Assembly: GCA_023264995.1 (NCBI GenBank)
Contig: JAHFUR010000022.1
Coordinates: 1 to 64,000, forward strand
Direction of reading: 5' to 3'
Source of the DNA: Acidimicrobiia bacterium
Lineage (GTDB): Bacteria; Actinomycetota; Acidimicrobiia; Acidimicrobiales; AC-14
DNA length: 64,000 nt
Shown here: positions 1-64,000 of the stretch, one piece after another
How the letters are laid out: the number at the start of each line of letters is the position of its first letter
How positions within the stretch are numbered: position 1 is the first letter of the stretch
Made by a program: the position numbers and the translations under genes
The notes under the pieces: generated by a model
What the model was told of the DNA's origin: nothing
Databases searched by the model: none
What the model saw: only the letters and a program-made list of their open reading frames with translations

Positions 1-1
1 G

Positions 2-622
2 GGCTCGGCGGCCCCGGCGGCCCCGGCGGCCGCCAAGCCCCGGTCAGCGGTCGTCCCGGTGACACTGAGCCTCCTGGCCGTCCTGGCCGGCGGGCTCGCG
101 CTCGCCGGCGTCTCGGCCACCACCGGCCTGGCCCTGGCCCTGCTCCTCACCGGCGGGGCGCTGGTGGTCGGCGCCTGGCGGGGCCGGGCCCGGTGGCTCA
201 TCCCCATCGGCCTCGTGCTCGCCCTGGCCCTGGCCGCGGCCTCGGTGATCGACGTGCCGGTGCGGGGCGGCGCCGGCGACGTCGCCTACCGGCCGGCGTC
301 GCTCGACGAGGTCAGCTCGCCCTACCGGCTCGCCGCCGGCGACCTCACCGTCGACCTGAGCGCCGTCGACCTGCGCGGTGAGACGCTCACCATCGTGGCC
401 TCGGTGGCCGCCGGGCACATCGCCATCGTCCTCCCCGACGGCGTGGCCGCCGAGATCGACGCCCACGTGGGCGCCGGCAACCTGCTCCTCCTCGGGCGCC
501 AGTCCGACGGGCTGGACATCCGGCGCTCGGTTGTCGAACCCGGCCGCGAGGGCGCCGGCCGCCTGATCGTGCGGGCCAAGGCCGGCGTCGGCGAAGTGGA
601 GGTGCGCCGTGCCTTCGCATGA
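2..622 (+). CDS. LiaF/PspC-type membrane protein, 5' truncated by window edge
   Basis: The frame is open back to the first base, so the true start lies outside the window. The visible 206 residues begin with an Ala/Pro-rich linker, followed by two or three hydrophobic segments (about residues 20-80) and a C-terminal soluble region with the small-residue pattern of the LiaF/DUF2154 cell-envelope stress domain (for example IVLPDGVAAEIDAHVGAGN). Family members sense or modulate membrane damage. The assignment rests on the shape of the C-terminal domain; any N-terminal PspC domain is not visible. The gene overlaps the next small membrane gene by 14 bases, so the two are probably co-translated. 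Confidence 0.6.
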   Translation, partial: GSAAPAAPAAAKPRSAVVPVTLSLLAVLAGGLALAGVSATTGLALALLLTGGALVVGAWRGRARWLIPIGLVLALALAAASVIDVPVRGGAGDVAYRPASLDEVSSPYRLAAGDLTVDLSAVDLRGETLTIVASVAAGHIAIVLPDGVAAEIDAHVGAGNLLLLGRQSDGLDIRRSVVEPGREGAGRLIVRAKAGVGEVEVRRAFA

Positions 623-800
623 CCTCGACGTGGTCTCGTTGATGGCCGGGGCCGGCTTCGCCGGCCTCGGCGCCGTGTCGCTCCTCAGCGGCGGCGCCGG
701 CCTGGCCGCCCGCTGGACCTGGCCGGTCCTGCTGATCCTCGTCGGCGTCGTCGGCCTGCTGGCCAGCCGGCGGGCCACGAGGCGGGGGCCCAACCGGTAG
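609..800 (+). CDS. Small two-helix membrane protein
   Basis: A 63-residue protein read from GTG, starting inside the end of the LiaF-like gene. It has two hydrophobic stretches (about residues 9-30 and 36-53) and a basic C-terminal tail (SRRATRRGPNR), giving an expected hairpin topology with a cytoplasmic tail. Small two-helix proteins of this kind often accompany LiaF/PspC-like genes and resemble the LiaF TM domain on its own. No enzymatic motif is visible and the function is unknown. The overlap with the upstream gene supports translation. Confidence 0.55.
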   Translation: MPSHDLDVVSLMAGAGFAGLGAVSLLSGGAGLAARWTWPVLLILVGVVGLLASRRATRRGPNR

Positions 801-981
801 CCGGCCGCGGCGGGTGCGCCCCGACGCCGTAACGCCGTGCCGCCAGGCGAGACTGTTCCTCGATTGGTTTCTCGCACCTGCGATCACGGAAGGTACTGAC
901 CATGCTCACCCTCCATCTCTGGCTGTCCCCCGTCCGCAACCTCACATGGGTTGCCGCCTCGTTCGGGCACCGGTAGAGGAG

Positions 982-2214
982 ATGCCCGCGCCCACGCGGT
1001 CACTCACCACTGTCGCTGTCCACGACCACGTCCGCCGCCACTGCTTCACCCCCGGGGACCAGTCCGGCCAGGTCGGCGTCGAGCTCGAGCTGCTGACGAT
1101 GGCTGCCGGCGACACCGATCGCCGGCCCTCGGCCTCCCAACTGTCAGGCGTCGTCACCGGCCCACCGCTCCCCGAGCACGGACGTCTCACCATCGAGCCG
1201 GGTGGGCAGATCGAGCTGAGCAGCCTGCCCCGGCCCGGCCCGAGGGCGGCCATCGACGCCACCGCTGCCGACCTCGTTGCCCTCCGGTCCCGCCTCGAGG
1301 CCGCCGGTCTGGCCACGACCGCCCTCGGGCTCGACCCGGCCCGGGGCGCCGAGCGGGTGGTGCACAACCCCCGTTACGACGCCATGGAGGCCTACTTCGA
1401 GGGCGACGGCGGGGCCGGCGCCACCATGATGTGCAATACCGCGTCGGTGCAGGTCAATCTCGACCTGGGCGACCCCGCGGGGCTGGCCCGCCGCTGGCGC
1501 CTGGCCCACGCCCTCGGCCCGGTGCTGGTTGCCGCCTTCGCCAACTCTCCCCTGGCCGGCGGCTCGCCCACCGGCGCCCGATCGTCCCGCCAGCAAATCT
1601 GGTCGGTGCTCGACCCCAGCCGGTCGGCGCCGGCGACGTTGCCGCTGTCGCCCGCCGACGCCTGGGCCCGGTACGCACTGGACGCCCAGGTAATGCTTCT
1701 ACGCGTCGGGCCCGACACGTTCGCGCCGGCGCGGCGCCCGCTCTCCTTCGCACGGTGGATGGCCGACGGGCACGAGGTCGGCTACCCCACGCTGGATGAC
1801 TTCGTGTACCACCTGACCACGCTGTTCCCGCCAGTGCGACCGAAGGGCTGGCTCGAGCTACGCATGATCGACTCACTCCCCGACCCCTGGTGGCAGGTGG
1901 CGGTGGCGGTGACAACCGCGCTGATGGACGACCCCGAGGCCTTCGCCCTGGCCGAGCGCGCCTGCCGCCCGGTCGCCGGCCGCTGGGCTGACGCCGCGGT
2001 GCACGGCCTCGGCCATCCCGACCTGGCCTCCGCCGCACGCACGTGTTTCAGCGCGGCGATCAACGGGTTACCCCGGTTGGGTGTCGGGCCCCGTCACGTC
2101 GACCTCGTGGTCGAGTTCGCCGACCGCTACGTCGACCGGGGCCGCTGCCCGGCCGACGACGTGCTCGACCTCTGGCACGCCGGCGCCCGCGATCTGGCCG
2201 GCGCCGGTCGGTAA
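982..2214 (+). CDS. egtA: Glutamate-cysteine ligase, EgtA type
   Basis: Predicted ATP-dependent ligase joining glutamate and cysteine to gamma-glutamylcysteine, the first dedicated step toward ergothioneine in actinobacteria. About 410 residues, as usual for EgtA/GCS2-like ligases. Visible hallmarks are the substrate-loop start GVELELLTM, a Glu-rich first half (IEPGGQIELSS), MMCNTASVQVNLDLG in the middle and LRMIDSLPDPWWQVAV near the C-terminus. The reading frame extends upstream; ATG 982 was chosen because homology begins just after it, but ATG 946 is possible. No egtB, egtC or egtD is present in the window, so the partner genes must be elsewhere or the product serves another thiol pathway. 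Confidence 0.85.
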   Translation: MPAPTRSLTTVAVHDHVRRHCFTPGDQSGQVGVELELLTMAAGDTDRRPSASQLSGVVTGPPLPEHGRLTIEPGGQIELSSLPRPGPRAAIDATAADLVALRSRLEAAGLATTALGLDPARGAERVVHNPRYDAMEAYFEGDGGAGATMMCNTASVQVNLDLGDPAGLARRWRLAHALGPVLVAAFANSPLAGGSPTGARSSRQQIWSVLDPSRSAPATLPLSPADAWARYALDAQVMLLRVGPDTFAPARRPLSFARWMADGHEVGYPTLDDFVYHLTTLFPPVRPKGWLELRMIDSLPDPWWQVAVAVTTALMDDPEAFALAERACRPVAGRWADAAVHGLGHPDLASAARTCFSAAINGLPRLGVGPRHVDLVVEFADRYVDRGRCPADDVLDLWHAGARDLAGAGR

Positions 2215-2292
2215 GGCGATACAGAGCGCGCCCGCAGCGACCTCGCTCATGACGGCGCCGACGATCGCCCCGGTCAAATGCGGCCCATCGAC

Positions 2293-3585
2293 TCAGGACC
2301 GGAGGACGGGTGCCTTGGTCTCGGCCAGCCGATCGAGGAGCGACGCGGCCTCCGCTGGCGCGTTCTTGGCGGACAACTCGGCTTGGATGCGCCGGGCGCG
2401 CTCACGGTATGTCGGGTCGGCCAGGACCTTGCGGACGGCGTCGCCCACCTGCTCGGGCGACGGCGTGGCCGTCTTCAGGTCGATCCCGCACCCGCTATAG
2501 GTGATGCGGTTGCCGATCTCGGCCTTGTCCTCGGTCTTGCCGCCGGCGACGATGGGGATGCCGTTCGACAGGGCGAACTGCACGCCCCCGAACCCGCCGT
2601 TGGTCACGTAGACGTCGACCATCGGCATCAGCGGCTTGAACGGCACGAAGCGTTCGACCCTGGCATTGGTTGGCACCGTGCCCAGGCCCAGCGCGGCCGG
2701 ATCGGCCACCCCCGCTGCGATCACCAGCACGTCGTCCCCGGCCAGGCCCCGGAGCGTCGGTGCGACCAGCTCGTCGGCCTTGGTGGCCACGGTTCCCTGG
2801 GTGACCAGCACCACAGGCCGCTCCTTGGCGGTGACCTCGGGCCACCACGGCGGGGTGGTGAAGTCGTCGGGCGCGTCGGGCAACAGCGCTCCGATGTAGT
2901 GGAGCTGGGGCGGCAGGTCCGCCCGGCGGTACTCGAACGCCTCGACGGTCGGCTGCAGGTACAGGTAGTCCGAAACAAGGGGGCCCTCGAACTTCCGGGG
3001 GTTGACCCCGAGGCTGCGGCACTGCCGGCCGATCTCGTCGGACACCTTCTTGAAGATCACGTTCGGGGCGAGGAACTCCAGGGCGCGAACCCGCGCCCGC
3101 CCGAACAGCGAGTCGTTGGGGAGCAGGGCCAGCCCGAACGGGGCGACGTCGCCACCGCTGACCCCCAGGCAGGTGATGTTGTAGACGGCATTCGGCGGGC
3201 CGCCCCGCTCGTGAAGCGTGAACGGGGCGAACACCGACGGGTCGCCCACCGTGACGTCGACGGGGCGCTGCGCGACCGCGGCCTCCAAGTCACGGTGCTG
3301 GCCCTCGATCTGCTTGGCGAAGAGGTGCAGGAAGTCGAACTTGATCTGGCCGAGGCCCTTGAGCTTCGACCGTCCGGGGAAGGCCGCGTCGTAGTCGGCG
3401 TCGTCATAGTCGTATGCCTGCTGGTACGGCACGAACTCGGCGCCGGTGGCCTCCACCTTGGCGCGGAACTTCTCGCCGGTGTACCAGCGGACATCGTGGC
3501 CGCGTTCGACCAGCGTGCGCACGATGGAGAGCGCGGGCACGACGTGGCCGGTGATGGGTTGGGTGGCGAACAGGAAGGCGCTCAT
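2293..3585 (-). CDS. GT1-family (MGT-type) glycosyltransferase
   Basis: A 430-residue glycosyltransferase of the UDP-glucosyl/macrolide (GT-B fold) family. The N-terminus FATQPITGHVVPALSIVRTL is the typical acceptor-domain start with the conserved His. The C-terminal nucleotide-sugar domain contains VLVTQGTVATK, PFKPLMPMVDVYVTNGGFGG and GIPIVAGGKTEDK, matching the PSPG-like donor-binding region. Expected to transfer a sugar from a nucleotide donor to a small lipophilic acceptor in the cytoplasm. The acceptor cannot be read from sequence. The start codon overlaps the stop of a short upstream reading frame (ATGA), so it may originally have been second in an operon. It converges on egtA. Confidence 0.85.
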   Translation of the reverse strand: MSAFLFATQPITGHVVPALSIVRTLVERGHDVRWYTGEKFRAKVEATGAEFVPYQQAYDYDDADYDAAFPGRSKLKGLGQIKFDFLHLFAKQIEGQHRDLEAAVAQRPVDVTVGDPSVFAPFTLHERGGPPNAVYNITCLGVSGGDVAPFGLALLPNDSLFGRARVRALEFLAPNVIFKKVSDEIGRQCRSLGVNPRKFEGPLVSDYLYLQPTVEAFEYRRADLPPQLHYIGALLPDAPDDFTTPPWWPEVTAKERPVVLVTQGTVATKADELVAPTLRGLAGDDVLVIAAGVADPAALGLGTVPTNARVERFVPFKPLMPMVDVYVTNGGFGGVQFALSNGIPIVAGGKTEDKAEIGNRITYSGCGIDLKTATPSPEQVGDAVRKVLADPTYRERARRIQAELSAKNAPAEAASLLDRLAETKAPVLRS

Positions 3586-3740
3586 CGGGCGCCAATGTAG
3601 GGCCCGGAGCCGTCCGGCGCGCCGGGGAACGGGCTGAGCTCTACCGGCGCAACTCGTTGGTCCAGCGCGGTCAGGCCCGCCTCGTTCTCGAGTGCCCAGA
3701 AGATCGCCGATCCGGCCAGCTTCGAGCCGCGTGCGATCGA
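3582..3740 (-). pseudogene. 3' fragment of an unknown gene upstream of the glycosyltransferase
   Basis: This frame ends with TGA overlapping the ATG of the glycosyltransferase. Its codons look like real coding sequence, with strong GC3 bias, and read ASIARGSKLAGSAIFWALEN followed by about 30 more residues up to GPYIGAR. Upstream the frame loses coding character and no start with a ribosome-binding site is seen, so I read it as the surviving tail of a truncated gene. The adjoining TA patch (from 3787) may have replaced its 5' part. The product is unrecognised. Confidence 0.35.
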
Positions 3741-3786
3741 CGCCGGCGCTCCCGCGGGACGCGGATCTCTTCGGCCGCCTCGCAGG

Positions 3787-4173
3787 TCAGCCCGCCAGCC
3801 AGCGGAGACCCTCGGCGATTTCCTCGACCGTGCGGGTGCCAGCGGCGATGGCGACAACGAACCCGTAGACGTCGTCGTTGGACGCCCGATGGGTGGCAAC
3901 CCCGTTGAGCTCCAGGAACACCGCCGTGGACAGCCAGCCGAGACGCTTGTTCCCGTCGATCAGCGGGTGGTTCTTGACGACCGACTGCAGGAGCGCCGCC
4001 GCCTTGGTCCAGATGTTGAGATAGGCGTCCTCCCCGAACACCGTCGTCTGGGGCCGGGCCGCCGCCGAGCCGAGGAGGCCCATGTCGCGGATCGGGGGCG
4101 GGTTGCCGAGGAGCAGCCGAGCCAGGTCGACGAGGTCCTCGACGTCGAGGTACTCGACCTCGGCGTCACTCAC
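3787..4173 (-). CDS. doc: Doc-type Fic-domain toxin
   Basis: A 128-residue single-domain Doc toxin. The Fic core motif reads NHPLIDGNKRLGW (consensus HxFxDxNKR), with the catalytic His and the Lys of the Doc variant. Doc toxins phosphorylate elongation factor EF-Tu and stop translation until neutralised by the antitoxin. The start is GTG at 4173, overlapping the antitoxin stop by 8 bases (GTGAGTGA). Longer in-frame readings overlap the antitoxin completely and give no homology. A second, clearly different Doc/RHH pair lies at 31050-31648. No inactivating change is visible. Confidence 0.85.
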   Translation of the reverse strand: MSDAEVEYLDVEDLVDLARLLLGNPPPIRDMGLLGSAAARPQTTVFGEDAYLNIWTKAAALLQSVVKNHPLIDGNKRLGWLSTAVFLELNGVATHRASNDDVYGFVVAIAAGTRTVEEIAEGLRWLAG

Positions 4174-4369
4174 CGAGGCGCCGGAGGGCCTCGGCATGCA
4201 CGTCCATGACCCGTCTCGCCGCGTCCGACACCCGGTCGCGGTGGCGGCCGTGGACGACGTACTCACGCACCGCCCGGCGCGCCGCCTCCTGCATGGAGAT
4301 GCCCTCGGCCTCGGCGCGTTCGCGGAGCGCGGCCTGCTCATCTTCGGTAAGGCGCAGCGTCATGGCCAT
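4166..4369 (-). CDS. Ribbon-helix-helix antitoxin of the Doc pair
   Basis: A 67-residue protein with the CopG/Arc ribbon-helix-helix pattern MAMTLRLTEDEQAALRERA at the N-terminus (beta strand for DNA binding, then two helices). The C-terminal half (residues 45-67) should bind and cap the Doc toxin encoded immediately downstream. Translation is coupled by an 8-base overlap. The -10-like TACCGT lies exactly six bases before the ATG and no Shine-Dalgarno is present, so the message is probably leaderless. A perfect 9+9 palindrome (4377-4395) overlaps that -10, consistent with autorepression by the antitoxin or complex. Confidence 0.8.
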   Translation of the reverse strand: MAMTLRLTEDEQAALRERAEAEGISMQEAARRAVREYVVHGRHRDRVSDAARRVMDVHAEALRRLGE

Positions 4370-4375
4370 CGGGCT

Positions 4376-4395
4376 ACGGTATCAGTCTGATACCG
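4376..4395 (-). promoter_or_regulatory. Promoter and palindromic operator of the Doc/RHH operon
   Basis: CGGTATCAG-T-CTGATACCG is a perfect inverted repeat of 9-base arms around one base (4377-4395). On the minus strand its distal arm forms the -10 TACCGT (4381-4376), followed by six bases and then the antitoxin ATG. The arrangement predicts repression by the RHH antitoxin bound over the promoter. Confidence 0.65.
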
Positions 4396-4548
4396 CCCCA
4401 CCCGCTCCATTTCGGCCGGCGTGCACGCCGAGCACCAGGGACCCGGGCGACCATCGCCTCAGCCTTTGGCGCGGCGCGAGTGCCGAAACACGCCCGCGCC
4501 TCTGCCACGTCGACTTGCGATTGGGTGACAGTGGGATACTTTGAAGTC

Positions 4549-4974
4549 GTGACCGCGCCCAAGTCCGTCCAACGCTCATTCCGGCTGTCCGGCCGTACCG
4601 CCGAGCTGCTTGACGAGGCGGCCGTCAGTACCGGCGAGACCCGCAACGCCTTGGCTGATCGGCTGCTCGGGGAGGCCGTTCGCGTCGAGCGCCACCCGCT
4701 CATTCGCTTCGACGCCGGCGCCGCCGGTCGGCGCCAACCTCGGGTGGTCGGCACCCGCCTCGATGTCCATCAGGTGGTGGCGACGCTGCGGGCCAACGAC
4801 GCCGATGTAGATGCGACGGCCGAATATCTTGGGATTGACCCACGCCTGGTGCGGGCCGCGCTGGACTACTACGCGGAGTTCACCGACGAGGTCGACGCCG
4901 ACGCCGCCGAGGCCGACCGCGTCGCCGAAACGGAGCGAGCGCGCTGGGAGAGCGTGCAGCACGCGCTCCGTTGA
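4549..4974 (+). CDS. DUF433-type antitoxin with RHH-like N-terminus
   Basis: About 141 residues from GTG 4549. The N-terminal part SFRLSGRTAELLDEAA resembles a ribbon-helix-helix DNA-binding segment. The C-terminal part, VVGTRLDVHQVVATLRAND and IDPRLVRAALDYYAEF, is the DUF433 (VapB-like) winged-helix signature. Such proteins are antitoxins for DUF5615/PIN-like toxins, and exactly such a gene follows with a TTGA overlap. The start is supported by -10 TACTTT (4537-4542) six bases before GTG, giving a probable leaderless mRNA. The in-frame ATG at 4480 would add residues with no similarity. Confidence 0.75.
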   Translation: MTAPKSVQRSFRLSGRTAELLDEAAVSTGETRNALADRLLGEAVRVERHPLIRFDAGAAGRRQPRVVGTRLDVHQVVATLRANDADVDATAEYLGIDPRLVRAALDYYAEFTDEVDADAAEADRVAETERARWESVQHALR

Positions 4975-5327
4975 GGCTTGCTCTCGACAATCACTACTCG
5001 CCCAACATTGCCGTGCGACTACGAGAGGCCGGTCACGACGCCGTCGCCGCCGTCGAACGGGGTTGGGAGCGCGAAGACGACGAGCGAATCCTCGCCATCT
5101 GTTCCGACGAGGCGCGGGCCCTCATGACCAACGACGTGGCCGACTTCACGGCGATCTACCGACGCTGGGCCGCCGACGGCCGAGCGCACTCAGGCCTCAT
5201 CTTCACCGCGGATGCCAGCATGCCCCGAAGTCGAGCCACTATCGGCCGCTTCGTCGGGGCGCTCGATACTCTCCTGAAGCTCCACCCCGGCGACGATGCC
5301 CTGAAGGACCGGGTGCACTGGCTCTAG
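4971..5327 (+). CDS. DUF5615 PIN-like toxin
   Basis: A 118-residue protein starting LALDNHYSPNIAVRLREAGH, the usual beginning of DUF5615 (Mut7-C-like) PIN-fold proteins with an early catalytic Asp (D5). Further acidic residues are seen in EREDDERILAICSDEARALMTNDVADF, where the central TNDVADF carries the second acidic site. These are predicted Mg-dependent RNases acting as VapC-like toxins. The start is TTG 4971, overlapping the antitoxin stop TGA, so translation depends on the antitoxin gene. Length and motif order are complete. Confidence 0.75.
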   Translation: MRLALDNHYSPNIAVRLREAGHDAVAAVERGWEREDDERILAICSDEARALMTNDVADFTAIYRRWAADGRAHSGLIFTADASMPRSRATIGRFVGALDTLLKLHPGDDALKDRVHWL

Positions 5328-5384
5328 CGTTCGGATCGACCGGGATCGGCGGCGTGGCCCGCCCCCGCCGTCGGCCCGGACGGG

Positions 5385-5448
5385 GTCAAGGGTGGGCGCA
5401 GCCGAGCGAGAAGCGGAGCGCCAGCGGAGCCCCGTAGCGGCCCTTGAC
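5385..5448. other. Structured GC-rich leader with 8-bp terminal inverted repeat
   Basis: GTCAAGGG (5385-5392) and CCCTTGAC (5441-5448) are perfect inverted arms around a 48-base, purine-rich, self-complementary centre. The same arms at the same spacing occur at 30368-30375 and 30424-30431, although the bases between have diverged. This could be a structured RNA, a REP-like element or a recombination target. No reading frame explains it. Confidence 0.5.
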
Positions 5449-5527
5449 GCCGTCGTTAGGAGCGATGGCACGCCTCGGCCTCCGCCGCCCCGTGCGAGAG
5501 ATCCTCATGGCTGCAAATACTGGCAAC

Positions 5528-5836
5528 GTGGACTTGGCTCCGGGAGTCACGATTGACGACGACGTCCTGGCGACGTTCTGTCGCACCAACGGGGTGCGGC
5601 GCCTTGGCCTGTTCGGCTCCGCGCTTCGAGGAGAGTTCCGACCCGACAGCGACATCGACCTGCTCGTGGAGTTCGAGCCGGGCCGCATTCCTGGGCTCTT
5701 GCATCTCGCCGCGCTCGAACTGGAACTGGCCGAGCTACTCGAGCGAGAGGTCGACCTCCGCACCGCAGCCGACCTGAGCCGGCTCTTCCGCGACGAGGTC
5801 TCGTCCAGCGCTCGCGTCCTGTATGACGCCGCCTGA
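5528..5836 (+). CDS. Minimal nucleotidyltransferase (MntA-like antitoxin), copy 1
   Basis: A 102-residue protein with the minimal nucleotidyltransferase core GSALRGEF and [10 protein letters not shown], i.e. the GSx10DxD active site of MNT proteins. Such proteins are antitoxins that AMPylate a HEPN-domain RNase toxin. The expected HEPN gene follows immediately but is broken. GTG 5528 is preferred over ATG 5507 because AATACT sits six bases upstream and the same GTG is kept in copy 2. All catalytic residues are present, so the enzyme may be active even though its partner is lost. Confidence 0.7.
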
Positions 5837-6079
5837 CGACCTCGTTCGGATCGCCCACCTCCGAGAAGCCGCCGAGAGGGCCCTCAGGTTCTGGTCGAGA
5901 TCGTCGGCGAGGCGGCCAAGCAGACCAGCGAGCCGACGCGCCATGCTCACCCGTCGGTGCCCTGGTCTGCTGCAGCCCGTACTCGCGACCGGCTCATTCA
6001 CCACTACTTCGCCATTGACCTCGACGTCCTCTGGGCGACGATCACGGAGGACCTGAAGATCAGCCGCTCGATGCGGTAG
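5823..6079 (+). pseudogene. Broken HEPN (DUF86) toxin partner of MNT copy 1
   Basis: The frame opens [20 protein letters not shown], a normal HEPN/DUF86 beginning, overlapping the MNT stop. At about 5889 the frame shifts. From 5891 another frame continues with LVEIVGEAAKQTSEP, then RDRLIHHYFAIDLDVLW and the stop at 6077-6079. That part holds the Rx4H RNase motif (RDRLIH) and the typical C-terminus. Compared with intact family members a central helix of roughly 30 residues is missing at the join. The toxin is therefore almost certainly dead. Confidence 0.7.
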
Positions 6080-6153
6080 CGCACTCTCCCCCGAATGACG
6101 CGTTCTGGCCGAGCTACGGGCCGAGCCAGCATGCCCGGCGGTCTCGTGAAGCC

Positions 6154-6212
6154 CCAGCACCTTTGTCTGCGCCCTCGGCAGGATTCGAACCTGCGACACA
6201 CGGTTTAGGAAA
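6154..6212. repeat. Left attachment repeat (truncated tRNA-Arg 3' end)
   Basis: 59 bases identical to 33826-33884. Bases 6170-6212 correspond to tRNA positions 73 down to 31 on the minus strand (anticodon stem/loop through acceptor), followed by 16 bases of 3' flank. The 5' half of the tRNA is absent, so this copy cannot fold into a tRNA. It marks where the original 3' end was displaced on integration, with crossover at or near the anticodon loop. Confidence 0.9.
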
Positions 6213-6576
6213 GGCCCTGGGCGGCGGTTTTCCACAGGTCCATCCGGTGCCCGGCGGACACATCCTCGCAGGTCAGAAGCAGTTTTGGCCGGTCCTGTGG
6301 ATAACGTTTTGCACAGGGTGGGCCATCCAGAACCGGGCTGTCCGCGGGCGAAAGATGGCCCATTAGATGGCCCACTTTCACATTTGCCCAAATGCGCCGG
6401 CGCCATTTGGCGAGCCGCGTTCGGCGGCGGTCGGCGGGCGCACTCACGGCGGAGAACGAGGTCCCGCGATGACCTCGTTTTACCAGAGGACGGATATGCC
6501 GAGCCGTCCTCGATCGGCCGCGTCAAGCGGCGATCGGCGCGACGGGCGCGGCCGCACGGCTCGCCGTCGACCCCCG
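6213..6576. other. Non-coding element end with DnaA-box-like sites, direct repeats and palindromes
   Basis: No credible gene is seen here. The region is less GC-rich than its surroundings and contains TTTTCCACA (6228-6236), a perfect DnaA box TTATCCACA on the minus strand (6296-6304) and TTTTGCACA (6307-6315). It also has two AGATGGCCCA direct repeats 12 bases apart (6353-6362, 6365-6374), the palindrome CATTTGCCCAAATG (6381-6394) and a further symmetric block to about 6412. It could be recombinase arm sites, a replication origin of the excised circle, or both. Confidence 0.5.
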
Positions 6577-6609
6577 CTCTCCTGTTCTATCCTGTCAGGA
6601 GAGAACAGG
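6577..6609 (+). promoter_or_regulatory. Overlapping inverted repeats, probable operator of the RES/Xre operon
   Basis: Two perfect 8-base inverted repeats interleave: CTCTCCTG (6577-6584) with CAGGAGAG (6596-6603), and CCTGTTCT (6581-6588) with AGAACAGG (6602-6609). They end at the Shine-Dalgarno AGGAGG that precedes ATG 6620. The HTH antitoxin is the obvious candidate binder. The choice between the two symmetric sites could act as a switch. Confidence 0.6.
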
Positions 6610-6619
6610 AGGAAGATCA

Positions 6620-7207
6620 ATGGCGATGACGCTCCACGAGCTGCTCGAGCGGCGGTTCGGCGTCAACGAGGAGGATTTCGCGGCCGCGCTGGAGGAGTTC
6701 GCCGATCGGGCCGGGCCGCTGAGCGTGGTCGACGTCCGCCCAGTCGAGTACCTCGGCGAGGCACAGCAGTCCACGCTCAGAAGGTTGGGTGCATCGCTGC
6801 AGCCGCTGCGCGCCGAGGAACTCGGCCCGATCGCCGGACTTGCCGCCGCGCATGCCGAGATCGTCTCGCAGTCGACGACCGTATCCACCTTGGCCAAACG
6901 GCTGGGGGTGGACCCCAGTCGTGTCCGCCAGCGGATCTACGCACGCTCCCTCTACGCCTTCAAGCACCAAGGGGGATGGCGCATCCCGAACTTCCAGCTT
7001 GAGTCGAACAGGATCATCCCCGGCGTCGAGGGCGTGGTGTGGAGGCTGTCTCCGACGTTGCATCCCGTGGCGGTCGTCCGCTGGTTCACAACGCCGAACT
7101 CCGACTTGACGCTCCAGGACAGGGCGGTGTCGCCCATCGCCTGGCTGGCCTCCGGCGGACCGCCCGAAGGAGTGGCAGTGATGGCCGGCTCCATCGACGA
7201 GCTCTGA
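6620..7207 (+). CDS. Xre/MbcA/ParS-type antitoxin of a RES toxin
   Basis: A 195-residue protein with a good Shine-Dalgarno (AGGAGG) eight bases before ATG. The middle (about residues 90-125, TLAKRLGVDPSRVRQRIYAR) is a helix-turn-helix. The C-terminal part, WFTTPNSDLTL to SPIAWLASGG, matches the toxin-binding domain (DUF2384-like) of antitoxins for RES toxins. The N-terminal about 80 residues are an extension without recognised motif. The RES gene starts at the next base after the stop (TGATTG), so both are surely one operon, autoregulated through the inverted repeats upstream. Confidence 0.8.
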   Translation: MAMTLHELLERRFGVNEEDFAAALEEFADRAGPLSVVDVRPVEYLGEAQQSTLRRLGASLQPLRAEELGPIAGLAAAHAEIVSQSTTVSTLAKRLGVDPSRVRQRIYARSLYAFKHQGGWRIPNFQLESNRIIPGVEGVVWRLSPTLHPVAVVRWFTTPNSDLTLQDRAVSPIAWLASGGPPEGVAVMAGSIDEL

Positions 7208-7825
7208 TTGCCGAAGTTCCCACATCCGCCGCCCGTCGATGATCTCCGGCGGCTCAAAGCAGATCTCCACACGGTGCGTGCCGGCACCCTTGTCGCTCGC
7301 ATCTACCCCAGAGGTGGGACACATCCCACGACGTGGCGCGAGTTTCGCGTTGAGGGCCCTCTTCCCAGCGCTCGGTTCGACCATCACATGGCCGGCGAGC
7401 TGCGCGGCGTGCTGTACGCCGCCCGCGATCTCGTCACCTGCGTGGCCGAGGTGTTCCAGGGGTCGCGCCTGGTCGACCGGGCCGCCGCCGACCGGTGCCT
7501 CGCCGGCTTTCGCCTGACACGATCGGTGCGGCTACTCGATCTGACGGGCCACTGGCCCACTCGCGCCGGCGCCAACGAGGCACTCGCGTCGGGACCTCGT
7601 CCGCGCGCCCAAGCCTGGACGCGAGCGATGTACAAGGCCTATCCGAGGATCGAAGGGATCTGGTACCCGTCGTCGATGCACGGTGGCAATCCCGCGCTCG
7701 TGCTGTTCGAGCGTGCGGAAACTGCATTGCCATCAACCGCCGATCTCGACGTGCCGCTGTCTCACCCAGGCCTTCTCCCCGACCTGGTCCGCGCCGCCGC
7801 GTCTCTCGGCTACCTCATCAGGTAA
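7208..7825 (+). CDS. RES-domain toxin (NAD-degrading family)
   Basis: A 205-residue RES-domain protein. The family name residues are visible: Arg in LVARIYPRGG and REFRVEG, Glu in LVTCVAEVFQG and Ser in GIWYPSSMHGG; the end LVLFERAE is also typical. RES toxins such as MbcT consume NAD+, arresting or killing the cell when the antitoxin is lost. The start is TTG immediately behind the antitoxin stop, giving tight coupling. The domain is full length. It is the first cargo module at the left end of the integrative element. Confidence 0.85.
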   Translation: MPKFPHPPPVDDLRRLKADLHTVRAGTLVARIYPRGGTHPTTWREFRVEGPLPSARFDHHMAGELRGVLYAARDLVTCVAEVFQGSRLVDRAAADRCLAGFRLTRSVRLLDLTGHWPTRAGANEALASGPRPRAQAWTRAMYKAYPRIEGIWYPSSMHGGNPALVLFERAETALPSTADLDVPLSHPGLLPDLVRAAASLGYLIR

Positions 7826-7854
7826 CCAGATCGCGGTGCAATCATTGGCTGCCA

Positions 7855-7918
7855 GCATCACGACGCCGGCGTCGCCGGTGCGCCAACATGAGCGGGTGTC
7901 GTGGTCCGACGCCGGCCT
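7855..7918 (+). repeat. 64-bp direct repeat, left copy (promoter and first codons of a truncated gene)
   Basis: It aligns to 8894-8957 at 58 of 64 positions. The right copy contains the promoter and first eight codons of the gene at 8934. The left copy keeps the GTG and VSWSDAGLS, then runs into the 3' end of the NTase gene and is closed. The two copies flank the NTase module. Confidence 0.7.
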
Positions 7919-8499
7919 CAGTCTCCTTGGGCTGGCGGAGGCTGGTCTGCCTGCGATTCTCGGGCACGTTCTCGCAGCTGGTACAGCTCGGGCAGCGCCT
8001 CGTGGTCCTTTGGTCGGTCGGCCCATTCCTTCGAGGCAACGATGTCAGCAATGCCCGCGACTCGGATGCTGATGCCGGCGTAGTCAAGCCGTTGGGCCCT
8101 ACCCGCCAGTTCCTCGTAACGGCGGTGGCGCCCATGGCGGTCGGGGATGTCGACGAGGATGTCGACATCGCCGGCGTCGGTTCGCCACGTGGAGATCTCC
8201 ATGCGGCCAAGCGATGTGGCGTCGAGACGCGTAGGAAGGGCTGCGGCCTCGGCATCAGAGAGCCCCTCCACGCGAAGCCGCGCATGCAACTCCAGCATCG
8301 CCGCCGCCAGCCGCTCGAAGTTGTCCACCGTTCGCCGGACAAGGCAATCGGCGTCACCGGTCGGGCGAACGGCTCCGTAGGCCCGGGCGGCCACTCCTCC
8401 GACCACCAGATACTCGAGTCCGTGCCGGTCGAAAACCTCAATGAGGCGGTGGATATCAGGTTCGAGAACGGAGCTCGTCCTGGCGTCTGAAGATCTCAT
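7918..8499 (-). CDS. Nucleotidyltransferase-fold protein (AbiEii/type IV-toxin-like)
   Basis: About 193 residues from ATG 8499. The segment HGLEYLVVGGVAARAYGAVR followed by TGDADCLV is the nucleotidyltransferase-fold active site (GGxAAxxxG...DxD), as in AbiEii-like and related NTases. DVDILVDIPDRHG supplies the third acidic residue. The C-terminal part (IRVAGIADIVASKEWADRPKD) matches the helical end seen in this group. It overlaps the upstream small gene by 44 bases, so the two form a pair resembling a TA module. The substrate is unknown; related toxins modify tRNA or use GTP. Confidence 0.7.
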   Translation of the reverse strand: MRSSDARTSSVLEPDIHRLIEVFDRHGLEYLVVGGVAARAYGAVRPTGDADCLVRRTVDNFERLAAAMLELHARLRVEGLSDAEAAALPTRLDATSLGRMEISTWRTDAGDVDILVDIPDRHGRHRRYEELAGRAQRLDYAGISIRVAGIADIVASKEWADRPKDHEALPELYQLRERARESQADQPPPAQGD

Positions 8500-8704
8500 C
8501 GAGACTGACCCCCGCCGTCCGATCGGCTTCGATCTCGGCAAGGAAGGCGAGGACCTTGTCCTTGGTGTCGAGCCGACGACCGTCCCAGGTGACTGACACG
8601 TCATCGGGGGTCGACGGGCCCGCGTGACGAACAGATTCCACCCACTCCGCCCCCGACACGACGGGAACGCTGTCCCAGTCGTCGTCTCGATGACTATCGC
8701 TCAC
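8456..8704 (-). CDS. Small partner protein of the NTase (TWDGRRLD family, putative antitoxin)
   Basis: An 82-residue protein from GTG 8704. The core DDVSVTWDGRRLDTKDKVL continues AFLAEIEADR and then the acidic/basic tail EIFRRQDELRSRT. A relative with the same core lies at 31706-31903. The start is set by -10 TACGAT (8716-8711) exactly six bases before GTG; the longer frame back to 8980 is not supported. The gene overlaps the NTase gene by 44 bases. The position is typical for an antitoxin, but no DNA-binding motif is visible and the role is inferred. Confidence 0.6.
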   Translation of the reverse strand: MSDSHRDDDWDSVPVVSGAEWVESVRHAGPSTPDDVSVTWDGRRLDTKDKVLAFLAEIEADRTAGVSLDEIFRRQDELRSRT

Positions 8705-8893
8705 TATCACATCGTACAGGCGCGCTCGGCGGTGCCGTTGGCCGGCGCCGAGGAGTTCTGTGACCTCGGCGATGGGATCAGGCGGCATCGAGATCGACCG
8801 CTTCGTCCGCGCAGCCACCCGACTACGGTCGCACCGAAGCGGGGGGCATCCGGGACGCCATTCGCACGGTGAAGGCCCAGAACTACTGTTCCC

Positions 8894-8957
8894 CATCCCG
8901 ACGCCGGCGTCGGCGGCGCGCCAATATGAGCGGGTGTCGTGGTCCGACGCCGAGCTC
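8894..8957 (+). repeat. 64-bp direct repeat, right copy
   Basis: Partner of 7855-7918 (58/64 identical). It includes the -10-like CAATAT (8922-8927), six spacer bases and the GTG start of the following gene. The intact downstream gene shows this copy is the original and the left copy the truncated duplicate. Confidence 0.7.
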
Positions 8958-9260
8958 GACGACCGGATCGAGGAGATCATCGTCGACGCCTACGGGGACG
9001 ATGAGCAGCTCTCCTCGTTCGCCTGCGTCCTCGACGAGCTGCTCGACGTGCCCGCCGGCGCCACCGCCATGGGCCAGCCCGTGGAGCTGACGGCGGTCGA
9101 GGACGGCGGCGCCCGCTTCGGCTTGCGAGCCACTGTGGAGGGCCCGACCGGCAAGTGGACGGTTGCGCTCGTCGACGTCACGGTCGACCCGGTCGCACAC
9201 CCCGAGGTGGCGATGACCGTGGCCGCCTACCGGCGCTGGCTGGGTGACGGCCTCGAATGA
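8934..9260 (+). CDS. Conserved hypothetical small acidic protein
   Basis: 108 residues from GTG 8934: starts VSWSDAELDDRIEEIIVDAY, continues GDDEQLSSFACVLDELLDVP and ends TVAAYRRWLGDGLE. It is acidic, with predicted helices at the start and a beta-rich middle (VELTAVEDGG, GLRATVEGP, WTVALVDVTV). No catalytic motif is seen and I do not recognise a named family. The start is supported by CAATAT six bases upstream and by the duplication boundary. The stop overlaps the next ATG (ATGA), so it forms an operon with 9257-10087. Confidence 0.55.
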   Translation: MSWSDAELDDRIEEIIVDAYGDDEQLSSFACVLDELLDVPAGATAMGQPVELTAVEDGGARFGLRATVEGPTGKWTVALVDVTVDPVAHPEVAMTVAAYRRWLGDGLE

Positions 9261-10087
9261 TCTTTCCTTGGCTTGAGGACTCCGCCCATATCCTCGGGGC
9301 GGCGACGCCGGACGCCCTGTGGCGGTACCTGGCCGGCAACGTCCACCTGCGGGCGATGCCGAACACCTTCGAGGCGGTGTGCGCGTTCCAAAGGCTCCAC
9401 AGGGACCGTCCGGCCCATGCGCTGCGATCTGCCCAGCTCATCTGCACCGACCTGCGCTGGCGGCGGGTGACCGCGCCCCTCATCGTCGACATCGAGCAGT
9501 CGGGCATCCTCGACGAAGGGGATCTCGACCAGCTCGCCGATGGCTTCCTCTGGGAGGACAAGCTCGCCTGGCCCGTACCCGAGCAGTGGCTGCGGGATGG
9601 CACAGTCCGCGTCAAGCGCGGAAGGCACAAGCCGGGCCGGACCGCGGTAGTCATCGACCGGATGATCCCTCCGCCGCTGCGGCGATGGGCGGCCGCCCGC
9701 ATCGTCACACGCGAGCCGCGCCAGACCGCCGACGTCCTCGTGCGCATCGACGGGATGGACGCCGGCGCCGGCGACGCGGCCATGGCCGGGCTCCTCGACG
9801 CAGCCGTCTCGCTCCCACCGGAAGCGCGCGAAGCGTTGACGGAGCTGGGTTGTGCCTGGCCGAACGGCACGGTGCGGCTGCGGGCGCTAAAGCTGCTGGC
9901 CGAGACCGACCGGGAGGCGGCCCTACGGGGGGCCGCCGACGACGCCTCGGCCACGGTCAGGGCCTGGGGTCAGAAGCTCGCCTCGCAGTTACCCCTGCGC
10001 GATCGACCAGCCGAGGACCGTGCCGCTGCGGAACATCAGCGACTGACGCGCCAGGCCCCCGAGCCGCAACCCTCTCTCTTCGACTGA
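9257..10087 (+). CDS. Hypothetical protein translationally coupled to the 8934 gene
   Basis: A 276-residue soluble protein with no recognised domain. Visible features are an aromatic N-terminus (MIFPWLEDSAHILGAATPDA), a Trp-rich central part (LWEDKLAWPVPEQWLRDG), a helical Ala-rich region from residue 150 that could be a HEAT-like repeat stretch (LRALKLLAETDREAALRGAA), and an acidic, Pro-rich end PEPQPSLFD. Its ATG overlaps the previous stop. Together the two genes form a small accessory operon of unknown job. The downstream neighbour is a decayed IS region. Confidence 0.5.
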   Translation: MIFPWLEDSAHILGAATPDALWRYLAGNVHLRAMPNTFEAVCAFQRLHRDRPAHALRSAQLICTDLRWRRVTAPLIVDIEQSGILDEGDLDQLADGFLWEDKLAWPVPEQWLRDGTVRVKRGRHKPGRTAVVIDRMIPPPLRRWAAARIVTREPRQTADVLVRIDGMDAGAGDAAMAGLLDAAVSLPPEAREALTELGCAWPNGTVRLRALKLLAETDREAALRGAADDASATVRAWGQKLASQLPLRDRPAEDRAAAEHQRLTRQAPEPQPSLFD

Positions 10088-10093
10088 CCCGGG

Positions 10094-10855
10094 CTATGCC
10101 GTCCGTTCCTCGGCCTCGGCCGGAACGGCGTCACGGGCAGCGGGCCGCAGGAGCAAGCCGCTCGCGGATTTGACCAGGTCGACGTAGTGGTCGGTCCCCG
10201 GTTGGCCGGCGGACGGGCCGAACCAACGCTGGAGCAGAACGTGCAGGTCGTTCGACGTCGACCCGGGCCGGTGGGCGACATTCAGGGCGATCTTCACGAA
10301 GCGACCGGTGTACTCCTCGGCCACTGCGGCGAACGCCGCGGCCACCAGCGCCGCCCGGCGGCAGAACCGGCGGACCCAGTCCCGGGCGGTGGTGTGAGGC
10401 ACGTCGGCCTCCTCCGCCACCGGCCGCACCCCACGGGCCTCGCCCACCACGGCGGTGAGGACCGCACTGGTGAGGACCTCGACGTCATCGAGTCGCCCGA
10501 CCAGGCAGAACGAGGGGACGAGGGCGTGGCTGGCCCCGCAGCGCCGGCAGCGAGCCCGCCGCACCCACAGCTTCAGGAAGGGGCCGCGGTGGCGGACCGA
10601 GCGTTCATAACCGGACCAGAACGACATCGCCGCCGCCTACGCCGGATAGTCCGGACGGGGGACGACCACGGCGCGGCCCGCGGCGACGTACTCGTCGACG
10701 GACAGGGCGCAGGCCCATACGATGGCCATCGGTGGCAACACCGCCTTGGGCCCCTCGCGGGCAGCGACCAACTGATAGGGAGGGGCCCACTCGCGTGAGT
10801 AGGACCGCCCATCGTTGTCGCCGCCACCACCGGCCTGCCCATCCGGCGTCACCAA
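10094..10855 (-). pseudogene. DUF6431-type IS-associated protein split by an amber stop
   Basis: Two same-frame pieces, 10855-10637 and 10627-10094, are separated by one TAG (10639-10637). The first part ends AVVVPRPDYPA and the second begins MSFWSGYERSVRHRGPFLKL, with a zinc-ribbon half RARCRRCGASH and an HTH-like region later. The first half of the zinc ribbon, expected as CPxC, reads YPA-stop: both cysteines have gone, one by becoming the stop. Such proteins usually sit beside ISL3-like transposases, and a remnant of one follows. Confidence 0.6.
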
Positions 10856-10863
10856 TGTGCGCG

Positions 10864-11168
10864 GCCGGAGGAGACCCCTACGTCACCACGAAGTCAGGCC
10901 GTCAACACGAGGCGTTCGTGAAGCTGGCCAAGACCCTGCGGGACTGGCGGGCCGAGATCGCCAACTACGCGGTCAGCGGCGGGGCGTCGAACGGCTTCGC
11001 CGAGAGCCTGAACCACCTCATCAAGAACCAGAAGCGCCAAGCCCACAGCTACCGGACCTGGGCCGGGTCAGGGGCCAGATCCTGTGGGCCTTCGGGGAGG
11101 CCGTCGACCCCGACACCGGCGAGATCAAGCCTCTACGATCCGTGCCCCGACGCCTGGGAGCCAATTGA
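10864..11168 (+). pseudogene. C-terminal remnant of an ISL3-like transposase
   Basis: The frame shows DPYVTTKSGRQHEAFVKLA, then LRDWRAEIANYAVSGGASNG and FAESLNHLIKNQKRQAHSYR, the typical end of ISL3-family transposases. At about 11066 one base is missing. The sequence continues in the next frame with RGQILWAFGEAVDPDTGEIK and stops at 11166. The catalytic N-terminal part and terminal inverted repeats are not present, so the element cannot move by itself. Confidence 0.65.
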
Positions 11169-11246
11169 GTTCAACCCTCTTTCGCGTAGAGCCACCAAAT
11201 GGCAAGAGGGATCCACGCGGTCAGTCGCTCGGGCGGGGACCGTGCG

Positions 11247-14200
11247 TCAAGCGAGAACCTGGACAAGTTCGCCGATGACGGCGATCTCGCCGTCCTCGAC
11301 GTTCGTGAGAATGATGGGCTCGAACTCACGGTTCAAGGGCTGCAGCTCGACCGTTCCGACGATCTCACCGTCAACCGTTCGCTTGGCGCTCTGATATCGC
11401 TTTACCGTATAGGACCCGCCGTTCTCCGGGTCAGCTATGTCCCGGTGCTGGGCGAGCACGATCTTGCCTCCTCGCGATCCGGCGCCGACGCGACGGAAGA
11501 TGCAGTAGGCGCGATCAGGGATTCGAGGCTCCATCGAGCGCCCCATGACCTGGGTCACGAACATCAATTCGTCGAGCTTGCCGACACCGGCAACGCCGGA
11601 CACGTCGATCCACCCTTGGGCCTCAACTTCGTGCCCATCGCCGAAGTAGCCGGCCGCGGCCTGAAGCGAGTACACGGGGAGATGTGTTGTGAAGCGATCC
11701 TCGGGCTCCACCTGCTCCTTCGTCTCGAGTGCACGCAGCGACACCAGGGCAGCGCCGGCGACAGGCTCGATGAGCTCAAGGGGGTTGTCTCCGAACGCGT
11801 AGTCGACGTCGATTGCCTTATAGTGGGCTTCGCCGAAGCGGATCTTCCAACCCTCGGTCTCCCACTGGAGCTTCTCAATGTCGGAGCTGCCTTTGGTCTC
11901 GCGCACCAGGTACAACCGACGCCCAGCCGCCTCGTCACGAACGAATGCCCAGTCGGGGTTGTAGTTCCCGAGCGGCGTAGAGACCTTGTACCAATCGGGG
12001 AGCTTCAGGAAGAGCGGTACGTCCCTTCGCCCGTCGAGGAACAGGGCGAACCTCGCCTCGACCTCGGAGTCACACACGATCATGTCGGCGACGCTGTTTG
12101 CCACCGGCACCACACGTGGCGCCACCGTCTCGTCCTGGTGGCGGTCGCGGAACATCGACGCCGGCCAGGAGTCGCCGGTCGGTGTGTACACGATGTCATC
12201 GGTGAGCTCTTCGTAGAGCGCGCGGTTCATGCAGTCGGCCACCTGGTCGATGAAGACGGCGGGGTTCGCCTTCACGTCGTCGAGTCGATCGCATGCTTTG
12301 AGAATCCGCACGATCGTCGCCCGGCTCAGCGGCAGCCTCCGGCACAGCTCACGAACGACGTCAGGGATTTGGATGGCTGCCTCGGACTCGATCGTGCCGA
12401 GATCGATGCCACCCCCCCCGCCGAGGCCGGCGGCGCCGACGGTCACCACATCCTTCGAGAGATGGAACTTCGCCTTCTCGACCTTGGGCATTTTGTTGAT
12501 TCGACGAACCGCCGCAGCAACGACGGCACCGGTACCGAAGGCCACCCGGTACGAGGTCCGCAGGGAGATCCGCTCCCAGAGGTCGGTGAAGGCCGACGAC
12601 TTGAGCACATTGGCCCCGAGGTGCACGACCTTCTTCTCGCGCATATTCACGATCCGACCCGTGAAGGTGACGCCGGTCTCCTCCTCGATCTCCTTCTGAA
12701 GCTGAGCGGCGAACGACGAGAACGACTCCTTCGCCACGACAGTGAGCAGGTTCACCGCCTCGAGATGGCAGCGGTCGCCGTTCGTCATCACGGGCAGCCG
12801 AAGCCCGCGTCCGACCTGCTGGCGTTTCCGCATCACTGACTTGCCCTCTTGCAGGTTGCAGATGGTGAAGACATTCGGGTTGTCCCAACCCTCCGCCAGC
12901 GCCGAGTGGCTGAAGATGAAGCGAAGCGGCTCCTCGAAGCCGAGCAGTTCCTCCTTGCGCCGCATGATCCGTTCGAACGCGTCGGTGGCATCCTTGGAGT
13001 CAGCCTTCGCCTCCTTCGGCACGCCCCTCGCCTCGGCGAAGTAGCCGGCGTGGGCGTTCTCGACGGGCGGCAGCCTCGTAGCCACTGCTCGGAACCGAGC
13101 ATCGTTGCGAAGCGCCTCGTACTCCTCGACGAACCACCGGCGGAGCTTGGAGCCCTCGGGGTGGTAGTCGGCGACATGCTCGATGAAGAACAACGTCAAG
13201 GGTTTCATCGGCGCGGCGATCTGGCCCCGCTTCTCGAGGAGCAGCAGCTGGAGCTCCTTCTCGAAGTGGCTGACGATGGCCTGTCGAAGCATCAGCCGCT
13301 GCTGCTGGTCGTCGGTCTCGGAGCTCGTCGACCCGGCCGAGATGCGCCAGCCGTTGGCGAAGTCCACCACCCCCTTATCCGCAAGGATGTCCTCGACGAC
13401 CCAGCCGGCGTACACCTCGCGATGACCGCTAAGGTCGAAGAGGTCGTCGTCTTTCCGCAGCGTAATCTGCGTGAGCCTCGTTCCTTGCCTCGTCGCCCTG
13501 TGGATCCTGGCAGTCGCGGTTACGGACCCCGGCTGCGCGTTGATCTTCACGACATCGACGAAGGCTTCGTTGAGATCCTCGTCCTTCGTGAGGGAGAAAA
13601 CGCCGATGCGCTTAACCAGCCGTTGGTTGTAGGCGTCGACAGGCGTGAGCCGGTGGACAAGGTGCGCGCCCTCGGGTGGAGTGGCCGAGTACCCCACGCG
13701 GAAGAGTGGCTGGAGAGCGTCCACCGCCGGCACCTGCGTCGGACCGTCGAGGCTCTGGGGTTCGTCCATCACCACGACGGGCCGGCACGCTCGCAGGAAC
13801 TCGATCGGGGCATAGCCGTTGAGGGCATCGGTTCGCCGATGGATGAGGCGGTTGTTCGCGTCGCCGGTCATCGCCGCGATATTGATCACCATGATCTGGA
13901 GGTGCGCCGCAGTGGCGAACTGGCGGACGCGTCCAGGTGCGCTGCCGTCGTACACGTGGTGGTCGTACTGCAACCCGTCGTAGAGCTCCCGGATGTGATC
14001 CCGCAGCAGTTTGAGGCTGTTGAGCACACCCTCGCGGATAGCGACGCTCGGTACGACGATCACGAACTTCCGGAACCCGTACTTCAGGTGCAGCTCCGCT
14101 ATCGTGCGAAGGTAGACGTAGGTCTTCCCGGTGCCCGTCTCCATCTCGACCTTGAACTGGACCGGCATCTCACCATCGGCGACATCGCGTCGCAGGAGGT

Positions 14201-14462
14201 CGCTGATCGACGGCACCTCGGACCCGTCCTCCAGCATGACGGGACGGTCCTGGACCCGACGGAGGCTTCTCATGACGGTCTCCGCTGTCAGCTGTAGCGA
14301 GTTCCCGAACACGAGCTCCTCAAAGAGCGCTCCATCCTCGGCGAGACTGGCCATGCCGAGCCCCTGCTCTAGCGACTCCTGCCCGGCGAAGAGCTCGACC
14401 ACGGCATCGATCGCGTCGCGCTGGAACTGCTGGTTCGGGTCATACCGGATCGGGACGGCCAT
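11247..14462 (-). CDS. res: Type III-like restriction helicase-nuclease (Res) fused to an S24/LexA-type protease domain
   Basis: A 1071-residue fusion. Residues 1-about 600 are an SF2 helicase: Walker A METGTGKT (107-114), DEPQ box (233-236), GYSATPP and QQVGRGLRLP. A Res-type PD-(D/E)xK nuclease follows: NYNPDWAF, then LVRETKGS. Residues 929-1071 add a complete S24 protease: VYSLQAAAG as possible Ala-Gly cleavage site (937/938), nucleophile Ser976 in GRSMEP, general-base Lys1021 in SYTVKRYQS, and an UmuD-like end ILTNVEDGEIAVIGELV. The first base of ATG overlaps the Mod stop. Res cuts unmodified DNA in type III systems. The protease tail suggests control by damage-induced self-cleavage, which is inference. 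Confidence 0.85.
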   Translation of the reverse strand: MAVPIRYDPNQQFQRDAIDAVVELFAGQESLEQGLGMASLAEDGALFEELVFGNSLQLTAETVMRSLRRVQDRPVMLEDGSEVPSISDLLRRDVADGEMPVQFKVEMETGTGKTYVYLRTIAELHLKYGFRKFVIVVPSVAIREGVLNSLKLLRDHIRELYDGLQYDHHVYDGSAPGRVRQFATAAHLQIMVINIAAMTGDANNRLIHRRTDALNGYAPIEFLRACRPVVVMDEPQSLDGPTQVPAVDALQPLFRVGYSATPPEGAHLVHRLTPVDAYNQRLVKRIGVFSLTKDEDLNEAFVDVVKINAQPGSVTATARIHRATRQGTRLTQITLRKDDDLFDLSGHREVYAGWVVEDILADKGVVDFANGWRISAGSTSSETDDQQQRLMLRQAIVSHFEKELQLLLLEKRGQIAAPMKPLTLFFIEHVADYHPEGSKLRRWFVEEYEALRNDARFRAVATRLPPVENAHAGYFAEARGVPKEAKADSKDATDAFERIMRRKEELLGFEEPLRFIFSHSALAEGWDNPNVFTICNLQEGKSVMRKRQQVGRGLRLPVMTNGDRCHLEAVNLLTVVAKESFSSFAAQLQKEIEEETGVTFTGRIVNMREKKVVHLGANVLKSSAFTDLWERISLRTSYRVAFGTGAVVAAAVRRINKMPKVEKAKFHLSKDVVTVGAAGLGGGGGIDLGTIESEAAIQIPDVVRELCRRLPLSRATIVRILKACDRLDDVKANPAVFIDQVADCMNRALYEELTDDIVYTPTGDSWPASMFRDRHQDETVAPRVVPVANSVADMIVCDSEVEARFALFLDGRRDVPLFLKLPDWYKVSTPLGNYNPDWAFVRDEAAGRRLYLVRETKGSSDIEKLQWETEGWKIRFGEAHYKAIDVDYAFGDNPLELIEPVAGAALVSLRALETKEQVEPEDRFTTHLPVYSLQAAAGYFGDGHEVEAQGWIDVSGVAGVGKLDELMFVTQVMGRSMEPRIPDRAYCIFRRVGAGSRGGKIVLAQHRDIADPENGGSYTVKRYQSAKRTVDGEIVGTVELQPLNREFEPIILTNVEDGEIAVIGELVQVLA

Positions 14463-16345
14463 CAGACCGTCTTCATCGTGACGCCGAGCTCGCGGGCTCG
14501 GGTGAATGCATTGACCTTCACCGAGTCTCGACTGGCGAAACCATCCTCCAGAAACACGAGGACTCGTGACTCAAGTGACAGGGCAGCCTCGATCGTCTCG
14601 TCAGCCAACGCCGGCGACAGGACGACGAGAACGCCGTCCGCCCCGACTGTCCACGCCGCACCAGCCTTGGTCCGCTGCCATGGTGCGTCCAGCCGAATCC
14701 CCTCCTTGATCAGGATTTCGGCCGCCAATGCCTCTATCCGCAGCGCGGAGTCCACCAGCGTTGACTCACTCAGGCTGAATAGACCTTCTGCCTCGGTCGG
14801 CGTAGATGCCGTGAAGCCGCTCCGCCCGAGTGCAAACACGCGCAAGCCCTGTTGGTCGCTGACCTCGTCCATCGCTGCCCGGAGACGGGCGTAGGTGATC
14901 TCGGAGACCGTTGAGTAACCCGCCTTGCGCGCGTTTGAATCAGTTGGTGTCGGCTCTGGCAGGTTGACCGAAAGGCATCGACGACGACCGCCGTCTGTCC
15001 GGTTGAGCCCGAGTACCGCGTGTCCCGTCGTCCCGGACCCAGCGAAGAAGTCAAGGACCACGTCATCGCGCCCCACCGAGTACTCAAGGATCCGAGTCAA
15101 CAACCCGAGAGGTTTGGGGTTGTCGAACACCCTTCCGCCCAACAGCTTCTTCACCTCAAGGCCGCCGGCCTCGTTTGCGAATTCAGATCCGTCCCAGAAC
15201 GTCTTGGGTGTCGCGCGGCGCTGCTGGCCGTCCCGCTCAAGATAGTCGACTTGGAACACGTCCCATCGCCCGAGACTTCCGACCTGTCGTCCCTTCAGCT
15301 CGTTCAGACGAGCCTGTGCCGTGGAGGAACCCCAACGCCATCGTCCGTCAGAACCGTCGGACAGCCTTGGGACGACTTCGATCTTGTGAGCAGGATCCCG
15401 CACCAACGTGACCGACCCTGAGGCCTCGGAGACGTAGAACGGGTAGTACATGGACGGCCGGTCAGATCGTTTGGCGTTCGATCCGCGCTTCCGGAGCCCC
15501 TGCAGTCGGTAGCGATTGCCGTTCCCGTCGGTCTCCGGATAGTCGTCAAGATATTCCGCCGGGAGCGGCACACCTCGCGGCACGAAGTCATTTCGCTTGT
15601 ACCCGAGCAGATAGTTGTGCGCTGTTGCGAAGAACTTGTCGTCGCTGCGACCCTTGAGATTGCTTACAACCGTCACACATCCCAGGAAGTTCTCGGGTCC
15701 AAATACCTCGTCCATGACAAGCCGGAGATTCTGGACCTCGTTGTCGTCGATGGAAACGAATATCGCGCCATCTTGGGTCAAGAGGTTCCGTGCGAGAACT
15801 AGCCGCGGATACATCATTGACAGCCATCCGCTGTGGCGCCGACCAAGGGTGTCCGCAGAGGCTGCGGTTCGGTTCCCCTCCTCATCGAGCTGCCCGGTGT
15901 ACTCGAGGTAGCCGCGAAGACCGTCGGTGAAGTCGTCTCGGTAAACAAAGTCGTTACCGGTGTTGTATGGAGGATCAATGTAGATCAGCTTGACCTGGTC
16001 GTTGTAGGCCTTCTGCAGGAGCTTCAGGACCTCTAGGTTGTCGCCCTCGATGAACACGTTCTGGGCGGTGTCGAAGTCGACCGACCTCTCGAGATCGGGG
16101 ACGAGCGTTCCCCTACTGGGCGTGAGGAGCGAGCGGAGCGCCTCCTGCTTGCCAGCCCACATCAGCCCGAAGCGCTCGCGCCCATCGGTCGGTGCGGCCA
16201 CCGGGATGTCGAGCAGCTCGCCGAGACGGGTGGCATCGAGCACGCCGTCGGCGATCACGCCGGGAAAGAGGTCTTCGAGCGACTCTCGGTTTATGGCTGC
16301 GATTTCGGGTGTCGAGAGGTCCACCTTCTGCGGCTGATCGATCAT
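14462..16345 (-). CDS. mod: Type III (beta-class) DNA adenine methyltransferase Mod
   Basis: A 627-residue N6-adenine methyltransferase. Catalytic motif IV DPPYNTGNDF comes before the SAM-binding motif I DFFAGSGTTGHAV, the beta-class order used by type III Mod proteins. The central variable region (about 250-430) should be the target-recognition domain and also contains GRRHSGWLSMMYPRL. ATG 16345 begins MIDQPQKVDLSTPEIA; the longer frame to 16435 runs into the divergent promoter and lacks similarity. The stop overlaps the start of res by one base, so mod and res form one operon. Mod modifies one strand of an asymmetric site that cannot be predicted from sequence. Confidence 0.9.
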   Translation of the reverse strand: MIDQPQKVDLSTPEIAAINRESLEDLFPGVIADGVLDATRLGELLDIPVAAPTDGRERFGLMWAGKQEALRSLLTPSRGTLVPDLERSVDFDTAQNVFIEGDNLEVLKLLQKAYNDQVKLIYIDPPYNTGNDFVYRDDFTDGLRGYLEYTGQLDEEGNRTAASADTLGRRHSGWLSMMYPRLVLARNLLTQDGAIFVSIDDNEVQNLRLVMDEVFGPENFLGCVTVVSNLKGRSDDKFFATAHNYLLGYKRNDFVPRGVPLPAEYLDDYPETDGNGNRYRLQGLRKRGSNAKRSDRPSMYYPFYVSEASGSVTLVRDPAHKIEVVPRLSDGSDGRWRWGSSTAQARLNELKGRQVGSLGRWDVFQVDYLERDGQQRRATPKTFWDGSEFANEAGGLEVKKLLGGRVFDNPKPLGLLTRILEYSVGRDDVVLDFFAGSGTTGHAVLGLNRTDGGRRRCLSVNLPEPTPTDSNARKAGYSTVSEITYARLRAAMDEVSDQQGLRVFALGRSGFTASTPTEAEGLFSLSESTLVDSALRIEALAAEILIKEGIRLDAPWQRTKAGAAWTVGADGVLVVLSPALADETIEAALSLESRVLVFLEDGFASRDSVKVNAFTRARELGVTMKTV

Positions 16346-16419
16346 CCACTCATCTCTCTGCTCGGCGGCTTGAGTTGCACCACGGTAAGCGAGATGACAT
16401 CTCTCGGTATGGTGGTGCA

Positions 16420-19164
16420 GTGACGGACGGGGCACCCGGCGACATCCCGGTTCTGGAGGGTGAGGCCGCAGCAGCCGTCGCTCATCGCGGTTCGCATGTG
16501 CAGATCATCGCGGCCGCAGGAGCTGGCAAGACAGAGGTCGTATCCCAACGCGTCACGTCGCTGCTTCAGGCCGAGCCACCCGAGAGCATCGTGGCGTTCA
16601 CGTTCACGGATAAGGCTGCGGCGGAGCTCAAGGAACGCATCCGGCGGCGGGTCGCCGCCACGCTCGGCGAGGGTGCCACCGACCAGCTCGGCCGGCTGTT
16701 CGTGGGTACGATCCATGCCTACTGCTTCCGCCTCCTGCAATCCCACGTTCCGCGCTACGAGACGTACACCCCGCTGGACTCGAACCAGCTCGTCAACTTC
16801 CTCTACCGGGAGGGAACCCAGCTCAAACTGAAGCAGCGGTTCGGGGCCGGAAAGCTCTTCCAGGGCATCGACAACTTCCTGCGCAGCGTCGACGTTGTCG
16901 AAAACGAGCTGATCGATCCGTCGGGTCTACCCAACGGCGAGTTCCGCACGACGCTCCTCGACTACTACGAGCGGCTCGACTCGTACCGGTTCATGTCCTT
17001 CGGGACCCAGATCGTGCGAGCCGTCGAGGCGCTCCACGATCCCGAGGTGCATCGGCGAGTCACCTCCGAGCTCCGCCACTTGATCGTCGACGAGTACCAG
17101 GACGTCAACCCGGCCCAGGAACGCCTTGTCGCCCGGCTTGCGAAGCCCGAAGGGTCAGCAGACCTCGTCGTGGTGGGCGACGACGACCAGGCGATCTACC
17201 AGTGGCGCGGTTCGAACGTCGACAACATCGTGAGCTTCGTCGACCGCTACCACGGCGTCGCTCAATTCCGCTTGCTCGCGAACCGCCGATCCCGCGCCCC
17301 GATCGTCCAGCTAGCAAACCAGTTCGCCCAGTCAATTCCAGGACGCTTGGACAAGGAGATGGGCCCCGACCGCGTGGAGGACGGCCCCGCCGTGTCGATC
17401 GCGATCGGTCACCAGGACGAGCAAACCGAGGCCGACGCCCTCGCCGTCGACGTCGTCGCCCTCCACGATCAAGGCGTCCCGTACCGGGACATCGCGATCC
17501 TGGTGCGAGGCAAGGTCGCCTACTCCTGCATCCTCGACGCGCTGGAGACCTATGGCGTACCCGTGCAGCCTGGCGGCCGATCCGGACTCTTCGAGCAACC
17601 GGAAGCTGCGGTCTTCGGCGCCACCTATGCCTGGCTCGCCGACATCGACTGGTCAGCCCGTCGTTGGACACGCCGCGAGACGGTCTCACTCGACGACCTC
17701 GTTGGCGTCTACGAAAGCGTGTTCGCCATTGACGACGCCGGCGCCTTCGCGCTCCGCGACCATCTTGATGCGTGGAAGCCAAGGACGCTCATCGAGGACT
17801 TCGACGTCAGCCTGGTCGGAGACTTCTACCTGCTACTCGCGCTGCTCGGCGTTGCGGCGTGGGACACCAGCGACGAGTTGACGCGCAACCGGCTCGGAAC
17901 TGTCGCCCGCTTCGCGACCGTGCTCGGCGACTACGAGGGTGTGGCTCGTCGATCCCGGCGCGACACTGCCAACCCGGGGGAACAGGTCGGGGGCGCCATC
18001 GGCAGCGAGTGGTTTTACCGGAACCTCGCGTTGCTGCTCGTCAACTACGCGATCGGCAACTACGACGACTTCGATGGTGAGGAGGATCTCGCCGCTGACG
18101 CCGTTGCCCTTGGGACGGTCCATGGCGCCAAGGGCCTCGAATGGCCGGTTGTCTTTCTGCCGTCACTGACCGACGGTCGCTTTCCGTCTAGCCGCACGGG
18201 ACAAGCCCAGACCTGGTTGGTCCCGAGGGCCATGTTCGACGCCGCTCGGTACGAGGGAACCGACGCCGACGAGCGGCGGCTCTTCTACGTGGCGCTCACG
18301 CGCGCGAGGGATTGGGTCGCGCTGTCGTCTCATCTGCGAGTCAACAAGCAAGGCCGACGACCTTCGCCCTACTTGAAGGACTGCAGCGCGTTCGCAGGCG
18401 GTGGTGGCTACCCGACGGGCGTCGATCCCAGGCGCACCGAAACGCCCGACGTCGCTGTGACCTACAGCGAGCTGGCGGCGTACCTCACATGCCCACAAAG
18501 CTACCTGCTGCGAAACCAGCTCGGCTTCCAGGCTCCGATCCGGGGGGAGATCGGTTACGGCAACGCCGTACACCACGTGATGCGGGTCATCGCCGAGCAG
18601 ACGAAGGCCAACGGAGCGCTTCCCACCCCTCGGCAGATCAACGACCTGCTCACCTTCGAGTTCTACTTGCCCTTCGCCAACAAGCCCGCGCACAAGCAGA
18701 TGCGAGAGAACGCCCGCAAGCTCGTCTTCAAGTACGTCAACGATCACCAAGACGACCTTCGGCGGACCTGGGCAACCGAGCGACCGTTCGAGCTATCCCT
18801 GCAAGGCGTGGTGGTCAGCGGTCGGGCAGACGTGATCTACGACGGCGACGAGTCACACCCGGAGAACCTCGTGATCGTCGACTACAAAACGTCGACCCGC
18901 GGATCGGTCGAACCACTCCAGCTGCAGGTCTACGTCGATGCAGGGCGACGCGAGGGCCTGACCGTCCAGGCGGCATTCATCCACGATATGGCGACGACAC
19001 AACGGCATCCCGTCGCGGTCGACGATGGAGCTGTCGGCGTCGCGGAATCGACAGTGCGCGCTGCCGCCGACGCCCTCCGGCTGCGCGACTTCACTCCAGC
19101 ACCGGAGCTGGCGAAGTGCCAGGCTTGCGACGTCCGGTTCGTGTGCAAGTCGGCACTCAGCTGA
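16420..19164 (+). CDS. UvrD-like helicase fused to a Cas4/AddB-type nuclease
   Basis: A 914-residue protein. The SF1A helicase has Walker A AAAGAGKTEVV (about 32-42), FTFTDKAAAELKERI, VDEYQDVNPAQE, GDDDQAIYQWRGS and FYVALTRARDW. From about residue 685 a PD-(D/E)xK nuclease follows: Cys691 in YLTCPQSY, GRADVIYDG, the catalytic VDYKTS (D821, K823) and CQACDVRFVC (C900, C903, C909), together forming a probable 4Fe-4S cluster as in AddB and Cas4. It likely unwinds and degrades DNA ends. GTG 16420 is preceded by TATGGT plus six bases, so it is probably leaderless. It is divergent from mod and overlaps the end of the next operon by 8 bases. Confidence 0.85.
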   Translation: MTDGAPGDIPVLEGEAAAAVAHRGSHVQIIAAAGAGKTEVVSQRVTSLLQAEPPESIVAFTFTDKAAAELKERIRRRVAATLGEGATDQLGRLFVGTIHAYCFRLLQSHVPRYETYTPLDSNQLVNFLYREGTQLKLKQRFGAGKLFQGIDNFLRSVDVVENELIDPSGLPNGEFRTTLLDYYERLDSYRFMSFGTQIVRAVEALHDPEVHRRVTSELRHLIVDEYQDVNPAQERLVARLAKPEGSADLVVVGDDDQAIYQWRGSNVDNIVSFVDRYHGVAQFRLLANRRSRAPIVQLANQFAQSIPGRLDKEMGPDRVEDGPAVSIAIGHQDEQTEADALAVDVVALHDQGVPYRDIAILVRGKVAYSCILDALETYGVPVQPGGRSGLFEQPEAAVFGATYAWLADIDWSARRWTRRETVSLDDLVGVYESVFAIDDAGAFALRDHLDAWKPRTLIEDFDVSLVGDFYLLLALLGVAAWDTSDELTRNRLGTVARFATVLGDYEGVARRSRRDTANPGEQVGGAIGSEWFYRNLALLLVNYAIGNYDDFDGEEDLAADAVALGTVHGAKGLEWPVVFLPSLTDGRFPSSRTGQAQTWLVPRAMFDAARYEGTDADERRLFYVALTRARDWVALSSHLRVNKQGRRPSPYLKDCSAFAGGGGYPTGVDPRRTETPDVAVTYSELAAYLTCPQSYLLRNQLGFQAPIRGEIGYGNAVHHVMRVIAEQTKANGALPTPRQINDLLTFEFYLPFANKPAHKQMRENARKLVFKYVNDHQDDLRRTWATERPFELSLQGVVVSGRADVIYDGDESHPENLVIVDYKTSTRGSVEPLQLQVYVDAGRREGLTVQAAFIHDMATTQRHPVAVDDGAVGVAESTVRAAADALRLRDFTPAPELAKCQACDVRFVCKSALS

Positions 19165-20470
19165 GGGGTCGGATCCGATCCTGGTCGCGGAGCGCAGTCC
19201 AGAACCGAATGTGCGAGTCATGCCCTCGCCCGACGACGTCGGGCCGGCCAGGAGCTTGTCCCGCGCTCGGCACGAAGTCGGCGAGTGTCGAACCGACGTG
19301 ATCGCGCGTCAGGACGACCAGGCCAGCCTGGTGCCGAGACGCCATGACGCACAGCCGTCCTGTCTCGAGGTCGAACGCGGATGGATTGGTCACGCCTGAG
19401 AGGGGATGTAGGACGATCATCACCGGGCGTTCCAGTCCCTGCCAACGTTCGGGCGTGTCGACCCTGATCGCACCGCTCCAGGTGGCCAACTCCTTCGCGA
19501 TGGCTGCGTTCATGATCCGGTGGCTGCTCGAAACGCCGATGTCGGCGGGCGTGAGTGACCGACCCGCGTCTCCAGCTGCGCCCAGTCGGACCGTTGTCTC
19601 CGATGTGAGGAGTTCAGCAACAACCTCGGCGACCGCTCCGGCGAGCTCGTGGTCGACCTCGAGTGGAGGGCCGTGGGTCGGGGTCGGAACGGTCAGGACC
19701 ATTGGCCGGCCGTCAGCGAGGTCGCCGAGGGGGTCGCCTCGGGCGAGGTCCACGCCGCGCGCGCCGGGCTCGACGAACGCATGAAAGTCGAAGTCGTAGA
19801 ACGGCCGTACGAAGTCGACCGACTCATGCGGAAGACGTCGGCAGGCCGGGAGAGACCCCGTGTAGCGCTCGGGTTCAAAGGAAGGCTCGGCCAGCACGAC
19901 CTCGGGTGCTGCCTCGTGAGGCGCACGCGGCGATGTCTCCCACCGGCGAACGTCGATCGTCACCACGGGAGGGATCTGGCCGGGGTCGCCGATCAACAGG
20001 AACCGCTCGCTGAGCAGCGCGCACTGCATGAGATCGGCCCAGCTCATCTGCCACGCTTCGTCGACGGCCAACAGGTCGAACGGCACCCCGACATCGGTCA
20101 AAGACCATTTCGCCGTCGTCGCGACCGTCACGCCTGGCGCAGTAGGGAGCTGCGCGGTCGCAGTCAGCCACGTGACGCTCGCGGGAAAGCCCGCCGGTGG
20201 CAACGAGTTCTTGCTCGAGAAGCGTGCAGTCGCAACGTCAGGGTGGTCGGCAGCGAATCGGAGGCAGATGTCGTCGGCCTGGCTATTGGTCTGGGCAGCC
20301 ACTGCAATCCGCTGGCCCGATCCGACCAGCCTTTTCAGCACCTCGATCAGCGTGAAGGTCTTCCCGGACCCTGGTGGCGCCTTCACCACGGCAAGGCGGC
20401 CGCTGCCGTTGAAGTGGTCGACCAGATCTTGGCGAAGCGCCATGTACTGTTCTTCGATCTCACAGCTCAC
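19157..20470 (-). CDS. SF1B (Upf1/Dna2-like) helicase
   Basis: A 437-residue single-unit SF1 helicase. Walker A is KAPPGSGKTFT (30-40), Walker B LLAVDEAWQ, motif III IGDPGQIPPVV, motif V-like DTPERWQGLERPVMIVLHP and motif VI CVMASRHQAGLVVL. The insertions typical of large UvrD proteins are missing, so it resembles the small Upf1/Dna2 class. The ATG overlaps the stop of the upstream unknown gene, making it the last gene of a three-gene operon. Its last bases overlap convergently with the UvrD-nuclease gene. Polarity and substrate are unknown. Association with a Cas4-like nuclease suggests end processing. Confidence 0.75.
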   Translation of the reverse strand: MSCEIEEQYMALRQDLVDHFNGSGRLAVVKAPPGSGKTFTLIEVLKRLVGSGQRIAVAAQTNSQADDICLRFAADHPDVATARFSSKNSLPPAGFPASVTWLTATAQLPTAPGVTVATTAKWSLTDVGVPFDLLAVDEAWQMSWADLMQCALLSERFLLIGDPGQIPPVVTIDVRRWETSPRAPHEAAPEVVLAEPSFEPERYTGSLPACRRLPHESVDFVRPFYDFDFHAFVEPGARGVDLARGDPLGDLADGRPMVLTVPTPTHGPPLEVDHELAGAVAEVVAELLTSETTVRLGAAGDAGRSLTPADIGVSSSHRIMNAAIAKELATWSGAIRVDTPERWQGLERPVMIVLHPLSGVTNPSAFDLETGRLCVMASRHQAGLVVLTRDHVGSTLADFVPSAGQAPGRPDVVGRGHDSHIRFWTALRDQDRIRPLS

Positions 20471-22035
20471 GTCGAGCTCTCCGAGATCTGCGTGACGTCG
20501 TCGACAAGCACATCGGCCGCGCCGTCATCGTCGACGATCTGCACCGGGGCCGGAGCCTTGCCGTGGGTGAGCCATGCGCCCGGGCCGTCCTTCGCAGCCC
20601 AGACGCGTTGGCTCCGGCGCAGCGTGAGGTCCGCCGCGTCAGCCATCACGAACGCGAGCTCTTGCCCGATCCACGCGTGGTCGATCGGTTTGGCGGCGAT
20701 CCCGCACGCGAGCGGCATGGTCTTTCTCGTCGTCCACTCGAGCTCGAGCTCGACCCCGACCCCGCCCTCGATCAACCGCAAAGCAGTCACCACTGCCTCG
20801 TGGCCCCTAGAGCCATAGGGAACGAGGCGGCTGCTCTCTCGGACTCGGCTCGGTGCCTCGTTTCGAAGATCGACCACCCACACCGGGACAGTCGCTTTCC
20901 CGCTCCCGAGGTTCACCACCTCCGTGACGGTTGCCACCAGTGCCCGGCCATCGGCCATCGCCTCGCGAAACAGCGCCGGGTCGTGGTGAACGAGGTGACC
21001 GTCGTATCCCTCGTCGTTTGACGCATGGATCAGGTAGCGGGACGCTGCAGAGGAACCGTGATAGTCGGTCTCGGGATGCGCGATGAAGGCCGGGCCCTGC
21101 GCCGGGTCGTTCTGGCGGAGCTCGATCCGTTGGTGCTGGAACCAGAACTCCTTGTGGGCTTGGCCGACGAGGGCGTCGACGCCGGGGTTGACGGGGAGCT
21201 TGCTCTTGGCGAGGTAGGTGTACGCCTGCTCGGTACGGTGCCAGCGCCGGTCGAGCTCGACCACGAGGACATCTCGGATGAGAGCCTCGACGTCCTGCGG
21301 CGGCGCGCCTTCACGGCGGCCTGCCTGCCATCGTTCGACCAGGTCAGCCAAGTGGTCGCGCTCGATCGACGGGTCCATGGTCGGTGAGATAGTGAGCTGT
21401 TCCGCAGCCGAGGCCGCCACGATGCGGTCATCGCGGTCCCCGTGCGTCACGAGCCATGCCAGCTGATAGCCGAGATGGGCGGTTCGGGCGTCCTGTGCGG
21501 GAAAGGCGAACGCATTCGACAGGGCGCGACTGGCGTCGACCACGTGTTGATGACCAGTCCGGCTGCAGTCACGGAACATCCACCCGGCGAGCCGTCCCAG
21601 CGCCTGAAGGATGTCCTGGTTGACCCCGCCGAACCTCGTCTGCGAGAACGTGTAGTTCAGCTGGTGGAGCATGGCGAGGTGCTGTCCGTTGGGAAGCCAC
21701 ACCTGCCGCAGTTCGTCAACGGCGGCAGCTTGTCCCACTGGGTCGTAGGTCCAGTTATGCACACGCATGTGCGACAGCAGGGCCTCGGCGAAGTTTGCGC
21801 AGAGTGCACTCACGTCGTCACGGACGCGGCCGTCAGGGACGCTTTCGACCGTGGGCTTGAACCCGACTGTGCCCCAGGCGATCCCCCACGGTCGGGACTC
21901 TCCGGCCATCCGGACGAAGGCCACGATCATCGCCCGGTCGGGCGCTACAAGCGAGTGGTGCAAGGTCTCGTACCTAGGTGTCGGGGCCCCGCCGTCCCAG
22001 GCGCTGAGCTTCAGAGCGACATCTCGGATTCTCAT
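20467..22035 (-). CDS. Unknown protein between a nuclease and a helicase
   Basis: A 522-residue protein I cannot assign to a family. It begins MRIRDVALKLSAWDGGAPTP and has a long alpha-helical central part (about 100-300). In the C-terminal half it carries His/Asp-containing segments such as HPETDYHGSSAASRYLIHAS and GYDGHLVHHDPALF, then beta-rich stretches (LVATVTEVVNLGSG, VELELEWTTRKTMPLACG). No P-loop, HEPN, HNH or transmembrane segment is visible. It overlaps both neighbours by 4 bases (ATGA), so it is translated in fixed proportion with the Cas4-like nuclease and SF1 helicase. It could be the specificity or scaffold subunit. Confidence 0.6.
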   Translation of the reverse strand: MRIRDVALKLSAWDGGAPTPRYETLHHSLVAPDRAMIVAFVRMAGESRPWGIAWGTVGFKPTVESVPDGRVRDDVSALCANFAEALLSHMRVHNWTYDPVGQAAAVDELRQVWLPNGQHLAMLHQLNYTFSQTRFGGVNQDILQALGRLAGWMFRDCSRTGHQHVVDASRALSNAFAFPAQDARTAHLGYQLAWLVTHGDRDDRIVAASAAEQLTISPTMDPSIERDHLADLVERWQAGRREGAPPQDVEALIRDVLVVELDRRWHRTEQAYTYLAKSKLPVNPGVDALVGQAHKEFWFQHQRIELRQNDPAQGPAFIAHPETDYHGSSAASRYLIHASNDEGYDGHLVHHDPALFREAMADGRALVATVTEVVNLGSGKATVPVWVVDLRNEAPSRVRESSRLVPYGSRGHEAVVTALRLIEGGVGVELELEWTTRKTMPLACGIAAKPIDHAWIGQELAFVMADAADLTLRRSQRVWAAKDGPGAWLTHGKAPAPVQIVDDDGAADVLVDDVTQISESST

Positions 22036-23102
22036 GTTTCCGTCAGTAGCCGCTGCAGGTCCGCTTCGCGATCGTCCACTGGCTCAGCCCCGCCGAGCAG
22101 TTGGATGGCACGAGTCAGCGAGGTGTCGCCTAGAACTCGCTTCACCTCCCCGCCGAGGATGATCGGATCGTCCGCCGCGCTCGCCGCGGCGTGGCATCGG
22201 GGCGCGAGATCGCAAAACGACAAACAGGACTCCGAGTAGTCGGTCTCTGCTTCCAGGACTCGCTGCACGAGGGTCGGGTTGTCGGCCGAGAAGTCATCGT
22301 CGCGAACAAGCGACTGTGCGACCTCCTCGAGGCGGAGGAAGCCCCGCTGAGCTCGAATCGCCTGATAGGTGAGGTCCTCACTCGGCCGTACCGCCGGCGA
22401 GTTCGACCCCGGCCAGGTGAATATGAGGAAGCCGTCGGTAGAGACATGGATCGTATCTGCAAGTTCGAGCGAGGCGACGGCGAGCGTCAGGGCGTGCTGA
22501 TACAGGCCAGCCTGCGCTCGGGCCGACGCGAGCTGGTGCGGGTCGGTGTGACCTCCTCGGTCCGGGAACACCTTGATCTCACCGACCCGGAGTCGAACTC
22601 TGCCCTCCTCAGCGAGGACGGCGACCACATCGATGATCAGCAGGGCCTCGGGAAGAATGACGCCTCTCGGGATCCTGACCATCGGTGCAGCTACGATCGA
22701 GGCGACGCTGGTGCGGTCGGTGGCAATGTCGGCCAACCATCGCGTGGTCTGCTCGAGCGCCTGATCGACCGTGGACACATGCCTGCCGCCGTTCATCTTC
22801 AGCCGGAGGTCGACGAACCCGGCGGAGCTGGGGGGAAGGCACCCCTTTCGCTCGAGTCCCTCCCGCAGCCGAGCAGCCTCGTCGTAGAAGAGCCCGGCCT
22901 CGAACCGGTTACCGCGAGCGATCGCAAAGGGCGACTGACCGAAGCTTGGGACGAGACCTACCTGCCTCGCTGCGGCGTCGAGCCGGACGTTGTGCACCGC
23001 CGAAAGTATGTTGGCGGCGCACGTCGGATTCTTCGCCCACTGCTCGAAGCGCCCGCGGGTGTTGCGGCGTGCTTCCTCCCTGATCTCGTCGACTTCAGGC
23101 AT
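22032..23102 (-). CDS. Cas4/AddB-like PD-(D/E)xK nuclease with Fe-S cysteines
   Basis: A 356-residue protein with the full RecB-family nuclease pattern: early Cys28, GNRFEAG (64-70), catalytic Asp158 in LLIIDVVAV, Glu175-x-Lys177 in VGEIKVF, the QxxxY motif QAGLYQHAL (197-205), and late cysteines 293, 297 and 303 in SCLSFCDLAPRC. With Cys28 these can hold a 4Fe-4S cluster as in Cas4 and AddB. No cas genes or CRISPR array are present. It is the first gene of the A-B-C operon, with a plausible Shine-Dalgarno (AGAGGAA) seven to eight bases before ATG. The likely activity is ssDNA or DNA-end cleavage together with the helicase. Confidence 0.75.
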   Translation of the reverse strand: MPEVDEIREEARRNTRGRFEQWAKNPTCAANILSAVHNVRLDAAARQVGLVPSFGQSPFAIARGNRFEAGLFYDEAARLREGLERKGCLPPSSAGFVDLRLKMNGGRHVSTVDQALEQTTRWLADIATDRTSVASIVAAPMVRIPRGVILPEALLIIDVVAVLAEEGRVRLRVGEIKVFPDRGGHTDPHQLASARAQAGLYQHALTLAVASLELADTIHVSTDGFLIFTWPGSNSPAVRPSEDLTYQAIRAQRGFLRLEEVAQSLVRDDDFSADNPTLVQRVLEAETDYSESCLSFCDLAPRCHAAASAADDPIILGGEVKRVLGDTSLTRAIQLLGGAEPVDDREADLQRLLTET

Positions 23103-23435
23103 CGCGTTCCTCTCACTACTTCTGTCTCGCCCAAGTCTGGCCCGAGCCGGCGGAGTGAGCTATCGACCGTCGCCCGAGTACACACGGCCGCGTGCCAGGC
23201 TTCGCTCGCGGAGGTTCACAACGGCACAGTCTCACCGTTCAGGCCTGAGCTTCTTGTGTGGATCGCCGACGTCGACGTGCACAATCATCAGCGAGGACGC
23301 CGAGCTGCTGCGACAAACCCACTATCGACCCGGGACTACCAGCCGCTCGTGAGAGATAGCGGCGTTCCCCTTTCGCATCGGTCCGTCCGGCCCAACGCCG
23401 TCCCCGCGTCGTCGCGCCAGGCGACGCGGCGATTC
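23103..23435. other. 333-bp intergenic region between the island and the transfer genes
   Basis: No convincing gene is seen on either strand. It must contain the promoter of the nuclease-unknown-helicase operon (minus strand). CCGCGTCG (23404-23411) and CGACGCGG (23422-23429) form a perfect 8-bp stem that starts six bases past the coupling-protein stop. This is a likely transcript end for the transfer operon, although no U-tract follows. Confidence 0.45.
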
Positions 23436-25205
23436 CTATGTGGACGACCTCTTACGAAGTCGCCGGCTCCGGTACCACGGCTTGATCCGAACGTGCGCCG
23501 GCGGCAACGTCCCGTGGACGAGTAGCGCGTCGCCGGGACGCATCTGGCGGAGAGCCGCCGGCGGGACGAGGGGCACGCCGGTGACGCTCTGCCGATCACC
23601 GTCGTAGTAGGCCGACTGGCTGCTGAGCCGGGACGGGACGTGCTCGTCACCGAGGAGCCGGCTCAGGTACTCCAGGCCGGCGGCGTCGCTCATGCCGGCG
23701 AAGAACAGCTTGGTCAGGTGGTTGGTCAGGATGGCCTGGGACTGCTTGCCGTATGCCGCCTCGATCTGGCCGACCGACTGCCAGGCCGTCACGAGCTGCA
23801 CGCCGATCCCTGACAATGTCGAGGCCCAGGAAGGCAGCTGGTCTGGCCGCAGCGTCGCCGCCTCGTCGATCACGAGGAGCAGGGGCGGGTCGAGCGGCTT
23901 GCCGGTCTGGATGAACCGTTCGAAGGCCCGGCCGACGAGGTCGTTGAGCATGCCGCCGAGGACGGGCCGCAACCGATGTTGGTCGTTGAGGGGGATGCAG
24001 ACGTAGAGCGTGTTGTTCTTCTCCAGCAGCCAGTCGAGGTCGATCGTGCAGCTCGAAGTCGCCTTGGCCACGAGGGGATCGATCCACGGCCACACCATGG
24101 TCCGGGCCGTGGCGTAGACGCCCGACACGGTGCGGTGGTCGTTGCGCCACAGACCCTCCAGCACGAGGCTGGCGAACTCGCCGGCGGCCTTGCGCTCCGG
24201 ATCGCCGTCGCCCTTCAGCGCCCGCATCAGGGGTTGGACCTGGCCGACGTTCTCATCGATCGGCATGTCGGTCGCGACCACCCACCCGACGACGTCGGCG
24301 AAGGTCCGGTCCTTGGCGTTGGCGGCGACGATCAGGAAGGCGGCAATCAGGCTCTCGGCCATCTGCAGCCAGAAGTCGCCGCCCTCCCCGCTCGAGTCCC
24401 GCCGGGGTGCGGCCTCGGCGATCTGGCGGGCGGCCCGCACGGCGCCGCTCACCGTCTTGGCGCTGCGCAGCGGGCTCCACGTGGCGCTCTCCCGGCCGGT
24501 CACCCCGCTCGGGTCGAAGACCTTGACCTCGCCGAGGGAGCCCCGCCAGTTCCCGGTGGCATCGAGGAAGTCGTTCTTGAGCGACACCAGGATCGCCGGG
24601 TGCCGCCACTCGAACACGCCGTTGATGATGTTCGTCGTCTTGCCCGATCGACTCGGCCCCACCGGCATCACGGCGCCGGGTCCGCTGGATGACCGGCGCC
24701 GGCGCTTGATGAAGCCGACGGCCTCGGTGGCGATCAGGCGCCGGCCCACCCGGCCGAGGACGAAGCGTCCCGGCACCGGCCGCCGGATCAGCAGCGGACG
24801 CAGCTCCATCGGCTTGGCCAGCCGGCCCTGGGCGGACACGCCGGCCCGCCGGCGCTGGCCGAGTGACTCTGTCGGGTCACGGAACACCTTCCAGGCGACG
24901 AAGGCCACGCCGATGCCGGCCACGGCGGCCACGATCGTCGAGAACCAGTACAGGATCGGGCCGGGCAACTGGTCCCGTTGTTCGGGCAACCAGGCGGCGC
25001 GGGGATCGCCCATGTGGTCCCGCATGGCGAGCATGGCCTCGCCCGCCTGCTGGAACGTCGCGTGCAGGGGATGGCCGTGGGTCATGAGCGTGGCCAGTTG
25101 GGCGCCGGCCCAGGCCACCACCAGCAGTGCGATCAAGACGAATAGCGCCGCCATCCCCAGCTTCCCGAGGATGTCGTCGCCTTGTTGTTGCGCGGTCTGG
25201 TTCAC
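23436..25205 (-). CDS. VirD4/TraG-like type IV coupling protein
   Basis: A 589-residue coupling ATPase. Two N-terminal membrane segments (about 17-40 and 82-107) are followed by the motor domain with Walker A GPSRSGKT (183-190) and Walker B LLLVIDEAATL. LVTAWQSVGQIEAAYG is typical of the TraG/TraD C-terminal part. Coupling proteins hand the relaxase-DNA complex to a secretion channel at the inner membrane. Its ATG overlaps the stop of the relaxase gene (4 bases), so both are co-translated. No VirB-like channel genes are in the element, which fits mobilization by a helper. Confidence 0.85.
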   Translation of the reverse strand: MNQTAQQQGDDILGKLGMAALFVLIALLVVAWAGAQLATLMTHGHPLHATFQQAGEAMLAMRDHMGDPRAAWLPEQRDQLPGPILYWFSTIVAAVAGIGVAFVAWKVFRDPTESLGQRRRAGVSAQGRLAKPMELRPLLIRRPVPGRFVLGRVGRRLIATEAVGFIKRRRRSSSGPGAVMPVGPSRSGKTTNIINGVFEWRHPAILVSLKNDFLDATGNWRGSLGEVKVFDPSGVTGRESATWSPLRSAKTVSGAVRAARQIAEAAPRRDSSGEGGDFWLQMAESLIAAFLIVAANAKDRTFADVVGWVVATDMPIDENVGQVQPLMRALKGDGDPERKAAGEFASLVLEGLWRNDHRTVSGVYATARTMVWPWIDPLVAKATSSCTIDLDWLLEKNNTLYVCIPLNDQHRLRPVLGGMLNDLVGRAFERFIQTGKPLDPPLLLVIDEAATLRPDQLPSWASTLSGIGVQLVTAWQSVGQIEAAYGKQSQAILTNHLTKLFFAGMSDAAGLEYLSRLLGDEHVPSRLSSQSAYYDGDRQSVTGVPLVPPAALRQMRPGDALLVHGTLPPAHVRIKPWYRSRRLRKRSST

Positions 25206-27607
25206 AGGTCAACCCCTGTCGGTGCGAGGTGGTCGATGGCAGCGGTCTTGGCCCCGCTGCGGTGCAGGGCCGCCTTGAACGAGGCGACCGGGTCAAGCTC
25301 GGGCTGGGGGCCGTGGCTCAGCTCGGCCTCGGGCGCCACGAGGTAGAGCTGGTTGCTGAGCCGGCCCCGGGTCAGGCTCGTGTAGCCGGTCTCGATGGTG
25401 AAGGTGTCGTCGCCGAGGACGAAGAGCCGGTCACAGGTCGCGCCTTGGGCCTTGTGGACCGTTGCCGCGTACCCGAACGTCAGGTGGCCGGCGTCGATGT
25501 AGTCGACGGGAACGTCGACGCTCCGCCCGCGGCCGAGGTCGACCTTCAGGGCGTCCTTGGTGGCCGAGGCTACCTTGCCCCTGGTGCCATTGAGCACGCC
25601 GAGGCGGTAGTCGTTGCGCAGGGCCAGGATGTCGTCGCCCACCGCGAAGCTCAGGCCGCCGGCGTCGAGCACCTCCTCCCCCAGCTCGCCCCGGGCGGCC
25701 AGCAGCTCACGGGCCCGGCCGTTGAGGTCGGCCACCGTGGAGCGGCGGGCGGCGACCATGAGGACGTCGTCGCCACCGGCTCGGGCCTTGTACCAATCGC
25801 CCACGAGACCGTCACGAAGCTGGTCGGCGTTGTCGGCGGTGATGACGCTGCCGTGGCGCTGCATGCGGTCCATGGCCGCCTCGACGTGACCGAGGCGCAG
25901 TTCGGCCACCACGGCCCGCTCCTCGGGATCGCGCTGGCGGCGGTTCTCGGTGAGCTCGGCGTAGCCCAGGCGGTGGGCCAGGGCGGCGAACAGGCCGCCG
26001 GCGTCGATCTCCGGGAGCTGCTTCGGATCGCCGACGAGGACGACCTTCGCTCGCGCTGCCCGGGCCTCGTCGATCATGGCGGCCAGCCGGCGGGTGCCCA
26101 CCATGCCGCTTTCGTCGATCACGAGGACGCTGCGCTCGTCGAGTCGCTCGTAGCCGGTGGCCAGGCGGTTCCGGAGACGGTCGATGGTCTGGGAGGCGAT
26201 GCCGGCGCCGTTCTGCAGCTCGGCCGCGGCCCTGGCCGCCAGCGACGCGCCGAGCACCCGGTAGCCGGCGGACTCCCACGCCTCCCGGGCTGCGTCGAGG
26301 CTGAACGTCTTCCCCGTACCGGCCGGGCCAATGACAATGTCGATCGGACGCCCGGAGCCGGTGATGGCGGCGACGACCTGACGCTGGTCGGCGCCGAGGG
26401 AGGGACGGGCGTCGAGCGCGCGGTCGATGTTGTCGCGCCCGACGACGGCCGCCGGCGGAGCGGGCGACATCGCCAGCTCGACGATCCGGCGCTCCAGGGC
26501 CAGCATCTCCGGCGTCGTCCACCGGCCCTCGGCCACGGCGACCGCGTAGGGGCCGGCGAGCATGGCGTCGGCGCCCTGCTCCAGCTCGTCAAGCGACGCT
26601 CCCTGGGTGGCGGCCTGGGCGAGCGCGCGGACCACGTCACGGCGGGCGAAGGTGGCGTGCGACTCGGTCAGCAGGCCGGCTAGGTCGGCGTCGTCGACGT
26701 CGAGGACCGGGGTGCGCACCAACCGAGGCAGGGCGCCGATGTCGAGGCCGAACGGCTCGGCCCTCACTGCCCAGCGGTGGCGCAGCTCGGGCTCCGAGAC
26801 GTGCTCGTCCTTGGGGTGGCGGGTGTCGAGGGTCGCGGCCTGGGCACCCTTGGCCGACGCCGCGCCGTGCCGCTCCATGGCGGCGAGGATCTCCTGGCGA
26901 CGGTGGGAGAACTCCCGCCGCAACGCCGGCGGGACGCCGGCGACATCGGCGTGGCCCTGGGCCACCTCCTCGAACAGCAGCCCGGTCGAGCGGGCCAGCT
27001 CGTAGCGCAGAACGGCCTGGTAGACGAAGCCGGCGGTGCGGCCGTGGCGGTAGAGGTCCCGGTTGTCGAGAGCGGTCCAGCGGCCGTCGGGGCCCTCGGC
27101 CATGTTGGCGATCAGGACATGGGTGTGCAGGGCGGGATCGCCGGCCCGGCTGGTGCGGTGGCGGAAGGCGGCACCGACGAAGCCGTCGGCGTCGTACAGC
27201 TCGGTGCCCCCGTGGCCACGCCTGACGCGGCAGGCATGGCGTTCGAGGTACTCGATGGCCTGGTCGACGGCCCGGTCGTGGCAGGCGACGACCTCGGCGG
27301 CCGTGGCCTCGTCGCCCAGGCCCCAGACCAGCGAGATCGACTTCGGGGCCGACAGGGTGAGGTCCATCCCGGGCCGGCTGGCGTTCGTCGCCCGCAGCGG
27401 CTCATCGCTCCTGGGCCGCCGGCCGGCGAGGACGGCGCGCAGATCGTCGGTGCCGACTCGGCCCTCGAGACCGAGACGGTCGGCGCCCCGGCCGAGCCAC
27501 CGGCCGGGAACCTCGCCGACGTGGAGGTAGTAGTCCTCGGCGCCGGCGAGGACCTCTTCAAGGTAGTACGCCTCCTGGCCGAGGCTCAGGCGGCCGATGC
27601 TCAACAC
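25202..27607 (-). CDS. MobF (TrwC-type) relaxase with RecD-like helicase domain
   Basis: 801 residues from GTG 27607 (or TTG 27604), reading VLSIGRLSLGQEAYYLEEV. The relaxase domain has N-terminal tyrosines (AYYLEE, DYYLHVG) and the metal-binding HTHVLIANM. The C-terminal SF1 helicase has IGPAGTGKTFSL, LVIDESGMVGTRRL, VLVGDPKQLPEI and TVHKAQGATCDRLFVLGD. MobF relaxases nick oriT, stay covalently bound through Tyr and unwind the strand for transfer. The upstream extension to 27877 lacks similarity and overlaps an HTH gene, so it is rejected. Together with the coupling protein this defines the element's mobility module. Confidence 0.9.
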   Translation of the reverse strand: MLSIGRLSLGQEAYYLEEVLAGAEDYYLHVGEVPGRWLGRGADRLGLEGRVGTDDLRAVLAGRRPRSDEPLRATNASRPGMDLTLSAPKSISLVWGLGDEATAAEVVACHDRAVDQAIEYLERHACRVRRGHGGTELYDADGFVGAAFRHRTSRAGDPALHTHVLIANMAEGPDGRWTALDNRDLYRHGRTAGFVYQAVLRYELARSTGLLFEEVAQGHADVAGVPPALRREFSHRRQEILAAMERHGAASAKGAQAATLDTRHPKDEHVSEPELRHRWAVRAEPFGLDIGALPRLVRTPVLDVDDADLAGLLTESHATFARRDVVRALAQAATQGASLDELEQGADAMLAGPYAVAVAEGRWTTPEMLALERRIVELAMSPAPPAAVVGRDNIDRALDARPSLGADQRQVVAAITGSGRPIDIVIGPAGTGKTFSLDAAREAWESAGYRVLGASLAARAAAELQNGAGIASQTIDRLRNRLATGYERLDERSVLVIDESGMVGTRRLAAMIDEARAARAKVVLVGDPKQLPEIDAGGLFAALAHRLGYAELTENRRQRDPEERAVVAELRLGHVEAAMDRMQRHGSVITADNADQLRDGLVGDWYKARAGGDDVLMVAARRSTVADLNGRARELLAARGELGEEVLDAGGLSFAVGDDILALRNDYRLGVLNGTRGKVASATKDALKVDLGRGRSVDVPVDYIDAGHLTFGYAATVHKAQGATCDRLFVLGDDTFTIETGYTSLTRGRLSNQLYLVAPEAELSHGPQPELDPVASFKAALHRSGAKTAAIDHLAPTGVDL

Positions 27608-27683
27608 GACCGCCGCCCTGGGCGCGCGACGGCAGGGGGCACGCCGGTGCAAGTGTGTGGACGGCTGTTTGGGCGCGCCACGG

Positions 27684-27908
27684 CTAGCTCGCCTCCTCGG
27701 TGTCAGAGCCGTCGACGAAGGCCTCGACGGACCGGCGGGAGAAGCGCCAGCGCCCTCCGATGCGACGGACGACGACAGGGCTACGGCCCTCGCGTGCCAG
27801 CCGCCGGAGGGTGTGGGCGGTCGTGCAGAGCAGCGGTGCGACCTCTTCCGCGTCGAGCCACGGGTTCGGTCGGTCACCGTTGGGGATGGGGTTTGCGGCG
27901 TCGTTCAT
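27684..27908 (-). CDS. Excisionase/MerR-like HTH protein
   Basis: A 74-residue protein. LDAEEVAPLLCTTAHTLRRL, then AREGRSPVVVRRIGGRWRFS is the short winged HTH of the HTH_17/Xis group. Proteins of this type act as recombination directionality factors or small regulators in integrative elements. It lies 76 bases before the relaxase gene. In that gap GGGCGCGCSACGGC occurs twice in direct orientation (about 27620-27633 and 27671-27684), a possible binding site or part of oriT. Which role applies cannot be decided from sequence. Confidence 0.7.
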   Translation of the reverse strand: MNDAANPIPNGDRPNPWLDAEEVAPLLCTTAHTLRRLAREGRSPVVVRRIGGRWRFSRRSVEAFVDGSDTEEAS

Positions 27909-27990
27909 GGTCGTGAACGATGCGCTCCGGCGTCGCCGGGGTCATCCCCCTCTCAGGCGGTGGAAAAGGGGGTTGACCGGTTTGAGGCGT

Positions 27991-28528
27991 TCAGGTGCGC
28001 CGGCGCTGCCACCTCGGCAAGATCGGCGGAAGGTCACTGCCTTCGGGGTCGGGAGGAGGCGGGCTCTCGCCGTCATCGCCGATCCATCGCCGGGCGTACT
28101 GGTCGGGTAGGTCGCCCCAGCCGAAGATGGCCGCCGGTCTGGTCGGAACCCCGCCGTAGACGTCGATGGGGTCGGCGCGCTCGGGACCGACCGTGCAGAG
28201 GTGGGTCCAGTCGTCACCGAAGTCGAAGACGTAGGCGAACTGCTCACCGGCGGCCAGGCGGCTCAGGTTGGTACGACGGGAGTCGAGGATCACCCGGTCC
28301 TCGTCGAACTCGTCGTCGGGCGTGCCGACCGCGGTTCCGTCGGCGAGGACGAACTCGTGGAGGTGGGCCAGGTCCCAGCGGGGCGAAGGCGTCGTCGATC
28401 GCCTCGGCGAACTGTTCGAAGGTGTGCGTACGGGCGGCCACGAACGTCCGCCCGGGCCGCGGCCAGAAGTCCCTCTGCCCTCCGCCGCTCGCCAGCTCGA
28501 CGTCGATGATCAACCACGTGCGCGCCAC
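27991..28528 (-). pseudogene. Plasmid pRiA4b ORF-3-like gene with a frameshift
   Basis: The first frame (28528 down to about 28384) reads MARTWLIIDVELASGGGQRD and, further on, HTFEQFAEAIDDAFA. With one G fewer in the GGGG run at 28380-28383 it would continue RWDLAHLHEFVLADG and join VILDSRRTNLSRLAAG, then AYVFDFGDDWTH, the pRiA4b ORF-3 hallmark, ending at 27991. It is either a genuine 1-bp insertion or a sequencing error. The second part alone could start at 28293, giving 100 residues. The function of the family is unknown; it is common on plasmids and mobile elements. Confidence 0.7.
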
Positions 28529-28555
28529 GCCCCGAAGGTACTGGCGCGGGAACCG

Positions 28556-29695
28556 TCAGCGACTGGCGTGCTCGCGCCGCAGGACGAGCGAGGCGTCGAG
28601 CGCGACCTTGGGCGGCGCCGTGGCGGCCGCACCGGCCACCTCCTCCCGGATCGCCCGCCGGGCCCGCCGGTCGAGCTGATCCCGGAGCTTCTTCAGCTCG
28701 GCCATGAGTGCGGGGTCGGGGTCAGGCAGCTGCGGAACAACCTTGGTCACGGGCCAGTCGTGAGTCGACAGCCACCAATGCTCGTCCTCCACGAGCTCCT
28801 GGAGGGCCGCCAGTAATCCGTCAGGGCCGAGGTCGACGACCTCGCCCCAGAACTCGTCGTCACGTGCGATGGCCCGCAGCTCGGCCTTCATCTCGTCGAC
28901 GGTCACCGGCCGGTCCTCCGTCACGGCTGCCAGCCGGCAGAGGTCCTCGATCTCTCTTGCGGCCAGTCGAGGCACCTTCGGAGCGGTGCGCAGGGTCGCA
29001 GCCGACAATCCGTCGAGCCCTCGCAGCTTCCCGGCGGGGCGATCCCCCGCTGCGTTCACGAGCAACATGAACGACTCGGGCTCCGCGAGCAGGAGAAGGA
29101 TGTGCCGGAACACGGCGACACCGACGTTATGGGAGACGTCGCCCATGCCCGCCAACAGGAAGGTGCGCGAGACGTACCTGGCAAGGTCGCCGAGGACGTC
29201 CGTGTATCGATCGAGAATGCAGCCCGAGCGATCGGCCGGCGGCGCCGACGCCCGGGGCGTCGGGGCCAGAACCAGGATTGTGTCGGCACCCGCGTACGCC
29301 GGCCCGTAGCGGGCGATCAGGCACATGACCGCCAACTGCCCGTGGCCGATCGCGCGGACCGCCAGATTGGCCTGCTCTCCGAAGTCCACCTCGCCCGAGG
29401 GAAGCCCACGCAGGACCCGCTTGAGCCTCTGGGGCGTGAGGTTGAAGAACCCGGCGCCGGGCTGGGGCGTGTAGCGGTCGACGAGCCAGGCGTAAGCCAG
29501 CAGCCACAGGTCGCCCGCGACGCCGAACACCTCGGCGATCGTCGACAGGTACTCGGGCCCGACCCTCGTGTCGCCCGACTCCCATCGCTCGTAGTTGCCG
29601 TAGCCCGTTCGCTCAGCCGCCTGCAGGACGGTCAAGCCGGACTCGTTCCGGAGGGTACGGAGGACCTCGGAGAACCGGTACACAGGGAACTTCAT
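28556..29695 (-). CDS. XRE-family HTH regulator with large C-terminal domain
   Basis: A 379-residue protein. Residues 5-60 (FSEVLRTLRNESGLTVLQAA, then ERWESGDTRVGPEYLSTIAE) form an XRE helix-turn-helix. The rest is a mostly helical region without catalytic motifs, with a hydrophobic stretch near 170-215 (YVSRTFLLAGMGDVSHNVG) and a basic end. Large XRE proteins of this layout occur in actinobacterial integrative elements and may control transfer or excision. It is transcribed toward the pRiA4b-like pseudogene and relaxase region. The promoter lies in 29696-29868, shared with the divergent HTH gene. Confidence 0.65.
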   Translation of the reverse strand: MKFPVYRFSEVLRTLRNESGLTVLQAAERTGYGNYERWESGDTRVGPEYLSTIAEVFGVAGDLWLLAYAWLVDRYTPQPGAGFFNLTPQRLKRVLRGLPSGEVDFGEQANLAVRAIGHGQLAVMCLIARYGPAYAGADTILVLAPTPRASAPPADRSGCILDRYTDVLGDLARYVSRTFLLAGMGDVSHNVGVAVFRHILLLLAEPESFMLLVNAAGDRPAGKLRGLDGLSAATLRTAPKVPRLAAREIEDLCRLAAVTEDRPVTVDEMKAELRAIARDDEFWGEVVDLGPDGLLAALQELVEDEHWWLSTHDWPVTKVVPQLPDPDPALMAELKKLRDQLDRRARRAIREEVAGAAATAPPKVALDASLVLRREHASR

Positions 29696-29868
29696 GGCAC
29701 CACCACCGTCGCCGTGAACGAATACGTACGGGGCCTGGCGGCCTGACCGGCTGGCCGATTCTGGAGTCGGAGCGCCCAGGGCCTGCTGAAAGTTCCGGAA
29801 TTGTAACTACTCGCCTGTGACTCGCGCAAGGGGTCGAATCCCAGATCTCGCCCAAGGAGCCAGCTACC

Positions 29869-30063
29869 ATGAAATGCATCGACGGCCAGGACGGTCCCAG
29901 CGTGAGAACGAGCGACGCCGCCCGGCAACTGGGCGTCTCGTTCCGGGAGCTCTACGCCCTGATCGACGCCGGAGCTCTGGCGGCGTACAAGGTGGGGCGC
30001 GACGTCATGCTCTGTCAGGCCGACATCGATTCGTACAGGCGCAGCCCGCCTCCGACCGGCTGA
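29869..30063 (+). CDS. Small excisionase-family HTH protein (BldC-like)
   Basis: 64 residues: VRTSDAARQLGVSFRELYAL, then IDAGALAAYKVGRDVMLCQA and DIDSY, the compact winged HTH of the excisionase/BldC group (HTH_17). A Shine-Dalgarno AAGGAG lies about nine bases upstream of ATG. It is divergent from the XRE regulator, an arrangement reminiscent of a genetic switch. It could be the directionality factor for the integrase 2 kb away or a repressor partner. Confidence 0.65.
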   Translation: MKCIDGQDGPSVRTSDAARQLGVSFRELYALIDAGALAAYKVGRDVMLCQADIDSYRRSPPPTG

Positions 30064-30078
30064 GGACGAGTCCCGGCG

Positions 30079-30273
30079 TTAACCGTCGAGGCCACCCGGG
30101 CTTCCGGTCAACCGCCCCAGGAGGAAGCGGCGCGCGCCCTCCACGAGGAACGCAATCTCCGGCTGCGCCGCGGCCTCGGCCAGTTCCACGACCTCCTCAC
30201 AGCGGGCGACGACGTCGAAGACCTCCCGCCGGTCAAGGGTGATCTCGATCCCGAACTCCACCGGCTCCGCCAT
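30079..30273 (-). CDS. Hypothetical 64-residue acidic helical protein
   Basis: MAEPVEFGIEITLDRREVFD followed by VVARCEEVVELAEAAAQPEI and a short basic end (GARRFLLGRLTGS). The ATG at 30273 has GGGAGG upstream; the longer frame to 30372 is GC-rich shadow. One strand plus two helices is all that can be predicted. It converges with the preceding HTH gene, and the function is unknown. Confidence 0.45.
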   Translation of the reverse strand: MAEPVEFGIEITLDRREVFDVVARCEEVVELAEAAAQPEIAFLVEGARRFLLGRLTGSPGGLDG

Positions 30274-30337
30274 GACGACCGACCTCCCACGATCGGATGC
30301 CCGGCCCCAACGGGGCCGCAGTGAGGCATCCGATCCA

Positions 30338-30819
30338 TGGCCCGCCCCCGCCATCGCCCCGGGCGGGGTCAAGGGTGGGCGCAGCCCAGCGAGGAGCGGA
30401 GCGTCAGTGGAGCCCCGGAGCGGCCCTTGACGCCGGCGGTAGGGGCGATGGCACGACCCGCCCTCCCGCCAATCCGTGCGAGGGATCCCGACGGCTGCAA
30501 CACTGGCAACGTGGAGCTGGCGCCTGGAGTCACGATCGACGACGACGTCTTGGAGACGTTCTGTCGCGCCAACGGGTTAAGGCGCCTTGGCCTGTTCGGC
30601 TCGGCGCTTCGAGGTGAACTCCGACCCGACAGCGACATAGACCTGCTTGTGGAGTTCGAGCCGGGACGTGTTCCAGGGCTGCTGCACCTCGCCGCGCTCG
30701 AACTGGAACTGGCGGAGCTACTCGGGCGAGAGGTCGACCTCCGCACCGCAGGTGACCTGAGCCGGCTCTTCCGCGACCAGGTCTCGGCCAGCGCTCGCGT
30801 GCTGTATGCCGCCGCCTGA
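30338..30819 (+). repeat. 482-bp long direct repeat, copy 2
   Basis: It aligns to 5355-5836 without gaps, including the GTCAAGGG/CCCTTGAC arms (30368-30375, 30424-30431) and the MNT gene. It lies inside the integrative element while copy 1 lies outside, so homologous recombination between the two could delete or invert nothing but the left end plus most of the cargo (about 25 kb). Confidence 0.8.
30511..30819 (+). CDS. Minimal nucleotidyltransferase (MntA-like antitoxin), copy 2
   Basis: 102 residues, starting at the GTG conserved with copy 1. The active site [20 protein letters not shown] is complete (GS, then D-x-D). Expected to AMPylate a HEPN toxin, but only a scrap of that gene remains downstream. 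Most differences from copy 1 are conservative (for example LRRLGLFG for VRRLGLFG), which suggests purifying selection acted after duplication. It is thus a solitary MNT enzyme that may act on a distant partner or serve as an anti-toxin against incoming HEPN modules. Confidence 0.7.
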   Translation: MELAPGVTIDDDVLETFCRANGLRRLGLFGSALRGELRPDSDIDLLVEFEPGRVPGLLHLAALELELAELLGREVDLRTAGDLSRLFRDQVSASARVLYAAA

Positions 30820-30913
30820 AAATTTCGTTCGGACGATCACGGAGGACCTACCCGCGCTTCTCGCTTCCCGCCCGACCCAGAGCCTGCACTCTCCAGTCGG
30901 TCCTGAGGGATGA
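30806..30913 (+). pseudogene. Miniature HEPN remnant after MNT copy 2
   Basis: MPPPENFVRTITEDLPALLA and 15 further residues to the stop at 30911. The first eight or so codons match the start of the HEPN gene in copy 1 and TITEDLP matches its end, so an internal deletion has fused the two in frame and removed the Rx4H active site. It cannot be a toxin. Confidence 0.6.
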
Positions 30914-31049
30914 CCGTCAGCCGTTCGACTCGATGCGACACACTGCCGAATCAGACCCCCATGGCCTTGGGCCGCCACGACGGATGAGAATCGGCCACCT
31001 GGCGTGATGGATTGCCCGCTCTGTGTAGATCTGGGGGCCTATTCACTTC

Positions 31050-31439
31050 TCAGACGTTGCGGCTGAGATACGGGCTGAGCCAGCGCGCCACGGCACCCTC
31101 GTCGAGCTCCCCCGCAGCAATCGCCAGCATCGTTTCCACGGCCTCATCCGGCTCGACGCGAAGGCTGTGGTCATTGAGGGCACAGAACATCGTCAGCGCT
31201 TGCCAGGCGAGGCGCTTGTTCCCATCCGGGAGAGGATGGTTCCGCGCAATGCGAACAGCAAGAACCGCCGCCTTGTCGACGAACTCCGGATAGAACTCCT
31301 CGTCGCCAAAGCCGGCTTGGGGAGCATGAAGCGCTGAGTCGAGCAACTCCACGCGGGACGCACGGGCCAACACGACTGCATCGATCCCGGTGACGGCCTC
31401 GGCGATAATCAACGCTTCCGCGAGCGTCAGGTACCTCAC
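31050..31439 (-). CDS. doc: Doc-type Fic-domain toxin, second locus
   Basis: A 129-residue Doc protein with RNHPLPDGNKRLAWQAL, a full Fic/Doc core including His, Asn and Lys-Arg. It starts MRYLTLAEALIIAEAVTGID like classical Doc. Its ATG overlaps the antitoxin stop by four bases. It is only distantly similar to the Doc at 3787-4173, so the two loci are independent acquisitions rather than duplicates. It sits beside the integrase and probably stabilises the integrative element. Confidence 0.85.
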   Translation of the reverse strand: MRYLTLAEALIIAEAVTGIDAVVLARASRVELLDSALHAPQAGFGDEEFYPEFVDKAAVLAVRIARNHPLPDGNKRLAWQALTMFCALNDHSLRVEPDEAVETMLAIAAGELDEGAVARWLSPYLSRNV

Positions 31440-31648
31440 TCAGCCAAGCGGTCGAGGATCTCCCGGTCCCGCTCGGTAAGGGCACGCAGCTTCTCCATGA
31501 AGTCGGAGTCGTCCTTGACGCGGGCGATCTCGGCGATGAGGGCCTCGATCACCAAGCCGTTCACGCTCATACCGCGACCACGGGCGACGACTTCCGCCGT
31601 CGCAGCCAGCTCCTCCGGGAGTCGAACAGTCGTCGTCTTTCGAGCCAT
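31436..31648 (-). CDS. Arc/CopG-type antitoxin of the second Doc pair
   Basis: 70 residues: KTTTVRLPEELAATAEVVAR, GRGMSVNGLVIEALIAEIAR and a charged tail. This is a classical ribbon-helix-helix DNA-binding protein with a C-terminal toxin-binding tail. The -10 TAGCAT lies six bases before ATG 31648 and no Shine-Dalgarno is seen, so the mRNA is probably leaderless. The 57-bp region to the divergent gene at 31706 should contain the operator. The stop overlaps the toxin ATG. Confidence 0.8.
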   Translation of the reverse strand: MARKTTTVRLPEELAATAEVVARGRGMSVNGLVIEALIAEIARVKDDSDFMEKLRALTERDREILDRLAE

Positions 31649-31705
31649 GCCATCATGCTACCGCGCCATCACATCGGACAGCCCGACAGTTGGTATCGTG
31701 AAACC

Positions 31706-31903
31706 GTGGACGACGCGGCCCCGGGTCTCACGTTCGAGGACCTGGCGGATGCGGTTCGACGAGCGCCTTCGCCGACAGCGGACGACGTGTCGATCACGTG
31801 GGACGGCCGGCGCCTCGACAGCAAGGAGAAGGTCCTCCGTTTTCTCGCCGAGCTTGAGGTTGCTCGGAGCAACGGGCTCCCCGTAGGGCCACCTCTCTCG
31901 TAG
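31706..31903 (+). CDS. Orphan TWDGRRLD-family small protein
   Basis: 65 residues from GTG 31706: VDDAAPGLTFEDLADAVRRA, then DDVSITWDGRRLDSKEKVLR and FLAELEVARSNG. The core matches the partner protein of the NTase at 8456-8704 almost position by position, but here no NTase gene follows; the integrase gene converges from the other side. GTG is supported by TATCGT (31694-31699) plus six bases. This looks like an antitoxin-like protein without its toxin, possibly what is left after loss of an NTase module. Confidence 0.6.
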   Translation: MDDAAPGLTFEDLADAVRRAPSPTADDVSITWDGRRLDSKEKVLRFLAELEVARSNGLPVGPPLS

Positions 31904-31942
31904 CTTCGCGATCAGCGCAAAGCAGACGTCGCCCACCCGCAC

Positions 31943-33103
31943 CTACGACTCCTCCGTCTCGTCGCCAGGCGGCCGTGAGAACGCTTTCCCGACAATCTCC
32001 GCTGCGCGTTGATCGGCGCCGGGCATGAGGTGGCTGTAGATCTTCAGCGTCGTCGAGGTGTCCCGGTGGCCGAGGCGGGCGGACACCGTGGTGATGGCCT
32101 CGCCGGCGTCGAGCAGGAGCGACGCCTGGAGGTGGCGGAGGTCGTGCAGACGGGCCTCCACGCCGACCTCTCGGCACAGCCGGCGCCAGGCCTGGCCGAT
32201 GCGGTTCGGCGGCAGAGGCTCGCTGCTGCCCGGGGACCGACGGAAGACGAAGTCGTCCGTCGAGAACTCCACGCCGGCCGCTTCGGCAAGGTCCTTTGCA
32301 CTGTCCCGCTGGGCTCGGAGCATGCGCGCCGTCTCTCCGTCGATCCGGATCCAGCGCAACGCGTGGGTCTTGGTGTCGTACACGGTGCGCCGGCCTTCGA
32401 GGTCGAGGACGGCTCGCCGGATGACCACCCGCGGAGCGTCGCCGTCGAGGTCGACGTCGGACCACTTGAGGGCGCAGACCTCGCCCCGCCGGCAGCCGGT
32501 GGCGGCGACGATCCGGAACACGATGGCGTTCTCGGGGTTCCTTGACGCCGCGGCGCGGTCGATCACACGAAGGACGTCGAAGACGGTCGGGGGGACCGTC
32601 TCGACCGAGTGCACCCGGGGCGGCGTGGCCCGCTCGATGGGGTTGCGGTCGAGCCAGCCCCAGCGCACGGCCTGGGCGAAGGCGGCGCGCAGCACGGTGT
32701 GGAACCGCAGCACCGTGGCCGGCTTCCGGCCCGTCTGCCGGGCGAGGAACCGGTACAGGTCGTCGACGACCTTCGGCGTCACCTTGGCCAGTGGCTGAGC
32801 CAGAAAGCCCGGCGGCAGCTGACGGACGAGCCGGCGGTACCCGAGGAGCGTCGACGGCGAGCGGCCGACGTTCTCGATGTGCTCCAGCCACGCGTCGAGC
32901 AGCTCGGCGACGGAGCACTTCTTGGGCTCGACCACGCCACCGTCGACCTCGGTGACGAGAACGGCAAGGGCGCTCGAGGCCTGGCGCTTCGTGCCCCGGA
33001 AAGTTCGAGTCCGGTACTGCTTCTGGCCGGTGAGCGGGTCCGCTCCGGTGAAAGCCCGCAGCTCCCAGTAGCCCGGGCGCTTCTCCCGCATCGACCCCTT
33101 CAC
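31943..33103 (-). CDS. int: Tyrosine recombinase (integrase) of the element
   Basis: A 386-residue phage-type integrase. An N-terminal AP2-like arm-binding region (GYWELRAFTGADPLTGQKQY) is followed by a SAM-like core-binding domain (about 65-160) and the catalytic domain with Arg205 (TGCRRGEV), Lys in YDTKTHALR, His320/Arg323 (LHDLRHLQAS), His346 and Tyr356 (LGHRDTSTTLKIYSH). All catalytic residues are present. It should integrate and, with a directionality factor, excise the element by recombining the 59-bp att sites at tRNA-Arg(CCT). It is located 0.7 kb from the intact tRNA, as usual for such elements. Confidence 0.92.
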   Translation of the reverse strand: MKGSMREKRPGYWELRAFTGADPLTGQKQYRTRTFRGTKRQASSALAVLVTEVDGGVVEPKKCSVAELLDAWLEHIENVGRSPSTLLGYRRLVRQLPPGFLAQPLAKVTPKVVDDLYRFLARQTGRKPATVLRFHTVLRAAFAQAVRWGWLDRNPIERATPPRVHSVETVPPTVFDVLRVIDRAAASRNPENAIVFRIVAATGCRRGEVCALKWSDVDLDGDAPRVVIRRAVLDLEGRRTVYDTKTHALRWIRIDGETARMLRAQRDSAKDLAEAAGVEFSTDDFVFRRSPGSSEPLPPNRIGQAWRRLCREVGVEARLHDLRHLQASLLLDAGEAITTVSARLGHRDTSTTLKIYSHLMPGADQRAAEIVGKAFSRPPGDETEES

Positions 33104-33140
33104 GGCCGTCGCACCTTCCGAACGCCGCCAGAGCCGCCGG

Positions 33141-33383
33141 TCAGGTCGGCGCGAGCAAGTCCCGGTGCGAGTCGACGCTGCCTGGCAGTACCTCCAACTC
33201 GATGTGGCCCTCGGCGTTCACGGAAAGGATCCGCGCCACCGCAGGGTCGGCGTCCTCGCACCCGACGATGACATGCCGGCCGGCGATCGGCACGAAACCG
33301 GGACGGCCGTCCTCCAGGAGTGTCCATAGACGCCCGTCGTTCGTCATGTCCATGAAGTCGACGGCGAGGTCGTAGTCGTTCAT
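33141..33383 (-). CDS. Small hypothetical protein next to the integrase
   Basis: 80 residues: MNDYDLAVDFMDMTNDGRLW, then DGRPGFVPIAGRHVIVGCED and a beta-rich, acidic rest. A GGAGG lies seven bases before ATG. It follows a decayed gene by 22 bases, with which it probably formed an operon. No family is recognised. The predicted structure is a small beta-barrel-like domain. Confidence 0.5.
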   Translation of the reverse strand: MNDYDLAVDFMDMTNDGRLWTLLEDGRPGFVPIAGRHVIVGCEDADPAVARILSVNAEGHIELEVLPGSVDSHRDLLAPT

Positions 33384-33405
33384 CAGGAAGCCTCCGTCTC
33401 ACACG

Positions 33406-33728
33406 CTACCCCCGAGGGCCACTCGCGGGATTGGGTATTGGATCGTCGAAACACCGGTCCAGTCGCGCGATCGTCAGCTCTGACAGGTCCGACAGGACGA
33501 GCGTGAAGTGCGGATGCGACGGTAGGGCGCCAGCCGCCGACTTGACTGGCACGCATCCAGGACGCTCACCCCGATCGCGCCTTCAACCGAGATTCCCAAC
33601 ACGCCGTTGAGTCGGAGAGAACGTGTGGCCGTCTGCTCGACACTGGTCCGACCCAGCACCCCTCCACGGATGACCACGACAGCGTCGTCGGGCGGCTGCT
33701 CGGTCCGAAGGGGCAGGGAGCGAATCAC
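33406..33728 (-). pseudogene. Decayed hypothetical gene at the right end of the element
   Basis: The first frame (GTG 33728) reads VIRSLPLRTEQPPDDAVVVI, then LRLNGVLGISVEGAIGVSVL and DAC, after which coding character is lost. Another frame continues with ALPSHPHFTLVLSDLSELTI and ARLDRCFDDPIPNPASG up to TAG at 33408-33406. Two good coding halves in different frames imply an internal deletion. The function of the intact family is not known to me. Confidence 0.55.
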
Positions 33729-33747
33729 AGATTCGCACTTTAGCCGC

Positions 33748-33771
33748 TAGATGGGACAGTTAGATGGGACA
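33748..33771. repeat. TAGATGGGACA direct repeats near the right end
   Basis: TAGATGGGACA occurs at 33748-33758 and 33761-33771 (period 13). AGATGG is shared with the two AGATGGCCCA repeats at 6353-6374 near the other end. Candidate arm-binding sites of the integrase. Confidence 0.45.
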
Positions 33772-33825
33772 AACGCGTTATGTAAGGCACTTTCTGGGAG
33801 CAGTTCTCACGATGCAGCGCTCTGA

Positions 33826-33884
33826 CCAGCACCTTTGTCTGCGCCCTCGGCAGGATTCGAACCTGCGACACACGGTTTAGGAAA
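33826..33884. repeat. Right attachment repeat, overlapping the intact tRNA
   Basis: 59 bases identical to 6154-6212. They cover tRNA positions 31-73 and 16 bases of 3' flank on the minus strand. Because the element brings its own copy of the tRNA 3' half, the gene stays functional. Confidence 0.9.
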
Positions 33885-33914
33885 CCGATGCTCTATCCCC
33901 TGAGCTACGAGGGC
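33842..33914 (-). tRNA. tRNA-Arg (anticodon CCT)
   Basis: 73 bases folding as a normal cloverleaf: acceptor GCCCTCG/CGAGGGC with discriminator G, D-arm GCTC/GAGC, anticodon loop TTCCTAA giving CCT (reads AGG), T-arm with GTTCGAATC. CCA is not encoded. It serves as integration site of the 27.7-kb element on its 3' side. Confidence 0.93.
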
Positions 33915-34064
33915 GGGAACGGCTGCCGACGCGGCTGCCGCGATGAACGCCCAGCGTAGAGGTCGTCGGTACCCGTCGTAGGCTTCCGTCCCAGTTGTAG
34001 CCGCAGCTCGGAATGCCGGCGCTCCTCGAGCTCCTGTCGACGGGCATGGGGCCCCGACACACCA

Positions 34065-34080
34065 GGAGCCTTCAGGCTCC
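34065..34080 (-). terminator. Hairpin after the neocarzinostatin-like gene
   Basis: GGAGCC-TTCA-GGCTCC is a perfect 6-bp stem with a 4-base loop, 16 bases past the stop at 34096 on the minus strand. No T-tract follows, as is common in GC-rich actinobacteria. Confidence 0.45.
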
Positions 34081-34095
34081 GGAAGCCGGCAGGGC

Positions 34096-35124
34096 TCAGT
34101 GGTGCTCCAGCGGGTTGTCGGCAGTTCCCGCGGGGTCGGCGGTACCGACCGTGTTCAGGTCAGAGCTGCCGCTACTGGCCTCGGCCGCGTTCGCCGCCGG
34201 CGAGCAGCCCTTGCTGGCCAGCAACCCTGCGTACTGGGCGTTGGCCTGCTCCCGGAGGGCTTCGAGCCGGGCAATATACGCGGCCCGGTCCTGCGCGGAG
34301 AGGTCGCCCGGCAAGGCGTTCCGGACGGCGGTGATCTGTGCGTTGACGGCCGCCTGCTGAGCCCGCAGGAGAGCACATTGGTCGGCCACGGTGGTCGACG
34401 TCGTCAGGACCGTGGTCGACGTGGTGGTCGTCGGCGGGATGGTGCTGGTCGACGTGGTGGTCGTCGGGACGGTCGTCGACGACGTCGTGGTCGTCCGCGG
34501 GACCGTGGTCGACGACGTCGTGATTGTCGGGACCGTCTTGATCGACGTGGTGGTCGTCGGCGGGATGGTGCTGGTCGACGTGGTGGTCGTCGGCGGGATG
34601 GTGCTGGTCGACGTGGTGGTCGTCGGCGGGATGGTGCTGGTCGACGTGGTGGTCGTCGGCGGGATCGTCACGGTCGTCGTCGTCCCGCCTGAGGAGAACG
34701 AGATCGTGGCGTGGTCCTGAGCTTTGAACGTGTTCACCTCGGCGAAGACGGTGCAGTTGCCGTACGTGCCGGGGCACGACCGCTGTAGGCCTCCAGCGAG
34801 AAAGGTACGGGTCACGTTGACGGGGACCGGCCCGAACGTGCCGCTCGCGTTGGTCGTGAACAGGCCGATGTCGTCCGAGCAGTCGTCGGTGCCCATCGAG
34901 TCAGCTGGGACGCATTGCACGATGAACCCGGAGACGTTCGCACCGAAGCCGGCCCCGCTCACATTGACGCTCGCATTGTCGGGCAGGTTGGTCGCCGGCG
35001 AGACGGTGAGGGTGGTGCCCGGCGTGTCGGCGAAGGAGATGCCCGCGCCCACGAGGATAATCGCGCCGAGCGCCACCGTCGCGGGGCGGATGCGCCACGC
35101 CAGGGCGCGAACCCGGAGGAGCAT
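34096..35124 (-). CDS. Secreted neocarzinostatin-like domain protein with Thr-rich repeat linker
   Basis: About 342 residues from ATG 35124; ATG 35172 is also possible. A signal peptide (MLLRVRALAWRIRPA plus the hydrophobic TVALGAIILVGAGISFA) precedes a domain with LTVSPATNLPDNASVNVSGA and FIVQCVPADSMGTDDCSDD. This is the neocarzinostatin apoprotein fold, with paired cysteines. A low-complexity linker of TSTSTIPPTTT-like repeats follows, then a helical C-terminal domain (QQAAVNAQITAVRNALPG) with Cys residues. Probably extracellular or wall-attached. Binding of a ligand is possible but no enediyne genes are present. Confidence 0.7.
   Translation of the reverse strand: MLLRVRALAWRIRPATVALGAIILVGAGISFADTPGTTLTVSPATNLPDNASVNVSGAGFGANVSGFIVQCVPADSMGTDDCSDDIGLFTTNASGTFGPVPVNVTRTFLAGGLQRSCPGTYGNCTVFAEVNTFKAQDHATISFSSGGTTTTVTIPPTTTTSTSTIPPTTTTSTSTIPPTTTTSTSTIPPTTTTSIKTVPTITTSSTTVPRTTTTSSTTVPTTTTSTSTIPPTTTTSTTVLTTSTTVADQCALLRAQQAAVNAQITAVRNALPGDLSAQDRAAYIARLEALREQANAQYAGLLASKGCSPAANAAEASSGSSDLNTVGTADPAGTADNPLEHH
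34544..34675. repeat. Four tandem 33-bp units coding the Thr-rich linker
   Basis: The 33-base unit beginning GACGTGGTGGTCGTCGGCGG recurs at 34544, 34577, 34610 and 34643 (last unit diverged at its end). Each unit encodes TSTSTIPPTTT on the minus strand. Degenerate copies continue at about 34394-34460. The near identity of units implies recent slippage and likely length polymorphism. Confidence 0.85.
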
Positions 35125-35225
35125 TGACAACGCGGAACGGTCGTTCACGGCGGAAAACGTACTACGAACCATCAACCGCCTTGTCCAGGGTCGCCCTGGG
35201 GCGGAAGACAACGAAACAACCCGTG

Positions 35226-35633
35226 CTACCCGCTCGTGCGTCGAAGGCTCAGGCCGGCCGAGCTGACCACGACCCCAAGCACCACCGAAACCCACGCTCC
35301 TGAGCCGAGAAAGTCAGTGTTCAGCACGAGCTTGGCACCCAGTACAGCGACCAGGCCCATGCTCAGCGCGACGAGGAACGCATCGACACCCGGTCTGAGG
35401 CGGGAGAGGGCGGATGCGCCCGCCAGTACCAGTGCGGCCGCCAGCACCGCCGCCACCCGGCCCAGGCCCTTGCCCGGGGACTCGACGGCGGTGCGCTCCA
35501 ACCGGAACGAGCCAGCCCCCTTCACGCTGACGGCGTAGGTGTGCCAGGGCAGTACCAGCAGTGCCAGCAGCACGCCGGCGCCGGCCGCGGTGAGCACGAG
35601 GTAGGCGGTCCGGCGACGGTGCCCCTGGGCCAC
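35226..35633 (-). CDS. Four-helix membrane protein of unknown function
   Basis: 135 residues from GTG 35633: VAQGHRRRTAYLVLTAAG, then AGVLLALLVLPWHTYAVSV, and two or three more hydrophobic segments (VAAVLAAALVLAGASALS, AFLVALSMGLVAVLGAKLV, VSVVLGVVVSSAGLSL). A start at 35729 is open but would share bases with the divergent DUF2079 gene. A short extracytoplasmic loop (KGAGSFRLERTAVESPG) follows the first helix. No family is recognised. Confidence 0.5.
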   Translation of the reverse strand: MAQGHRRRTAYLVLTAAGAGVLLALLVLPWHTYAVSVKGAGSFRLERTAVESPGKGLGRVAAVLAAALVLAGASALSRLRPGVDAFLVALSMGLVAVLGAKLVLNTDFLGSGAWVSVVLGVVVSSAGLSLRRTSG

Positions 35634-35727
35634 AGTGGACGAGAGCGTACGCGCGGCTTGTCCGGTGTTGTCGCCTGCTGGACGTCGTATGTCCTGGCCC
35701 GTGCTCCTGAACAAGAATGCAGGGCTC

Positions 35728-37428
35728 ATGGAGAGGGACGGGCCAGCCGGCGAGGACGACGATCGGCCTGGGCCCCGGGAGCGCCCGACGCAGTCGCAGG
35801 ACGTGGACCGCGACACCGTCGACTTCGACCGGCTCACCGGCTTTCTCCGCCGGCGCGGCTGGTGGCCGGAGCGGACGCCCACCTCGGCGTCGGTCGGCGG
35901 CGACCACCGTCCCCCGTTCGGGTCGGGGCCAAGGTCCGACGCTCGCCGCCGCCCACCCGGCGCCGCGTCGGGACGAAGCCCGGCCGAGGTAGCCGACGAC
36001 GCTCCGATCAGCCCGGACCGGCGGGCGCGCCTGCTGGTGGCCGGCGCCTCCCTCACCTACGTCGTGCTCTTTGCCGCGTGGACAGTGCGCAACCACGACG
36101 GGTTGGGCACGCAGGCCTTCGACCTCGGCATCTACGACCAGGGGCTCTGGCTGCTGAGCCGGTTCCACGCCCCGTTCGTGACGATCATGGGCCGCAACCT
36201 GTTCGGTGACCACACGTCGTTCGCCCTGCTGCCCCTCGTGCCCTTCTACTGGATCCGGCCCTCGGCGAAGGTCCTCCTCGTGGCCCAGGCGTTCGCCGTG
36301 GGGACCAGCGCCGTGCCTGCGTTCCTCCTCGCCCGCGAGAAGCTCCGCAACGAGCGCCTGGCTGCGTTCCTAGCGGTTGCCTTCCTACTGCAGCCTGTCC
36401 TCGGCTGGACCAACCTCGAGCAGTTCCACCCCGACGTGCTCGAGATCCCGCTCGTGCTGTTCGCCGCCTATTTCATGGCGCGGGAGCGGTGGACGACGTT
36501 CCTCCTCGTCCTCGGCGCCCTCCTCCTCGTCAAGGAGGATGCCGTGCTCGCGGCCCTGGGCTTCGGGACGTACATCGCATGGAAGCACGACCGCAGGGTT
36601 GGACTGTTGACCTGTGCCGCGTCGGTCCTCTACGCCGGCGCGGCCTTCTGGGTCTTCCTGCCCGCCCTGAACGGCGTCGGTACCCTCAACGGCTGGCGCA
36701 TCCCCTTCGGCGGCCCGCTCGGGTTCATCCGGACGGCTGCCCTGCACCCGGGCCGGGTCATTTCCTACGTGTTCGTCGAGGACCGGATGTGGTACGTCTG
36801 GCAGCTCTTCGCGCCCGTCGCCCTGGTTGCGTTGCTGGCGCCGTCCGCGCTGCTGATCGCGGCGATGCCGCTGGGGGCGAACGCCGTGAGCACGTTCCTG
36901 TACCAGTACAACATCCACTACCACTACAGCACGATGGTGGCTCCCCTGATCATGGTGGCCACCATCCTCGGCATCGCCGACTTCGGCCGGACGATGAACG
37001 AGCGACGCAACCTCGTCCTGCTGGTCCTCGGGGCCGCCGTGGTGACCGCCCATCTTTGGGGGCCGACGCCCATCGGGCGGGACGAGTTCTCGCCCGCCAA
37101 CCCCCACTCGGCACAAGCTGCGTCGGTGCGAGAAGCGATCCGGATGGTCCCGGGCCAGGACTCCATCTCGGCCATGTACAACTGGGTCCCGCAGGTGGAC
37201 CATCGCAAGGAGGTCTACGTGTTCCCGACCCCGTGGAAAGCGGCGTACTGGGGGACGTTCACCCAGGAGGGCCAGCGGCTGCCCATCGCCGACCGGGTGG
37301 AATGGGTCCTACTCCCGACCCAGCTCGATCCCGAGCCCAAGGCTGTGCTCGACACCATTCGGAGCGACTTCGAATCGGTGTACGAAAAGGACGGCGTCAT
37401 GCTCCTGCACCGCAGAGGGGCGACCTGA
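35728..37428 (+). CDS. DUF2079 polytopic membrane protein
   Basis: 566 residues from ATG 35728. A charged N-terminal cytoplasmic region of about 95 residues is followed by roughly ten membrane helices with the DUF2079 signature LGTQAFDLGIYDQGLWLLSR, then FVTIMGRNLFGDHTSFALLP and QPVLGWTNLEQFHPDVLEIP. The family is related to GT-C fold membrane glycosyltransferases, where the early Asp in FDLGIYDQ would be catalytic, but no substrate is established. The C-terminal about 130 residues (DSISAMYNWVPQVDHRKEVY) are extracytoplasmic. It is divergent from a small membrane gene and converges on the ABM protein gene. Confidence 0.75.
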   Translation: MERDGPAGEDDDRPGPRERPTQSQDVDRDTVDFDRLTGFLRRRGWWPERTPTSASVGGDHRPPFGSGPRSDARRRPPGAASGRSPAEVADDAPISPDRRARLLVAGASLTYVVLFAAWTVRNHDGLGTQAFDLGIYDQGLWLLSRFHAPFVTIMGRNLFGDHTSFALLPLVPFYWIRPSAKVLLVAQAFAVGTSAVPAFLLAREKLRNERLAAFLAVAFLLQPVLGWTNLEQFHPDVLEIPLVLFAAYFMARERWTTFLLVLGALLLVKEDAVLAALGFGTYIAWKHDRRVGLLTCAASVLYAGAAFWVFLPALNGVGTLNGWRIPFGGPLGFIRTAALHPGRVISYVFVEDRMWYVWQLFAPVALVALLAPSALLIAAMPLGANAVSTFLYQYNIHYHYSTMVAPLIMVATILGIADFGRTMNERRNLVLLVLGAAVVTAHLWGPTPIGRDEFSPANPHSAQAASVREAIRMVPGQDSISAMYNWVPQVDHRKEVYVFPTPWKAAYWGTFTQEGQRLPIADRVEWVLLPTQLDPEPKAVLDTIRSDFESVYEKDGVMLLHRRGAT

Positions 37429-37460
37429 CAACGGCCCTGGTGGACCGTGGCCGGTCCGCC

Positions 37461-37475
37461 CGCCTCCAAGAGGCG
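37461..37475. terminator. Bidirectional hairpin between convergent genes
   Basis: CGCCTC-CAA-GAGGCG forms a 6-bp GC stem between the stops of the DUF2079 gene (37428) and the ABM gene (37484). Its position suits a shared transcript end. No T-tract is seen. Confidence 0.4.
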
Positions 37476-37483
37476 AGCCGGTT

Positions 37484-37777
37484 TCAGCCTTGCTTGCTGG
37501 CCAGGATGTCGATGGGCTTCACGTCCGGCGCTGACGCCAGGAGCTCGGCGGCCTTGTCGGCGAGAGCCGAGGCCGCCCGCAAGTGCGACTGACGGCCGGC
37601 CTGGCCGACGAAGCCGAGGATAACCCCGAAGGTGTGGTCGTCGATCTGGTAGCCGAGCCATACAACCGTGTCCGGCTCGGGCTGCGCGATGGCCACCGCT
37701 GACCGGATGAACGCAGCCAGTTCTGCCCCCTTGCCCGGCTTGGCCGTCAACGTGACGAGCAGTCCGACGGTGACCAT
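37484..37777 (-). CDS. ABM-superfamily monooxygenase-like protein
   Basis: 97 residues from ATG 37777: MVTVGLLVTLTAKPGKGAEL, then AAFIRSAVAIAQPEPDTVVW and SHLRAASALADKAAELLASA. This is a dimeric ferredoxin-like alpha/beta barrel of the antibiotic biosynthesis monooxygenase superfamily (quinol monooxygenase/YgiN-like). The longer frame to 37924 overlaps engB antisense and is rejected. The substrate is unknown. Many members oxidise quinols without cofactors or detoxify small aldehydes. Confidence 0.75.
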   Translation of the reverse strand: MVTVGLLVTLTAKPGKGAELAAFIRSAVAIAQPEPDTVVWLGYQIDDHTFGVILGFVGQAGRQSHLRAASALADKAAELLASAPDVKPIDILASKQG

Positions 37778-37849
37778 TGGTGGTTCCTCTCCGCGCTGGC
37801 GGTTGGTGACCACGGCAGCGTAGGCCGCCGGCGCGACGCGTGGGCGTCG

Positions 37850-38458
37850 ATGGGAGACGATGGACCGGACATGACCCCACCCCTGCCTTTGCAGTTCATG
37901 CTGTCCGCCGACGACATCCGGCACCTTCCCCGGTCTCGGGCCGAAGTGGCGGTGGTGGGTCGCTCCAACGTGGGCAAGTCATCGCTGGTCAACGCCCTCA
38001 GCGGGCGGCAAGGGATCGCCAAGGTGTCGAAGACGCCCGGGCGCACCCGCCTGCTGAACTGCTTCGCCGTCGAGAACACGCTCGACGCCACCCTCGTCGA
38101 CTGCCCGGGGTACGGCTACGCCGAGGCGTCGAAGGCCATGCGGGCGTCGTGGCAGGCGATGATCGAGACCTACCTCCTCGAACGCGAGGCGCTGACCATG
38201 GTCGTCGTCCTGGTCGACGGCGAGATCGGCCCGACCCGGCTCGACGTCCAGCTCCTCGACTGGCTCCGGGCCAGCGAGCTGCCCCATGCCGTCGTCGCCA
38301 CCAAGCACGACAAGGTGAAGTCGTCCCACCGGGCCAAGCGGGCCAAGGAGGTGGCGGCCGGTTGCCAGCTGGCCCCGCAGGACGTCATCTGGGTCAGCGC
38401 GACCAAGGGCACGGGTATCGAGCGCCTCCGCGGCCTCGTCTACCTGTGGTTGGACTAG
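37850..38458 (+). CDS. engB: Ribosome biogenesis GTPase EngB/YsxC
   Basis: 202 residues, normal EngB length. The G motifs are complete: G1 GRSNVGKSS, G2 region KTPGRTRLLNCF, G3 DCPGYGYAEAS, G4 ATKHDKVK and G5 WVSATKGTG. EngB helps assembly of the 50S subunit and is usually essential. ATG 37850 or 37871 may be used; the first is longer by seven residues without clear ribosome site. Its stop overlaps the stop of the convergent FGLLP protein gene by four bases. Confidence 0.92.
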   Translation: MGDDGPDMTPPLPLQFMLSADDIRHLPRSRAEVAVVGRSNVGKSSLVNALSGRQGIAKVSKTPGRTRLLNCFAVENTLDATLVDCPGYGYAEASKAMRASWQAMIETYLLEREALTMVVVLVDGEIGPTRLDVQLLDWLRASELPHAVVATKHDKVKSSHRAKRAKEVAAGCQLAPQDVIWVSATKGTGIERLRGLVYLWLD

Positions 38459-40383
38459 ACGTGGGAACTCGACCGGGCCCAGCGGGCCGGCCGGAAGCGG
38501 AAGTACGCCCACAGCCCGACGGACAAGGCGCCGAAGGCAGCGAAGAGGCTCATGACGCCAATCCCGACGTGGCCCGTGGTCGACCCGACATACCCGCTCC
38601 CGGGCCGGAGCAGGATGTGGACGGTGGCGAAGAGGCCCAGGAAGAACAGGCCGGCCCACGCCGTCTTGCTCCACCGGAACACCTTGCGGCCGTCGAGGAA
38701 GCGCATCGGCAGCATGGCCACCGCCAGCCCCTCGACCCCCCAGAGGAAGATGAGGGAGAGGCAGATCTCCAGGCCGATCCACCAGATGCTCGACCCGGGC
38801 CGGGCCGCGGCGGCCGACACGGGCACCCGTAGGAAGAACGCACCGACGCTGACGAACAGGCTGAAGATCCAGTTGGCCGCCGTCCACTTCCCCTGCGCCC
38901 CTTCCGACAGCGCGCTGCGGAAGGCCAAGCCGGCGAGGGCGCCGTAGAAGTAGCCGGGCTGGAAGTGGAGGACCCGCGAGAGCAGCACCAAGACGATCGA
39001 CACGACCACGCTGCCGGGTAGGAAGTTGAGCTTGCCCCACTCGCCGAACTCGCTGCGGATGCCGATGTCGGCCGGCAGGCTGAACACCACCGCCATCACG
39101 ATCAGGGCGACGAACATGCCGACGAACAACACGGCGCTGGTCCGGTTCAGGCCGAAATCGGGGCTGAGGAACCCGCAGGCGGCGGCCGACAGCGCAGTGA
39201 GCCCGAAGAACGGCAGGACATGGCTACGGGTCTTGGGGTCGGGCACCTTCCGGGGGGGCAGGCCGAACCAGGCCCGGATCTCGTCGTAGTTCTCCTCCAT
39301 GGTGGAGTTGAACAGCTCGTACGGGAAGGCGACGAGCAGGATGGCCCCGACCGCGACTGCCGCGCTGGCGAGGAGCTGGCCCGGGTCGACTGAGACCTGG
39401 CTGGGCAGTGGCAGCGAGGTCACGAACGCCGGCCGGTGCACCGAGACGGGCAGGACATCGAACGCCGACGTCTGGAGCACGGTCGCCCCTGCGGCGTCAC
39501 ACGAGCTGGTGACCCGGCGCCGGCCCGTCCCGGCGTCGCCGGGGACGGAGAGGCCGCCCTTGCTGACGTTGCCGCCGGCGTCGGGCGTGTCGGAGCCGAC
39601 GCGGACCCCGTCGAAGAAGAAGTACACCGTCGGGCAGGAGTAGCCGCTGCCCTCGACCCGGAGCCCTCCGCCCGGCGGCCCCGCCGCCTCGTGCTTCGGC
39701 GTCACCGCGATCAGGGACGGCCCGGCGGGGGTGGGAGGTGGCGGGACGGTGGTCGTGGTCGACGACGTGCTGGTCGTCGTGGTCGGCCGCAGCGTCGTCG
39801 TGGACCGGGGCACGGTGGCCCGGGTGGTCGGCGGGATCGTGACGCCTGGTACGGGCCGCCGGTCGATGGTGGTCGTCGGGGCCGGCACGGCGGTGGTGGT
39901 CGTCGCCGGGCGGGTGGTCGTGGTCGTGGTCGGCGCCGGCTTGGTCGTCGGCGGCGCGGTTGAGAAGGTGAGGTGATGGGCGGCGAACCCGCCGCCGCTG
40001 GCCTGGACCTCGCAGACGTACACCAACCCGCAATCTGCGGTCACCGAGGTGAGGACGAGCATCCGTACGACCTGGAAGGGACCGCCGAAACTGCCGTCGG
40101 CGAGGAGAGTGAACGGTGTCGCCGGGCCGCAGGCGTCGAGCGACGGCACGCACTGGGCCACGCTGACGACGTCGCTGCCGACCGTGCTCCGGGGGAAGAA
40201 GTTCGTGCCCGCGATGGTCACCGGGGCGACGGCAGGGAGGTCATCGCTCGGGGTCACGTTCAGCATCCCGGTGTCGGTGCTGCCTTCGGGGGTGTTCCCC
40301 GAGGCCGGGCCGCCGCCGCCGGCGACGATCACCAGGAACAGCAGCGTCGCCACCGCGCCTACCGCCATCGCTCGTCGGTTCAT
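38455..40383 (-). CDS. FGLLP-type membrane protein with neocarzinostatin-like and IPT domains
   Basis: 642 residues from ATG 40383. A signal/anchor (MNRRAMAVGAVATLLFLVIV) leads into a neocarzinostatin-like domain with LNVTPSDDLPAVAPVTIAGT and Cys pairs. A Thr/Pro linker (about 145-220), an IPT/TIG-like domain (IAVTPKHEAAGPPGGGLRVE) and then seven or eight membrane helices follow. After the first helix comes WFGLPPRKVPDPKTRSHVLP, a form of the FGLLP motif. The layout suggests an extracellular sensor or binder attached to a membrane channel-like or scaffold part; no activity is known. It shares its outer domain type with 34096-35124. Confidence 0.7.
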   Translation of the reverse strand: MNRRAMAVGAVATLLFLVIVAGGGGPASGNTPEGSTDTGMLNVTPSDDLPAVAPVTIAGTNFFPRSTVGSDVVSVAQCVPSLDACGPATPFTLLADGSFGGPFQVVRMLVLTSVTADCGLVYVCEVQASGGGFAAHHLTFSTAPPTTKPAPTTTTTTRPATTTTAVPAPTTTIDRRPVPGVTIPPTTRATVPRSTTTLRPTTTTSTSSTTTTVPPPPTPAGPSLIAVTPKHEAAGPPGGGLRVEGSGYSCPTVYFFFDGVRVGSDTPDAGGNVSKGGLSVPGDAGTGRRRVTSSCDAAGATVLQTSAFDVLPVSVHRPAFVTSLPLPSQVSVDPGQLLASAAVAVGAILLVAFPYELFNSTMEENYDEIRAWFGLPPRKVPDPKTRSHVLPFFGLTALSAAACGFLSPDFGLNRTSAVLFVGMFVALIVMAVVFSLPADIGIRSEFGEWGKLNFLPGSVVVSIVLVLLSRVLHFQPGYFYGALAGLAFRSALSEGAQGKWTAANWIFSLFVSVGAFFLRVPVSAAAARPGSSIWWIGLEICLSLIFLWGVEGLAVAMLPMRFLDGRKVFRWSKTAWAGLFFLGLFATVHILLRPGSGYVGSTTGHVGIGVMSLFAAFGALSVGLWAYFRFRPARWARSSSHV

Positions 40384-40480
40384 TCTTGCCCCCCGCAGCG
40401 CTCGCCCCGAACGTGTCGGTACAACCATCGGCCGGTCACGCGTGCGCCTTGAGCCTCGGCCCGATGGGCGGACCGCCGGA

Positions 40481-41428
40481 TCAGTGGCAGTTCGCCGAAC
40501 CCGAGTCCGTGAAGCTCTTGCCCGCCTCCGGCACGAACTGCCACTGATAGCTCGACGCCCGCAATGTCAGGGCCAGGATGCCATAGGTGGCGTCGTTGCG
40601 GACCTCGCTCCCGAGGGCCGGTGGGCCGAACGGGTAGTGGCTGCGCCCGCCGGTGCCCACGACGAACTCCCGGATGCCCCGGGCCGGGTCGAACATGCCG
40701 GCCGGGTCGAGGGGGGCGAAGCGTTCGTAGTTGTGCTCGTGGGCCGTCAGGAGCAGGTCGACGCCGGCGTCGTGGAGCGCGGTGTAGAGCGGAGCGACGG
40801 CCGGCGTGGGCCCGTGGGTGACCCCCGAGGACCACCGGGGGTGGTGCCAGATGGCCAGCGTGCAGCGGGCGGGGTGGGCCCCCATGTCGTCGCGGAGCCA
40901 CTTCTCCTGCGTCCCGCCCGTGGCGCAGCCGACGACGTCGCAATTGGAGTTGAGGACGATCACGTGCCAGGCGGCCAGGTCAAAGCTGTACCAGCCGAGC
41001 GGCGGCTCGCCGGCGGCCGCCCCGAACTCGCCGTAGTAGCCGCCGGCGCGGAACACCCCGTACTCGTGGTTGCCCAGTGCCGGGTGGGTGCGGGCCTTGT
41101 GCCTGCCCCAGGTGGGCTCGTAGCACTGGGCGAACTCGGCGGGGGTGCCGGACTCGTAGACGTTGTCGCCCAGGGTGGCGATCACGGCGTTGGGCCGGGC
41201 ATCGAGGAGGGCGGCGGTGGCCTCGTCGCCGGTGGACGCGCAGGACGCGATGTCGCCGGCCGCCAGAAGGGTCGCCACCCCCTGCCCGGTCGTGACTGTC
41301 GCGCTGGCGCGGGAGGTCAACGTGGTCGACGCGCCGGCAACCGGCGGGCCGGGAGCCGCCGCCGGGCTCCCCGAACTGCATGCGGCCAGGACGAGGGCCG
41401 AGACCACCAGGAGGCCAATGCGACGCAT
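40481..41428 (-). CDS. Lipoprotein metallophosphoesterase (purple acid phosphatase-like)
   Basis: About 315 residues from ATG 41428. A lipoprotein signal ends LVLAAC-SSG, so the mature protein is attached through Cys. Metal-binding motifs of calcineurin-type phosphoesterases are all present: AAGDIASC, LGDNVYESGT, ALGNHEYGV, IWHHPRWSSG and TAHEHNYERF. The motif pattern is that of purple acid phosphatases, so it probably hydrolyses phosphomonoesters outside the membrane and scavenges phosphate. It is divergent from the AKR gene. Confidence 0.85.
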   Translation of the reverse strand: MRRIGLLVVSALVLAACSSGSPAAAPGPPVAGASTTLTSRASATVTTGQGVATLLAAGDIASCASTGDEATAALLDARPNAVIATLGDNVYESGTPAEFAQCYEPTWGRHKARTHPALGNHEYGVFRAGGYYGEFGAAAGEPPLGWYSFDLAAWHVIVLNSNCDVVGCATGGTQEKWLRDDMGAHPARCTLAIWHHPRWSSGVTHGPTPAVAPLYTALHDAGVDLLLTAHEHNYERFAPLDPAGMFDPARGIREFVVGTGGRSHYPFGPPALGSEVRNDATYGILALTLRASSYQWQFVPEAGKSFTDSGSANCH

Positions 41429-41484
41429 GAGGGGCATTCTTCCCTGTTCTCCGCGCGCCACCGGGCGCGTGCTAGGCACGCGGG

Positions 41485-42429
41485 GTGCAGTTCCGCCGGC
41501 TGGGCCGCAGCGACCTCATGGTCTCAGAGATCGGCCTCGGGTCGTGGCTCACCTACGGGGTCGACGTCGAGACGGAGCGGGCCACCGCCTGCGTACGCCG
41601 GGCGTTTGAGGTTGGGGTCAACTTCTTCGACACCGCCAACGTCTACGGCCGGGGCGCGGCCGAGTCGTTCCTGGGCCAGGTGCTCGCCGGCGTCGACCGC
41701 TCGTCGTATGTGTTGGCCACCAAGGTCTACTTCCCCATGTCCGACACCGACCGAGGCCTGTCGGCCTCCCAGATCCGCAAGCAGTCGGAGGCGTCGTTGC
41801 GCCGGCTGCGCACCGACTACGTCGACCTGTACCAGTGCCACCGCTACGACACGGGTACCCCGATCGAGGAGACCATGGAGGCGCTTTCGGACCTGGTGCG
41901 GTCGGGGAAGGCCCGCTGGATCGGCTTCAGCGAGTGGACGCCGGCGCAGATCTCAGCCGCCCTGGCCGTCCCCGGCGTCGAACGGTTCGTGTCCAGCCAG
42001 CCCGAGTACTCCATGCTGTGGCGCAAAGCCGAACAGGTGATCCCCCTCTGCGCCGCGGAGGGAATCGGCCAGGTCGTGTGGTCCCCGCTGGCCCAGGGCG
42101 CCCTCACCGGCAAGTACCTGCCGGGCGCCCCGCCACCGGCGGGCTCCCGGGGAGCCAGCCCGTCGACGGGCCGGATGATGGGCCGGTTCCGCTCCGACGA
42201 GGTGCTCGCCGCCGTCCAGCGCCTTCGGCCCATCGCCGACGGGCTGGATCTCACCATGGCCCAGCTGGCCTTGGCCTGGGTGCTGCGCCAGGAGAACGTG
42301 GCGTCGGCCATCATCGGCGCCAGCCGGCCCGACCAGATCGACGACAACGTGGGGGCCTCGGGAGTCGCCCTCGACGCCGGCGTGCTGGCCGCGATCGACG
42401 AGGCCCTGGGCGGGGCGGTCGGTCCCTGA
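41485..42429 (+). CDS. Aldo/keto reductase (potassium-channel beta-subunit-like)
   Basis: 314 residues from GTG 41485. MQFRRLGRSDLMVSEIGLGS start, FFDTANVYGRGAAESFLG with catalytic Asp and Tyr, VLATKVYF with the Lys, LYQCHRYD with the His, and IIGASRPDQIDDNVGAS for the NADP phosphate: an AKR of the YajO/Kv-beta group. It reduces an unknown carbonyl substrate with NADPH. TAGGCA lies six bases before GTG, a possible leaderless promoter. It overlaps or abuts the ATP-grasp gene and is probably co-transcribed. Confidence 0.85.
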   Translation: MQFRRLGRSDLMVSEIGLGSWLTYGVDVETERATACVRRAFEVGVNFFDTANVYGRGAAESFLGQVLAGVDRSSYVLATKVYFPMSDTDRGLSASQIRKQSEASLRRLRTDYVDLYQCHRYDTGTPIEETMEALSDLVRSGKARWIGFSEWTPAQISAALAVPGVERFVSSQPEYSMLWRKAEQVIPLCAAEGIGQVVWSPLAQGALTGKYLPGAPPPAGSRGASPSTGRMMGRFRSDEVLAAVQRLRPIADGLDLTMAQLALAWVLRQENVASAIIGASRPDQIDDNVGASGVALDAGVLAAIDEALGGAVGP

Positions 42430-42458
42430 TCCCGGTCGACTTTGCCGGCACCCTCGTC

Positions 42459-43793
42459 GTGGTGCCCAGCATCTCCTTCCCGGTGGCCGAGCTGGCCAAG
42501 ATCACCGCGGTCCAGTCCTACGAGGAGCGCATGCTCTTCGTGCTCCTGCTCCTCCGCAACCCGGCGCTGCGGATCGTCTTCGTCACCTCGTCGCCGGTCG
42601 ACCCGGCCATCGTCGAGTACTACCTGCGCTTCCTACCCGACCCCGTCGACGCCGGCGCCCGCCTCGACCTCGTCTCGGTGGGCGACCCGTCGATCGGCAG
42701 CCTGGCCGCGAAGATCCTCGCTCGTCCTGATCTGGTCGAGCGCCTACGGGTCGACGGGGCGACCCTGCTCCCCTTCGTCGTCACCTCGGCAGAGGCGGAG
42801 CTGGCCACGGCGCTGGGCCTGCCCCTCTACGGTGCGCCGGCGCACCTGGCTCGGCTCGGGTCAAAGTCGGGTTCGCGCCAGGTGGCCTTGCGAGCCGGCG
42901 TCCCCCGGCCCGAGGGCGCCGAGGACCTGTTCTCCCTCGATGGGGTCGCCGCGGCCATCGCCACGATCCGGCGGCGCCGGCCCGACGCCGAGGCCGTGGT
43001 GGTCAAGCTCGACAACGGGTTCTCGGGGATCGGCAACGCCATCATCGAGATGGACGGGCTGGCCGACCCGCTGACCGCGTCGCGCACCACCTTCTGTGCC
43101 GGCGACGAATCGTGGCCGACCTACGGGCCCAAGGTGGTGGCCGGGGGGGCGATCGTCGAGGAGCTGCTGCGCATCCCCGGCCTGAAGTCGCCGAGCGCCC
43201 AGCTGCGGGTCTCGCCGGGCGGCGCCTTCGAGGTGCTCTCGACCCACGACCAGATCCTCGGCGGGCCGGAGAGCCAGGTCTACGTCGGGTGCCGCTTCCC
43301 GGCCGCGGCGGAATACCGGGCCACGATCGTCGCCGAGGCGCAGCGGGTCGGCGCGGTCATGGCCGGCGAGGGGGTCATTGGCTCCTTCGGCATCGACTTC
43401 CTGGCCACCCCGGCCGGCGACGTCTACCTCAGTGAGATCAACCTGCGCATGGGCGGGACGACCCACCCCTACTGGATGGCGCGGCTGGCCGGCGCCGCCC
43501 GCTACGACGCCGCCGCCGGTGAGCTGGTCAGGCCCGGCGGTGGCCGCCTTTGCTACACGGCGACCGACAACCTGAAGCTGCCCGGGCTCATCGGGCACAC
43601 GCCGGCCGACGTGATCGGCCGCACCGACCGGGCCGGCCTGGCGTTCGACCCGGCGTCGGGCGTCGGCGTCACGCTCCACCTCCTGGGCGCGGTGCCCGAG
43701 CACGGGAAGCTCGGGGCCACCTGCATCGCCGGCACGCCGCTCGACGCCGACGAGCTCTACACCCGTCTGGTGGCATCGCTCTCGGGCCGGTGA
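42459..43793 (+). CDS. ATP-grasp ligase of the PGM1/pre-ATP-grasp group
   Basis: At least 444 residues. VVPSISFPVAELAKITAVQS, then YEERMLFVLLLLRNPALRIV is the pre-ATP-grasp domain found in peptide ligase PGM1-like enzymes. The ATP-grasp part has VVKLDNGFSGIGNAII, ELLRIPGLKSPSAQLRVSPG and YLSEINLRMGGTTHPYWMAR with the metal-binding Glu/Asn. Expected to form an amide or ester bond using ATP. The start is uncertain: homology (GTLVVVPS) begins before GTG 42459, and the only upstream candidate is CTG 42426, which would overlap the AKR stop. Its genomic partner is the AKR. Confidence 0.75.
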   Translation: MVPSISFPVAELAKITAVQSYEERMLFVLLLLRNPALRIVFVTSSPVDPAIVEYYLRFLPDPVDAGARLDLVSVGDPSIGSLAAKILARPDLVERLRVDGATLLPFVVTSAEAELATALGLPLYGAPAHLARLGSKSGSRQVALRAGVPRPEGAEDLFSLDGVAAAIATIRRRRPDAEAVVVKLDNGFSGIGNAIIEMDGLADPLTASRTTFCAGDESWPTYGPKVVAGGAIVEELLRIPGLKSPSAQLRVSPGGAFEVLSTHDQILGGPESQVYVGCRFPAAAEYRATIVAEAQRVGAVMAGEGVIGSFGIDFLATPAGDVYLSEINLRMGGTTHPYWMARLAGAARYDAAAGELVRPGGGRLCYTATDNLKLPGLIGHTPADVIGRTDRAGLAFDPASGVGVTLHLLGAVPEHGKLGATCIAGTPLDADELYTRLVASLSGR

Positions 43794-43894
43794 CGCGGCC
43801 GCTCGACCGTGCGCCGCTGGCCTGTCAACCACCTGTGACCCACCCACGAAACCGGCCGGGCCCGCCTCCGAACGACGGTCAGGAGGTCAGGCGC

Positions 43895-44770
43895 TCAGGG
43901 GGTCAGGCGCTGAAGGGTCGCCGTGTACTCGCTGTGAGCGGTGAACAGCCCGCCGAGGGCCGAGGCGTCCGACACCGAGTGCTCCTTGACCCACAGGCGG
44001 GATCCCCGGTCGATGTTGACGGTGAGCTCCTGGCGGCCAGTCACATCGCCCGGCGGCAACGTCACCGTGGCCCGCATGACCAAAGTGTCGACGGCGGTGC
44101 CACCGATGGTCAGCCGCTCCTCACGCAGGACGTCGACCGCGAGCTTGGCCGATGACGTGCCGGTGAGATCGGCGTCCAGGTGGGCGCCCGGCCGGGCGCC
44201 CGTGGCCAGGAGAAGGAGGGGCGCCGCCGGCCGAAGGTCACGCGAGTCGGTGGTGCCGCTGTAGCCCGTGGTCAGCCGGATTCCGACGAGGTAGACCCCG
44301 TCGGGGCGGTAATCAAGAGTGAACTCAGTGGCCGGTCCGTTGCCGGCCGCGTCGCGCAGGTCGCGGACCGACCGCTGGCGGGTCCCGGAGGGCGGGTCGA
44401 CAACCAGTGTCGTCACCGCCGGGAACGGCATCGTCGTCCCGACGAACGCGCTGGCCCCCACCGTGTCGTACCGGTAGGAGCCGGCGGTGGCGGGCACCAG
44501 GGCGCGGGGCCCAGAGGCGGCCGTGGTTGTCGGTGCGGCACCGCCGGCCCGGGTCGTCGACGTGCGGGCCACGGTGGTGGTCGTACGCCCGCCGGCGGCC
44601 GCCGTGGTCGTCGTGGGCGGGGCCGTCGAGGTTGTCGTGTCGACGATGGACGAGGTGGCGGAACCTCGGGTGGCCTGCTCGGGGCCGCCCCCGCCCCCTC
44701 CCCCGCACCCGGCCATCACCACCAGCAGGGCGGTGGCGGCTGCGCCCCGCCACGGTCCGCGTCGGCGCAT
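43895..44770 (-). CDS. Putative lipoprotein with Thr-rich linker and beta-rich domain
   Basis: 291 residues from ATG 44770. The signal ATALLVVMAGC-GGGG carries a lipobox Cys. A Thr/Ala linker (about 35-90) leads to a beta-rich C-terminal domain starting AGSYRYDTVGASAFVG, with ERLTIGGTAVDTLVMRATVT and a final SRLWVKEHSVSDASALGG. The ATG overlaps the dxs stop by a few bases, so it is read after dxs. The domain layout (Y-R-Y-D-T-x-G start, IGGTAVDT middle) recalls the protein at 49959-50792, suggesting paralogy. The function is unknown. Confidence 0.65.
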   Translation of the reverse strand: MRRRGPWRGAAATALLVVMAGCGGGGGGGPEQATRGSATSSIVDTTTSTAPPTTTTAAAGGRTTTTVARTSTTRAGGAAPTTTAASGPRALVPATAGSYRYDTVGASAFVGTTMPFPAVTTLVVDPPSGTRQRSVRDLRDAAGNGPATEFTLDYRPDGVYLVGIRLTTGYSGTTDSRDLRPAAPLLLLATGARPGAHLDADLTGTSSAKLAVDVLREERLTIGGTAVDTLVMRATVTLPPGDVTGRQELTVNIDRGSRLWVKEHSVSDASALGGLFTAHSEYTATLQRLTP

Positions 44771-46662
44771 CAGTTGCGGTCGATGACCGCGTCCGCCGCT
44801 TCGAGGGCCCGTATGACGGACGCGGCGATACCGGGACCGTCCAGCCCGATGGCGGCATGGATCGCGGCCGGCGAGGCCTGGGGGATGTACCGGTCGGGCA
44901 CCCCGAGCACCACCACCGTCGGCGCCGGCCGGCCCTCCGCCGCGGCGCCGACGGCATCGGCCATCGCCGTCCCCGCGCCGCCCTGGCGGACACCGTCCTC
45001 GACGGTGACGACAAGGGGGTGGGTGGCGGCGTCGGCGATCATCACCGTGTCGAGGGGCTTGACCACCCGCACGTCCCAGACGGTGGCCGTCACGCCCTGC
45101 TGCTGCAACAGCCGGGCCGCCTCCTCCGCGGCCTCGACCATCTTGCCGACGGCCAGCAGGCACACCCCCTCGCCCCGCGTAAGCAGCCGGGCCGACAGGC
45201 CGGACCCGACCTCGTCGACGGGGACCTGGCGGGCCGGCCCCTTGGGGTAACGCACAGCGGACGGACCGGCGTCGATCGCCAGCGCTTCCTTCAGCATGAC
45301 CTCGACCTCCTGGGCCGAGGACGGGGCGAAGATCGTCATGCCGGGGACCTTGCTGAGCAGGGCCATGTCGAGGATGCCGTGATGGGACGGGCCATCGTCG
45401 CCGGTGATGCCGGCCCGGTCGACGGCGAAGACCACCGGGAGCCGGTGGAGGCCGACATCCAGGTTGACCTGGTCGAACGCCCTGGACAGGAAGGTCGAGT
45501 AGATGGCCACGACTGGGCGCATGCCGGCCATGGCCATGCCGGCCGCGGCCGTGACCGCGTGCTGCTCGGCGATTCCGACGTCGATGGTGCGTTCGGGGTG
45601 GCGGACCTGGAACGGTATGAGACCGGTCGGCCCGGCCATGGCCGCGGTGATGGCCACGATCCGAGGGTCGGCGGCGCCGGCGGCCACGATGGCGTCGGCA
45701 AAGGCCTGGGTGTAGCCCGTCGGCATCGACGGGGGTGGCCCGGTGATGGGGTCGAACACCGGCGTGTCGTGGAGGCACTTCTCGTCGTCGTCCTCGGCCG
45801 GCTTGTAGCCCCGGCCCTTCTGGGTGAGGACGTGGAGGAGGATGGGCCCGTCGTCGAGCTCGGCGACCCGCCGGAGCGTGGCCTCGAGGGCGACCATGTC
45901 GTGGCCGTCGACCGGGCCGACGTAGCGCACGCCGAGCGTCTCGAAGAACCCGCCGGAGCCGAGGACCTCCCGGGACGCGGCCCGCATGCCCTCGAGGCCC
46001 AGCTCCAGGTGCTCGCCGATGCCGGGCACGCCGCGCAGCATCCGCTGGATGCGGTCACGGCTGCGGACGTAGGACCGGTTCAGCCGGATGCGGGTCAGAC
46101 CGGCGGCCAACCACGAGATCGTCGGGGCGTACGACCGCCCGTTGTCGTTGAGGACGATCAGCACCTTGCGGCCGCTGTGGCCGATGTTGTTGAGCGCTTC
46201 GTAGGCCATGCCGCCGGTCATGGACCCGTCGCCGATCACCGCCACCACCCGCCGGTCGGTGACCTGCTGCAGCTCGTGGGCCGTGGCCAGGCCGTGGGCG
46301 TAGCTCAAGATCGTGGAGGCATGGCTGTTCTCGACCCAATCGTGGGGCGACTCGGCCTTCGACGGGTAGCCGGAGAGGCCATTGGCCTGGCGCAGGCTGG
46401 AGAACCGGTCGCCCCGGCCGGTCAGGATCTTGTGGACGTAGGCCTGGTGCCCGGTGTCCCACAGGAGCAGGTCCTTGGGCGACTCGAAGACGCGGTGCAG
46501 GGCGAGGGTCAGCTCGACGACGCCGAGGTTCGACCCGAGATGCCCGCCGGTGACCGACACCGACTGGACGATGAATGCCCGGATCTCTCCCGCCAGCTGC
46601 TCCAGCTCGGTCTCGTCGAGCTTCCGGAGGTCCCCCGGCCCGGTGATCGTCTCCAGAAGCAT
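44770..46662 (-). CDS. dxs: 1-deoxy-D-xylulose-5-phosphate synthase
   Basis: 630 residues from ATG 46662, the normal DXS length. HLGSNLGVVELTLALH, the thiamine-diphosphate motif GDGSMTGGMAYEALNN, and ITGDDGPSHHGILDMALLS in the transketolase-like central part identify it. It condenses pyruvate with glyceraldehyde 3-phosphate, the entry and rate-limiting step of the MEP pathway for isoprenoids. Frames further upstream run across the divergent crtYc start. Its placement beside carotenoid genes suggests that precursor supply is co-regulated with pigment synthesis. The last bases overlap the lipoprotein gene. Confidence 0.95.
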   Translation of the reverse strand: MLLETITGPGDLRKLDETELEQLAGEIRAFIVQSVSVTGGHLGSNLGVVELTLALHRVFESPKDLLLWDTGHQAYVHKILTGRGDRFSSLRQANGLSGYPSKAESPHDWVENSHASTILSYAHGLATAHELQQVTDRRVVAVIGDGSMTGGMAYEALNNIGHSGRKVLIVLNDNGRSYAPTISWLAAGLTRIRLNRSYVRSRDRIQRMLRGVPGIGEHLELGLEGMRAASREVLGSGGFFETLGVRYVGPVDGHDMVALEATLRRVAELDDGPILLHVLTQKGRGYKPAEDDDEKCLHDTPVFDPITGPPPSMPTGYTQAFADAIVAAGAADPRIVAITAAMAGPTGLIPFQVRHPERTIDVGIAEQHAVTAAAGMAMAGMRPVVAIYSTFLSRAFDQVNLDVGLHRLPVVFAVDRAGITGDDGPSHHGILDMALLSKVPGMTIFAPSSAQEVEVMLKEALAIDAGPSAVRYPKGPARQVPVDEVGSGLSARLLTRGEGVCLLAVGKMVEAAEEAARLLQQQGVTATVWDVRVVKPLDTVMIADAATHPLVVTVEDGVRQGGAGTAMADAVGAAAEGRPAPTVVVLGVPDRYIPQASPAAIHAAIGLDGPGIAASVIRALEAADAVIDRN

Positions 46663-46729
46663 CCCGATGGTCCAACCTACCCCCGGGCCGGCCCGTGCGG
46701 GAATCGGCCCCCCACTACGGTGGGGCCCG

Positions 46730-47050
46730 ATGGGCGCCGACCGCTTCCAGTACCTGGCCCTGATGGGCGGCTGCCTGCTCATCACGCTCCCGTTGGAGTT
46801 CCTGTTCGGCGCCCGCGTCTGGCGCCGGCCCCGGCGCCTGCTCGCCGCGATGTGGATCCCGCTCGCCATCTTCGTCGTCTGGGACATCGTGGCCATCGCC
46901 CGCGACCACTGGGGCTACAACCCGAAGTACGTCACGGGGTGGGACCTGCCCTTCCACCTCCCGGTCGAGGAGCTGGCGTTCTTCATCGTGATCCCGATTT
47001 GCAGCCTGCTCACCCTCGAAGCGGTGCGACGGGTGCTGAGGCGGGACTGA
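46730..47050 (+). CDS. crtYc: Lycopene cyclase subunit CrtYc-like
   Basis: 106 residues with three membrane helices: YLALMGGCLLITLPLEFLFG, LLAAMWIPLAIFVVWDIVAI and LPVEELAFFIVIPICSLLTL. The PVEE motif in the third helix holds the glutamates needed for cyclisation in heterodimeric cyclases. Together with CrtYd it closes the ends of lycopene to beta-type rings (or C50 rings in relatives). It is divergent from dxs (67 bases between starts). The stop overlaps the crtYd start (TGATG), so equal amounts are made. Confidence 0.9.
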   Translation: MGADRFQYLALMGGCLLITLPLEFLFGARVWRRPRRLLAAMWIPLAIFVVWDIVAIARDHWGYNPKYVTGWDLPFHLPVEELAFFIVIPICSLLTLEAVRRVLRRD

Positions 47051-47421
47051 TGGAGTACACGTGGGCGTCGATCGTGGCCGTTGTGGCCGTTGTGGCCGTC
47101 GAGCTGTTCTGGCTGAAGACCGGCCTGTTCCGGAAGGTCACCTTCTGGATCTCCTACGCCATCATCCTGTTCTTCCAGGTCCTGGTCGACGGGTGGCTGA
47201 CCAAGCTGTCGGCCCCGATCGTCACCTACAACCCCGACAAGCACAGCGGGATCCGGTTCCCCTGGGACATCCCGGTGGAGGACTACCTCTTCGGGTTCGC
47301 CCTGATCGTGCTCACGCTCCTGTTGTGGGAGCGGGCCGGTCGAGGTGAGCCTGGTGGTCCTGGTGCGACAGCCGCCGGAGCGAGTGGGCGAACAGGAATA
47401 TCCCTGACCCGCCGACGATGA
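47050..47421 (+). CDS. crtYd: Lycopene cyclase subunit CrtYd-like
   Basis: 123 residues with three helices: SIVAVVAVVAVELFWLKTG, TFWISYAIILFFQVLVDGWL and IPVEDYLFGFALIVLTLLLW. The PVED motif corresponds to the catalytic Glu/Asp of this subunit. The last 30 residues (GRGEPGGPGATAAGASGRTG and a basic end) are low-complexity and overlap the 3' end of the convergent phosphatidyltransferase gene, so that tail may be a recent extension by stop-codon loss. It forms the heterodimeric cyclase with CrtYc in the membrane. Confidence 0.88.
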   Translation: MEYTWASIVAVVAVVAVELFWLKTGLFRKVTFWISYAIILFFQVLVDGWLTKLSAPIVTYNPDKHSGIRFPWDIPVEDYLFGFALIVLTLLLWERAGRGEPGGPGATAAGASGRTGISLTRRR

Positions 47422-47995
47422 CCACCTGGCCCCACAGCGCAGCCTGCGCCAGCGCCGGCAGGCCGAGGCCCACCGCGGTCAGGATGATGCGGGTGGGCCG
47501 CTCCCCCGGCGTGACCACCTGCCTGCCGTCCACGCCGGCCAGCGAGCCCCGGGCCCGGACGTACTCGAGCCACCAGCAGGCCGCGGTGGCCCCCACGGCC
47601 ACCCACGGCGCCATCGTGCCGCCGGCGACGATGGCCAGCGCGGCCGGGAAGGCGGCGTCGGCCAGGCGGTCGAGGGCGGAATCGAGCAGGAAGCCGACCC
47701 TGGTGGTCCGCCCGGCCTGCACGGCCACCGCCCCGTCCAGGGAGTCGAGCAGGCCGGAGAGGGTGACCGCCACGCAGGCGGCGGCCGGGCCGGTCCACCC
47801 GTCGACGGCGGCCAGCGGCACGGCAACGACCGCCATGACCAAGGCGGCGACGGTGACCACGTTGGGCGACACCCCGGCGCGGGCCAGTGGGCGGGCGACC
47901 GCGCCGGCAGCCTTGAGCCACCCGCCGACGAACCCACCGGGCGCCTCGGTGCGGTGCAGGGCGGCCCAGTCGCGGACGTGGTCGTCGCCATCCAT
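47312..47995 (-). CDS. CDP-alcohol phosphatidyltransferase family membrane protein
   Basis: 227 residues from ATG 47995 with five or six membrane helices. The signature region DSLDGAVAVQAGRTTRVG then FLLDSALDRLAD matches DxxDGxxAR(x)8-9Gx3Dx3D in all four aspartates, but the Arg after the Ala is replaced by Val (next Arg comes five residues later). The family transfers a phospho-alcohol between CDP-lipid and an acceptor, as in phosphatidylglycerol or phosphatidylinositol phosphate synthesis. The substrate here is unknown. It is divergent from the GT2 gene and convergent with crtYd. Confidence 0.75.
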   Translation of the reverse strand: MDGDDHVRDWAALHRTEAPGGFVGGWLKAAGAVARPLARAGVSPNVVTVAALVMAVVAVPLAAVDGWTGPAAACVAVTLSGLLDSLDGAVAVQAGRTTRVGFLLDSALDRLADAAFPAALAIVAGGTMAPWVAVGATAACWWLEYVRARGSLAGVDGRQVVTPGERPTRIILTAVGLGLPALAQAALWGQVVIVGGSGIFLFAHSLRRLSHQDHQAHLDRPAPTTGA

Positions 47996-48017
47996 GCTGC
48001 GCAAGTACACCTCATAG

Positions 48018-49040
48018 GTGAGGGTCACGCCGGCCACCGCCGCCTCGGCCGCCGGACTGGCCCGCATGGGCTGGGCCGCTCGCCGGTTCCTGGCCGCCAA
48101 CCCGCTGGCGCCGGCGATCGACGTGCGGGTCATCATCCCGGCACGGGACGAGTCGGCGGTGATCGCTGCATGCGTGACGTCAGTCCTCGGTGAGGCCGCC
48201 GAGGTGGTCGTCGTCGACGACGCGTCGAGCGACGGGACGGGCGCCATCGCCGCCGCGGCCGGGGCCCGGGTCGTCCGCCTCGACGGCGACCCGCCGGCCG
48301 GGTGGTTGGGGAAGCCCCGGGCCTGCCTGGCCGGCGCCGAGGGGGCCACGACCACATGGCTGGCCTTCGTCGACGCCGACGTCGTGCTGGCCCCCGGGGC
48401 ACTGGCCACCATGGCCGCGGCCACCCGGTCGACGTCGACCAGCATCGTCGGCGGCCTGGAGTGCCGGTCGTTCTGGGAGCGCCTGCTGCTGCCGGAGCTG
48501 GGCCTGGCCCTCACCCAGGAAGGGTTCCCTCCGGGCTTCGCCAGCGGGCAGTGCTTCCTGGTCCGGCGCGACCACTACGAGGCCGTCGGCGGCCACGGGC
48601 ACCCGTCGGTCCGGGGCTCGGTTGTCGACGACCGCAGCCTGGCCCTGGCCCTGGGCGGCCACGACGCCCGGCTGGCGCCGGCGCTCATGACCGCCCGCAT
48701 GTACGCCGGCTGGTCGGAGATCCGGGCCGGCCTGACCAAGAACTCGGCTGCCCTGCACGACCGGCCCGCCCGCCACCTGGCCTGGCTGCTTGCCCCCGTC
48801 GCCAGCCGCCGGCCGTGGGCGGCCGTCGTCGTCAGCGCCGGCGGCCGCCTGGTCGCGGGCCAGAACCCGGCCTACGGCCTGCTCAGCCCGCTGGCCCGGC
48901 TGGTGCTGGCCGGCTTCGCCGTCGAGAGCCGGGCCCGCGCCCGCACCGGCCGCACCGTCGAGTGGAAGGGCCGCCCGGTACCGGCGCCGAGCCAGCCCGG
49001 ACCGCGCGCGGCTCGCCGGCAGCCCTCCCTGACCGGCTGA
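48018..49040 (+). CDS. GT2-family glycosyltransferase (carotenoid/lipid type)
   Basis: 340 residues from GTG 48018. The GT-A core is visible: VRVIIPARDESAVIAACVTS, VVVVDDASSDGTG, LAFVDADVVLAPG with the DxD-type metal site, LVRRDHYEAVGGHGHPSVRG and VDDRSLALALGG with the catalytic base region. One C-terminal hydrophobic stretch may touch the membrane. It resembles glycosyltransferases placed in carotenoid loci (CrtQ-like) and may glycosylate a hydroxylated carotenoid or a polyprenyl lipid. The acceptor is inferred only from context. Confidence 0.75.
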   Translation: MRVTPATAASAAGLARMGWAARRFLAANPLAPAIDVRVIIPARDESAVIAACVTSVLGEAAEVVVVDDASSDGTGAIAAAAGARVVRLDGDPPAGWLGKPRACLAGAEGATTTWLAFVDADVVLAPGALATMAAATRSTSTSIVGGLECRSFWERLLLPELGLALTQEGFPPGFASGQCFLVRRDHYEAVGGHGHPSVRGSVVDDRSLALALGGHDARLAPALMTARMYAGWSEIRAGLTKNSAALHDRPARHLAWLLAPVASRRPWAAVVVSAGGRLVAGQNPAYGLLSPLARLVLAGFAVESRARARTGRTVEWKGRPVPAPSQPGPRAARRQPSLTG

Positions 49041-49586
49041 TCAGGCCAGGAGCTCGCTCGGGCACACGGTGACCCGCCCGACGCCGAAGTCCAGCTCGAC
49101 CCGCTCGTTCCCGGTGGCCACCGCCACCTCCACCCAGCCGCCGTCGCGCAACTCGAAGGCGGTGATCGAGGGTGCCGCGGGGTCGACCACCCAGTACCGG
49201 GGCAGACCCGCGGCGGCGTACTTGGCCGACTTGCGGACCAGATCGTTCGCCGGGCGAGACGACAACACCTCCACGACGACCTGCGGCGTGCCGGTGAGCC
49301 GGACGCCGTCAATATCACGCTCGCAGACCATGACATCGGGCCCGAACTCGTCAGCGCCGGGCTTCCACGCGCTCTCCCCCAGGGCCCAGAACCCCGGCGG
49401 GCAGGCGTCGTTGAGCAACCGGACCAACCCATGCAGGATCCACTGGTGACGGAATATGGGGTTCGGGTTCACGACCAGGCACCCCCCGATGTACTCGTGG
49501 CGGACGTTCTCGGGGAGGGCCTGGTACTCCGCCCACGACATCGGGACCACCACCGGCTCGTCGACCGCCGGCTCACGTCGGGCCAT
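49041..49586 (-). CDS. Uma2-family PD-(D/E)xK-fold protein
   Basis: 181 residues from ATG 49586: SWAEYQALPENVRHEYIGGC, then EFGPDVMVCERDIDG and VVVEVLSSRPANDLVRKSAK, YAAAGLPRYWVVDP. This is the full Uma2 (DUF820) signature with nuclease-fold residues Asp in PDVMV and Glu-x-Ser in VEVLS. The family has the PD-(D/E)xK fold but a biological role is not settled. It is a common scattered gene in actinobacteria and cyanobacteria. A perfect 16-bp palindrome lies 53 bases upstream. Confidence 0.88.
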   Translation of the reverse strand: MARREPAVDEPVVVPMSWAEYQALPENVRHEYIGGCLVVNPNPIFRHQWILHGLVRLLNDACPPGFWALGESAWKPGADEFGPDVMVCERDIDGVRLTGTPQVVVEVLSSRPANDLVRKSAKYAAAGLPRYWVVDPAAPSITAFELRDGGWVEVAVATGNERVELDFGVGRVTVCPSELLA

Positions 49587-49638
49587 GGCCGAGTGTACGG
49601 CGGGAGGGCAGGCTTCAGTATCACATCCGACATGCCGA

Positions 49639-49654
49639 TGTTCTACGTAGAACA
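49639..49654. promoter_or_regulatory. Perfect 16-bp palindrome, parS-like
   Basis: TGTTCTACGTAGAACA is fully symmetric and lies between divergent genes (49586 minus, 49687 plus). It matches the ParB site TGTTTCACGTGAAACA at 12 of 16 positions, with the four differences placed symmetrically. It could be a variant parS/Noc-like site or an operator for the divergent pair. Confidence 0.5.
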
Positions 49655-49686
49655 CACGACGGATCAACCCGGAGAGGAACGGCCCG

Positions 49687-49896
49687 ATGACCGCAGAGAG
49701 GCATTTCGAGTTGCGCCGGCTCGAAGGCGCAGGCGTGCACCTTGCCTTGGCCGACGGGTCCCGCCTCGACGACGTGAACCTGGTCTCCACCCGGGGCCGC
49801 AGCCTGTGGGTGTTCGACGGCGGGGAGGACATCTTCGTGCCCGTCACCGACGTGGTCGACTTCTGGCCGGCCGCAGGCGCCCGCACCGCGGCGTAA
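49687..49896 (+). CDS. Small hypothetical beta-rich protein
   Basis: 69 residues: MTAERHFELRRLEGAGVHLA, then LADGSRLDDVNLVSTRGRSL and DIFVPVTDVVDFWPA. AGAGGAA lies eight bases before the ATG. The pattern of short strands (GVHLALADGS, LWVFDGGEDIFVPV) suggests a small beta-barrel. No family is recognised. It may be controlled by the palindrome 33 bases upstream. Confidence 0.55.
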   Translation: MTAERHFELRRLEGAGVHLALADGSRLDDVNLVSTRGRSLWVFDGGEDIFVPVTDVVDFWPAAGARTAA

Positions 49897-49958
49897 CTGC
49901 CGAACCGGTGACGCCGGCGACGGGTACCGCCCCCGGTCCCGTCACCAGTTGGGTCGGG

Positions 49959-50792
49959 TCAGCGCGACGGCGTGACCGACAGCAACGTGTAGGCCGACTT
50001 GTCGGTGTAGTCGAGGCGGCCGACGAACTGGGAGCCGACCTGGAGGGCGATGTCACGCGTCTCCCGCAGCAACAGGCCGGTCGACGGGTCGAACCAGTCG
50101 TCCACCAGCGCCCCGCCGATCGTCGCCCCGGAGAACAAAGTCGTCCATCGGGTATGGCGGGCCGGCAACGGCACACCCTCGACCTCCACCGTCTCGTCGC
50201 CCACGTACTCGGTGATCTGGTGGGCCCTGGTGTCCTCGTCCGAGCAGTCCCACTCCACCCGGGCGCCTCGGCGCATGCCCGTCATGTCGAACGAGCCACC
50301 CTGGCAGCCGAAGTCCTGGGTGCCGTGGGTCCACCAGTACGCGATGTCGGTGCCGTAGGTCACCAGCTGGCCGGCGCACCGGTCGTAGTACTCCAGGTGC
50401 TGGGTGACGAAGAACTGCTCCTCACGGACACCGCAGCCCCGGCGGGTGACGATGCGCATCGTGGTGGGGCTGTAGGCCCGGTAGGTGCCGAACAACGACA
50501 CCCACTCGCCGCCCGTGGTGACGTACCGGTAGACGCCGGGCGCCGGCAGCCCAGGCACGGGCACACCGGTCGTGGCCGAGGCGCCGGCGCGATGAAAGCG
50601 GGCCAGCGCCTCACCCAGGTCAACATCGCCCGACCAGTACCGGCCGCCGACCAGGAACAGCCCGCCGGCCAGCACCAGGGCGTCGACGAAGAACAGCGCC
50701 CGAAGGAGCCGCTTCAGGGCCGGAGCATCCGGAAGGCGACGGCCAACTTCTTCCAGGTCGGGACCCGTACCCGCGAGGTGAACACGTCGCAC
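49959..50792 (-). CDS. Membrane-anchored beta-rich protein (PorA/DUF3068-like)
   Basis: About 277 residues if GTG 50792 is used; that start overlaps crtB by 79 bases. A membrane anchor LLRALFFVDALVLAGGLFLV precedes a large extracytoplasmic beta-rich domain: GVYRYVTTGGEWVSLFGTYR, four Cys residues (RRGCGV, DRCAGQ, FGCQGG, WDCSDE) and WFDPSTGLLLRETRDIALQV. GTG 50675 inside the helix is an alternative. The domain recalls actinobacterial DUF3068/PorA-like proteins. It is the last gene of the carotenoid operon, possibly only by read-through. Confidence 0.55.
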   Translation of the reverse strand: MRRVHLAGTGPDLEEVGRRLPDAPALKRLLRALFFVDALVLAGGLFLVGGRYWSGDVDLGEALARFHRAGASATTGVPVPGLPAPGVYRYVTTGGEWVSLFGTYRAYSPTTMRIVTRRGCGVREEQFFVTQHLEYYDRCAGQLVTYGTDIAYWWTHGTQDFGCQGGSFDMTGMRRGARVEWDCSDEDTRAHQITEYVGDETVEVEGVPLPARHTRWTTLFSGATIGGALVDDWFDPSTGLLLRETRDIALQVGSQFVGRLDYTDKSAYTLLSVTPSR

Positions 50793-51586
50793 CCCGCCTT
50801 CTCGATCTCGTCGAGGATGCCCGAGTAGAGCATCCGGGCGCCCCGGATGCAGCGGGCCGACGTGGCCGGCAGCATGGGGATCCCCAGGTCGGCCGACTCG
50901 TAGTAGCGCCGGGTGCGGGCGATCTCGAACGCCATCAACTCGCGCCACTCCGGGGTGACCCTGCGCAGCCACGGGTCGGCGCCGAACTTGCGCAGGTCCT
51001 CCTGGGGTACGTACACCCGCCCACGGTCGAGGTCCTCGTTCACGTCCCGCCAGAAGTTCGAAAGCTGGAAGGCGATGCCCAGGTCGCGGGCGTGGGCGTA
51101 GGCGTCGGGGAGCAGAGGCTCGAGGATCGGCAGCATCATCTCGCCGATGACCGCCGCCGACCCGTCCATGTAATCGAGCAGGTCCTCGAAGGTCTCGTAG
51201 GTCTCGCAGGTGAAGTCCATGGCCATCGAGCGCAGGAAGCGCCGGAAGCAGTCCGGGTCGATGTCGAAGGCTTTGACGGTGTGGACCACGGCCTTGAGCA
51301 CGTCGTCGTCGGAGGTGCCGCGGGCCAGGTCGACGAAGAACCGGTCGCCGAAGTCGCTGAGGGCGGCCTGGCGCTGCGCCGGCGTCGCAGAACTACCCCG
51401 GCCGAGCGCCGAGGAGCGGGCATCGACCGCGTCGACGATGTCGTCCGCGTAACGGCAGAACCCGTAGAGGGCGTGCACATGGTGGCGCTTGACCGCCGGC
51501 AGCAGGTGCGTCGACCAGTAGTAGGTCGTGCCGTAGCGCCGGTTGAGCTGCTTGCACCGGGCGTAGGACTGCTCCAGCGTGACCAT
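50714..51586 (-). CDS. crtB: Phytoene synthase
   Basis: 290 residues. First Asp-rich motif YADDIVDAVDAR and second DVNEDLDRGRVYVPQEDL bind the diphosphates through Mg2+. YGTTYYWSTHLLPAVKRHHV near the start is typical of squalene/phytoene synthases. It joins two geranylgeranyl diphosphates to phytoene. The ATG lies nine bases after the crtI stop in the same operon, with the GGPP synthase further upstream, so the whole route to lycopene is encoded together. The length matches known CrtB. Confidence 0.93.
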   Translation of the reverse strand: MVTLEQSYARCKQLNRRYGTTYYWSTHLLPAVKRHHVHALYGFCRYADDIVDAVDARSSALGRGSSATPAQRQAALSDFGDRFFVDLARGTSDDDVLKAVVHTVKAFDIDPDCFRRFLRSMAMDFTCETYETFEDLLDYMDGSAAVIGEMMLPILEPLLPDAYAHARDLGIAFQLSNFWRDVNEDLDRGRVYVPQEDLRKFGADPWLRRVTPEWRELMAFEIARTRRYYESADLGIPMLPATSARCIRGARMLYSGILDEIEKAGCDVFTSRVRVPTWKKLAVAFRMLRP

Positions 51587-51595
51587 TCGGCGGGC

Positions 51596-53068
51596 CTACC
51601 CCCGGGCCAGCTCGTCCACCCGGTCGGCGGCCAGCCGGCCGGACAGCAGGACCATGGGCACGCCCACGCCAGGCACGGTGCCTGAGCCGACGAAGACCAC
51701 CCCCGGCGCCTTCGACGTGACGTTGTTGGGCCGGAACGGGCCGGTCTGGAAGAAGTTGTGGGCCAGGGCGAAGGGCGTGCCCCGCTCCATGCCCTGGCGC
51801 TCCCAGTCGGTGGGGTCGACGAACCGCTCGACGTCGACCTCCACGGTGGGGTAGCCGAGGGCGGCGACCCGAGCGATCAGCCGCTCACGGAGGCGGTCGC
51901 GCTCGGCCGTCCAGTCGACGTGGCCGTCGAGGTTCGGCGTCGGCTCCAGCACGTACAGCGAGACATGGCCCTCCGGCGCCAGCGACGGGTCCGACGCGGT
52001 GGGGCTGGTCACCAGCATCGACGGGTCGGGCATGAGCACGCCCCGCTTCAGCAATGCGTCGAACGCGCCCTCCCACTCGGCCCCGAAGTGGATGTTGTGG
52101 TGGGTGGCGCCGGCGGGCAGCTTGCCCTTCACACCGGCCAGCCACACGGCGCACGACGGCGAGTAGTTGCCCTTGCGGGCGACGCGGGGCATGGGCACGC
52201 CGGGGAGCAGCTCGCGGTAGGCGACGGGCAGGTCGGGGTTGAGGACGACGGCGTCGGCGGCCACGACCTCGCCGCCGAGCAGGCGGACCCCGCTGATCTT
52301 CCCGTCGGTCGTCCGCACCACGCCGTCGACGGTGGTGTTGTAGCGGAACGACGCGCCCGCCTTCTCGGCCACCTCGGCCATGGCCCGGGGGATGGCGTGC
52401 ATCCCGCCCTCGGGGAAGAAGACGCCCTCGACGGTGTCCATGTAGGTGATGACGCAGTAGATGGCCAAGGCCTCGAACGGCGAGAGGCCGGCGTACATGG
52501 CCTGGAACGAGAACAGCTTCTGGAGCCGGGGGTCGGAGAAGTAGTCGGCCACCACGTTCGACAGCTTGCGCAGCCCACCCATCCTGACCAGGGTGAAGAG
52601 CGGCCAGGGCGGCTTGGCGATGTCGAGGATGGTGTCGAAGTTGCGGTCGATGAAGTTCGGCAGCTCGAGCTTGTACAGGTCGGTGAGGTAGTCGCAGAAC
52701 CGCACGAACCCGGCGGCCTCGGCGGCGCCGGCCGTCTCCCGGATCTCCTGCACCATGGCCTCGCGGCCGTGGCGGACGTGGATGGCCGAGCCGTCGGCGA
52801 AGCAGGCCCGGTACATCGGGTCGACGGGCTTGAGGGTCAGGTGGCTGGCCATGTCGGCGCCGGCGGCGGCAAAGGCGTCGGCCAGGATGCCCTTCATGGT
52901 CAGCACGCTCGGGCCGGTGTCGAACCGGTAGCCCTGGGTGTCCCAGAGCCCGGCCCGCCCGCCGGGCACGTCGGCCCGCTCCAGCACCTCCACGTCGTGG
53001 CCCCGGCCCACGAGGTGGCACGTGGCCGAGAGCCCACCCAGGCCGGCGCCGACGACGACGACCTTCAT
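51596..53068 (-). CDS. crtI: Phytoene desaturase
   Basis: 490 residues. The FAD dinucleotide-binding start is MKVVVVGAGLGGLSATCHLV, followed by VLERADVPGGRAGLWDTQGY. The C-terminal carotenoid-desaturase signature is FVGSGTVPGVGVPMVLLSGR. Expected to introduce four double bonds into phytoene to give lycopene, the substrate of CrtYc/Yd. It is in the middle of the crtE-crtI-crtB run. All cofactor motifs are intact and the length is normal. Confidence 0.93.
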   Translation of the reverse strand: MKVVVVGAGLGGLSATCHLVGRGHDVEVLERADVPGGRAGLWDTQGYRFDTGPSVLTMKGILADAFAAAGADMASHLTLKPVDPMYRACFADGSAIHVRHGREAMVQEIRETAGAAEAAGFVRFCDYLTDLYKLELPNFIDRNFDTILDIAKPPWPLFTLVRMGGLRKLSNVVADYFSDPRLQKLFSFQAMYAGLSPFEALAIYCVITYMDTVEGVFFPEGGMHAIPRAMAEVAEKAGASFRYNTTVDGVVRTTDGKISGVRLLGGEVVAADAVVLNPDLPVAYRELLPGVPMPRVARKGNYSPSCAVWLAGVKGKLPAGATHHNIHFGAEWEGAFDALLKRGVLMPDPSMLVTSPTASDPSLAPEGHVSLYVLEPTPNLDGHVDWTAERDRLRERLIARVAALGYPTVEVDVERFVDPTDWERQGMERGTPFALAHNFFQTGPFRPNNVTSKAPGVVFVGSGTVPGVGVPMVLLSGRLAADRVDELARG

Positions 53069-53155
53069 CGGCGGTCCCGCTTCGAACTGGTGACGGATCT
53101 GGGGGTCATGGCCCCAGTCTGCGCCACCAGTTGGCCAGCGGCGGTCACCGGGGGG

Positions 53156-54226
53156 TCACCGGTCGCGGCCGGCGACGTAATAGGCCAGCTCGACGAGGGC
53201 CTCACGGGCCTCGCCGGTGAGATCCGCCCCGCCGAGGGCCTCAACGGCCTCGGCGACCAGCCGGTCGATGTTGCCCTCGATCGTCTCCACCGCGCCCGAG
53301 CTGAGCAGCACGTCCTGCAACGCGGCCAGGTCGTCGTCGTCGAGGTCAGGGGCGCCGTAGCGGGCCAGCACGGCGGCGTCGGCGGCCGACGCCTGCTCGA
53401 CGGCCATGGCATACAGGAGCGTGGGCTTGCCTTCGCGGAGGTCCTCCCCCACCGGCTTGCCCGTGACCTCGTCGTCGCCGAACACGCCCAGCAGGTCGTC
53501 GCGCAGCTGGAAGGCCTCGCCGAGGGGCAGCCCGTAGCCCGAGAGCGGGGCGGCCAGGTCCTCGAGGCGACCAGCCAGGGCTGCGCCCAGGTGCAAGGGC
53601 CGCTCGACGGTGTACTTCCCCGACTTGAACCGGGAGATGCGCCGCGCCGTGCTCTCGGCCACCCGGCCCCGGGCCGTGCCGAGGAGGTCGAGGTACTGGC
53701 CGACGTTGACCTCGATCCGGAGCTCGGTGAAGACCTCGTGGGCGGCGCGGGGCGCACCGGTGAGGAGCTGGTCCGCGTAGACAAAGGCCAGGTCGCCGAC
53801 GAGGATGGCAACGCCCTCGCCGAAGCGCCGGGCCTCGCCCCGCCAGCCGTCGAGGGCGTGGCCGGCCTCGAACTTGACGTGGATGGTGTCGGTGCCCCGG
53901 CGGGTGGCCGAGCCGTCCATGATGTCGTCGTGCACCAGGGCGAAGGTGTGCAGCAGTTCCAGGGCCGCGCCGGCGTCGACGACCGCGGTGTCCTCGGCGC
54001 CACCGCCGGCACCGACGTAGGCCCAGTGGCAGAACGCAGGCCGGAGCCGCTTGCCCCCAGCCAGGACCAGGTCGCGGAGGGCCGAGACCGGCTCGGCCAG
54101 GTCACGGTCGACCTCCGACCAGCGCTGCAGCTCGCCGTCGAGCATGCCGGCGACGCGTGCCTCGACCCGCGTGGCGATGGCTGACAGGCTAGGGGGCGCA
54201 ACTGCGATTCCCGGTACGACTCGCAC
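53156..54226 (-). CDS. crtE: Geranylgeranyl diphosphate synthase (polyprenyl synthetase)
   Basis: 356 residues from GTG 54226, preceded by GGGGAGGAG with six bases spacing. First Asp-rich motif LVHDDIMDGSATRRG and second LRDDLLGVFGDDEVTGKP, plus GGKRLRPAFCHWAY, define a trans-polyprenyl synthase. In a carotenoid operon the product should be C20 geranylgeranyl diphosphate, although chain length cannot be read with certainty. It is 28 bases downstream of the PAP2 gene and 87 bases upstream of crtI on the same strand. Confidence 0.9.
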   Translation of the reverse strand: MRVVPGIAVAPPSLSAIATRVEARVAGMLDGELQRWSEVDRDLAEPVSALRDLVLAGGKRLRPAFCHWAYVGAGGGAEDTAVVDAGAALELLHTFALVHDDIMDGSATRRGTDTIHVKFEAGHALDGWRGEARRFGEGVAILVGDLAFVYADQLLTGAPRAAHEVFTELRIEVNVGQYLDLLGTARGRVAESTARRISRFKSGKYTVERPLHLGAALAGRLEDLAAPLSGYGLPLGEAFQLRDDLLGVFGDDEVTGKPVGEDLREGKPTLLYAMAVEQASAADAAVLARYGAPDLDDDDLAALQDVLLSSGAVETIEGNIDRLVAEAVEALGGADLTGEAREALVELAYYVAGRDR

Positions 54227-54254
54227 CAATTCTCCTCCCCCTCGACCGTGCAGG

Positions 54255-55061
54255 TTAGGCGCGGTTCGGCACTGCCTCACCAACCGGATGACGCGCCGCG
54301 GTCGCCGCGGCCATGGCGAAACCGGCGGCCGCGCCCACGCCGAGGACGAGCGCGCCGCCGGCGGCGTCGAGCCAGTAGTGGTTGGCGGTCACCACGATGG
54401 CAAAGAGGGTCGCCGCCGGGTAGAGGGCGACCAGGATCCGCGACCACCGGTGGCTGAGCATGGGGTAAAGGACGAGCGTGCTCCACGTGGACCAGGCGAA
54501 GTGGAGGCTGGGCATGGCCGCGTACTGGTTCGACACCTTGGCGACCGGCCCGGACTCGAACGACCACAGGCTCCCGAAGTCCTTGAGCGTGTCGACGAAC
54601 CCGTAGCTCGACGGGAGGAGGCGGGGTGGCATCAGCGGGTAGACCGCGAACCCGATGAGAGCCAGAGCCGTGGTGGCGGCGAGGGTGTTGCGCCAACGGG
54701 GATAGCGCTCGGGGAAACGCCGGAAGAGCCATACGAGGGCGACGATCGTCACGACGAAGTGGAACGTCCCGTAGTAGAGGTTCCAGAACTGGATGAACCA
54801 GCGCCAGCCGAGGAAGCCGTCCTGCACCCGTTCTTCGACGAACAAGCCGAAGACCCGCTCGACCCGGATGACGGCGCGAGCATGGCCGAACGCGTGGGCG
54901 GCCGACACCGTGGCCGAGCCCTGGGTGTTCCGGATGACGCTGTAGACGCCGTAGAACGCGGCGATGTACAGCACCTCCTTCCACCACCGGAGCCGGGAGC
55001 GGCCGGCGAGCGCCGGCGGTTCGGGTTCGGGTTCGGTGTCGGCGGGTGCCGCGTCGCTCAA
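54255..55061 (-). CDS. PAP2-superfamily membrane phosphatase/phosphotransferase
   Basis: 268 residues with about six membrane helices. The PAP2 catalytic motifs are PSLHFAWSTW (first His) and ANHYWLDAAGG (second His with Asp), placed at the ends of helices as in Aur1/Ipt1-like enzymes. The N-terminal about 25 residues are acidic and Pro-rich. It may dephosphorylate or exchange headgroups on polyprenyl or phospholipids at the outer face. The ATG overlaps the stop of the flippase-like gene upstream (4 bases), and GGPP synthase follows 28 bases later. Confidence 0.82.
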   Translation of the reverse strand: MSDAAPADTEPEPEPPALAGRSRLRWWKEVLYIAAFYGVYSVIRNTQGSATVSAAHAFGHARAVIRVERVFGLFVEERVQDGFLGWRWFIQFWNLYYGTFHFVVTIVALVWLFRRFPERYPRWRNTLAATTALALIGFAVYPLMPPRLLPSSYGFVDTLKDFGSLWSFESGPVAKVSNQYAAMPSLHFAWSTWSTLVLYPMLSHRWSRILVALYPAATLFAIVVTANHYWLDAAGGALVLGVGAAAGFAMAAATAARHPVGEAVPNRA

Positions 55062-56014
55062 GCCACGACCCGGGCGGGCCGGGAGCCGACAGCGAACGCG
55101 GGGGCGCCGAGGAGGCTGACGACCAGGTTCATGCCGTACAGGAGCAGACCGAACGCCACCGCCTGGCCGCTGCTGACCCCGAGCGGGACGAGGAGGAGGA
55201 CGAGGGCGCCTTCCCGAAGGCCGAGCCCGCTCACCGAGATCGGCAGGACCTGGGCGATGGCGACGACGGGGATGAAGGCCATCATCGCCGACCAGCCGAC
55301 GTGGATACCCATGGCGTGGCCGGCCATCCAGGCGCCGGCCACCATGGTCAGCTGGTAGGCCAGCGCGCTCACCAGCACGGCCAGCGCGGCGCTGGGGTCC
55401 CGCCGTAGGCGGACCAGCCCGAGGTGCACGGCGGCCACGAACCCGAGCCAGGACCGGCCAGCGAAGCGCTCACCCACCGCGGGGCTGGACACCAGCATCA
55501 GGATGGCCGCCAGGGCTGCCAGCGTGCCCAGGGCCAGGGTCAGGCTGAGACGGCTGGCCCGGCCCAGGTGGAGGAGCGTTGGGTTGCCGACCAGGGCGAC
55601 CAGCGTGATGAACGGCAGGACGAAGAACCCGGTCAGACGCTCGACGACGACGGATGCCACCGAGGTCGGGCGTTGGCCGTTGGCCGCCGACAGGCGGGTC
55701 ACCCGCAAGACGTCGCCGCCGACGGTGCTGGGTAGGAAGTTGGACACGAACATGCCGGCCAGCGTGTGCGACACGAGCGGCGGCAGCTCGGAGGGGATGT
55801 CGAGCGCCTGCAGCACCTGGGACCAGCGCACGGTGGACAGCACGACGGCGACCGCGTAGACGGCCAGGGCGCCGGCCAGCCAGCCCAAGGTGGAGAGCTG
55901 CGGCTGCGGGAACAGCGACGCCAGGTGGATCCTGGGTAGCAGTACAGCCAGCATGGCGCCACTGGCGAGGACCCGGAACCCGAGTAAGAGCCTGGCCCGA
56001 CGCCTACCTTCCAC
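55058..56014 (-). CDS. LPG-synthase-TM/UPF0104-type integral membrane protein
   Basis: 318 residues, about eight membrane helices, with VVERLTGFFVLPFITLVALV, NFLPSTVGGDVLRVTRL and GLREGALVLLLVPLGVSSGQ, the usual signs of the lysylphosphatidylglycerol-synthase transmembrane family (flippase domain without the synthase). Such proteins move or present polyprenyl-linked or phospholipid substrates. It is the first gene of a long minus-strand operon reaching crtB and divergent from the alpha/beta hydrolase. Confidence 0.82.
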   Translation of the reverse strand: MEGRRRARLLLGFRVLASGAMLAVLLPRIHLASLFPQPQLSTLGWLAGALAVYAVAVVLSTVRWSQVLQALDIPSELPPLVSHTLAGMFVSNFLPSTVGGDVLRVTRLSAANGQRPTSVASVVVERLTGFFVLPFITLVALVGNPTLLHLGRASRLSLTLALGTLAALAAILMLVSSPAVGERFAGRSWLGFVAAVHLGLVRLRRDPSAALAVLVSALAYQLTMVAGAWMAGHAMGIHVGWSAMMAFIPVVAIAQVLPISVSGLGLREGALVLLLVPLGVSSGQAVAFGLLLYGMNLVVSLLGAPAFAVGSRPARVVA

Positions 56015-56083
56015 CCCACCAGACTAGGCGCCGCCGTGGGCCTTTGACGCTCGACGGACACCGGTAGGTAACCTCCGCGCCCG

Positions 56084-56944
56084 ATGCGCATCCGAAGGGT
56101 CGATGTCGGTCAGGTCACGCTCCAGGTCTCCGAGGCAGGAGAGGGCGGCCAGCCCGTCCTGCTCGTCCACGGTTTCACCGCCGACGCCGGCGAGGTCGCC
56201 GGCGTGCTCGACCCGCTGGCCGAGCTCGGGTGGCATGCCGTCGCGCCCGACCTGCGGGGCCACGGCCGCAGCGACCGCCCCGCCGATGCCGGCGCCTACA
56301 GCTTCGAGCTCCTGGCCGCCGACGTGCTGGCGCTGGCCGATACCCTGGGCTGGAGCCGCTTCGCCCTGGTCGGCCACTCGATGGGCGGTGCCATCGCCCA
56401 GCTGATCGCCCTCGACCATCCCCACCGCGTGAGCGGCCTGGTCCTGGCCAGCACGTTCCACGGGCCGGTGCCGGGGATCACCATGGAGCTGGTCGAGCTC
56501 GGCCGCTGGGTGGTCCGCCAGTCGGGCATGACGGGGCTCGCCGACGCCCTCGCCGCCCGCCGGGCCGAGAACCCCGAGTCCCTCGCCGCCTTCGAACGTC
56601 TCCAGGAGGCCCGCCCGGGGTACGCGGAGGAGTCGCGCGCCCGCCTGGTGGCCACGTCGCCCGACATGTGGATGGCCCTCGCCCCTTGCTTCGTCGACCA
56701 GGCCGACCGGCTCCACCGGCTCGGCCTGCTCGACCTGCCCACCGCCGTCATCGCCGGCGACCTCGACGCCACCATGCTCGACGATTGCCGCCGGATCGCC
56801 GGCGCCGTCCCGGGGGCCACGCTCACGGTCATCGCCGGCGCCGGCCACGTGCCCCAACTCGAGCAGCCCGAGGCCTGGTGGGACGCGCTTTCCGGCTTCC
56901 TCGAGCGATTGGTCGCTCCGGGGCCACCGACGGCCCCCGGTTGA
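56084..56944 (+). CDS. Alpha/beta hydrolase
   Basis: 286 residues. VLLVHGFTADAGEVAG forms the oxyanion turn, LVGHSMGGAIAQLIAL holds the nucleophile Ser in G-H-S-M-G, VIAGDLDATMLDDC carries the acid Asp and GAGHVPQLEQPEAW the His. No lid insertion larger than usual is visible. The substrate is unknown; the best matches are esterase, lactonase or peroxidase-like hydrolases. The promoter region contains TTGACG (56044-56049) and a -10-like TAGGTA/TAACCT. Confidence 0.87.
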   Translation: MRIRRVDVGQVTLQVSEAGEGGQPVLLVHGFTADAGEVAGVLDPLAELGWHAVAPDLRGHGRSDRPADAGAYSFELLAADVLALADTLGWSRFALVGHSMGGAIAQLIALDHPHRVSGLVLASTFHGPVPGITMELVELGRWVVRQSGMTGLADALAARRAENPESLAAFERLQEARPGYAEESRARLVATSPDMWMALAPCFVDQADRLHRLGLLDLPTAVIAGDLDATMLDDCRRIAGAVPGATLTVIAGAGHVPQLEQPEAWWDALSGFLERLVAPGPPTAPG

Positions 56945-56970
56945 CCGATCGCCGCCGGTACCATCGCCAG

Positions 56971-57008
56971 ATGACCGACGTGGCCGCATGATCGACGAGG
57001 CAGCATGA
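56971..57008 (+). promoter_or_regulatory. Two overlapping micro-ORFs leading into tldD
   Basis: ATG 56971 encodes MTDVAA and stops at 56989-56991. ATG 56988, inside that stop, encodes MIDEAA and stops at 57006-57008. ATG 57005, overlapping again, is the tldD start (MIDEAV). TACCAT (56959-56964) lies six bases before the first ATG, so the mRNA may begin at the first micro-ORF. The layout suggests translation of tldD by repeated termination and re-initiation. Confidence 0.5.
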
Positions 57009-58393
57009 TTGATGAGGCAGTCGTCGCACGGGTCCTGACCGCCGCCCTGCGGACCGGCGGGGACTTCGCCGAGGTGTTCGCCGAGGACCGCCGGTCGTCA
57101 TCGGCCCGCCTCGACGACGGCAAGATCGAGGAGCTGACCTCGGGCCGCGACCGCGGTGCCGGCATCCGTGTCGTGCGGGGCGAGACCACCGGGTTCGCCC
57201 ACACGTCCGACCTGACCGAGGAGGGCCTGCGGGCCGCGGCCGAGGCCGCGTCGGCAGCGTCCCGGGGTGGCGGCGGGGGGGTGCGGGAAGTGGCCCTGAC
57301 CCGCCGGGACAACCTCGCTCCCCACGAGGTGTCGGTGATGCCCGAGGACGTGCCCAAATCGCGCAAGGCCGAGCTGCTGCTCAAGGCCGACGACGCGGCC
57401 CGGGCCGCCGGCGGCGCCATCCGCCAGGTCGGGGCCACCTACGGCGACAGCCACCGGAAGATCCTCGTGGCCAACTCCGACGGCCTGCTCACCTCCGACG
57501 ACCAGGTGCGCACCCGGCTCATGGTCAGCTGCGTGGCCTCCGGCGACACCGGGATGCAGACGGGCTACGAGGCCCCCGGCCGCACGGTCGGTTTCGAGCT
57601 CTTCGACGAGGTCGACCCGGCCGACATCGCCGCCGAGGCGGCCCGCCGGGCCCTGGTGATGCTCAAGGCCCGCCCGGCGCCCAGCGGCACCCTCCCAGTC
57701 GTCCTCAAGCGAGGCGCCGGCGGGGTGCTGTTCCACGAGGCCTGCGGTCACGGGCTGGAGGCCGATCTCGTCGGGCGGGACGCCTCGGTCTTCCGTGACA
57801 AGGTCGGGACCCGGGTGGCCAGCCGGCTCGTGAACCTGGTCGACGACGGCACCTACGCCCGCGAGTGGGGCACCTACGCGATCGACGACGAGGGCCACGT
57901 GGCCCAGCGCAACTCCCTCATCGAGGACGGCGAGCTCACCGACTACATGTGGGACCACCTGCGGGCCCGCAAGGCCGGCCGCCAGTCGTCGGGGAACGGC
58001 CGGCGCCAGAGCTACCACCACCTCCCGATGGTGCGGATGACCAACACCTACGTACTCGCCGGCGAGGAGGACCCCGACGAGATCATCCGCCAGACCCCGC
58101 ACGGCATCTACTGCGTGCAGCTCGGCGGCGGGCAGGTCAACACAGCCACGGGCGACTTCGTGTTCGGCATCACCGAGGCCTACATGATCGAGAACGGGGA
58201 GATCACCCACCCCATCCGCTCGGCCAACCTCATCGGCAACGGGCCGGAGGTCCTCCAGGCCATCGATGCGGTCGGCAACGATTTCGACACCTGGACCGGC
58301 ACATGCGGCAAGGACGGCCAGGGCGTCCCGGTGTCCTCGGGGCAACCCACCCTCCGGGTCGCCGCCATGACCGTCGGGGGAACGGCAGCGTGA
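57005..58393 (+). CDS. tldD: TldD-type metalloprotease subunit
   Basis: 462 residues with the zinc motif HEACGHGLE (H244-E245-x3-H249) of the TldD subunit and EWGTYAIDDEGHVAQ, GIYCVQLGGGQVNTATGDF in the C-terminal half. TldD/TldE heterodimers digest unfolded peptides and mature microcins and some RiPPs through a channel in the dimer. The tldE-like gene overlaps by four bases, so the complex is co-translated. The start region is an imperfect duplication with overlapping micro-ORFs. Confidence 0.92.
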   Translation: MIDEAVVARVLTAALRTGGDFAEVFAEDRRSSSARLDDGKIEELTSGRDRGAGIRVVRGETTGFAHTSDLTEEGLRAAAEAASAASRGGGGGVREVALTRRDNLAPHEVSVMPEDVPKSRKAELLLKADDAARAAGGAIRQVGATYGDSHRKILVANSDGLLTSDDQVRTRLMVSCVASGDTGMQTGYEAPGRTVGFELFDEVDPADIAAEAARRALVMLKARPAPSGTLPVVLKRGAGGVLFHEACGHGLEADLVGRDASVFRDKVGTRVASRLVNLVDDGTYAREWGTYAIDDEGHVAQRNSLIEDGELTDYMWDHLRARKAGRQSSGNGRRQSYHHLPMVRMTNTYVLAGEEDPDEIIRQTPHGIYCVQLGGGQVNTATGDFVFGITEAYMIENGEITHPIRSANLIGNGPEVLQAIDAVGNDFDTWTGTCGKDGQGVPVSSGQPTLRVAAMTVGGTAA

Positions 58394-59733
58394 GCGACCT
58401 CCTCGCCCTCGCCGACCGTATCGTCGGCCAGGCCCGGGCCGGCGAGCAGGTCGAGGTGTTCCTCGGTCGGAGCCACCACACCGAGGTGAAGGTCTTCGAC
58501 GGAGCGGTCGAGTCGCTGTCGTCGGCCGACACCCAGGGCGTCGGCGTCAGGGTGATCGTCGATGGCCGGCAGGGCTTCGCTTACGCCGCCTCCCTCGACG
58601 AGGCCATCGTGGCCGAGACGCTCGACGAGGCCCGCGACAATGCCGGCTTCGGCACGGTCGACGAGCACCTCGGCCTGGCCGCGCCCGACGGCGTGGCGCC
58701 CGCCGACCTCGATCTGTTCCGGCCCGAGCTGGCCGACTTCCCCACCGCCCGCAAGGTCGAGATGGCCCTGGAGCTGGAACGGGCGGTCAGGGCCGCCGAC
58801 CCCCGCATCCGGGGCGTGGAGTCGGCCGAGTACGGGGACTCCATGTCAGAGTCGGCCCTGGCCTCCACCGAGGGCATCCGGGCCACCACCCGCCGCTCTG
58901 GCTGCTCCATCGTGGCGTCGGCCATGGCCGGCGAGGGCACCAGCACCATGACCGGCTCCGGCTATTCGGTCGCCCGTACGCCCGAGGACCTCGACCTGGC
59001 CAAGGCGGTCAAGGACGCCAGCGAGAAGTCCACCCGGCTCCTCGGCGCCCGCAAGCCCGCCTCCCGCCGGCTCACCGTGCTCCTCGACCCGTCGGTATCG
59101 GCGTCGTTCCTCGGCCTGTTGTCGTCGGGCCTGTCGGCGTCATCGGTCATCAAGGGCCGTTCGCTGTTCGCCGACCGCCAGGGCGAAGCCGTGGCCGTGC
59201 CGTTCCTGACCCTGGTCGACGACCCGACCGAGCCCCTGGCCTGGGGCGCCGGCCGCTACGACGCCGAGGGCCTGGCCAGCCGGCGCAACGTCCTGATCGC
59301 CGACGGGGTGCTGCAAGGCTTCCTGCACAACACCTACACCGGCCGGCGGTGCAACCAGCCCTCCAACGCGTCGGCGGTCCGGGGCGGCTACCGGTCGACA
59401 CCGGGCGCCGGCAGCCGGGCCCTGAGCCTCGCACCGGGCGACCGCAGCCAGGAGCAGCTCATGGCCGACGTGGGCACCGGCCTCCTCGTGCAGTCGGTCA
59501 CCGGCCTGCACTCGGGCGCCAACCCCATCAGCGGCGACTTCTCCGTCGGCGTGGAAGGGCTCCTGTTCCGCGACGGGGCGCCGGCCGAACCGGTGCGGGA
59601 GGCCACGATCGCCTCCACCCTCCAGCGCATGCTCCTCGACCTGGTGGCGGTGGGTGGCGACCGGGAGTGGCTCCCGGGAGGGGCGGCCGGGTTGACCCTC
59701 GTCATCGCCGACGTGCAGCTCAGCGGGTCCTGA
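58390..59733 (+). CDS. tldE: TldE/PmbA-type protease subunit
   Basis: 447 residues from GTG 58390, overlapping the tldD stop. The sequence follows PmbA/TldE, for example VEVFLGRSHHTEVKVFDGAV, AEYGDSMSESALASTEGIR and SVTGLHSGANPISGDFSVGV near the C-terminus, and lacks the HExxxH zinc motif, as expected for the inactive partner. With TldD it forms the peptide-degrading heterodimer. No RiPP precursor is recognisable nearby. Confidence 0.9.
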   Translation: MSDLLALADRIVGQARAGEQVEVFLGRSHHTEVKVFDGAVESLSSADTQGVGVRVIVDGRQGFAYAASLDEAIVAETLDEARDNAGFGTVDEHLGLAAPDGVAPADLDLFRPELADFPTARKVEMALELERAVRAADPRIRGVESAEYGDSMSESALASTEGIRATTRRSGCSIVASAMAGEGTSTMTGSGYSVARTPEDLDLAKAVKDASEKSTRLLGARKPASRRLTVLLDPSVSASFLGLLSSGLSASSVIKGRSLFADRQGEAVAVPFLTLVDDPTEPLAWGAGRYDAEGLASRRNVLIADGVLQGFLHNTYTGRRCNQPSNASAVRGGYRSTPGAGSRALSLAPGDRSQEQLMADVGTGLLVQSVTGLHSGANPISGDFSVGVEGLLFRDGAPAEPVREATIASTLQRMLLDLVAVGGDREWLPGGAAGLTLVIADVQLSGS

Positions 59734-59798
59734 CGCTCGGACTCCGGCCGACCCGCCGCGCACCCACCCGGTATGGCCCCCTCACCTAACCTCCGGCC

Positions 59799-60668
59799 GT
59801 GCCCCTCCTCGCCCAGGCCGCTGCCGGCCACATCCCCGTCGTGCATGCAATCGTCCTCGGGATCACCCAGGGACTTTCGGAGTTCCTGCCCATCTCATCC
59901 AGCGGCCATCTCATCCTCGTGCCCTGGTTGTTCGGATGGAAGGAGCTGACCGGGCCGGCCAACGTGGACCTCAACAAGACGTTCGACGTCGCCCTGCACG
60001 TCGGCACCTTCCTGGCCGTGATCGCCTATTTCCGGCAGGACCTGGCCCGGCTGGCCGTCGCCGGTATCACGTCGGTCCGCCATCGCGCCGTCCGCACCCC
60101 CGATGAGCGACTGGCCTGGCTCCTCCTCCTCTCGGCGGTGCCCGGGGCGGTCGTCGGCGCCGCCCTGGAGAGCGTGATCAACGACCACCTCGGCCAGATC
60201 TGGCTCATCGCGGTGATGCTCATCGTGTTCGGCTTGGTACTTTCCGTGGCCGACCGGCTCCCCAGCCGCCTGGCCGAGGCCGACTTCGGGCCCCGCCAGG
60301 CGGTCATCATGGGCCTGGCCCAGGCCGTCGCCCTCTCCCCGGGCGTGTCCCGCTCGGGTATCACCATGACCGCGGGCCGCTACCTGGGCTTCGACCGCAG
60401 CTCGGCCGCCCGCCTCTCGTTCCTGATGAGCGTGCCGATCACCGGCGGCGCCGCGCTCTACAAGGGCCTCGGCCTGGTCGCCGACGGCCTGCCCCCGGGC
60501 ACGGGTGCCGCGTTCCTGTGGGGGATCGTCGCCTCCGGGGTCACCGGGATTGCTGCGGTGGCGCTCCTGATGCGGGTGGTGAGGACACAGTCGTTCCGGC
60601 CGTTCGTGCTGTACCGCCTGGTGGCTGGGGCCGCGGTGCTGGTAGTCCTGGCCTCACCTCTGCGGTGA
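59799..60668 (+). CDS. uppP: Undecaprenyl-diphosphatase UppP
   Basis: 289 residues, about seven membrane helices. GITQGLSEFLPISSSGHLIL and SPGVSRSGITMTAGRYLGF are the two conserved active-site loops of BacA/UppP. The enzyme dephosphorylates undecaprenyl diphosphate on the outer face to recycle the cell-wall lipid carrier and can confer bacitracin resistance. GTG 59799 is preceded by TAACCT plus six bases, so the message is probably leaderless. Its 3' end overlaps the convergent CpaB-like gene by 128 bases. Confidence 0.93.
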   Translation: MPLLAQAAAGHIPVVHAIVLGITQGLSEFLPISSSGHLILVPWLFGWKELTGPANVDLNKTFDVALHVGTFLAVIAYFRQDLARLAVAGITSVRHRAVRTPDERLAWLLLLSAVPGAVVGAALESVINDHLGQIWLIAVMLIVFGLVLSVADRLPSRLAEADFGPRQAVIMGLAQAVALSPGVSRSGITMTAGRYLGFDRSSAARLSFLMSVPITGGAALYKGLGLVADGLPPGTGAAFLWGIVASGVTGIAAVALLMRVVRTQSFRPFVLYRLVAGAAVLVVLASPLR

Positions 60669-61269
60669 GGGTCAGGGTGACCACGCCGGCAGCCAGGGCA
60701 TAGGCCACCCGCAGAGCCTCCTCCGGGGCGACGACCACGGTGACCGCCTCGGGCCCGACGTCGATCACCGGGGCGGCCTCGGCCACCGGGAAGGTCGGGG
60801 CCTCGCCGGCGGGCGGCGGGTCGAAGGTGGCCAAGACGTCGGCCCGGTCTCCTCGACGCAACGAGACCGACGCCGGCCCTGTCGGCACGGCGACGGCTCG
60901 GGCACCGGCCGGCAGCAGCGCGGCCAGGCCTTCGAGCCCGTCGGGCGCCAGGTGGTGGGCGACCACGGCCGAGCCTCGGAACAGAGGGACGACCACCGTC
61001 CGGCCGACGACCCCAGCCGTGGCACCGAGCGCCCCTTCAGGGACGAACGCGGCCGGCATCGACCGCGCGACCACGTCGGCCGGGCGCAGGACCACGCCGA
61101 CCTCGATGGCCCGCGCCGCGACGACGACAGGCCGCAGGTGCCCGTAGCGGGCGGCCTGGGCGTCGGCCCGCCCGACCTGGCCGGCGACGGAAACGGCCGT
61201 GAAGGCGGCCAGAGCGGCGACGGCCACCCAGTACGGGAGTGGCGACCGAGTGAGACGGCGCAGGCGCAC
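60541..61269 (-). CDS. CpaB/RcpC-like SAF-domain protein
   Basis: 242 residues from GTG 61269 with GGAGG eight bases upstream. A single N-terminal membrane helix (YWVAVAALAAFTAVSVAG) is followed by a SAF domain: VVVAARAIEVGVVLRPADVV and GRTVVVPLFRGSAVVAHHL, as in CpaB of Flp pilus assembly. The tail (PGLPAPRPQPPGGTARTAG) is low-complexity and lies opposite the end of uppP, so part of it may be a run-on. No other pilus genes are in the window. Confidence 0.75.
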   Translation of the reverse strand: MRLRRLTRSPLPYWVAVAALAAFTAVSVAGQVGRADAQAARYGHLRPVVVAARAIEVGVVLRPADVVARSMPAAFVPEGALGATAGVVGRTVVVPLFRGSAVVAHHLAPDGLEGLAALLPAGARAVAVPTGPASVSLRRGDRADVLATFDPPPAGEAPTFPVAEAAPVIDVGPEAVTVVVAPEEALRVAYALAAGVVTLTLTAEVRPGLPAPRPQPPGGTARTAGTTVSSPPASGAPPQQSR

Positions 61270-61332
61270 AGCGTTTTCCTCCGGAGGAGTGCGAAGTCAC
61301 GGAGGGGGAAGCCGGGCGGTGCGCCCGAGAGC

Positions 61333-62133
61333 CTATGCCGGCAGCGACCCGGGGTCCATGGCCCCGTCGGCGCACCGACAGCCCGGGTCGACAGGGATGG
61401 CGGGGATGGCGGCGAGGAGCACGGCCTTGACCCGGTGGACGTTCTCGGCCAGCACGCGGAACACTTCCTCCATCGTCACTGCCTCGTCGCGGGCCACGCC
61501 GGCGTCGTAGTCGGTCACGAGGGCGAGGCCGCAGTAACAGATGCCCAGCTCCCTAGCCAGGACCGCCTCGGGGTACTGGGTCATGTTGACCACGTCCCAG
61601 CCGGCGGAGGAGAACCACCGTGACTCAGCCCGGGTGGAGAACCGCGGCCCTCCGATGACCACCACCGTGCCGCCCTCGTGCACCGTGACCCCTTCACCCC
61701 GAGCCGCACCCACGGCCACGCCGGCCAGCTCCGAGCAGTACGGGTCGGCGAAGGACACGTGGGCGGGCAGCGGGCCCTCGAAGAACGTGTCGGCCCGTCC
61801 GGATGTGCGGTCAACAAGCTGGTCGCACACCACGAAGTCACCCGGCCGCACATGGGCCTGCAGGGAGCCCACCGAGCAGGGGGCCAGAAGGCGCCTGACG
61901 CCCAGCCGGCGCAGCGCCCACAGGTTGGCCCGGTAGTTCACCCGGTGGGCGGGGATGGCGTGCCCCGGCCCGTGGCGGGGCAGGAAGGCGACCTGCCGGC
62001 CCCCGACGCGGCCCACGGCCACCGGGGCCGACGGAGCGCCGAACGGGGTCTGGACCACGACTTCCTCGACGTCGTCGAGGAAGGAGTAGAAGGCGGTGCC
62101 GCCAAACACGCCGATGTCGGCCGACGGCACCAT
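61333..62133 (-). CDS. mtnP: S-methyl-5'-thioadenosine phosphorylase
   Basis: 266 residues of the PNP/MTAP family: DIGVFGGTAFYSF with the phosphate-binding Gly-Thr, FLPRHGPGHAIPAHRVNYRA with the phosphate His and the substrate loop, and VVNMTQYPEAVLARELGICY with Met-Thr of the MTAP type. It cleaves methylthioadenosine by phosphate to adenine and methylthioribose 1-phosphate in methionine salvage. The start ATG 62133 is four bases after the FmdB-like gene's stop, so both are in one operon. Confidence 0.9.
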   Translation of the reverse strand: MVPSADIGVFGGTAFYSFLDDVEEVVVQTPFGAPSAPVAVGRVGGRQVAFLPRHGPGHAIPAHRVNYRANLWALRRLGVRRLLAPCSVGSLQAHVRPGDFVVCDQLVDRTSGRADTFFEGPLPAHVSFADPYCSELAGVAVGAARGEGVTVHEGGTVVVIGGPRFSTRAESRWFSSAGWDVVNMTQYPEAVLARELGICYCGLALVTDYDAGVARDEAVTMEEVFRVLAENVHRVKAVLLAAIPAIPVDPGCRCADGAMDPGSLPA

Positions 62134-62137
62134 GGAC

Positions 62138-62482
62138 CTACGCGGTCTTGGCCTCGGCTGCCTTGGGCTTGGCCTCGGTGGAGGGCTTGGCATCGGCCTT
62201 CGCCGGCTCAGCCTTGGGCTCGCTGGCCGCGGGGGCCTTCGTGCCCGACGAGGCGTCGGCCGACGTCTTCTCGGTCTTGGGCTCCGACGTCGGCTCGGTG
62301 CGACGCTTGCGGTTGTCGGTGCGGTAGAAACCGCTGCCCTTGAACGCGATCGACGGCGCACTGAACACCTTGCGGAGCGGGCCTCCACAGGCAGGGCACT
62401 CGGTCAGGGGCGCGTCCGCGAAGGACTGCACCACCTCGAGGCGTTCGCCACAGCTCTTACAGGCGTACTCGTACTTCGGCAT
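62138..62482 (-). CDS. FmdB-type zinc-ribbon protein
   Basis: 114 residues. MPKYEYACKSCGERLEVVQS and LTECPACGGPLRKVFSAPSI give a classic FmdB/CxxC-CxxC zinc ribbon (four Cys). After KGSGFYRTDN the sequence becomes a long Lys/Ala/Glu/Pro-rich tail (EPKAEPAKADAKP) that is probably disordered. The function is unknown; it is often annotated as a putative regulatory protein. It precedes mtnP by four bases and is divergent from the GGDEF gene (85 bases between starts). Confidence 0.88.
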   Translation of the reverse strand: MPKYEYACKSCGERLEVVQSFADAPLTECPACGGPLRKVFSAPSIAFKGSGFYRTDNRKRRTEPTSEPKTEKTSADASSGTKAPAASEPKAEPAKADAKPSTEAKPKAAEAKTA

Positions 62483-62566
62483 CAACCACTCCCGGGGGCC
62501 CGGTCCGGCGGGGATCGCACAGGTACCGGTCGAGTTCCAGCGTACCGCAGGCCGTACCATTGGGCC

Positions 62567-63589
62567 GTGGAGGATCCGAGGGCGCGGCTACGTGACTTCC
62601 GCCACGCACTGTCGCAGCTCGGCCACGTACTGGGGTCGACGCGCGACCGCCAGGTCATGGTGACCGCCCTGCTGGACACGACCACCACCTATCTGGGCGC
62701 CACCACCGGGGTCTTCTTCCTCGTCGTCGCCGGCAGCGAGCGCCTCCGCCCCATGGAGCGGGCCGGCCCCGGGCGGGACGCGCCGGTCGCCGAGCTGGCC
62801 GGTGGGGCGGGGCTGGCGGGCGCCGCCTCGCGGCAGGCGACAGCCGTCCTGTGGCCACGCGACGGCGACGCGACCCGGCCCGCGCCCGAGGAGCCAGACG
62901 CCGGGACCGGGGCCATGGCCATCCCCCTGCGGTCCGGCGGCCACGCCTTCGGCGTCCTGGCCTACTACGGGCGGCCGGCTCCGTTCGACGAGGAGGACCT
63001 GGGCTCCCTCGAGATCCTCGTCCGCCAGGCCGAGACGGCCATCGAGAACAGCTTCCTGTACGAGGAGGCGGTGCGACTGTCGCTCACCGACGGTATGACC
63101 GGGCTGTGGAACCGGCGCAACTTCGACCTGCGCCTCGAGTCGGAGCTCTCGCGGGCCCTGCGCTTCTCGGAGACGTTCGCGGTGGTCTTCGTCGAGCTCG
63201 ACCAGATGAAGTCGGTGAACGACCGCTACGGCCATCAGGCCGGCGACACGGTGCTGATCGAGCTCTCCCGCCGGCTCACCGAGGCGGTGCGCGAAGTTGA
63301 CATGGTGGCCCGGTGGGGTGGCGACGAGTTCACGCTCCTGCTCCCCAAGACGGGGTTGGCCGGCGCGCTGGCCCTGGCCGAGAAGATCCGGGCCGCCGCC
63401 GCCAACGCCCCCTTCCGGGTCGATGATTGGGCGATCGACGTCACCATCTCGGTCGGCGTGGCCGCCTACCCCGAGCACGGCCTGTCGGCCAAGGAGCTGG
63501 TGGCTGCCGCCGATGGCGCGATGTACCAGGCGAAAGCCAAGGGCCGCAACCGGGTCGAGCATGCGCAGGGAACGGGAGAGGAACCATGA
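62567..63589 (+). CDS. GAF-GGDEF diguanylate cyclase
   Basis: 340 residues from GTG 62567. An N-terminal GAF-like sensor (about 20-165, [20 protein letters not shown]) is followed by a GGDEF domain with [19 protein letters not shown] and the active site [15 protein letters not shown]. The intact GGDEF predicts conversion of two GTP to cyclic di-GMP. The inhibitory RxxD motif is not evident. TACCAT (62555-62560) lies six bases before GTG. The stop overlaps the start of galU by four bases, an unusual pairing that may link c-di-GMP level to sugar-nucleotide supply. Confidence 0.9.
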
Positions 63590-64000
63590 AGAGAATCCAC
63601 AAGGCGGTCATCCCGGCGGCGGGGCTCGGCACCCGGTTCCTGCCGGCCACCAAGGCCCAGCCAAAGGAAATGCTGCCCCTGGTCGACAAGCCGGCCATCC
63701 AGCACGTCGTCGAAGAGGCGGTGAAGGCCGGGCTCTGCGACATCCTGATCATCACCGGCCGCGGCAAGCGGGCCATCGAGGACCACTTCGACCGGTCCTT
63801 CGAGCTGGAGCACTACCTCGAGCAGGCCGGCAAGTTCGACATGCTGAAGGAGATGCAAGCCATCGCCGAGATGGCCAACATCCATTACGTCCGCCAGGGG
63901 GAGCCGCGCGGCCTCGGCCACGCCGTCGCCGTGGCCCGCCAGCACGTGGGTGACGAGCCGTTCGCGGTCATGCTCGGCGACGACATCATGACCGGGCAGT
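63586..64000 (+). CDS. galU: UTP-glucose-1-phosphate uridylyltransferase, 3' truncated
   Basis: The first 138 residues are present; the gene runs out of the window. [20 protein letters not shown], then [20 protein letters not shown] is the diagnostic GalU nucleotide-binding start, and [11 protein letters not shown]-like [27 protein letters not shown] follow. It makes UDP-glucose for polysaccharides, glycolipids and sugar-nucleotide conversions. The ATG overlaps the GGDEF stop. Confidence 0.93.

Follow-up and report, generated by a model that had tools for sequence, protein, structure and literature searches.

The type III restriction subunit (Res) encoded in the window, i.e. the whole stretch of 64,000 nucleotides analysed from an Acidimicrobiia bacterium (contig JAHFUR010000022.1), carries at its C-terminus a genuine S24 peptidase domain with a LexA fold and an intact Ser-Lys dyad (Table 1). 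As judged from comparisons across several phyla, this domain is a mobile module, carried by numerous defence helicases and nucleases that are unrelated to one another. We tentatively propose, with somewhat less than even confidence, that the module is an active protease that would cut its own N-terminal segment and serve as a self-cleaving off-switch of its carrier, which would amount to built-in restriction alleviation.

Table 1. Features of the restriction locus and their positions in the window
Feature	Position	Strand	Basis or remark
Type III restriction subunit Res with C-terminal S24 protease module	11247..14462	-	1071 aa, ATG start
ResIII helicase motor part, residues 102-263	13674..14159	-	Pfam PF04851; similar to EcoP15I Res 4zcf
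PD-(D/E)xK nuclease domain, residues 789-889, NPDW...RETKG	11796..12098	-	Pfam PF19778 RE_endonuc 5.6e-29
Mobile S24/LexA-fold module, residues ~927-1071	11250..11684	-	Pfam, fold comparison, AlphaFold2 model; missing in close Res relatives
AAAG, residues 935-938, candidate self-cleavage site in LexA register	11649..11660	-	Alignment
Predicted alpha-helix 933-942 containing AAAG	11637..11666	-	AlphaFold2 model
Codon of catalytic Ser976, in GRSMEP	11535..11537	-	112/112 conserved
Codon of catalytic Lys1021, in TVKRYQ	11400..11402	-	112/112 conserved
Type III DNA methyltransferase Mod	14462..16435	-	PF01555 5.1e-31; PADLOC MTase_III 9.2e-146
UvrD helicase / PD-(D/E)xK protein, divergent neighbour of Mod-Res, possible partner	16192..19164	+	Start codon uncertain; helicase domain from ~residue 90

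A type III Res enzyme with an additional domain

The reading frame, the AAAG stretch and the two catalytic residues named in the original prediction were all exact, with the gene on the minus strand. The ResIII, RE_endonuc and Peptidase_S24 domains of Res all exceed the Pfam cut-offs, PADLOC scores the protein as REase_III (1.5e-212), and its best relative of solved structure is EcoP15I Res (4zcf, 9.5e-52). The mod gene lies upstream and overlaps res by one base at position 14462. By its domains and gene order, Res is a complete type III Res enzyme, comprising helicase and PD-(D/E)xK nuclease, downstream of Mod. It shares the Mod-Res pair, the SF2 helicase and the C-terminal PD-(D/E)xK nuclease with EcoP15I and related type III restriction-modification systems, but differs by an extra C-terminal S24 module that is absent from EcoP15I and from the nearest relatives of the window Res.

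When the Res body was searched without the S24 part, matches were found in 22 genomes besides its own, among 396 genomes of the same phylum. The closest relative (L104) is 55% identical, comprises 908 amino acids and stops just before the S24 domain; it ends ...FEAIKVDYAFGSKAGKLLEPSEAGP, and the window Res continues ...YKAIDVDYAFGDNPLELIEPVAG and then enters the S24 module. The remaining relatives that were inspected likewise end after the nuclease. These comparisons show the S24 module to be an addition to a type III enzyme, as close relatives do without it. An assembly or frame artefact was rejected, because the gene is a single uninterrupted frame and the same type of fusion occurs in many phyla.

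Fold and catalytic dyad of the S24 domain

Pfam places Peptidase_S24 (PF00717) at residues 959-1067 of Res (4.1e-9; 36.6 bits at a cut-off of 23.3). An AlphaFold2 model of residues 899-1071, built from 70 sequences, has a mean pLDDT of 88.8 and matches solved structures of LexA, lambda CI and UmuD, including RecA-bound forms, with Z scores from 13.3 to about 10. The top matches are Thermotoga maritima LexA (3k2z, Z 13.3) and a LexA-RecA complex (8gms, Z 12.5), and residue 29 of the model (Res residue 927) aligns to LexA residue 75, where the cleavage-site region of LexA starts. A sequence-profile comparison of the domain with solved structures returned LexA only. Nevertheless, the domain is not classed as LexA itself, as it is without the N-terminal winged HTH and scores 19.7 bits against the LexA equivalog TIGR00498, for which the cut-off is 110.95; the true LexA of this genome is encoded elsewhere (L001).

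Ser976 and Lys1021 are invariant in an alignment of 81 sequences. Because this first set had been gathered partly with a search pattern that contained the Ser, the count was repeated on copies retrieved from genomes by whole-domain protein and profile searches, and the outcome was unchanged. Across the covered module copies of the combined sets, both residues are kept without exception (112/112 each), which is what the original prediction had demanded of homologues. Its central observation, an active-looking S24 domain fused to a restriction effector, is thus confirmed by the Pfam score and the invariant dyad. The fusion is beyond chance, because motif, Ser and Lys are kept in more than 100 relatives and the model matches LexA at a Z score of about 13.

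Compared to LexA, UmuD and lambda CI of peptidase family S24, the Res domain has the same fold, the same dyad and an Ala-Ala-Gly-like segment in the register of the cleavage site. In contrast to these proteins, it has neither a DNA-binding HTH nor the role of UmuD, it is attached to restriction and other defence enzymes, its AAAG segment is modelled as a helix, and 7 to 8 extra residues separate Ser and Lys (spacing of 45, versus 37-38). The window copy is without the W...H pair at residues 1033 and 1035 that is found in the rest of the family (W 100/111, H 101/112).

A module that moves between defence enzymes

With the S24 domain as query, relatives were found in nine other genomes of the same phylum, and at least 471 copies of the module were confirmed in the species-genome collection. 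Module-bearing genomes account for 10 of 296 in the phylum of the window, 18 of 294 in Planctomycetota (the phylum of L058) and 5 of 398 in Pseudomonadota (the phylum of L023). The carriers at 80 loci were grouped by carrier-versus-carrier comparison and named from representatives, so that single group members may be misnamed: 21 are type I HsdR, 13 Schlafen-group-3 (SLFN-g3) helicases, 10 ResIII_B (a label coined here for type III-like Res), nine Druantia DruE, eight HIT plus type IV-like enzymes, five DISARM DrmMI or type IIG-like, four type ISP and two HTH-S24 regulators, the rest being singletons or fragments. Beside one HsdR carrier of the window's phylum (L017), HsdM and HsdS were confirmed as neighbours. 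The singletons and fragments include a second clear type III Res (L046; PDLC03651, 2.6e-135), which has a TypeIII_RM_meth neighbour; in total, three type III-like lineages bear the module. Type I HsdR, type ISP, DruE and DrmMI resemble the window Res in having the same S24 module within one polypeptide, but they are unrelated carriers, and the module lies outside their published definitions in the literature searched.

In a maximum-likelihood tree of the domain, the HsdR label requires at least seven changes on supported branches, and the DruE and DrmMI labels three each. Sister pairs join different host families, such as a DruE with an HsdR (L044 and L066, support 99/89) and the type III Res L046 with an HsdR (L082, 98/92), while the window copy clusters with the ResIII_B set (96/86). 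These data show the S24 domain to be a mobile module that has changed hosts many times and that occurs on numerous helicases and nucleases of defence, unrelated to each other. Since the module appears indifferent to its carrier, a generic action, such as cutting or exposing a degron, is favoured over specific allostery.

A scan of the viral_contigs set returned one true module copy, on a Res-like protein (L130), along with ordinary phage repressors, and no copy was found in the phage collection; a phage origin of the module was rejected on these grounds. In two HTH-S24 regulators (L036, 5017-5796; L085, 7662-8426), the S24 domain nests inside the restriction-enzyme module in the tree, which may reflect exchange between regulators and restriction enzymes in either direction. 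A distant standalone S24 protein from Planctomycetota (L166) contains FEAVAAAGP, keeps both Ser and Lys and has a cysteine-rich N-terminus.

The candidate cleavage segment

The segment around AAAG is conserved throughout the module, with a consensus of AA[A/C][G/S/T]. In the combined alignment, P929 is kept in 107 of 107 copies and A936 in 104 of 108, position 937 is A in 101, C in six and V in one (n=108), and position 938, the presumed P1', is G in 93, S in 13 and T in three. The distance from this Gly to the catalytic Ser is 34-39 residues, mostly 35, in module copies and 38 in the window copy; it is 34 both in the LexA of the same genome and in a control phage repressor. AlphaFold2 models residues 933-942 as a helix with high confidence, and L933, A936, A937 and F940 form a conserved hydrophobic face. 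Taken alone, the pattern L-x-x-A-A-x-x-F is compatible with an amphipathic helix of structural role. Among 50 phage HTH-S24 repressors that served as control for the same modelling method, the cleavage segment (PVLGTIACGEP) appears as a strand followed by low-confidence coil, and the LexA cleavage site forms a type II beta-turn (PMC10020695).

The proposal that AAAG is the cleavage site is thereby weakened: its LexA register, its spacing to Ser and its conservation speak for it, but its confident helix, unlike the coil of the controls, and the Ser or Thr at P1' in 16 of 109 copies, which occur without loss of the dyad, speak against it. In short, AAAG is located where a cleavage site is expected, but lacks the expected shape in the model. 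The cleavage segment of LexA switches between non-cleavable and cleavable forms. By analogy, the AAAG segment may unfold upon a trigger; alternatively, its helix may have a packing role. Self-cleavage of the module appears likely.

A proposed off-switch and its alternatives

That the dyad never varies, although its carriers do so freely, is an argument for proteolysis, and because the moving unit includes a segment in cleavage register, the likeliest substrate would be the module's own N-terminus. According to our proposal, the module is proteolytically active and, like LexA and UmuD, would cut a segment of its own, P929...AAAG938, after this segment has rearranged out of its helical resting form. 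We are less sure that cleavage acts as an emergency off-switch, in which the module would cut its carrier when the enzyme attacks the host chromosome or puts it at risk, for example where DNA is damaged, RecA-ssDNA forms or the motor stalls. In the C-terminal form, cleavage would leave an effector that ends in ...SLQAAA, a candidate C-terminal degron, and LexA exposes a resembling C-terminal degron for ClpXP. The outcome would be portable, built-in restriction alleviation.

In three EcoEI-type R proteins of Planctomycetota (L176, 1999-4737; L177, 4456-7197; L178, 5156-7939), the module is located inside the HSDR_N nuclease domain, between its N-terminal part and the D...ExK motif, and a 73% identical homologue (L183) is without the insert. 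A cut in this inserted form would split the nuclease domain and thus sever the nuclease. Together with the terminal ...AAA as a possible ClpX degron, this favours an off-switch, and it is the main reason why an off-switch is preferred over release of the nuclease. The direction of the switch is therefore inferred mainly from these three related proteins.

The opposite direction, in which the intact module inhibits the enzyme and self-cleavage upon damage or phage replication frees a normal Res, as in UmuD activation, appears unlikely but is the strongest of the alternatives. Since the nearest relatives end right where the module begins, a cut between residues 937 and 938 would yield an enzyme that exceeds the normal length by a short tail, and the majority of copies are C-terminal. 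However, besides the cut through the nuclease domain in the inserted form, a single module would have to inhibit carriers as different as HsdR, DruE, DrmMI and SLFN helicases, and a nuclease freed upon host DNA damage would worsen that damage. Less probable again is a structural or docking module without self-cleavage, whose S24 fold would serve to dimerise the enzyme or to dock it on RecA filaments, with AAAG as part of a helix for packing; the confident helix, its conserved hydrophobic face and the tolerance for Ser or Thr at residue 938 agree with this, but a Ser and a Lys that are invariant over carriers and phyla would be needless for a purely structural role. We consider it least likely that the module cuts another protein, be it a product of a phage, a regulator of the host or a partner like the UvrD/PD-(D/E)xK protein, as the invariant dyad next to an apparently helical self-site and a fold common to signal peptidases, which cut other proteins, might suggest, because the conserved unit moves together with a segment in the LexA cleavage register and no partner common to all module carriers was seen among the neighbouring genes.

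For the proposed off-switch, a connection to DNA damage is conceivable, as the genome encodes LexA, RecA and ClpX. Control of the operon by a LexA box was rejected: no LexA-box-like site (GAACN4GTTC) was found near the operon, and the window-wide count of such sites is not above chance. Any SOS link would therefore be at the protein level. In the case of EcoKI, damage-induced shut-off of restriction by HsdR is achieved by ClpXP, and the degron is unknown (PMC4231737). The proposed mechanism would resemble EcoKI alleviation in that a restriction motor is shut off post-translationally in connection with host DNA that is damaged or unmodified (PMC4231737, PMC12707154), but EcoKI depends on an external protease, whereas that of Res is predicted to be built in; the link between both is by analogy.

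Neighbouring genes and further observations

Homologues of the UvrD/PD-(D/E)xK protein (28-33% identity) adjoin seven of the ten S24-bearing ResIII_B genes and, at the ResIII_B loci inspected, sit upstream of an N6_N4 methyltransferase. This gene order suggests a three-gene system of UvrD/PD-(D/E)xK protein, methyltransferase and ResIII_B. The restriction locus is adjoined by a minus-strand pair at positions 19157-22035, in which an AAA helicase-like gene overlaps head-to-tail with a gene for a 522-aa protein; the latter had no match in Pfam, PADLOC or NCBIfam. The pair is possibly a further defence operon. The RecA gene of the genome (L266, G000:C62, ~8166-10040) is split by an intein-like insert (...GVMYG/CQAYGTRV...FVDGVMVHN/SPEV..., with slashes at the junctions), which resembles mycobacterial RecA inteins.

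Conclusions

S24 proteases and each of the carrier families are already known, but their systematic combination is absent from the literature searched (subscription papers lie outside it), where no description of an S24/LexA-type domain on restriction, DISARM, Druantia or other defence enzymes was found. The fusion had originally been regarded as undescribed; this agrees with the searched library, but its scope had to be widened from one fusion to a module of general occurrence, carried by many defence enzymes. Whether a single portable self-cleaving module on type I, III, ISP and IV-like enzymes, Druantia, DISARM and Schlafen helicases couples host DNA damage to the destruction of defence enzymes, as a general SOS safety catch at the protein level, is a broader idea that we regard as possible yet rather doubtful.

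Our understanding of how restriction and other defence enzymes spare the host that encodes them is incomplete, and in the case of EcoKI the responsible protease has been identified but not its degron. If many defence enzymes contain a conserved protease domain, this would offer a common and directly testable answer to the question of self-protection, and a module with the proposed role would link immunity to the SOS pathway through proteins.

Follow-up and report, generated by a model that had tools for sequence, protein, structure and literature searches.

It is known that fusions of a UvrD-like helicase to a Cas4-like nuclease (UvrD-Cas4) occur in the neighbourhood of type III restriction-modification (RM) genes; this association was published in 2017 by Hudaiberdiev et al. 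(PMC5704561), who view the fusions as ancillary enzymes of type III RM loci. The DNA analysed in this work, a stretch of 64,000 nucleotides (hereinafter, the window), harbors a compact island of six genes, in which a UvrD-like helicase fused to a pfam12705 nuclease adjoins a mod-res pair. Half of the island (Mod-Res plus the UvrD-nuclease) is already known, the UvrD-nuclease being the published UvrD-Cas4 neighbour of type III RM. The second half, located beside it, is formed by Cas4L, UNK, and SF1, referred to collectively as the triad (Table 1). Neighbouring ORFs overlap by 1, 8, 4, and 4 bp; these overlaps, the six ORFs with their coordinates, and the 74-bp divergent gap are all as described in a previous reading of the letters alone (the sequence-only reading).

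Table 1. Features of the six-gene island and of the element carrying it (positions in the window).
Feature	Position	Strand	Description
attL	6154..6212		59-bp direct repeat of the tRNA-Arg 3' end; exact copy of 33826-33884
Res	11247..14462	-	Type III restriction subunit: SF2 translocase and PD-(D/E)XK endonuclease; C-terminal LexA/UmuD-like S24 domain
Mod	14462..16345	-	Type III N6-adenine methyltransferase; central target-recognition region variable
Mod/UvrD-nuclease divergent intergenic gap	16346..16419		74 bp, from ORF boundaries
UvrD-nuclease	16420..19164	+	SF1A helicase fused to an Fe-S-type PD-(D/E)XK nuclease ("UvrD-Cas4")
SF1	19157..20470	-	UPF1-like helicase, RecA1/RecA2 core; starts about 30 residues before Walker A, without its own 1B/stalk region
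UNK	20467..22035	-	Predicted RNase H-like fold without conserved DEDD acids (31-290) and predicted stalk and 1B beta-barrel (321-483)
Cas4L	22032..23102	-	Putative Cas4/Dna2-type PD-(D/E)XK nuclease; four Fe-S-type cysteines
Type IV coupling protein of the carrier element	23439..25205	-	T4SS-DNA_transf
TrwC-type relaxase of the carrier element	25205..27607	-	TrwC, E 2e-83
Tyrosine integrase of the carrier element	31946..33091	-	Phage_integrase
attR	33826..33884		Overlaps the 3' end of tRNA-Arg(CCT), 33841-33914

As for the Mod-Res pair, the Pfam domains ResIII, RE_endonuc, and Peptidase_S24 were retrieved in Res, together with the motifs GTGKT, DEP, and PDW...ETK, while Mod contains N6_N4_Mtase and the motifs DPPY and FAGSGT. 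A Mod with DPPY and FxGxGT motifs that adjoins a Res with helicase and PD-(D/E)XK domains is a type III RM pair, and PADLOC types the two proteins in this way (MTase_III, E 9e-146, and REase_III, E 1.5e-212, respectively), so that the previous claim of a set distinct from classical type III RM is not supported. In Nocardioides cavernae (L016) and Kineosporia sp. (L017), two organisms of different genera, five of the proteins share 91–94% identity and Mod 67%, with values down to about 30% in its centre; this divergence appears to be the usual swap of the type III target-recognition region. Res has an S24 domain in the window and in one other genome (G344), where the residues Ser976 and Lys1021 are present and an Ala-Gly dipeptide lies upstream. 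None of the remaining six family members has the domain, which, for this reason, seems to be an optional regulator; where it is intact, this LexA/UmuD-like self-cleaving domain could link restriction to the SOS state. Proteins closely related to this Res were found in 3 of the 395 genomes of the window's class and in 1 of the 369 genomes of another class, all of them bearing the triad.

The UvrD-nuclease possesses the Pfam domains UvrD-helicase, UvrD_C, and PDDEXK_1 and the motifs GKT, GRAD, IVDYK, and CxxCx5C; in PADLOC, it resembles, and only in part, the GajB and RTasHel models. The PADLOC search that had been proposed for this set recognized part of it, i.e., type III RM for Mod and Res and the partial GajB/RTasHel similarity of the UvrD-nuclease, with no match for UNK and Cas4L. 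It had also been claimed that the set differs from BREX, DISARM, and Gabija, and the searches agree with this. Among the six proteins, neither a PglZ with BrxC/PglY (BREX) nor a DrmB (DUF1998) with DrmA (DISARM) was matched in Pfam and PADLOC; for Gabija, the PADLOC matches listed (the best 25 families for two of the proteins) include GajB-like ones only and no GajA.

In the case of Cas4L-UNK-SF1, no family was found in Pfam, PADLOC, or NCBIfam beyond the generic helicase domains of SF1 (AAA_11/AAA_12 in Pfam). UNK and Cas4L gave no significant match in Pfam, PADLOC, NCBIfam, or PDB sequence searches, and weak matches to PHROGs. No paper dealing with the triad was found, the relevant literature being the UvrD-Cas4 paper and the CoCoNuT paper, in a coverage that excludes preprints outside PMC and subscription papers.

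The AlphaFold model of Cas4L (pLDDT 84.3) found its best VIA-align counterpart in Cas4 (Z 10.8), followed at lower scores by lambda exonuclease, EXO5, AdnA, and Dna2; residues E68, D158, E175, K177, Q197, and Y201 are conserved, as are the cysteines C28, C293, C297, and C303, and Cas4L keeps the full residue set of an Fe-S PD-(D/E)XK nuclease. The model of UNK was built from 29 sequences (pLDDT 84.8). According to VIA-align, residues 31–290 of this predicted fold superpose on DNA polymerase 3'-5' exonuclease domains, which are RNase H-like (Z 8–10), and residues 321–483 on the stalk/beta-barrel of Sen1, SETX, and IGHMBP2 (Z 9–10), the rmsd on IGHMBP2 being 2.8 over 104 residues for the portion 355–483. 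The alignment revealed no conserved DEDD acids in the RNase H-like domain, which is probably an inactive scaffold. Whole-length Foldseek matches of UNK to Aquarius and flavin reductases were discarded because of low TM-scores and high rmsd.

In helicases of the Sen1, SETX, and IGHMBP2 type, the stalk/beta-barrel is located N-terminal to Walker A. The alignment of SF1 with single-chain TM0106-helicase proteins covers their helicase half and starts at Walker A (hhalign, 99.3%), and the tail of UNK and the head of SF1 would join in register; rather than as an "unknown protein" and an "SF1 helicase", the two are probably best regarded as parts of a single UPF1-like helicase that has been split. 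The gene order Cas4L-UNK-SF1 corresponds to the domain order of the TM0106-helicase proteins, in which the position of the 1B/stalk follows from that in UPF1-like helicases. The triad is read as a trisected Dna2/TM0106-like machine, since a nuclease-helicase of this type seems to have been divided, in colinear order, among three genes. UNK and Cas4L showed no significant homology to TM0106 nucleases or fusions (hhalign E 0.03–0.66). Since the sequence profiles confirm no homology outside the motor, the split-helicase reading is drawn from structure, namely, from predicted folds at Z of about 9–10, a range for which the alignment tool itself warns.

UPF1-like helicases work on RNA as well as on ssDNA (PMC11090510), and the predicted fold of UNK is RNase H-like; the triad might, thus, have RNA as its target, which is also the prediction for the CnuH helicases of CoCoNuTs, and kill or silence infected cells instead of degrading DNA. 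This appears very improbable, given that Cas4L seems to be of the DNA-nuclease Cas4/Dna2 type, that the RNase H-like domain of UNK lacks the conserved acids, and that the partners are DNA enzymes.

The UNK protein was retrieved in 6 of the 395 genomes of the window's class, and the scan performed with the Cas4L alignment disclosed 34 loci in 84,980 genomes, nearly all belonging to Actinomycetota. Reading the gene content by tblastn of the six proteins over all loci revealed that the six genes are present together in eight genomes, i.e., the window, G344 (L007/L014), G181 (L008/L015), Nocardioides cavernae (L016), Kineosporia sp. (L017), BroJett022 (L021), a MAG (L023), and Cellulosimicrobium funkei (L025); they are complete in 8 of the 12 scorable type-A loci, with identities down to 34–39% in the most divergent proteins. 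Over the eight full loci, the pairwise distances of all six proteins correlate (r 0.79–0.98, permutation p <=0.004). The dN/dS values (0.035–0.20) show that the island genes are under purifying selection; the G181 copy has stops in UNK and in the UvrD-nuclease. The convergent overlap between SF1 and the UvrD-nuclease is exactly 8 bp in all nine comparable loci (the seven full loci keeping the orientation plus two Arthrobacter loci, L018 and L019) and reads TCANNTGA, or TTACTTAG in L023, so that this junction looks inherited rather than re-made. Overlaps of 4 bp join Cas4L, UNK, and SF1 in nearly all loci of both groups.

Other loci bear the triad in a different company. The two Arthrobacter loci contain the triad and the UvrD-nuclease without Mod-Res, the matching Res being absent genome-wide, whereas an Actinomycetales MAG (L022) and an Acidobacteriota MAG (L027) harbor the triad with neither the UvrD-nuclease nor Res. 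In the sister clade (group B, mostly Actinomycetota MAGs), a TM0106-like RNase_H_2 nuclease immediately follows the triad and no RM genes are present; in the tree of the concatenated triad, the TM0106 group is separated with a support of 1.000. A weakly similar TM0106-like nuclease also adjoins Res in L021. Among the remaining members of the tree, L023, which diverges most of all the full copies, has Mod-Res, and L018, L019, and L022 do not; this suggests a loss. The existence of triads without Mod-Res, without either partner, or with a TM0106-like nuclease points to a function independent of modification. The sequence-only reading had considered the six genes as one composite system and had proposed to check the co-occurrence of UNK with Mod and the UvrD-nuclease: the recurrence of the composite is borne out by the eight genomes with all the genes, by their correlated distances, and by the close Res relatives occurring only in triad-bearing genomes, while its obligate unity is not supported in view of L018 and L019 (no Res), of L022 and L027 (triad only), and of the sister clade (TM0106-like nuclease, no RM).

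These data might also be explained by two independent systems packed next to each other: on the one hand, type III RM assisted by UvrD-Cas4, and on the other, the triad as a self-sufficient defence. Both would then share a mobile element and work through separate mechanisms. The triads found alone (L022 and L027) or with the TM0106-like nuclease (clade B) agree with this explanation, as do UvrD-nucleases of 53–63% identity located, without the triad, beside other type III RM subfamilies (L066, L067, and L107) and the Res-Mod-UvrD block of L025, which is inverted relative to the triad, even though still adjacent to it. UvrD-nucleases without the triad are also found in L068, behind a SACS/NOV_C protein, and in L065, with no evident defence partner. 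Two separate systems are nevertheless less likely, since the Res subfamily of the island is seen only with the triad and most of the scorable type-A loci are complete in spite of their divergence, with conserved overlaps and correlated distances. The presence of the six genes together in distant actinobacteria suggests that they probably form a single modular anti-invader system, and the data fit a modular organization in which the triad is the constant core and the partners are exchangeable.

The six genes are the cargo of an integrative element of 27.7 kb, bounded by the 59-bp repeats at tRNA-Arg(CCT) and having a GC content of 0.67, vs. 0.71 outside it. TA-type genes (RES domain, nucleotidyltransferase, and Fic plus RHH-like) are located on the element, and together with the att repeat, the integrase, the TrwC relaxase, and the coupling protein, they confirm the previous description of the island as cargo of an integrative element among TA modules. 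Other copies of the triad adjoin Type ISP RM, GmrSD, and Wadjet, and a mobile, defence-like nature of the island is supported. No UNK copy was found in plasmids, and no confirmed copy of UNK or SF1 in viral contigs. It might be supposed that the triad is a DNA repair (end-resection) module, recruited by clade A to mend or clean up the breaks that the restriction enzyme of the island itself leaves in the chromosome; its Dna2-like composition and the position of some clade B copies among metabolic genes would be in line with this role. However, core repair would not be expected to be distributed so very patchily (6 of 395 genomes in the class and 34 loci in 84,980 genomes) or to lie, as the triad does, on a mobile element or next to defence genes, which makes such a module improbable.

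The interpretation that is preferred here, with a probability of about 0.55, is that the island is a modular and mobile restriction-and-degradation system, comprising Mod-Res, the UvrD-nuclease, and the triad as one Dna2/TM0106-like nuclease-helicase. UvrD-like SF1A helicases move 3'-to-5' and UPF1-like SF1B helicases 5'-to-3'. Mod would mark the host DNA at a target set by its own variable central region and Res would cut unmodified invading DNA, after which the UvrD-nuclease (SF1A, 3'-to-5') would enter at DNA ends and degrade. Cas4L, UNK, and SF1 would assemble as one machine. Its Fe-S nuclease would be Cas4L and its RecA motor SF1 (SF1B, 5'-to-3'), and UNK might contribute the stalk, the 1B beta-barrel, and an RNase H-like scaffold that is probably inactive. 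The triad and the UvrD-nuclease, with their opposite polarities, might together act as a destroyer of the RecBCD/AddAB type, fed by the cuts of Res or by the ends of invading DNA. The formation of a complex, the polarity, the substrate, and the role against invaders are only inferred, and the proposal of the sequence-only reading that modification controls two nuclease-helicase machines is a hypothesis. The ancillary role of UvrD-Cas4 in type III RM loci, as presented in PMC5704561, fits the end-degradation mechanism.

It is possible, albeit less likely than not, that the triad represents the core of a previously unrecognised defence family, i.e., a trisected Dna2-like nuclease-helicase to which different "sensor" modules can be attached, in clade A type III RM together with UvrD-Cas4 and in clade B the TM0106-like nuclease. 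With UvrD-Cas4, it would constitute a RecBCD-like two-polarity destroyer, and in the window and G344, restriction could be coupled to SOS through the S24 domain of Res. Of the whole, which is a recurrent but modular composite, the RM and UvrD portion was known before, and the triad is new as far as the searched databases and papers go. The published, little-studied link between type III RM and UvrD-Cas4 is extended by a three-protein helicase-nuclease absent as a family from Pfam, PADLOC, and NCBIfam, which marks new loci across Actinomycetota and in one Acidobacteriota genome as defence candidates. If this interpretation is right, the island would contain a UPF1/Dna2-type helicase with its 1B/stalk and motor in separate genes, and a restriction system bringing its own two-motor degradation machinery.

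As in type III RM systems, an N6-adenine methyltransferase with a variable centre and an SF2 translocase/PD-(D/E)XK nuclease form one overlapping operon, but here they are linked to two more helicase-nuclease modules, and Res carries S24 in the window and G344 only. With the UvrD-Cas4 loci, the island has in common that a Cas4-like PDDEXK_1 nuclease is fused to a UvrD-like SF1 helicase and that this fusion adjoins mod-res; it differs from them in the triad, of which the available passages of PMC5704561 make no mention. The UvrD-nuclease partly matches the GajB models of Gabija; however, GajA is lacking and the helicase-nuclease fusion is far larger. In the TM0106 family (TIGR03491), a RecB-like nuclease, RNase_H_2, and a UPF1-like helicase are joined in a single chain, whose order (Fe-S PD-(D/E)XK, RNase H fold, 1B/stalk, RecA1-RecA2) would be that of the triad; unlike this family, the triad consists of three genes, its RNase H-like domain lacks the acids, and no sequence homology is detectable outside the helicase core. 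At every readable locus, in fact, the nuclease, the 1B/stalk, and the motor are encoded by separate genes and not by a single chain; of the features of a TM0106/Dna2 protein, the Fe-S and nuclease residues are present, whereas the 1B/stalk before Walker A comes from a predicted fold, the profile comparison of UNK being negative. Eukaryotic Dna2, as the triad would, couples an Fe-S nuclease of the Cas4 type to an SF1B helicase provided with a stalk and a beta-barrel; Dna2, however, is a single chain with no RNase H-like domain and acts in replication and repair. Finally, AdnAB, AddAB, and RecBCD also combine paired helicase motors with Fe-S RecB-type nucleases, a pair that in the island would consist, instead, of the UvrD-nuclease and a split UPF1-like motor.

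The centre of Mod is strongly divergent between the loci of Nocardioides cavernae and Kineosporia sp.; across the same two loci, the five proteins neighbouring Mod share 91-94% identity. This difference is a natural exchange of the type III recognition region. In the G181 copy, UNK and the UvrD-nuclease are both interrupted by internal stops, which represent either decay or MAG errors.

Coordinates of the features discussed
Locus	Positions	Feature
Window	11247-11700	Res S24 domain
Window	34099-35124	Neocarzinostatin-family domain protein
L014 (G344)	1200-1622	Res S24 domain
L016 (N. cavernae)	16784-18589	Mod
L017 (Kineosporia sp.)	15076-16935	Mod
L008 (G181)	1304-2851, 4172-6910	UNK, UvrD-nuclease
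L018 (Arthrobacter)	1-21056	Type ISP RM, GmrSD, RNase_T, DUF4011 helicase genes
L047	827-8180	SbcC-like ATPase, DUF4194/MksE, DUF3375; Fic
L068	3925-11767	SACS/NOV_C protein, UvrD-nuclease
L025 (Cellulosimicrobium funkei)	5490-9947	HerA-like (DUF87) ATPase, 450-470-aa protein
L067	4807-8369	HerA-like (DUF87) ATPase, 450-470-aa protein
L043 (Planctomycetota)	55-2488	Cas4L, Res-like nuclease fragment

The surroundings of the Arthrobacter copy in L018 are a dense defence island. Elsewhere, the start of Cas4L is adjoined by a Wadjet-like set and a Fic gene (L047), and Cas4L by a SACS protein (L020). A 1,695-aa SACS/NOV_C protein directly precedes the UvrD-nuclease of L068, which lacks the triad. 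Two unrelated loci, L025 and L067, share the HerA-like ATPase and the uncharacterised protein adjoining their systems, possibly another defence pair. In the window, the Neocarzinostatin-family protein lies immediately beyond the element boundary.

The S24 domain closes Res in the window and in G344, and is missing in the remaining six of the eight Res relatives compared. The Res-like fragment following Cas4L in L043 likewise terminates in S24, although this contig is short and may be incomplete or a chimera. An SOS-linked control of the restriction enzyme Res is possible; the domains of the window and G344 retain the GxSMxP serine, the lysine and the Ala-Gly, the same residues as in the self-cleaving LexA/UmuD.

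Follow-up and report, generated by a model that had tools for sequence, protein, structure and literature searches.

The window, the whole stretch of 64,000 nucleotides analysed here, carries three minus-strand genes that we call N, M and H in the order in which they are read (Table 1). As given in the initial annotation and confirmed in the list of open reading frames, they form a three-gene operon overlapping at both joints by 4 nt, ATGA at the first (N/M) as claimed and GTGA, not ATGA, at the second (M/H). Overlaps of this kind suggest translational coupling only, and not the fixed stoichiometry that had been read from them. The statement that no AddA lies nearby was not borne out, as a UvrD/PDDEXK_1 helicase-nuclease (U) converges on the trio from the plus strand, its end overlapping that of H by 8 bp. 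Next after U and divergent from it lie mod and res, adjacent Mod and Res subunits of a type III restriction-modification (RM) system.

The trio, U and the RM genes are carried by a 27.7 kb element at a tRNA-Arg gene, bounded by exact repeats of 59 bp. Attachment repeats at a tRNA, an integrase, a relaxase and a coupling protein identify it as an integrative (conjugative or mobilisable) element, and a purely chromosomal reading of the locus was ruled out by the attachment repeats. Near the integrase, a Fic-domain gene (31050-31439) is possibly a toxin-antitoxin partner of the element.

Table 1. Genes and boundaries of the element in the window
Feature	Position	Strand	Basis or remark
Left attachment repeat, 59 bp exact	6154..6212		identical to 33826-33884
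res, type III RM restriction subunit	11247..14462	-	PADLOC REase_III E 1.5e-212
mod, type III RM methyltransferase	14462..16345	-	PADLOC MTase_III E 9e-146
U, UvrD-type SF1A helicase fused to four-Cys PDDEXK_1 nuclease	16420..19164	+	PF00580, PF13361, PF12705
H, minimal SF1B (Upf1/Dna2-type) helicase core, 437 aa	19157..20470	-	AAA_11 E 1.7e-14
M, 522-aa middle protein; ~355-469 predicted SF1B-helicase-like beta-barrel, 1-350 helical	20467..22035	-	low-confidence model
N, putative Cas4/AddB-type Fe-S PD-(D/E)XK nuclease, 356 aa	22032..23102	-	motifs conserved in homologues
TraG/VirD4-type coupling protein	23436..25205	-	PF02534 E 4e-34
TrwC-type relaxase	25202..27877	-	PF08751 E 2.7e-83
Tyrosine integrase	31943..33103	-	PF00589 E 6e-20
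Right attachment repeat	33826..33884		overlaps 3' half of tRNA-Arg (33841-33914 -)

The three products of the trio

N shows the catalytic D...ExK and QxxxY motifs (Q197, Y201) of Cas4/AddB-type nucleases together with one N-terminal and three C-terminal cysteines, as in Fe-S nucleases (C28, then C293-x3-C297-x5-C303). C28, D158, Q197, Y201, C293, C297 and C303 are present in all 36 homologues, the most distant of which share about 25% identity, and E175 and K177 in 35 of them, so that the four-Cys layout and QxxxY noted earlier can be regarded as invariant. Because the conserved residues over these 36 sequences are those of the nuclease and the cysteines, N is a good candidate for an Fe-S PD-(D/E)XK nuclease, an assignment made from motifs and not from a profile match. 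Searches of N against Pfam and NCBIfam (both at E<=1), PADLOC and PHROGs gave no match, nor did the TM0106-family model TIGR03491; a missing profile match does not exclude membership of a superfamily. The possibility that N and the nuclease of U belong to one family was dropped, as the hhalign comparison of the N profile with the U nuclease was not significant.

H is indeed the minimal SF1B helicase proposed before, with the full set of AAA_11/AAA_12 helicase motifs and a Walker A at residues 32-38. DNA2 and IGHMBP2 are its nearest solved structures by sequence, which places it among the motors related to Upf1/IGHMBP2/Dna2, and only partial matches to helicase motifs were obtained with the components of PADLOC-DB 2.0.0. 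The protein starts at the motor and has no 1B beta-barrel of its own; a search of the IGHMBP2 family for a barrel alignment gave no relative above the curated cut-off. PDB entry 9kwf was discarded as a relative of H, a paper citing that code being concerned with acidophile helicases.

No family was found for M in Pfam, NCBIfam or PADLOC, in agreement with its first description as a 522-residue protein without recognisable family. The remote-homology check suggested for it gave the same result, as profile searches of Pfam and PDB with 18 M sequences led to nothing credible and to no sequence match with any helicase 1B domain. Structure prediction was informative in part: the AlphaFold model from four sequences was poor overall (mean pLDDT 44), and its best region (355-465, mostly ~60-78) was a beta-barrel. 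First fold matches of this region were the barrels of Setx, Sen1 and IGHMBP2 (Z 8.8-7.7), scores barely above those of the unrelated barrels LumP (7.7) and riboflavin synthase (7.5), with the Dna2 barrel at Z 6.4 in the same low-confidence model. When the C-terminal half of M was modelled alone, the model was worse and gave few matches (Z 2.8), with Sen1 again first. A C-terminal barrel in M is therefore likely as far as the model goes, and it lends nothing to the earlier idea of a specificity subunit, the C-terminus resembling a helicase beta-barrel instead. The barrel region aligns with residues 37-140 of IGHMBP2 and 461-568 of Dna2, stretches that directly precede the motor in both cases. 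Since H begins at the motor, the gene order N-M-H would then, if the barrel is right, reproduce the domain order of Dna2 across three genes.

Relatives of the trio and their neighbours

Relatives were collected by searching Actinomycetota genomes and by scanning contigs with two short peptide patterns, and the taxonomic range given here is thus a minimum. The order N-M-H recurs in more than 30 loci, most joints having short coupled overlaps (-4 nt across most loci), and the arrangement is therefore not due to chance; as judged from the homologues, N-M-H is the unit. Four types of loci, A to D, were distinguished. In a tree of H, types A and B stand apart from C and D, with A and D each forming one group.

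Type A comprises the window and six further loci (L004, L005 and L009-L012), and N, M, H and U are found in all seven. The same type III RM system is present in five of these, while L010 has a type ISP RM system with GmrSD and L009 has GmrSD. With this linkage, the stand-alone antiphage system first proposed is not supported. L004, L005 and L012 contain the same six genes as the window, and the 8-bp overlap of H and U is kept in six loci, mod-res being placed between H and U in L011. The catalytic and Cys residues of U are conserved in seven homologues. In L005, M (1304-2866) has two in-frame stops and U (4169-6913) has one, with N, H, mod and res open, reflecting either a decaying copy or assembly errors. 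L010 (605-21548) is an Arthrobacter defence cluster with the type ISP RM system, GmrSD, a DEDD exonuclease, N-M-H and U, followed by UvrD-like and DUF4011 helicases.

Between loci, the identity of Mod drops to 0-26% over residues ~250-400 with conserved ends, the pattern expected for an exchange of recognition domains. The C-terminus of the window Res (11247-11760) is about 165 aa longer than in its relatives from L005, L011 and L012; another genome (G089) has a similar match over the full length. Of 148 genomes of the order, three have a type A M, and a close Res is present in these three and in no other, a coincidence of P = 1.9e-6 by counting, for genomes that are not fully independent. U was detected in the same three genomes and in three others, in one of which it lies beside another type III-like RM system. 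In L115 (3925-11767), a U homologue without N-M-H overlaps a gene for a 1695-aa Sacsin/NOV_C-domain protein.

In type B, seen in two genera of one family, N-M-H is followed by a RecB-like nuclease of the TM0106 family (TIGR03491) as fourth gene of the operon, a gene that is absent from the window. Type C was revealed by a plasmid search with N, which returned distant relatives, and has an extra gene X (~256-281 aa) located 5' of N (2318-3163 in L046, 8126-8896 in L045), for which no match was found in Pfam or PADLOC. SbcCD and Wadjet accompany the trio in L046 and L047, where it is directly beside JetABCD, and SbcCD and an HA-domain helicase in L078. In L075 it is directly beside HmaA-HmaB of Hma, a helicase-methylase-ATPase system (PMC8565338) that has been termed BREX-related (PMC12839542). 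Wadjet and Hma are neighbours of the trio and not its parent systems; none of their component models is matched by N or M. L075 also encodes a 546-aa PDDEXK_1 protein (13238-14878) beside X-N-M-H; a second nuclease thus often occurs with the trio, namely U in type A, the TM0106 nuclease in type B and this protein in L075. A locus with N and M and without detectable H (L064 of G343, 9130-11999), beside a GGDEF-EAL gene, is a single case in which the motor has possibly been lost. Searches of plasmids and phages gave no relatives of the window M, viral contigs contained none of N, M or H, and the type C M had none in phages.

Type D occupies a constant place in the chromosome of a Streptomyces-like genus, with M in 141 of 150 species and synteny in the 11 loci inspected, in none of which an RM system was found beside the trio. 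The genus is most likely Streptomyces, because the nearest named records of the type D M family are Streptomyces plasmids. H of this branch is about 32% identical to H of the window. The objection named earlier, a housekeeping locus outside mobile elements, thus applies by half: the distant branch D is a fixed chromosomal locus, and the copy in the window is mobile. Likewise, the proposed inspection of neighbourhoods showed N-M-H recurring near defence systems, with the qualification that type A is bound to U and RM and that branch D is chromosomal.

Processing of DNA ends as a possible function

Dna2 of eukaryotes is one of the closest known counterparts: it joins an Fe-S PD-(D/E)XK nuclease, a beta-barrel (predicted in the trio) and an SF1B motor in the same order, and few solved proteins are nearer to H in sequence. 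In contrast to Dna2, the trio consists of separate chains, M has about 350 extra residues and N has the C-x3-C-x5-C spacing, the likeness of N being one of motifs. As nuclease, barrel and motor are distributed over three ORFs, N-M-H would work like Dna2 without being a member of that family. AddAB and AdnAB also combine an Fe-S nuclease with an SF1 helicase for DNA ends, and U resembles the helicase-nuclease plan of AddA/AdnB, whereas the nuclease N stands alone and the motor of the trio is of the SF1B and not the UvrD type, the UvrD domain being found in U. We know of no counterpart of M in AddAB or AdnAB. None of N, M and H matched a defence component of PADLOC-DB 2.0.0 over most of its length, no description of the trio was found in an open-access literature search, and it has no name in the databases searched.

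With moderate confidence we propose that N-M-H is one Dna2-like helicase-nuclease that processes DNA ends, made of three co-translated chains and here likely acting on ends produced by restriction. This retains from the initial annotation the end-processing machine whose middle subunit belongs to no recognised family, here placed on a mobile element, and the sequence data support it. In general, SF1B helicases move 5' to 3' and SF1A helicases 3' to 5'. We infer that the three chains form a complex on DNA ends in which H would act as the 5'-to-3' motor and N would cut single strands as the Fe-S nuclease, while M would serve as a scaffold, its C-terminal barrel taking the place of the 1B domain that H lacks. 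U, as a 3'-to-5' motor that brings an Fe-S nuclease of its own, would be paired with N-M-H, giving the island motors of both polarities in a RecBCD-like manner. The type III enzyme would cut unmethylated incoming DNA, N-M-H and U would then load on the cut ends and degrade them, and the mobile element would spread the set. The step after restriction is suggested by linkage, and linkage to an RM system is by itself not function in restriction, U being also found without N-M-H. Relatives of the trio also adjoin type ISP RM, GmrSD, SbcCD, Wadjet and Hma, systems that cut or process DNA.

Destruction of the invader might be replaced by protection of the host, with N-M-H (and U) resecting or repairing breaks that restriction or Wadjet leaves in its own DNA. 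The fixed locus of branch D would fit such a role, as would the type C copies adjoining SbcCD, the bacterial Mre11-Rad50; we consider it rather unlikely for the window, where the trio is of type A, a mobile type of patchy occurrence tied to RM, and several other UvrD-family proteins are already present in the host. Still less probable is an independent antiphage system with its own trigger and effector, found on the same islands as RM and other defences without depending on them: its partners do differ among the defence neighbourhoods in which the trio repeatedly occurs, but the type III RM system shared by five of the seven type A loci and the exact coincidence of close Res and type A M in the order argue against it, and defence systems are not usually core loci as in branch D. 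That the trio processes transferring or replicating DNA of the element, as its position immediately after TrwC and TraG, read from one strand, might suggest, is very improbable, since N-M-H-U is found in other loci whose inspected stretches contain no relaxase or TraG homologue, and the trio is chromosomal in branch D.

Beyond the Dna2-like end processing proposed for the window, we offer more tentatively that N-M-H may be a bacterial Dna2 divided among three chains, serving nearly all Streptomyces-like bacteria in repair. Mobile elements would have recruited it repeatedly to degrade DNA alongside different cutters (type III and ISP restriction, Wadjet, Hma), and M would be a helicase subunit of a new kind. 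If true, a three-chain member would be added to the enzymes processing DNA ends, and an unnamed locus in about 94% of the sampled species of the Streptomyces-like genus would be explained. N-M-H would be a concrete partner candidate for several DNA-cutting defence systems, and the module bears on whether the machinery that completes the destruction of cut DNA is supplied by restriction systems themselves.
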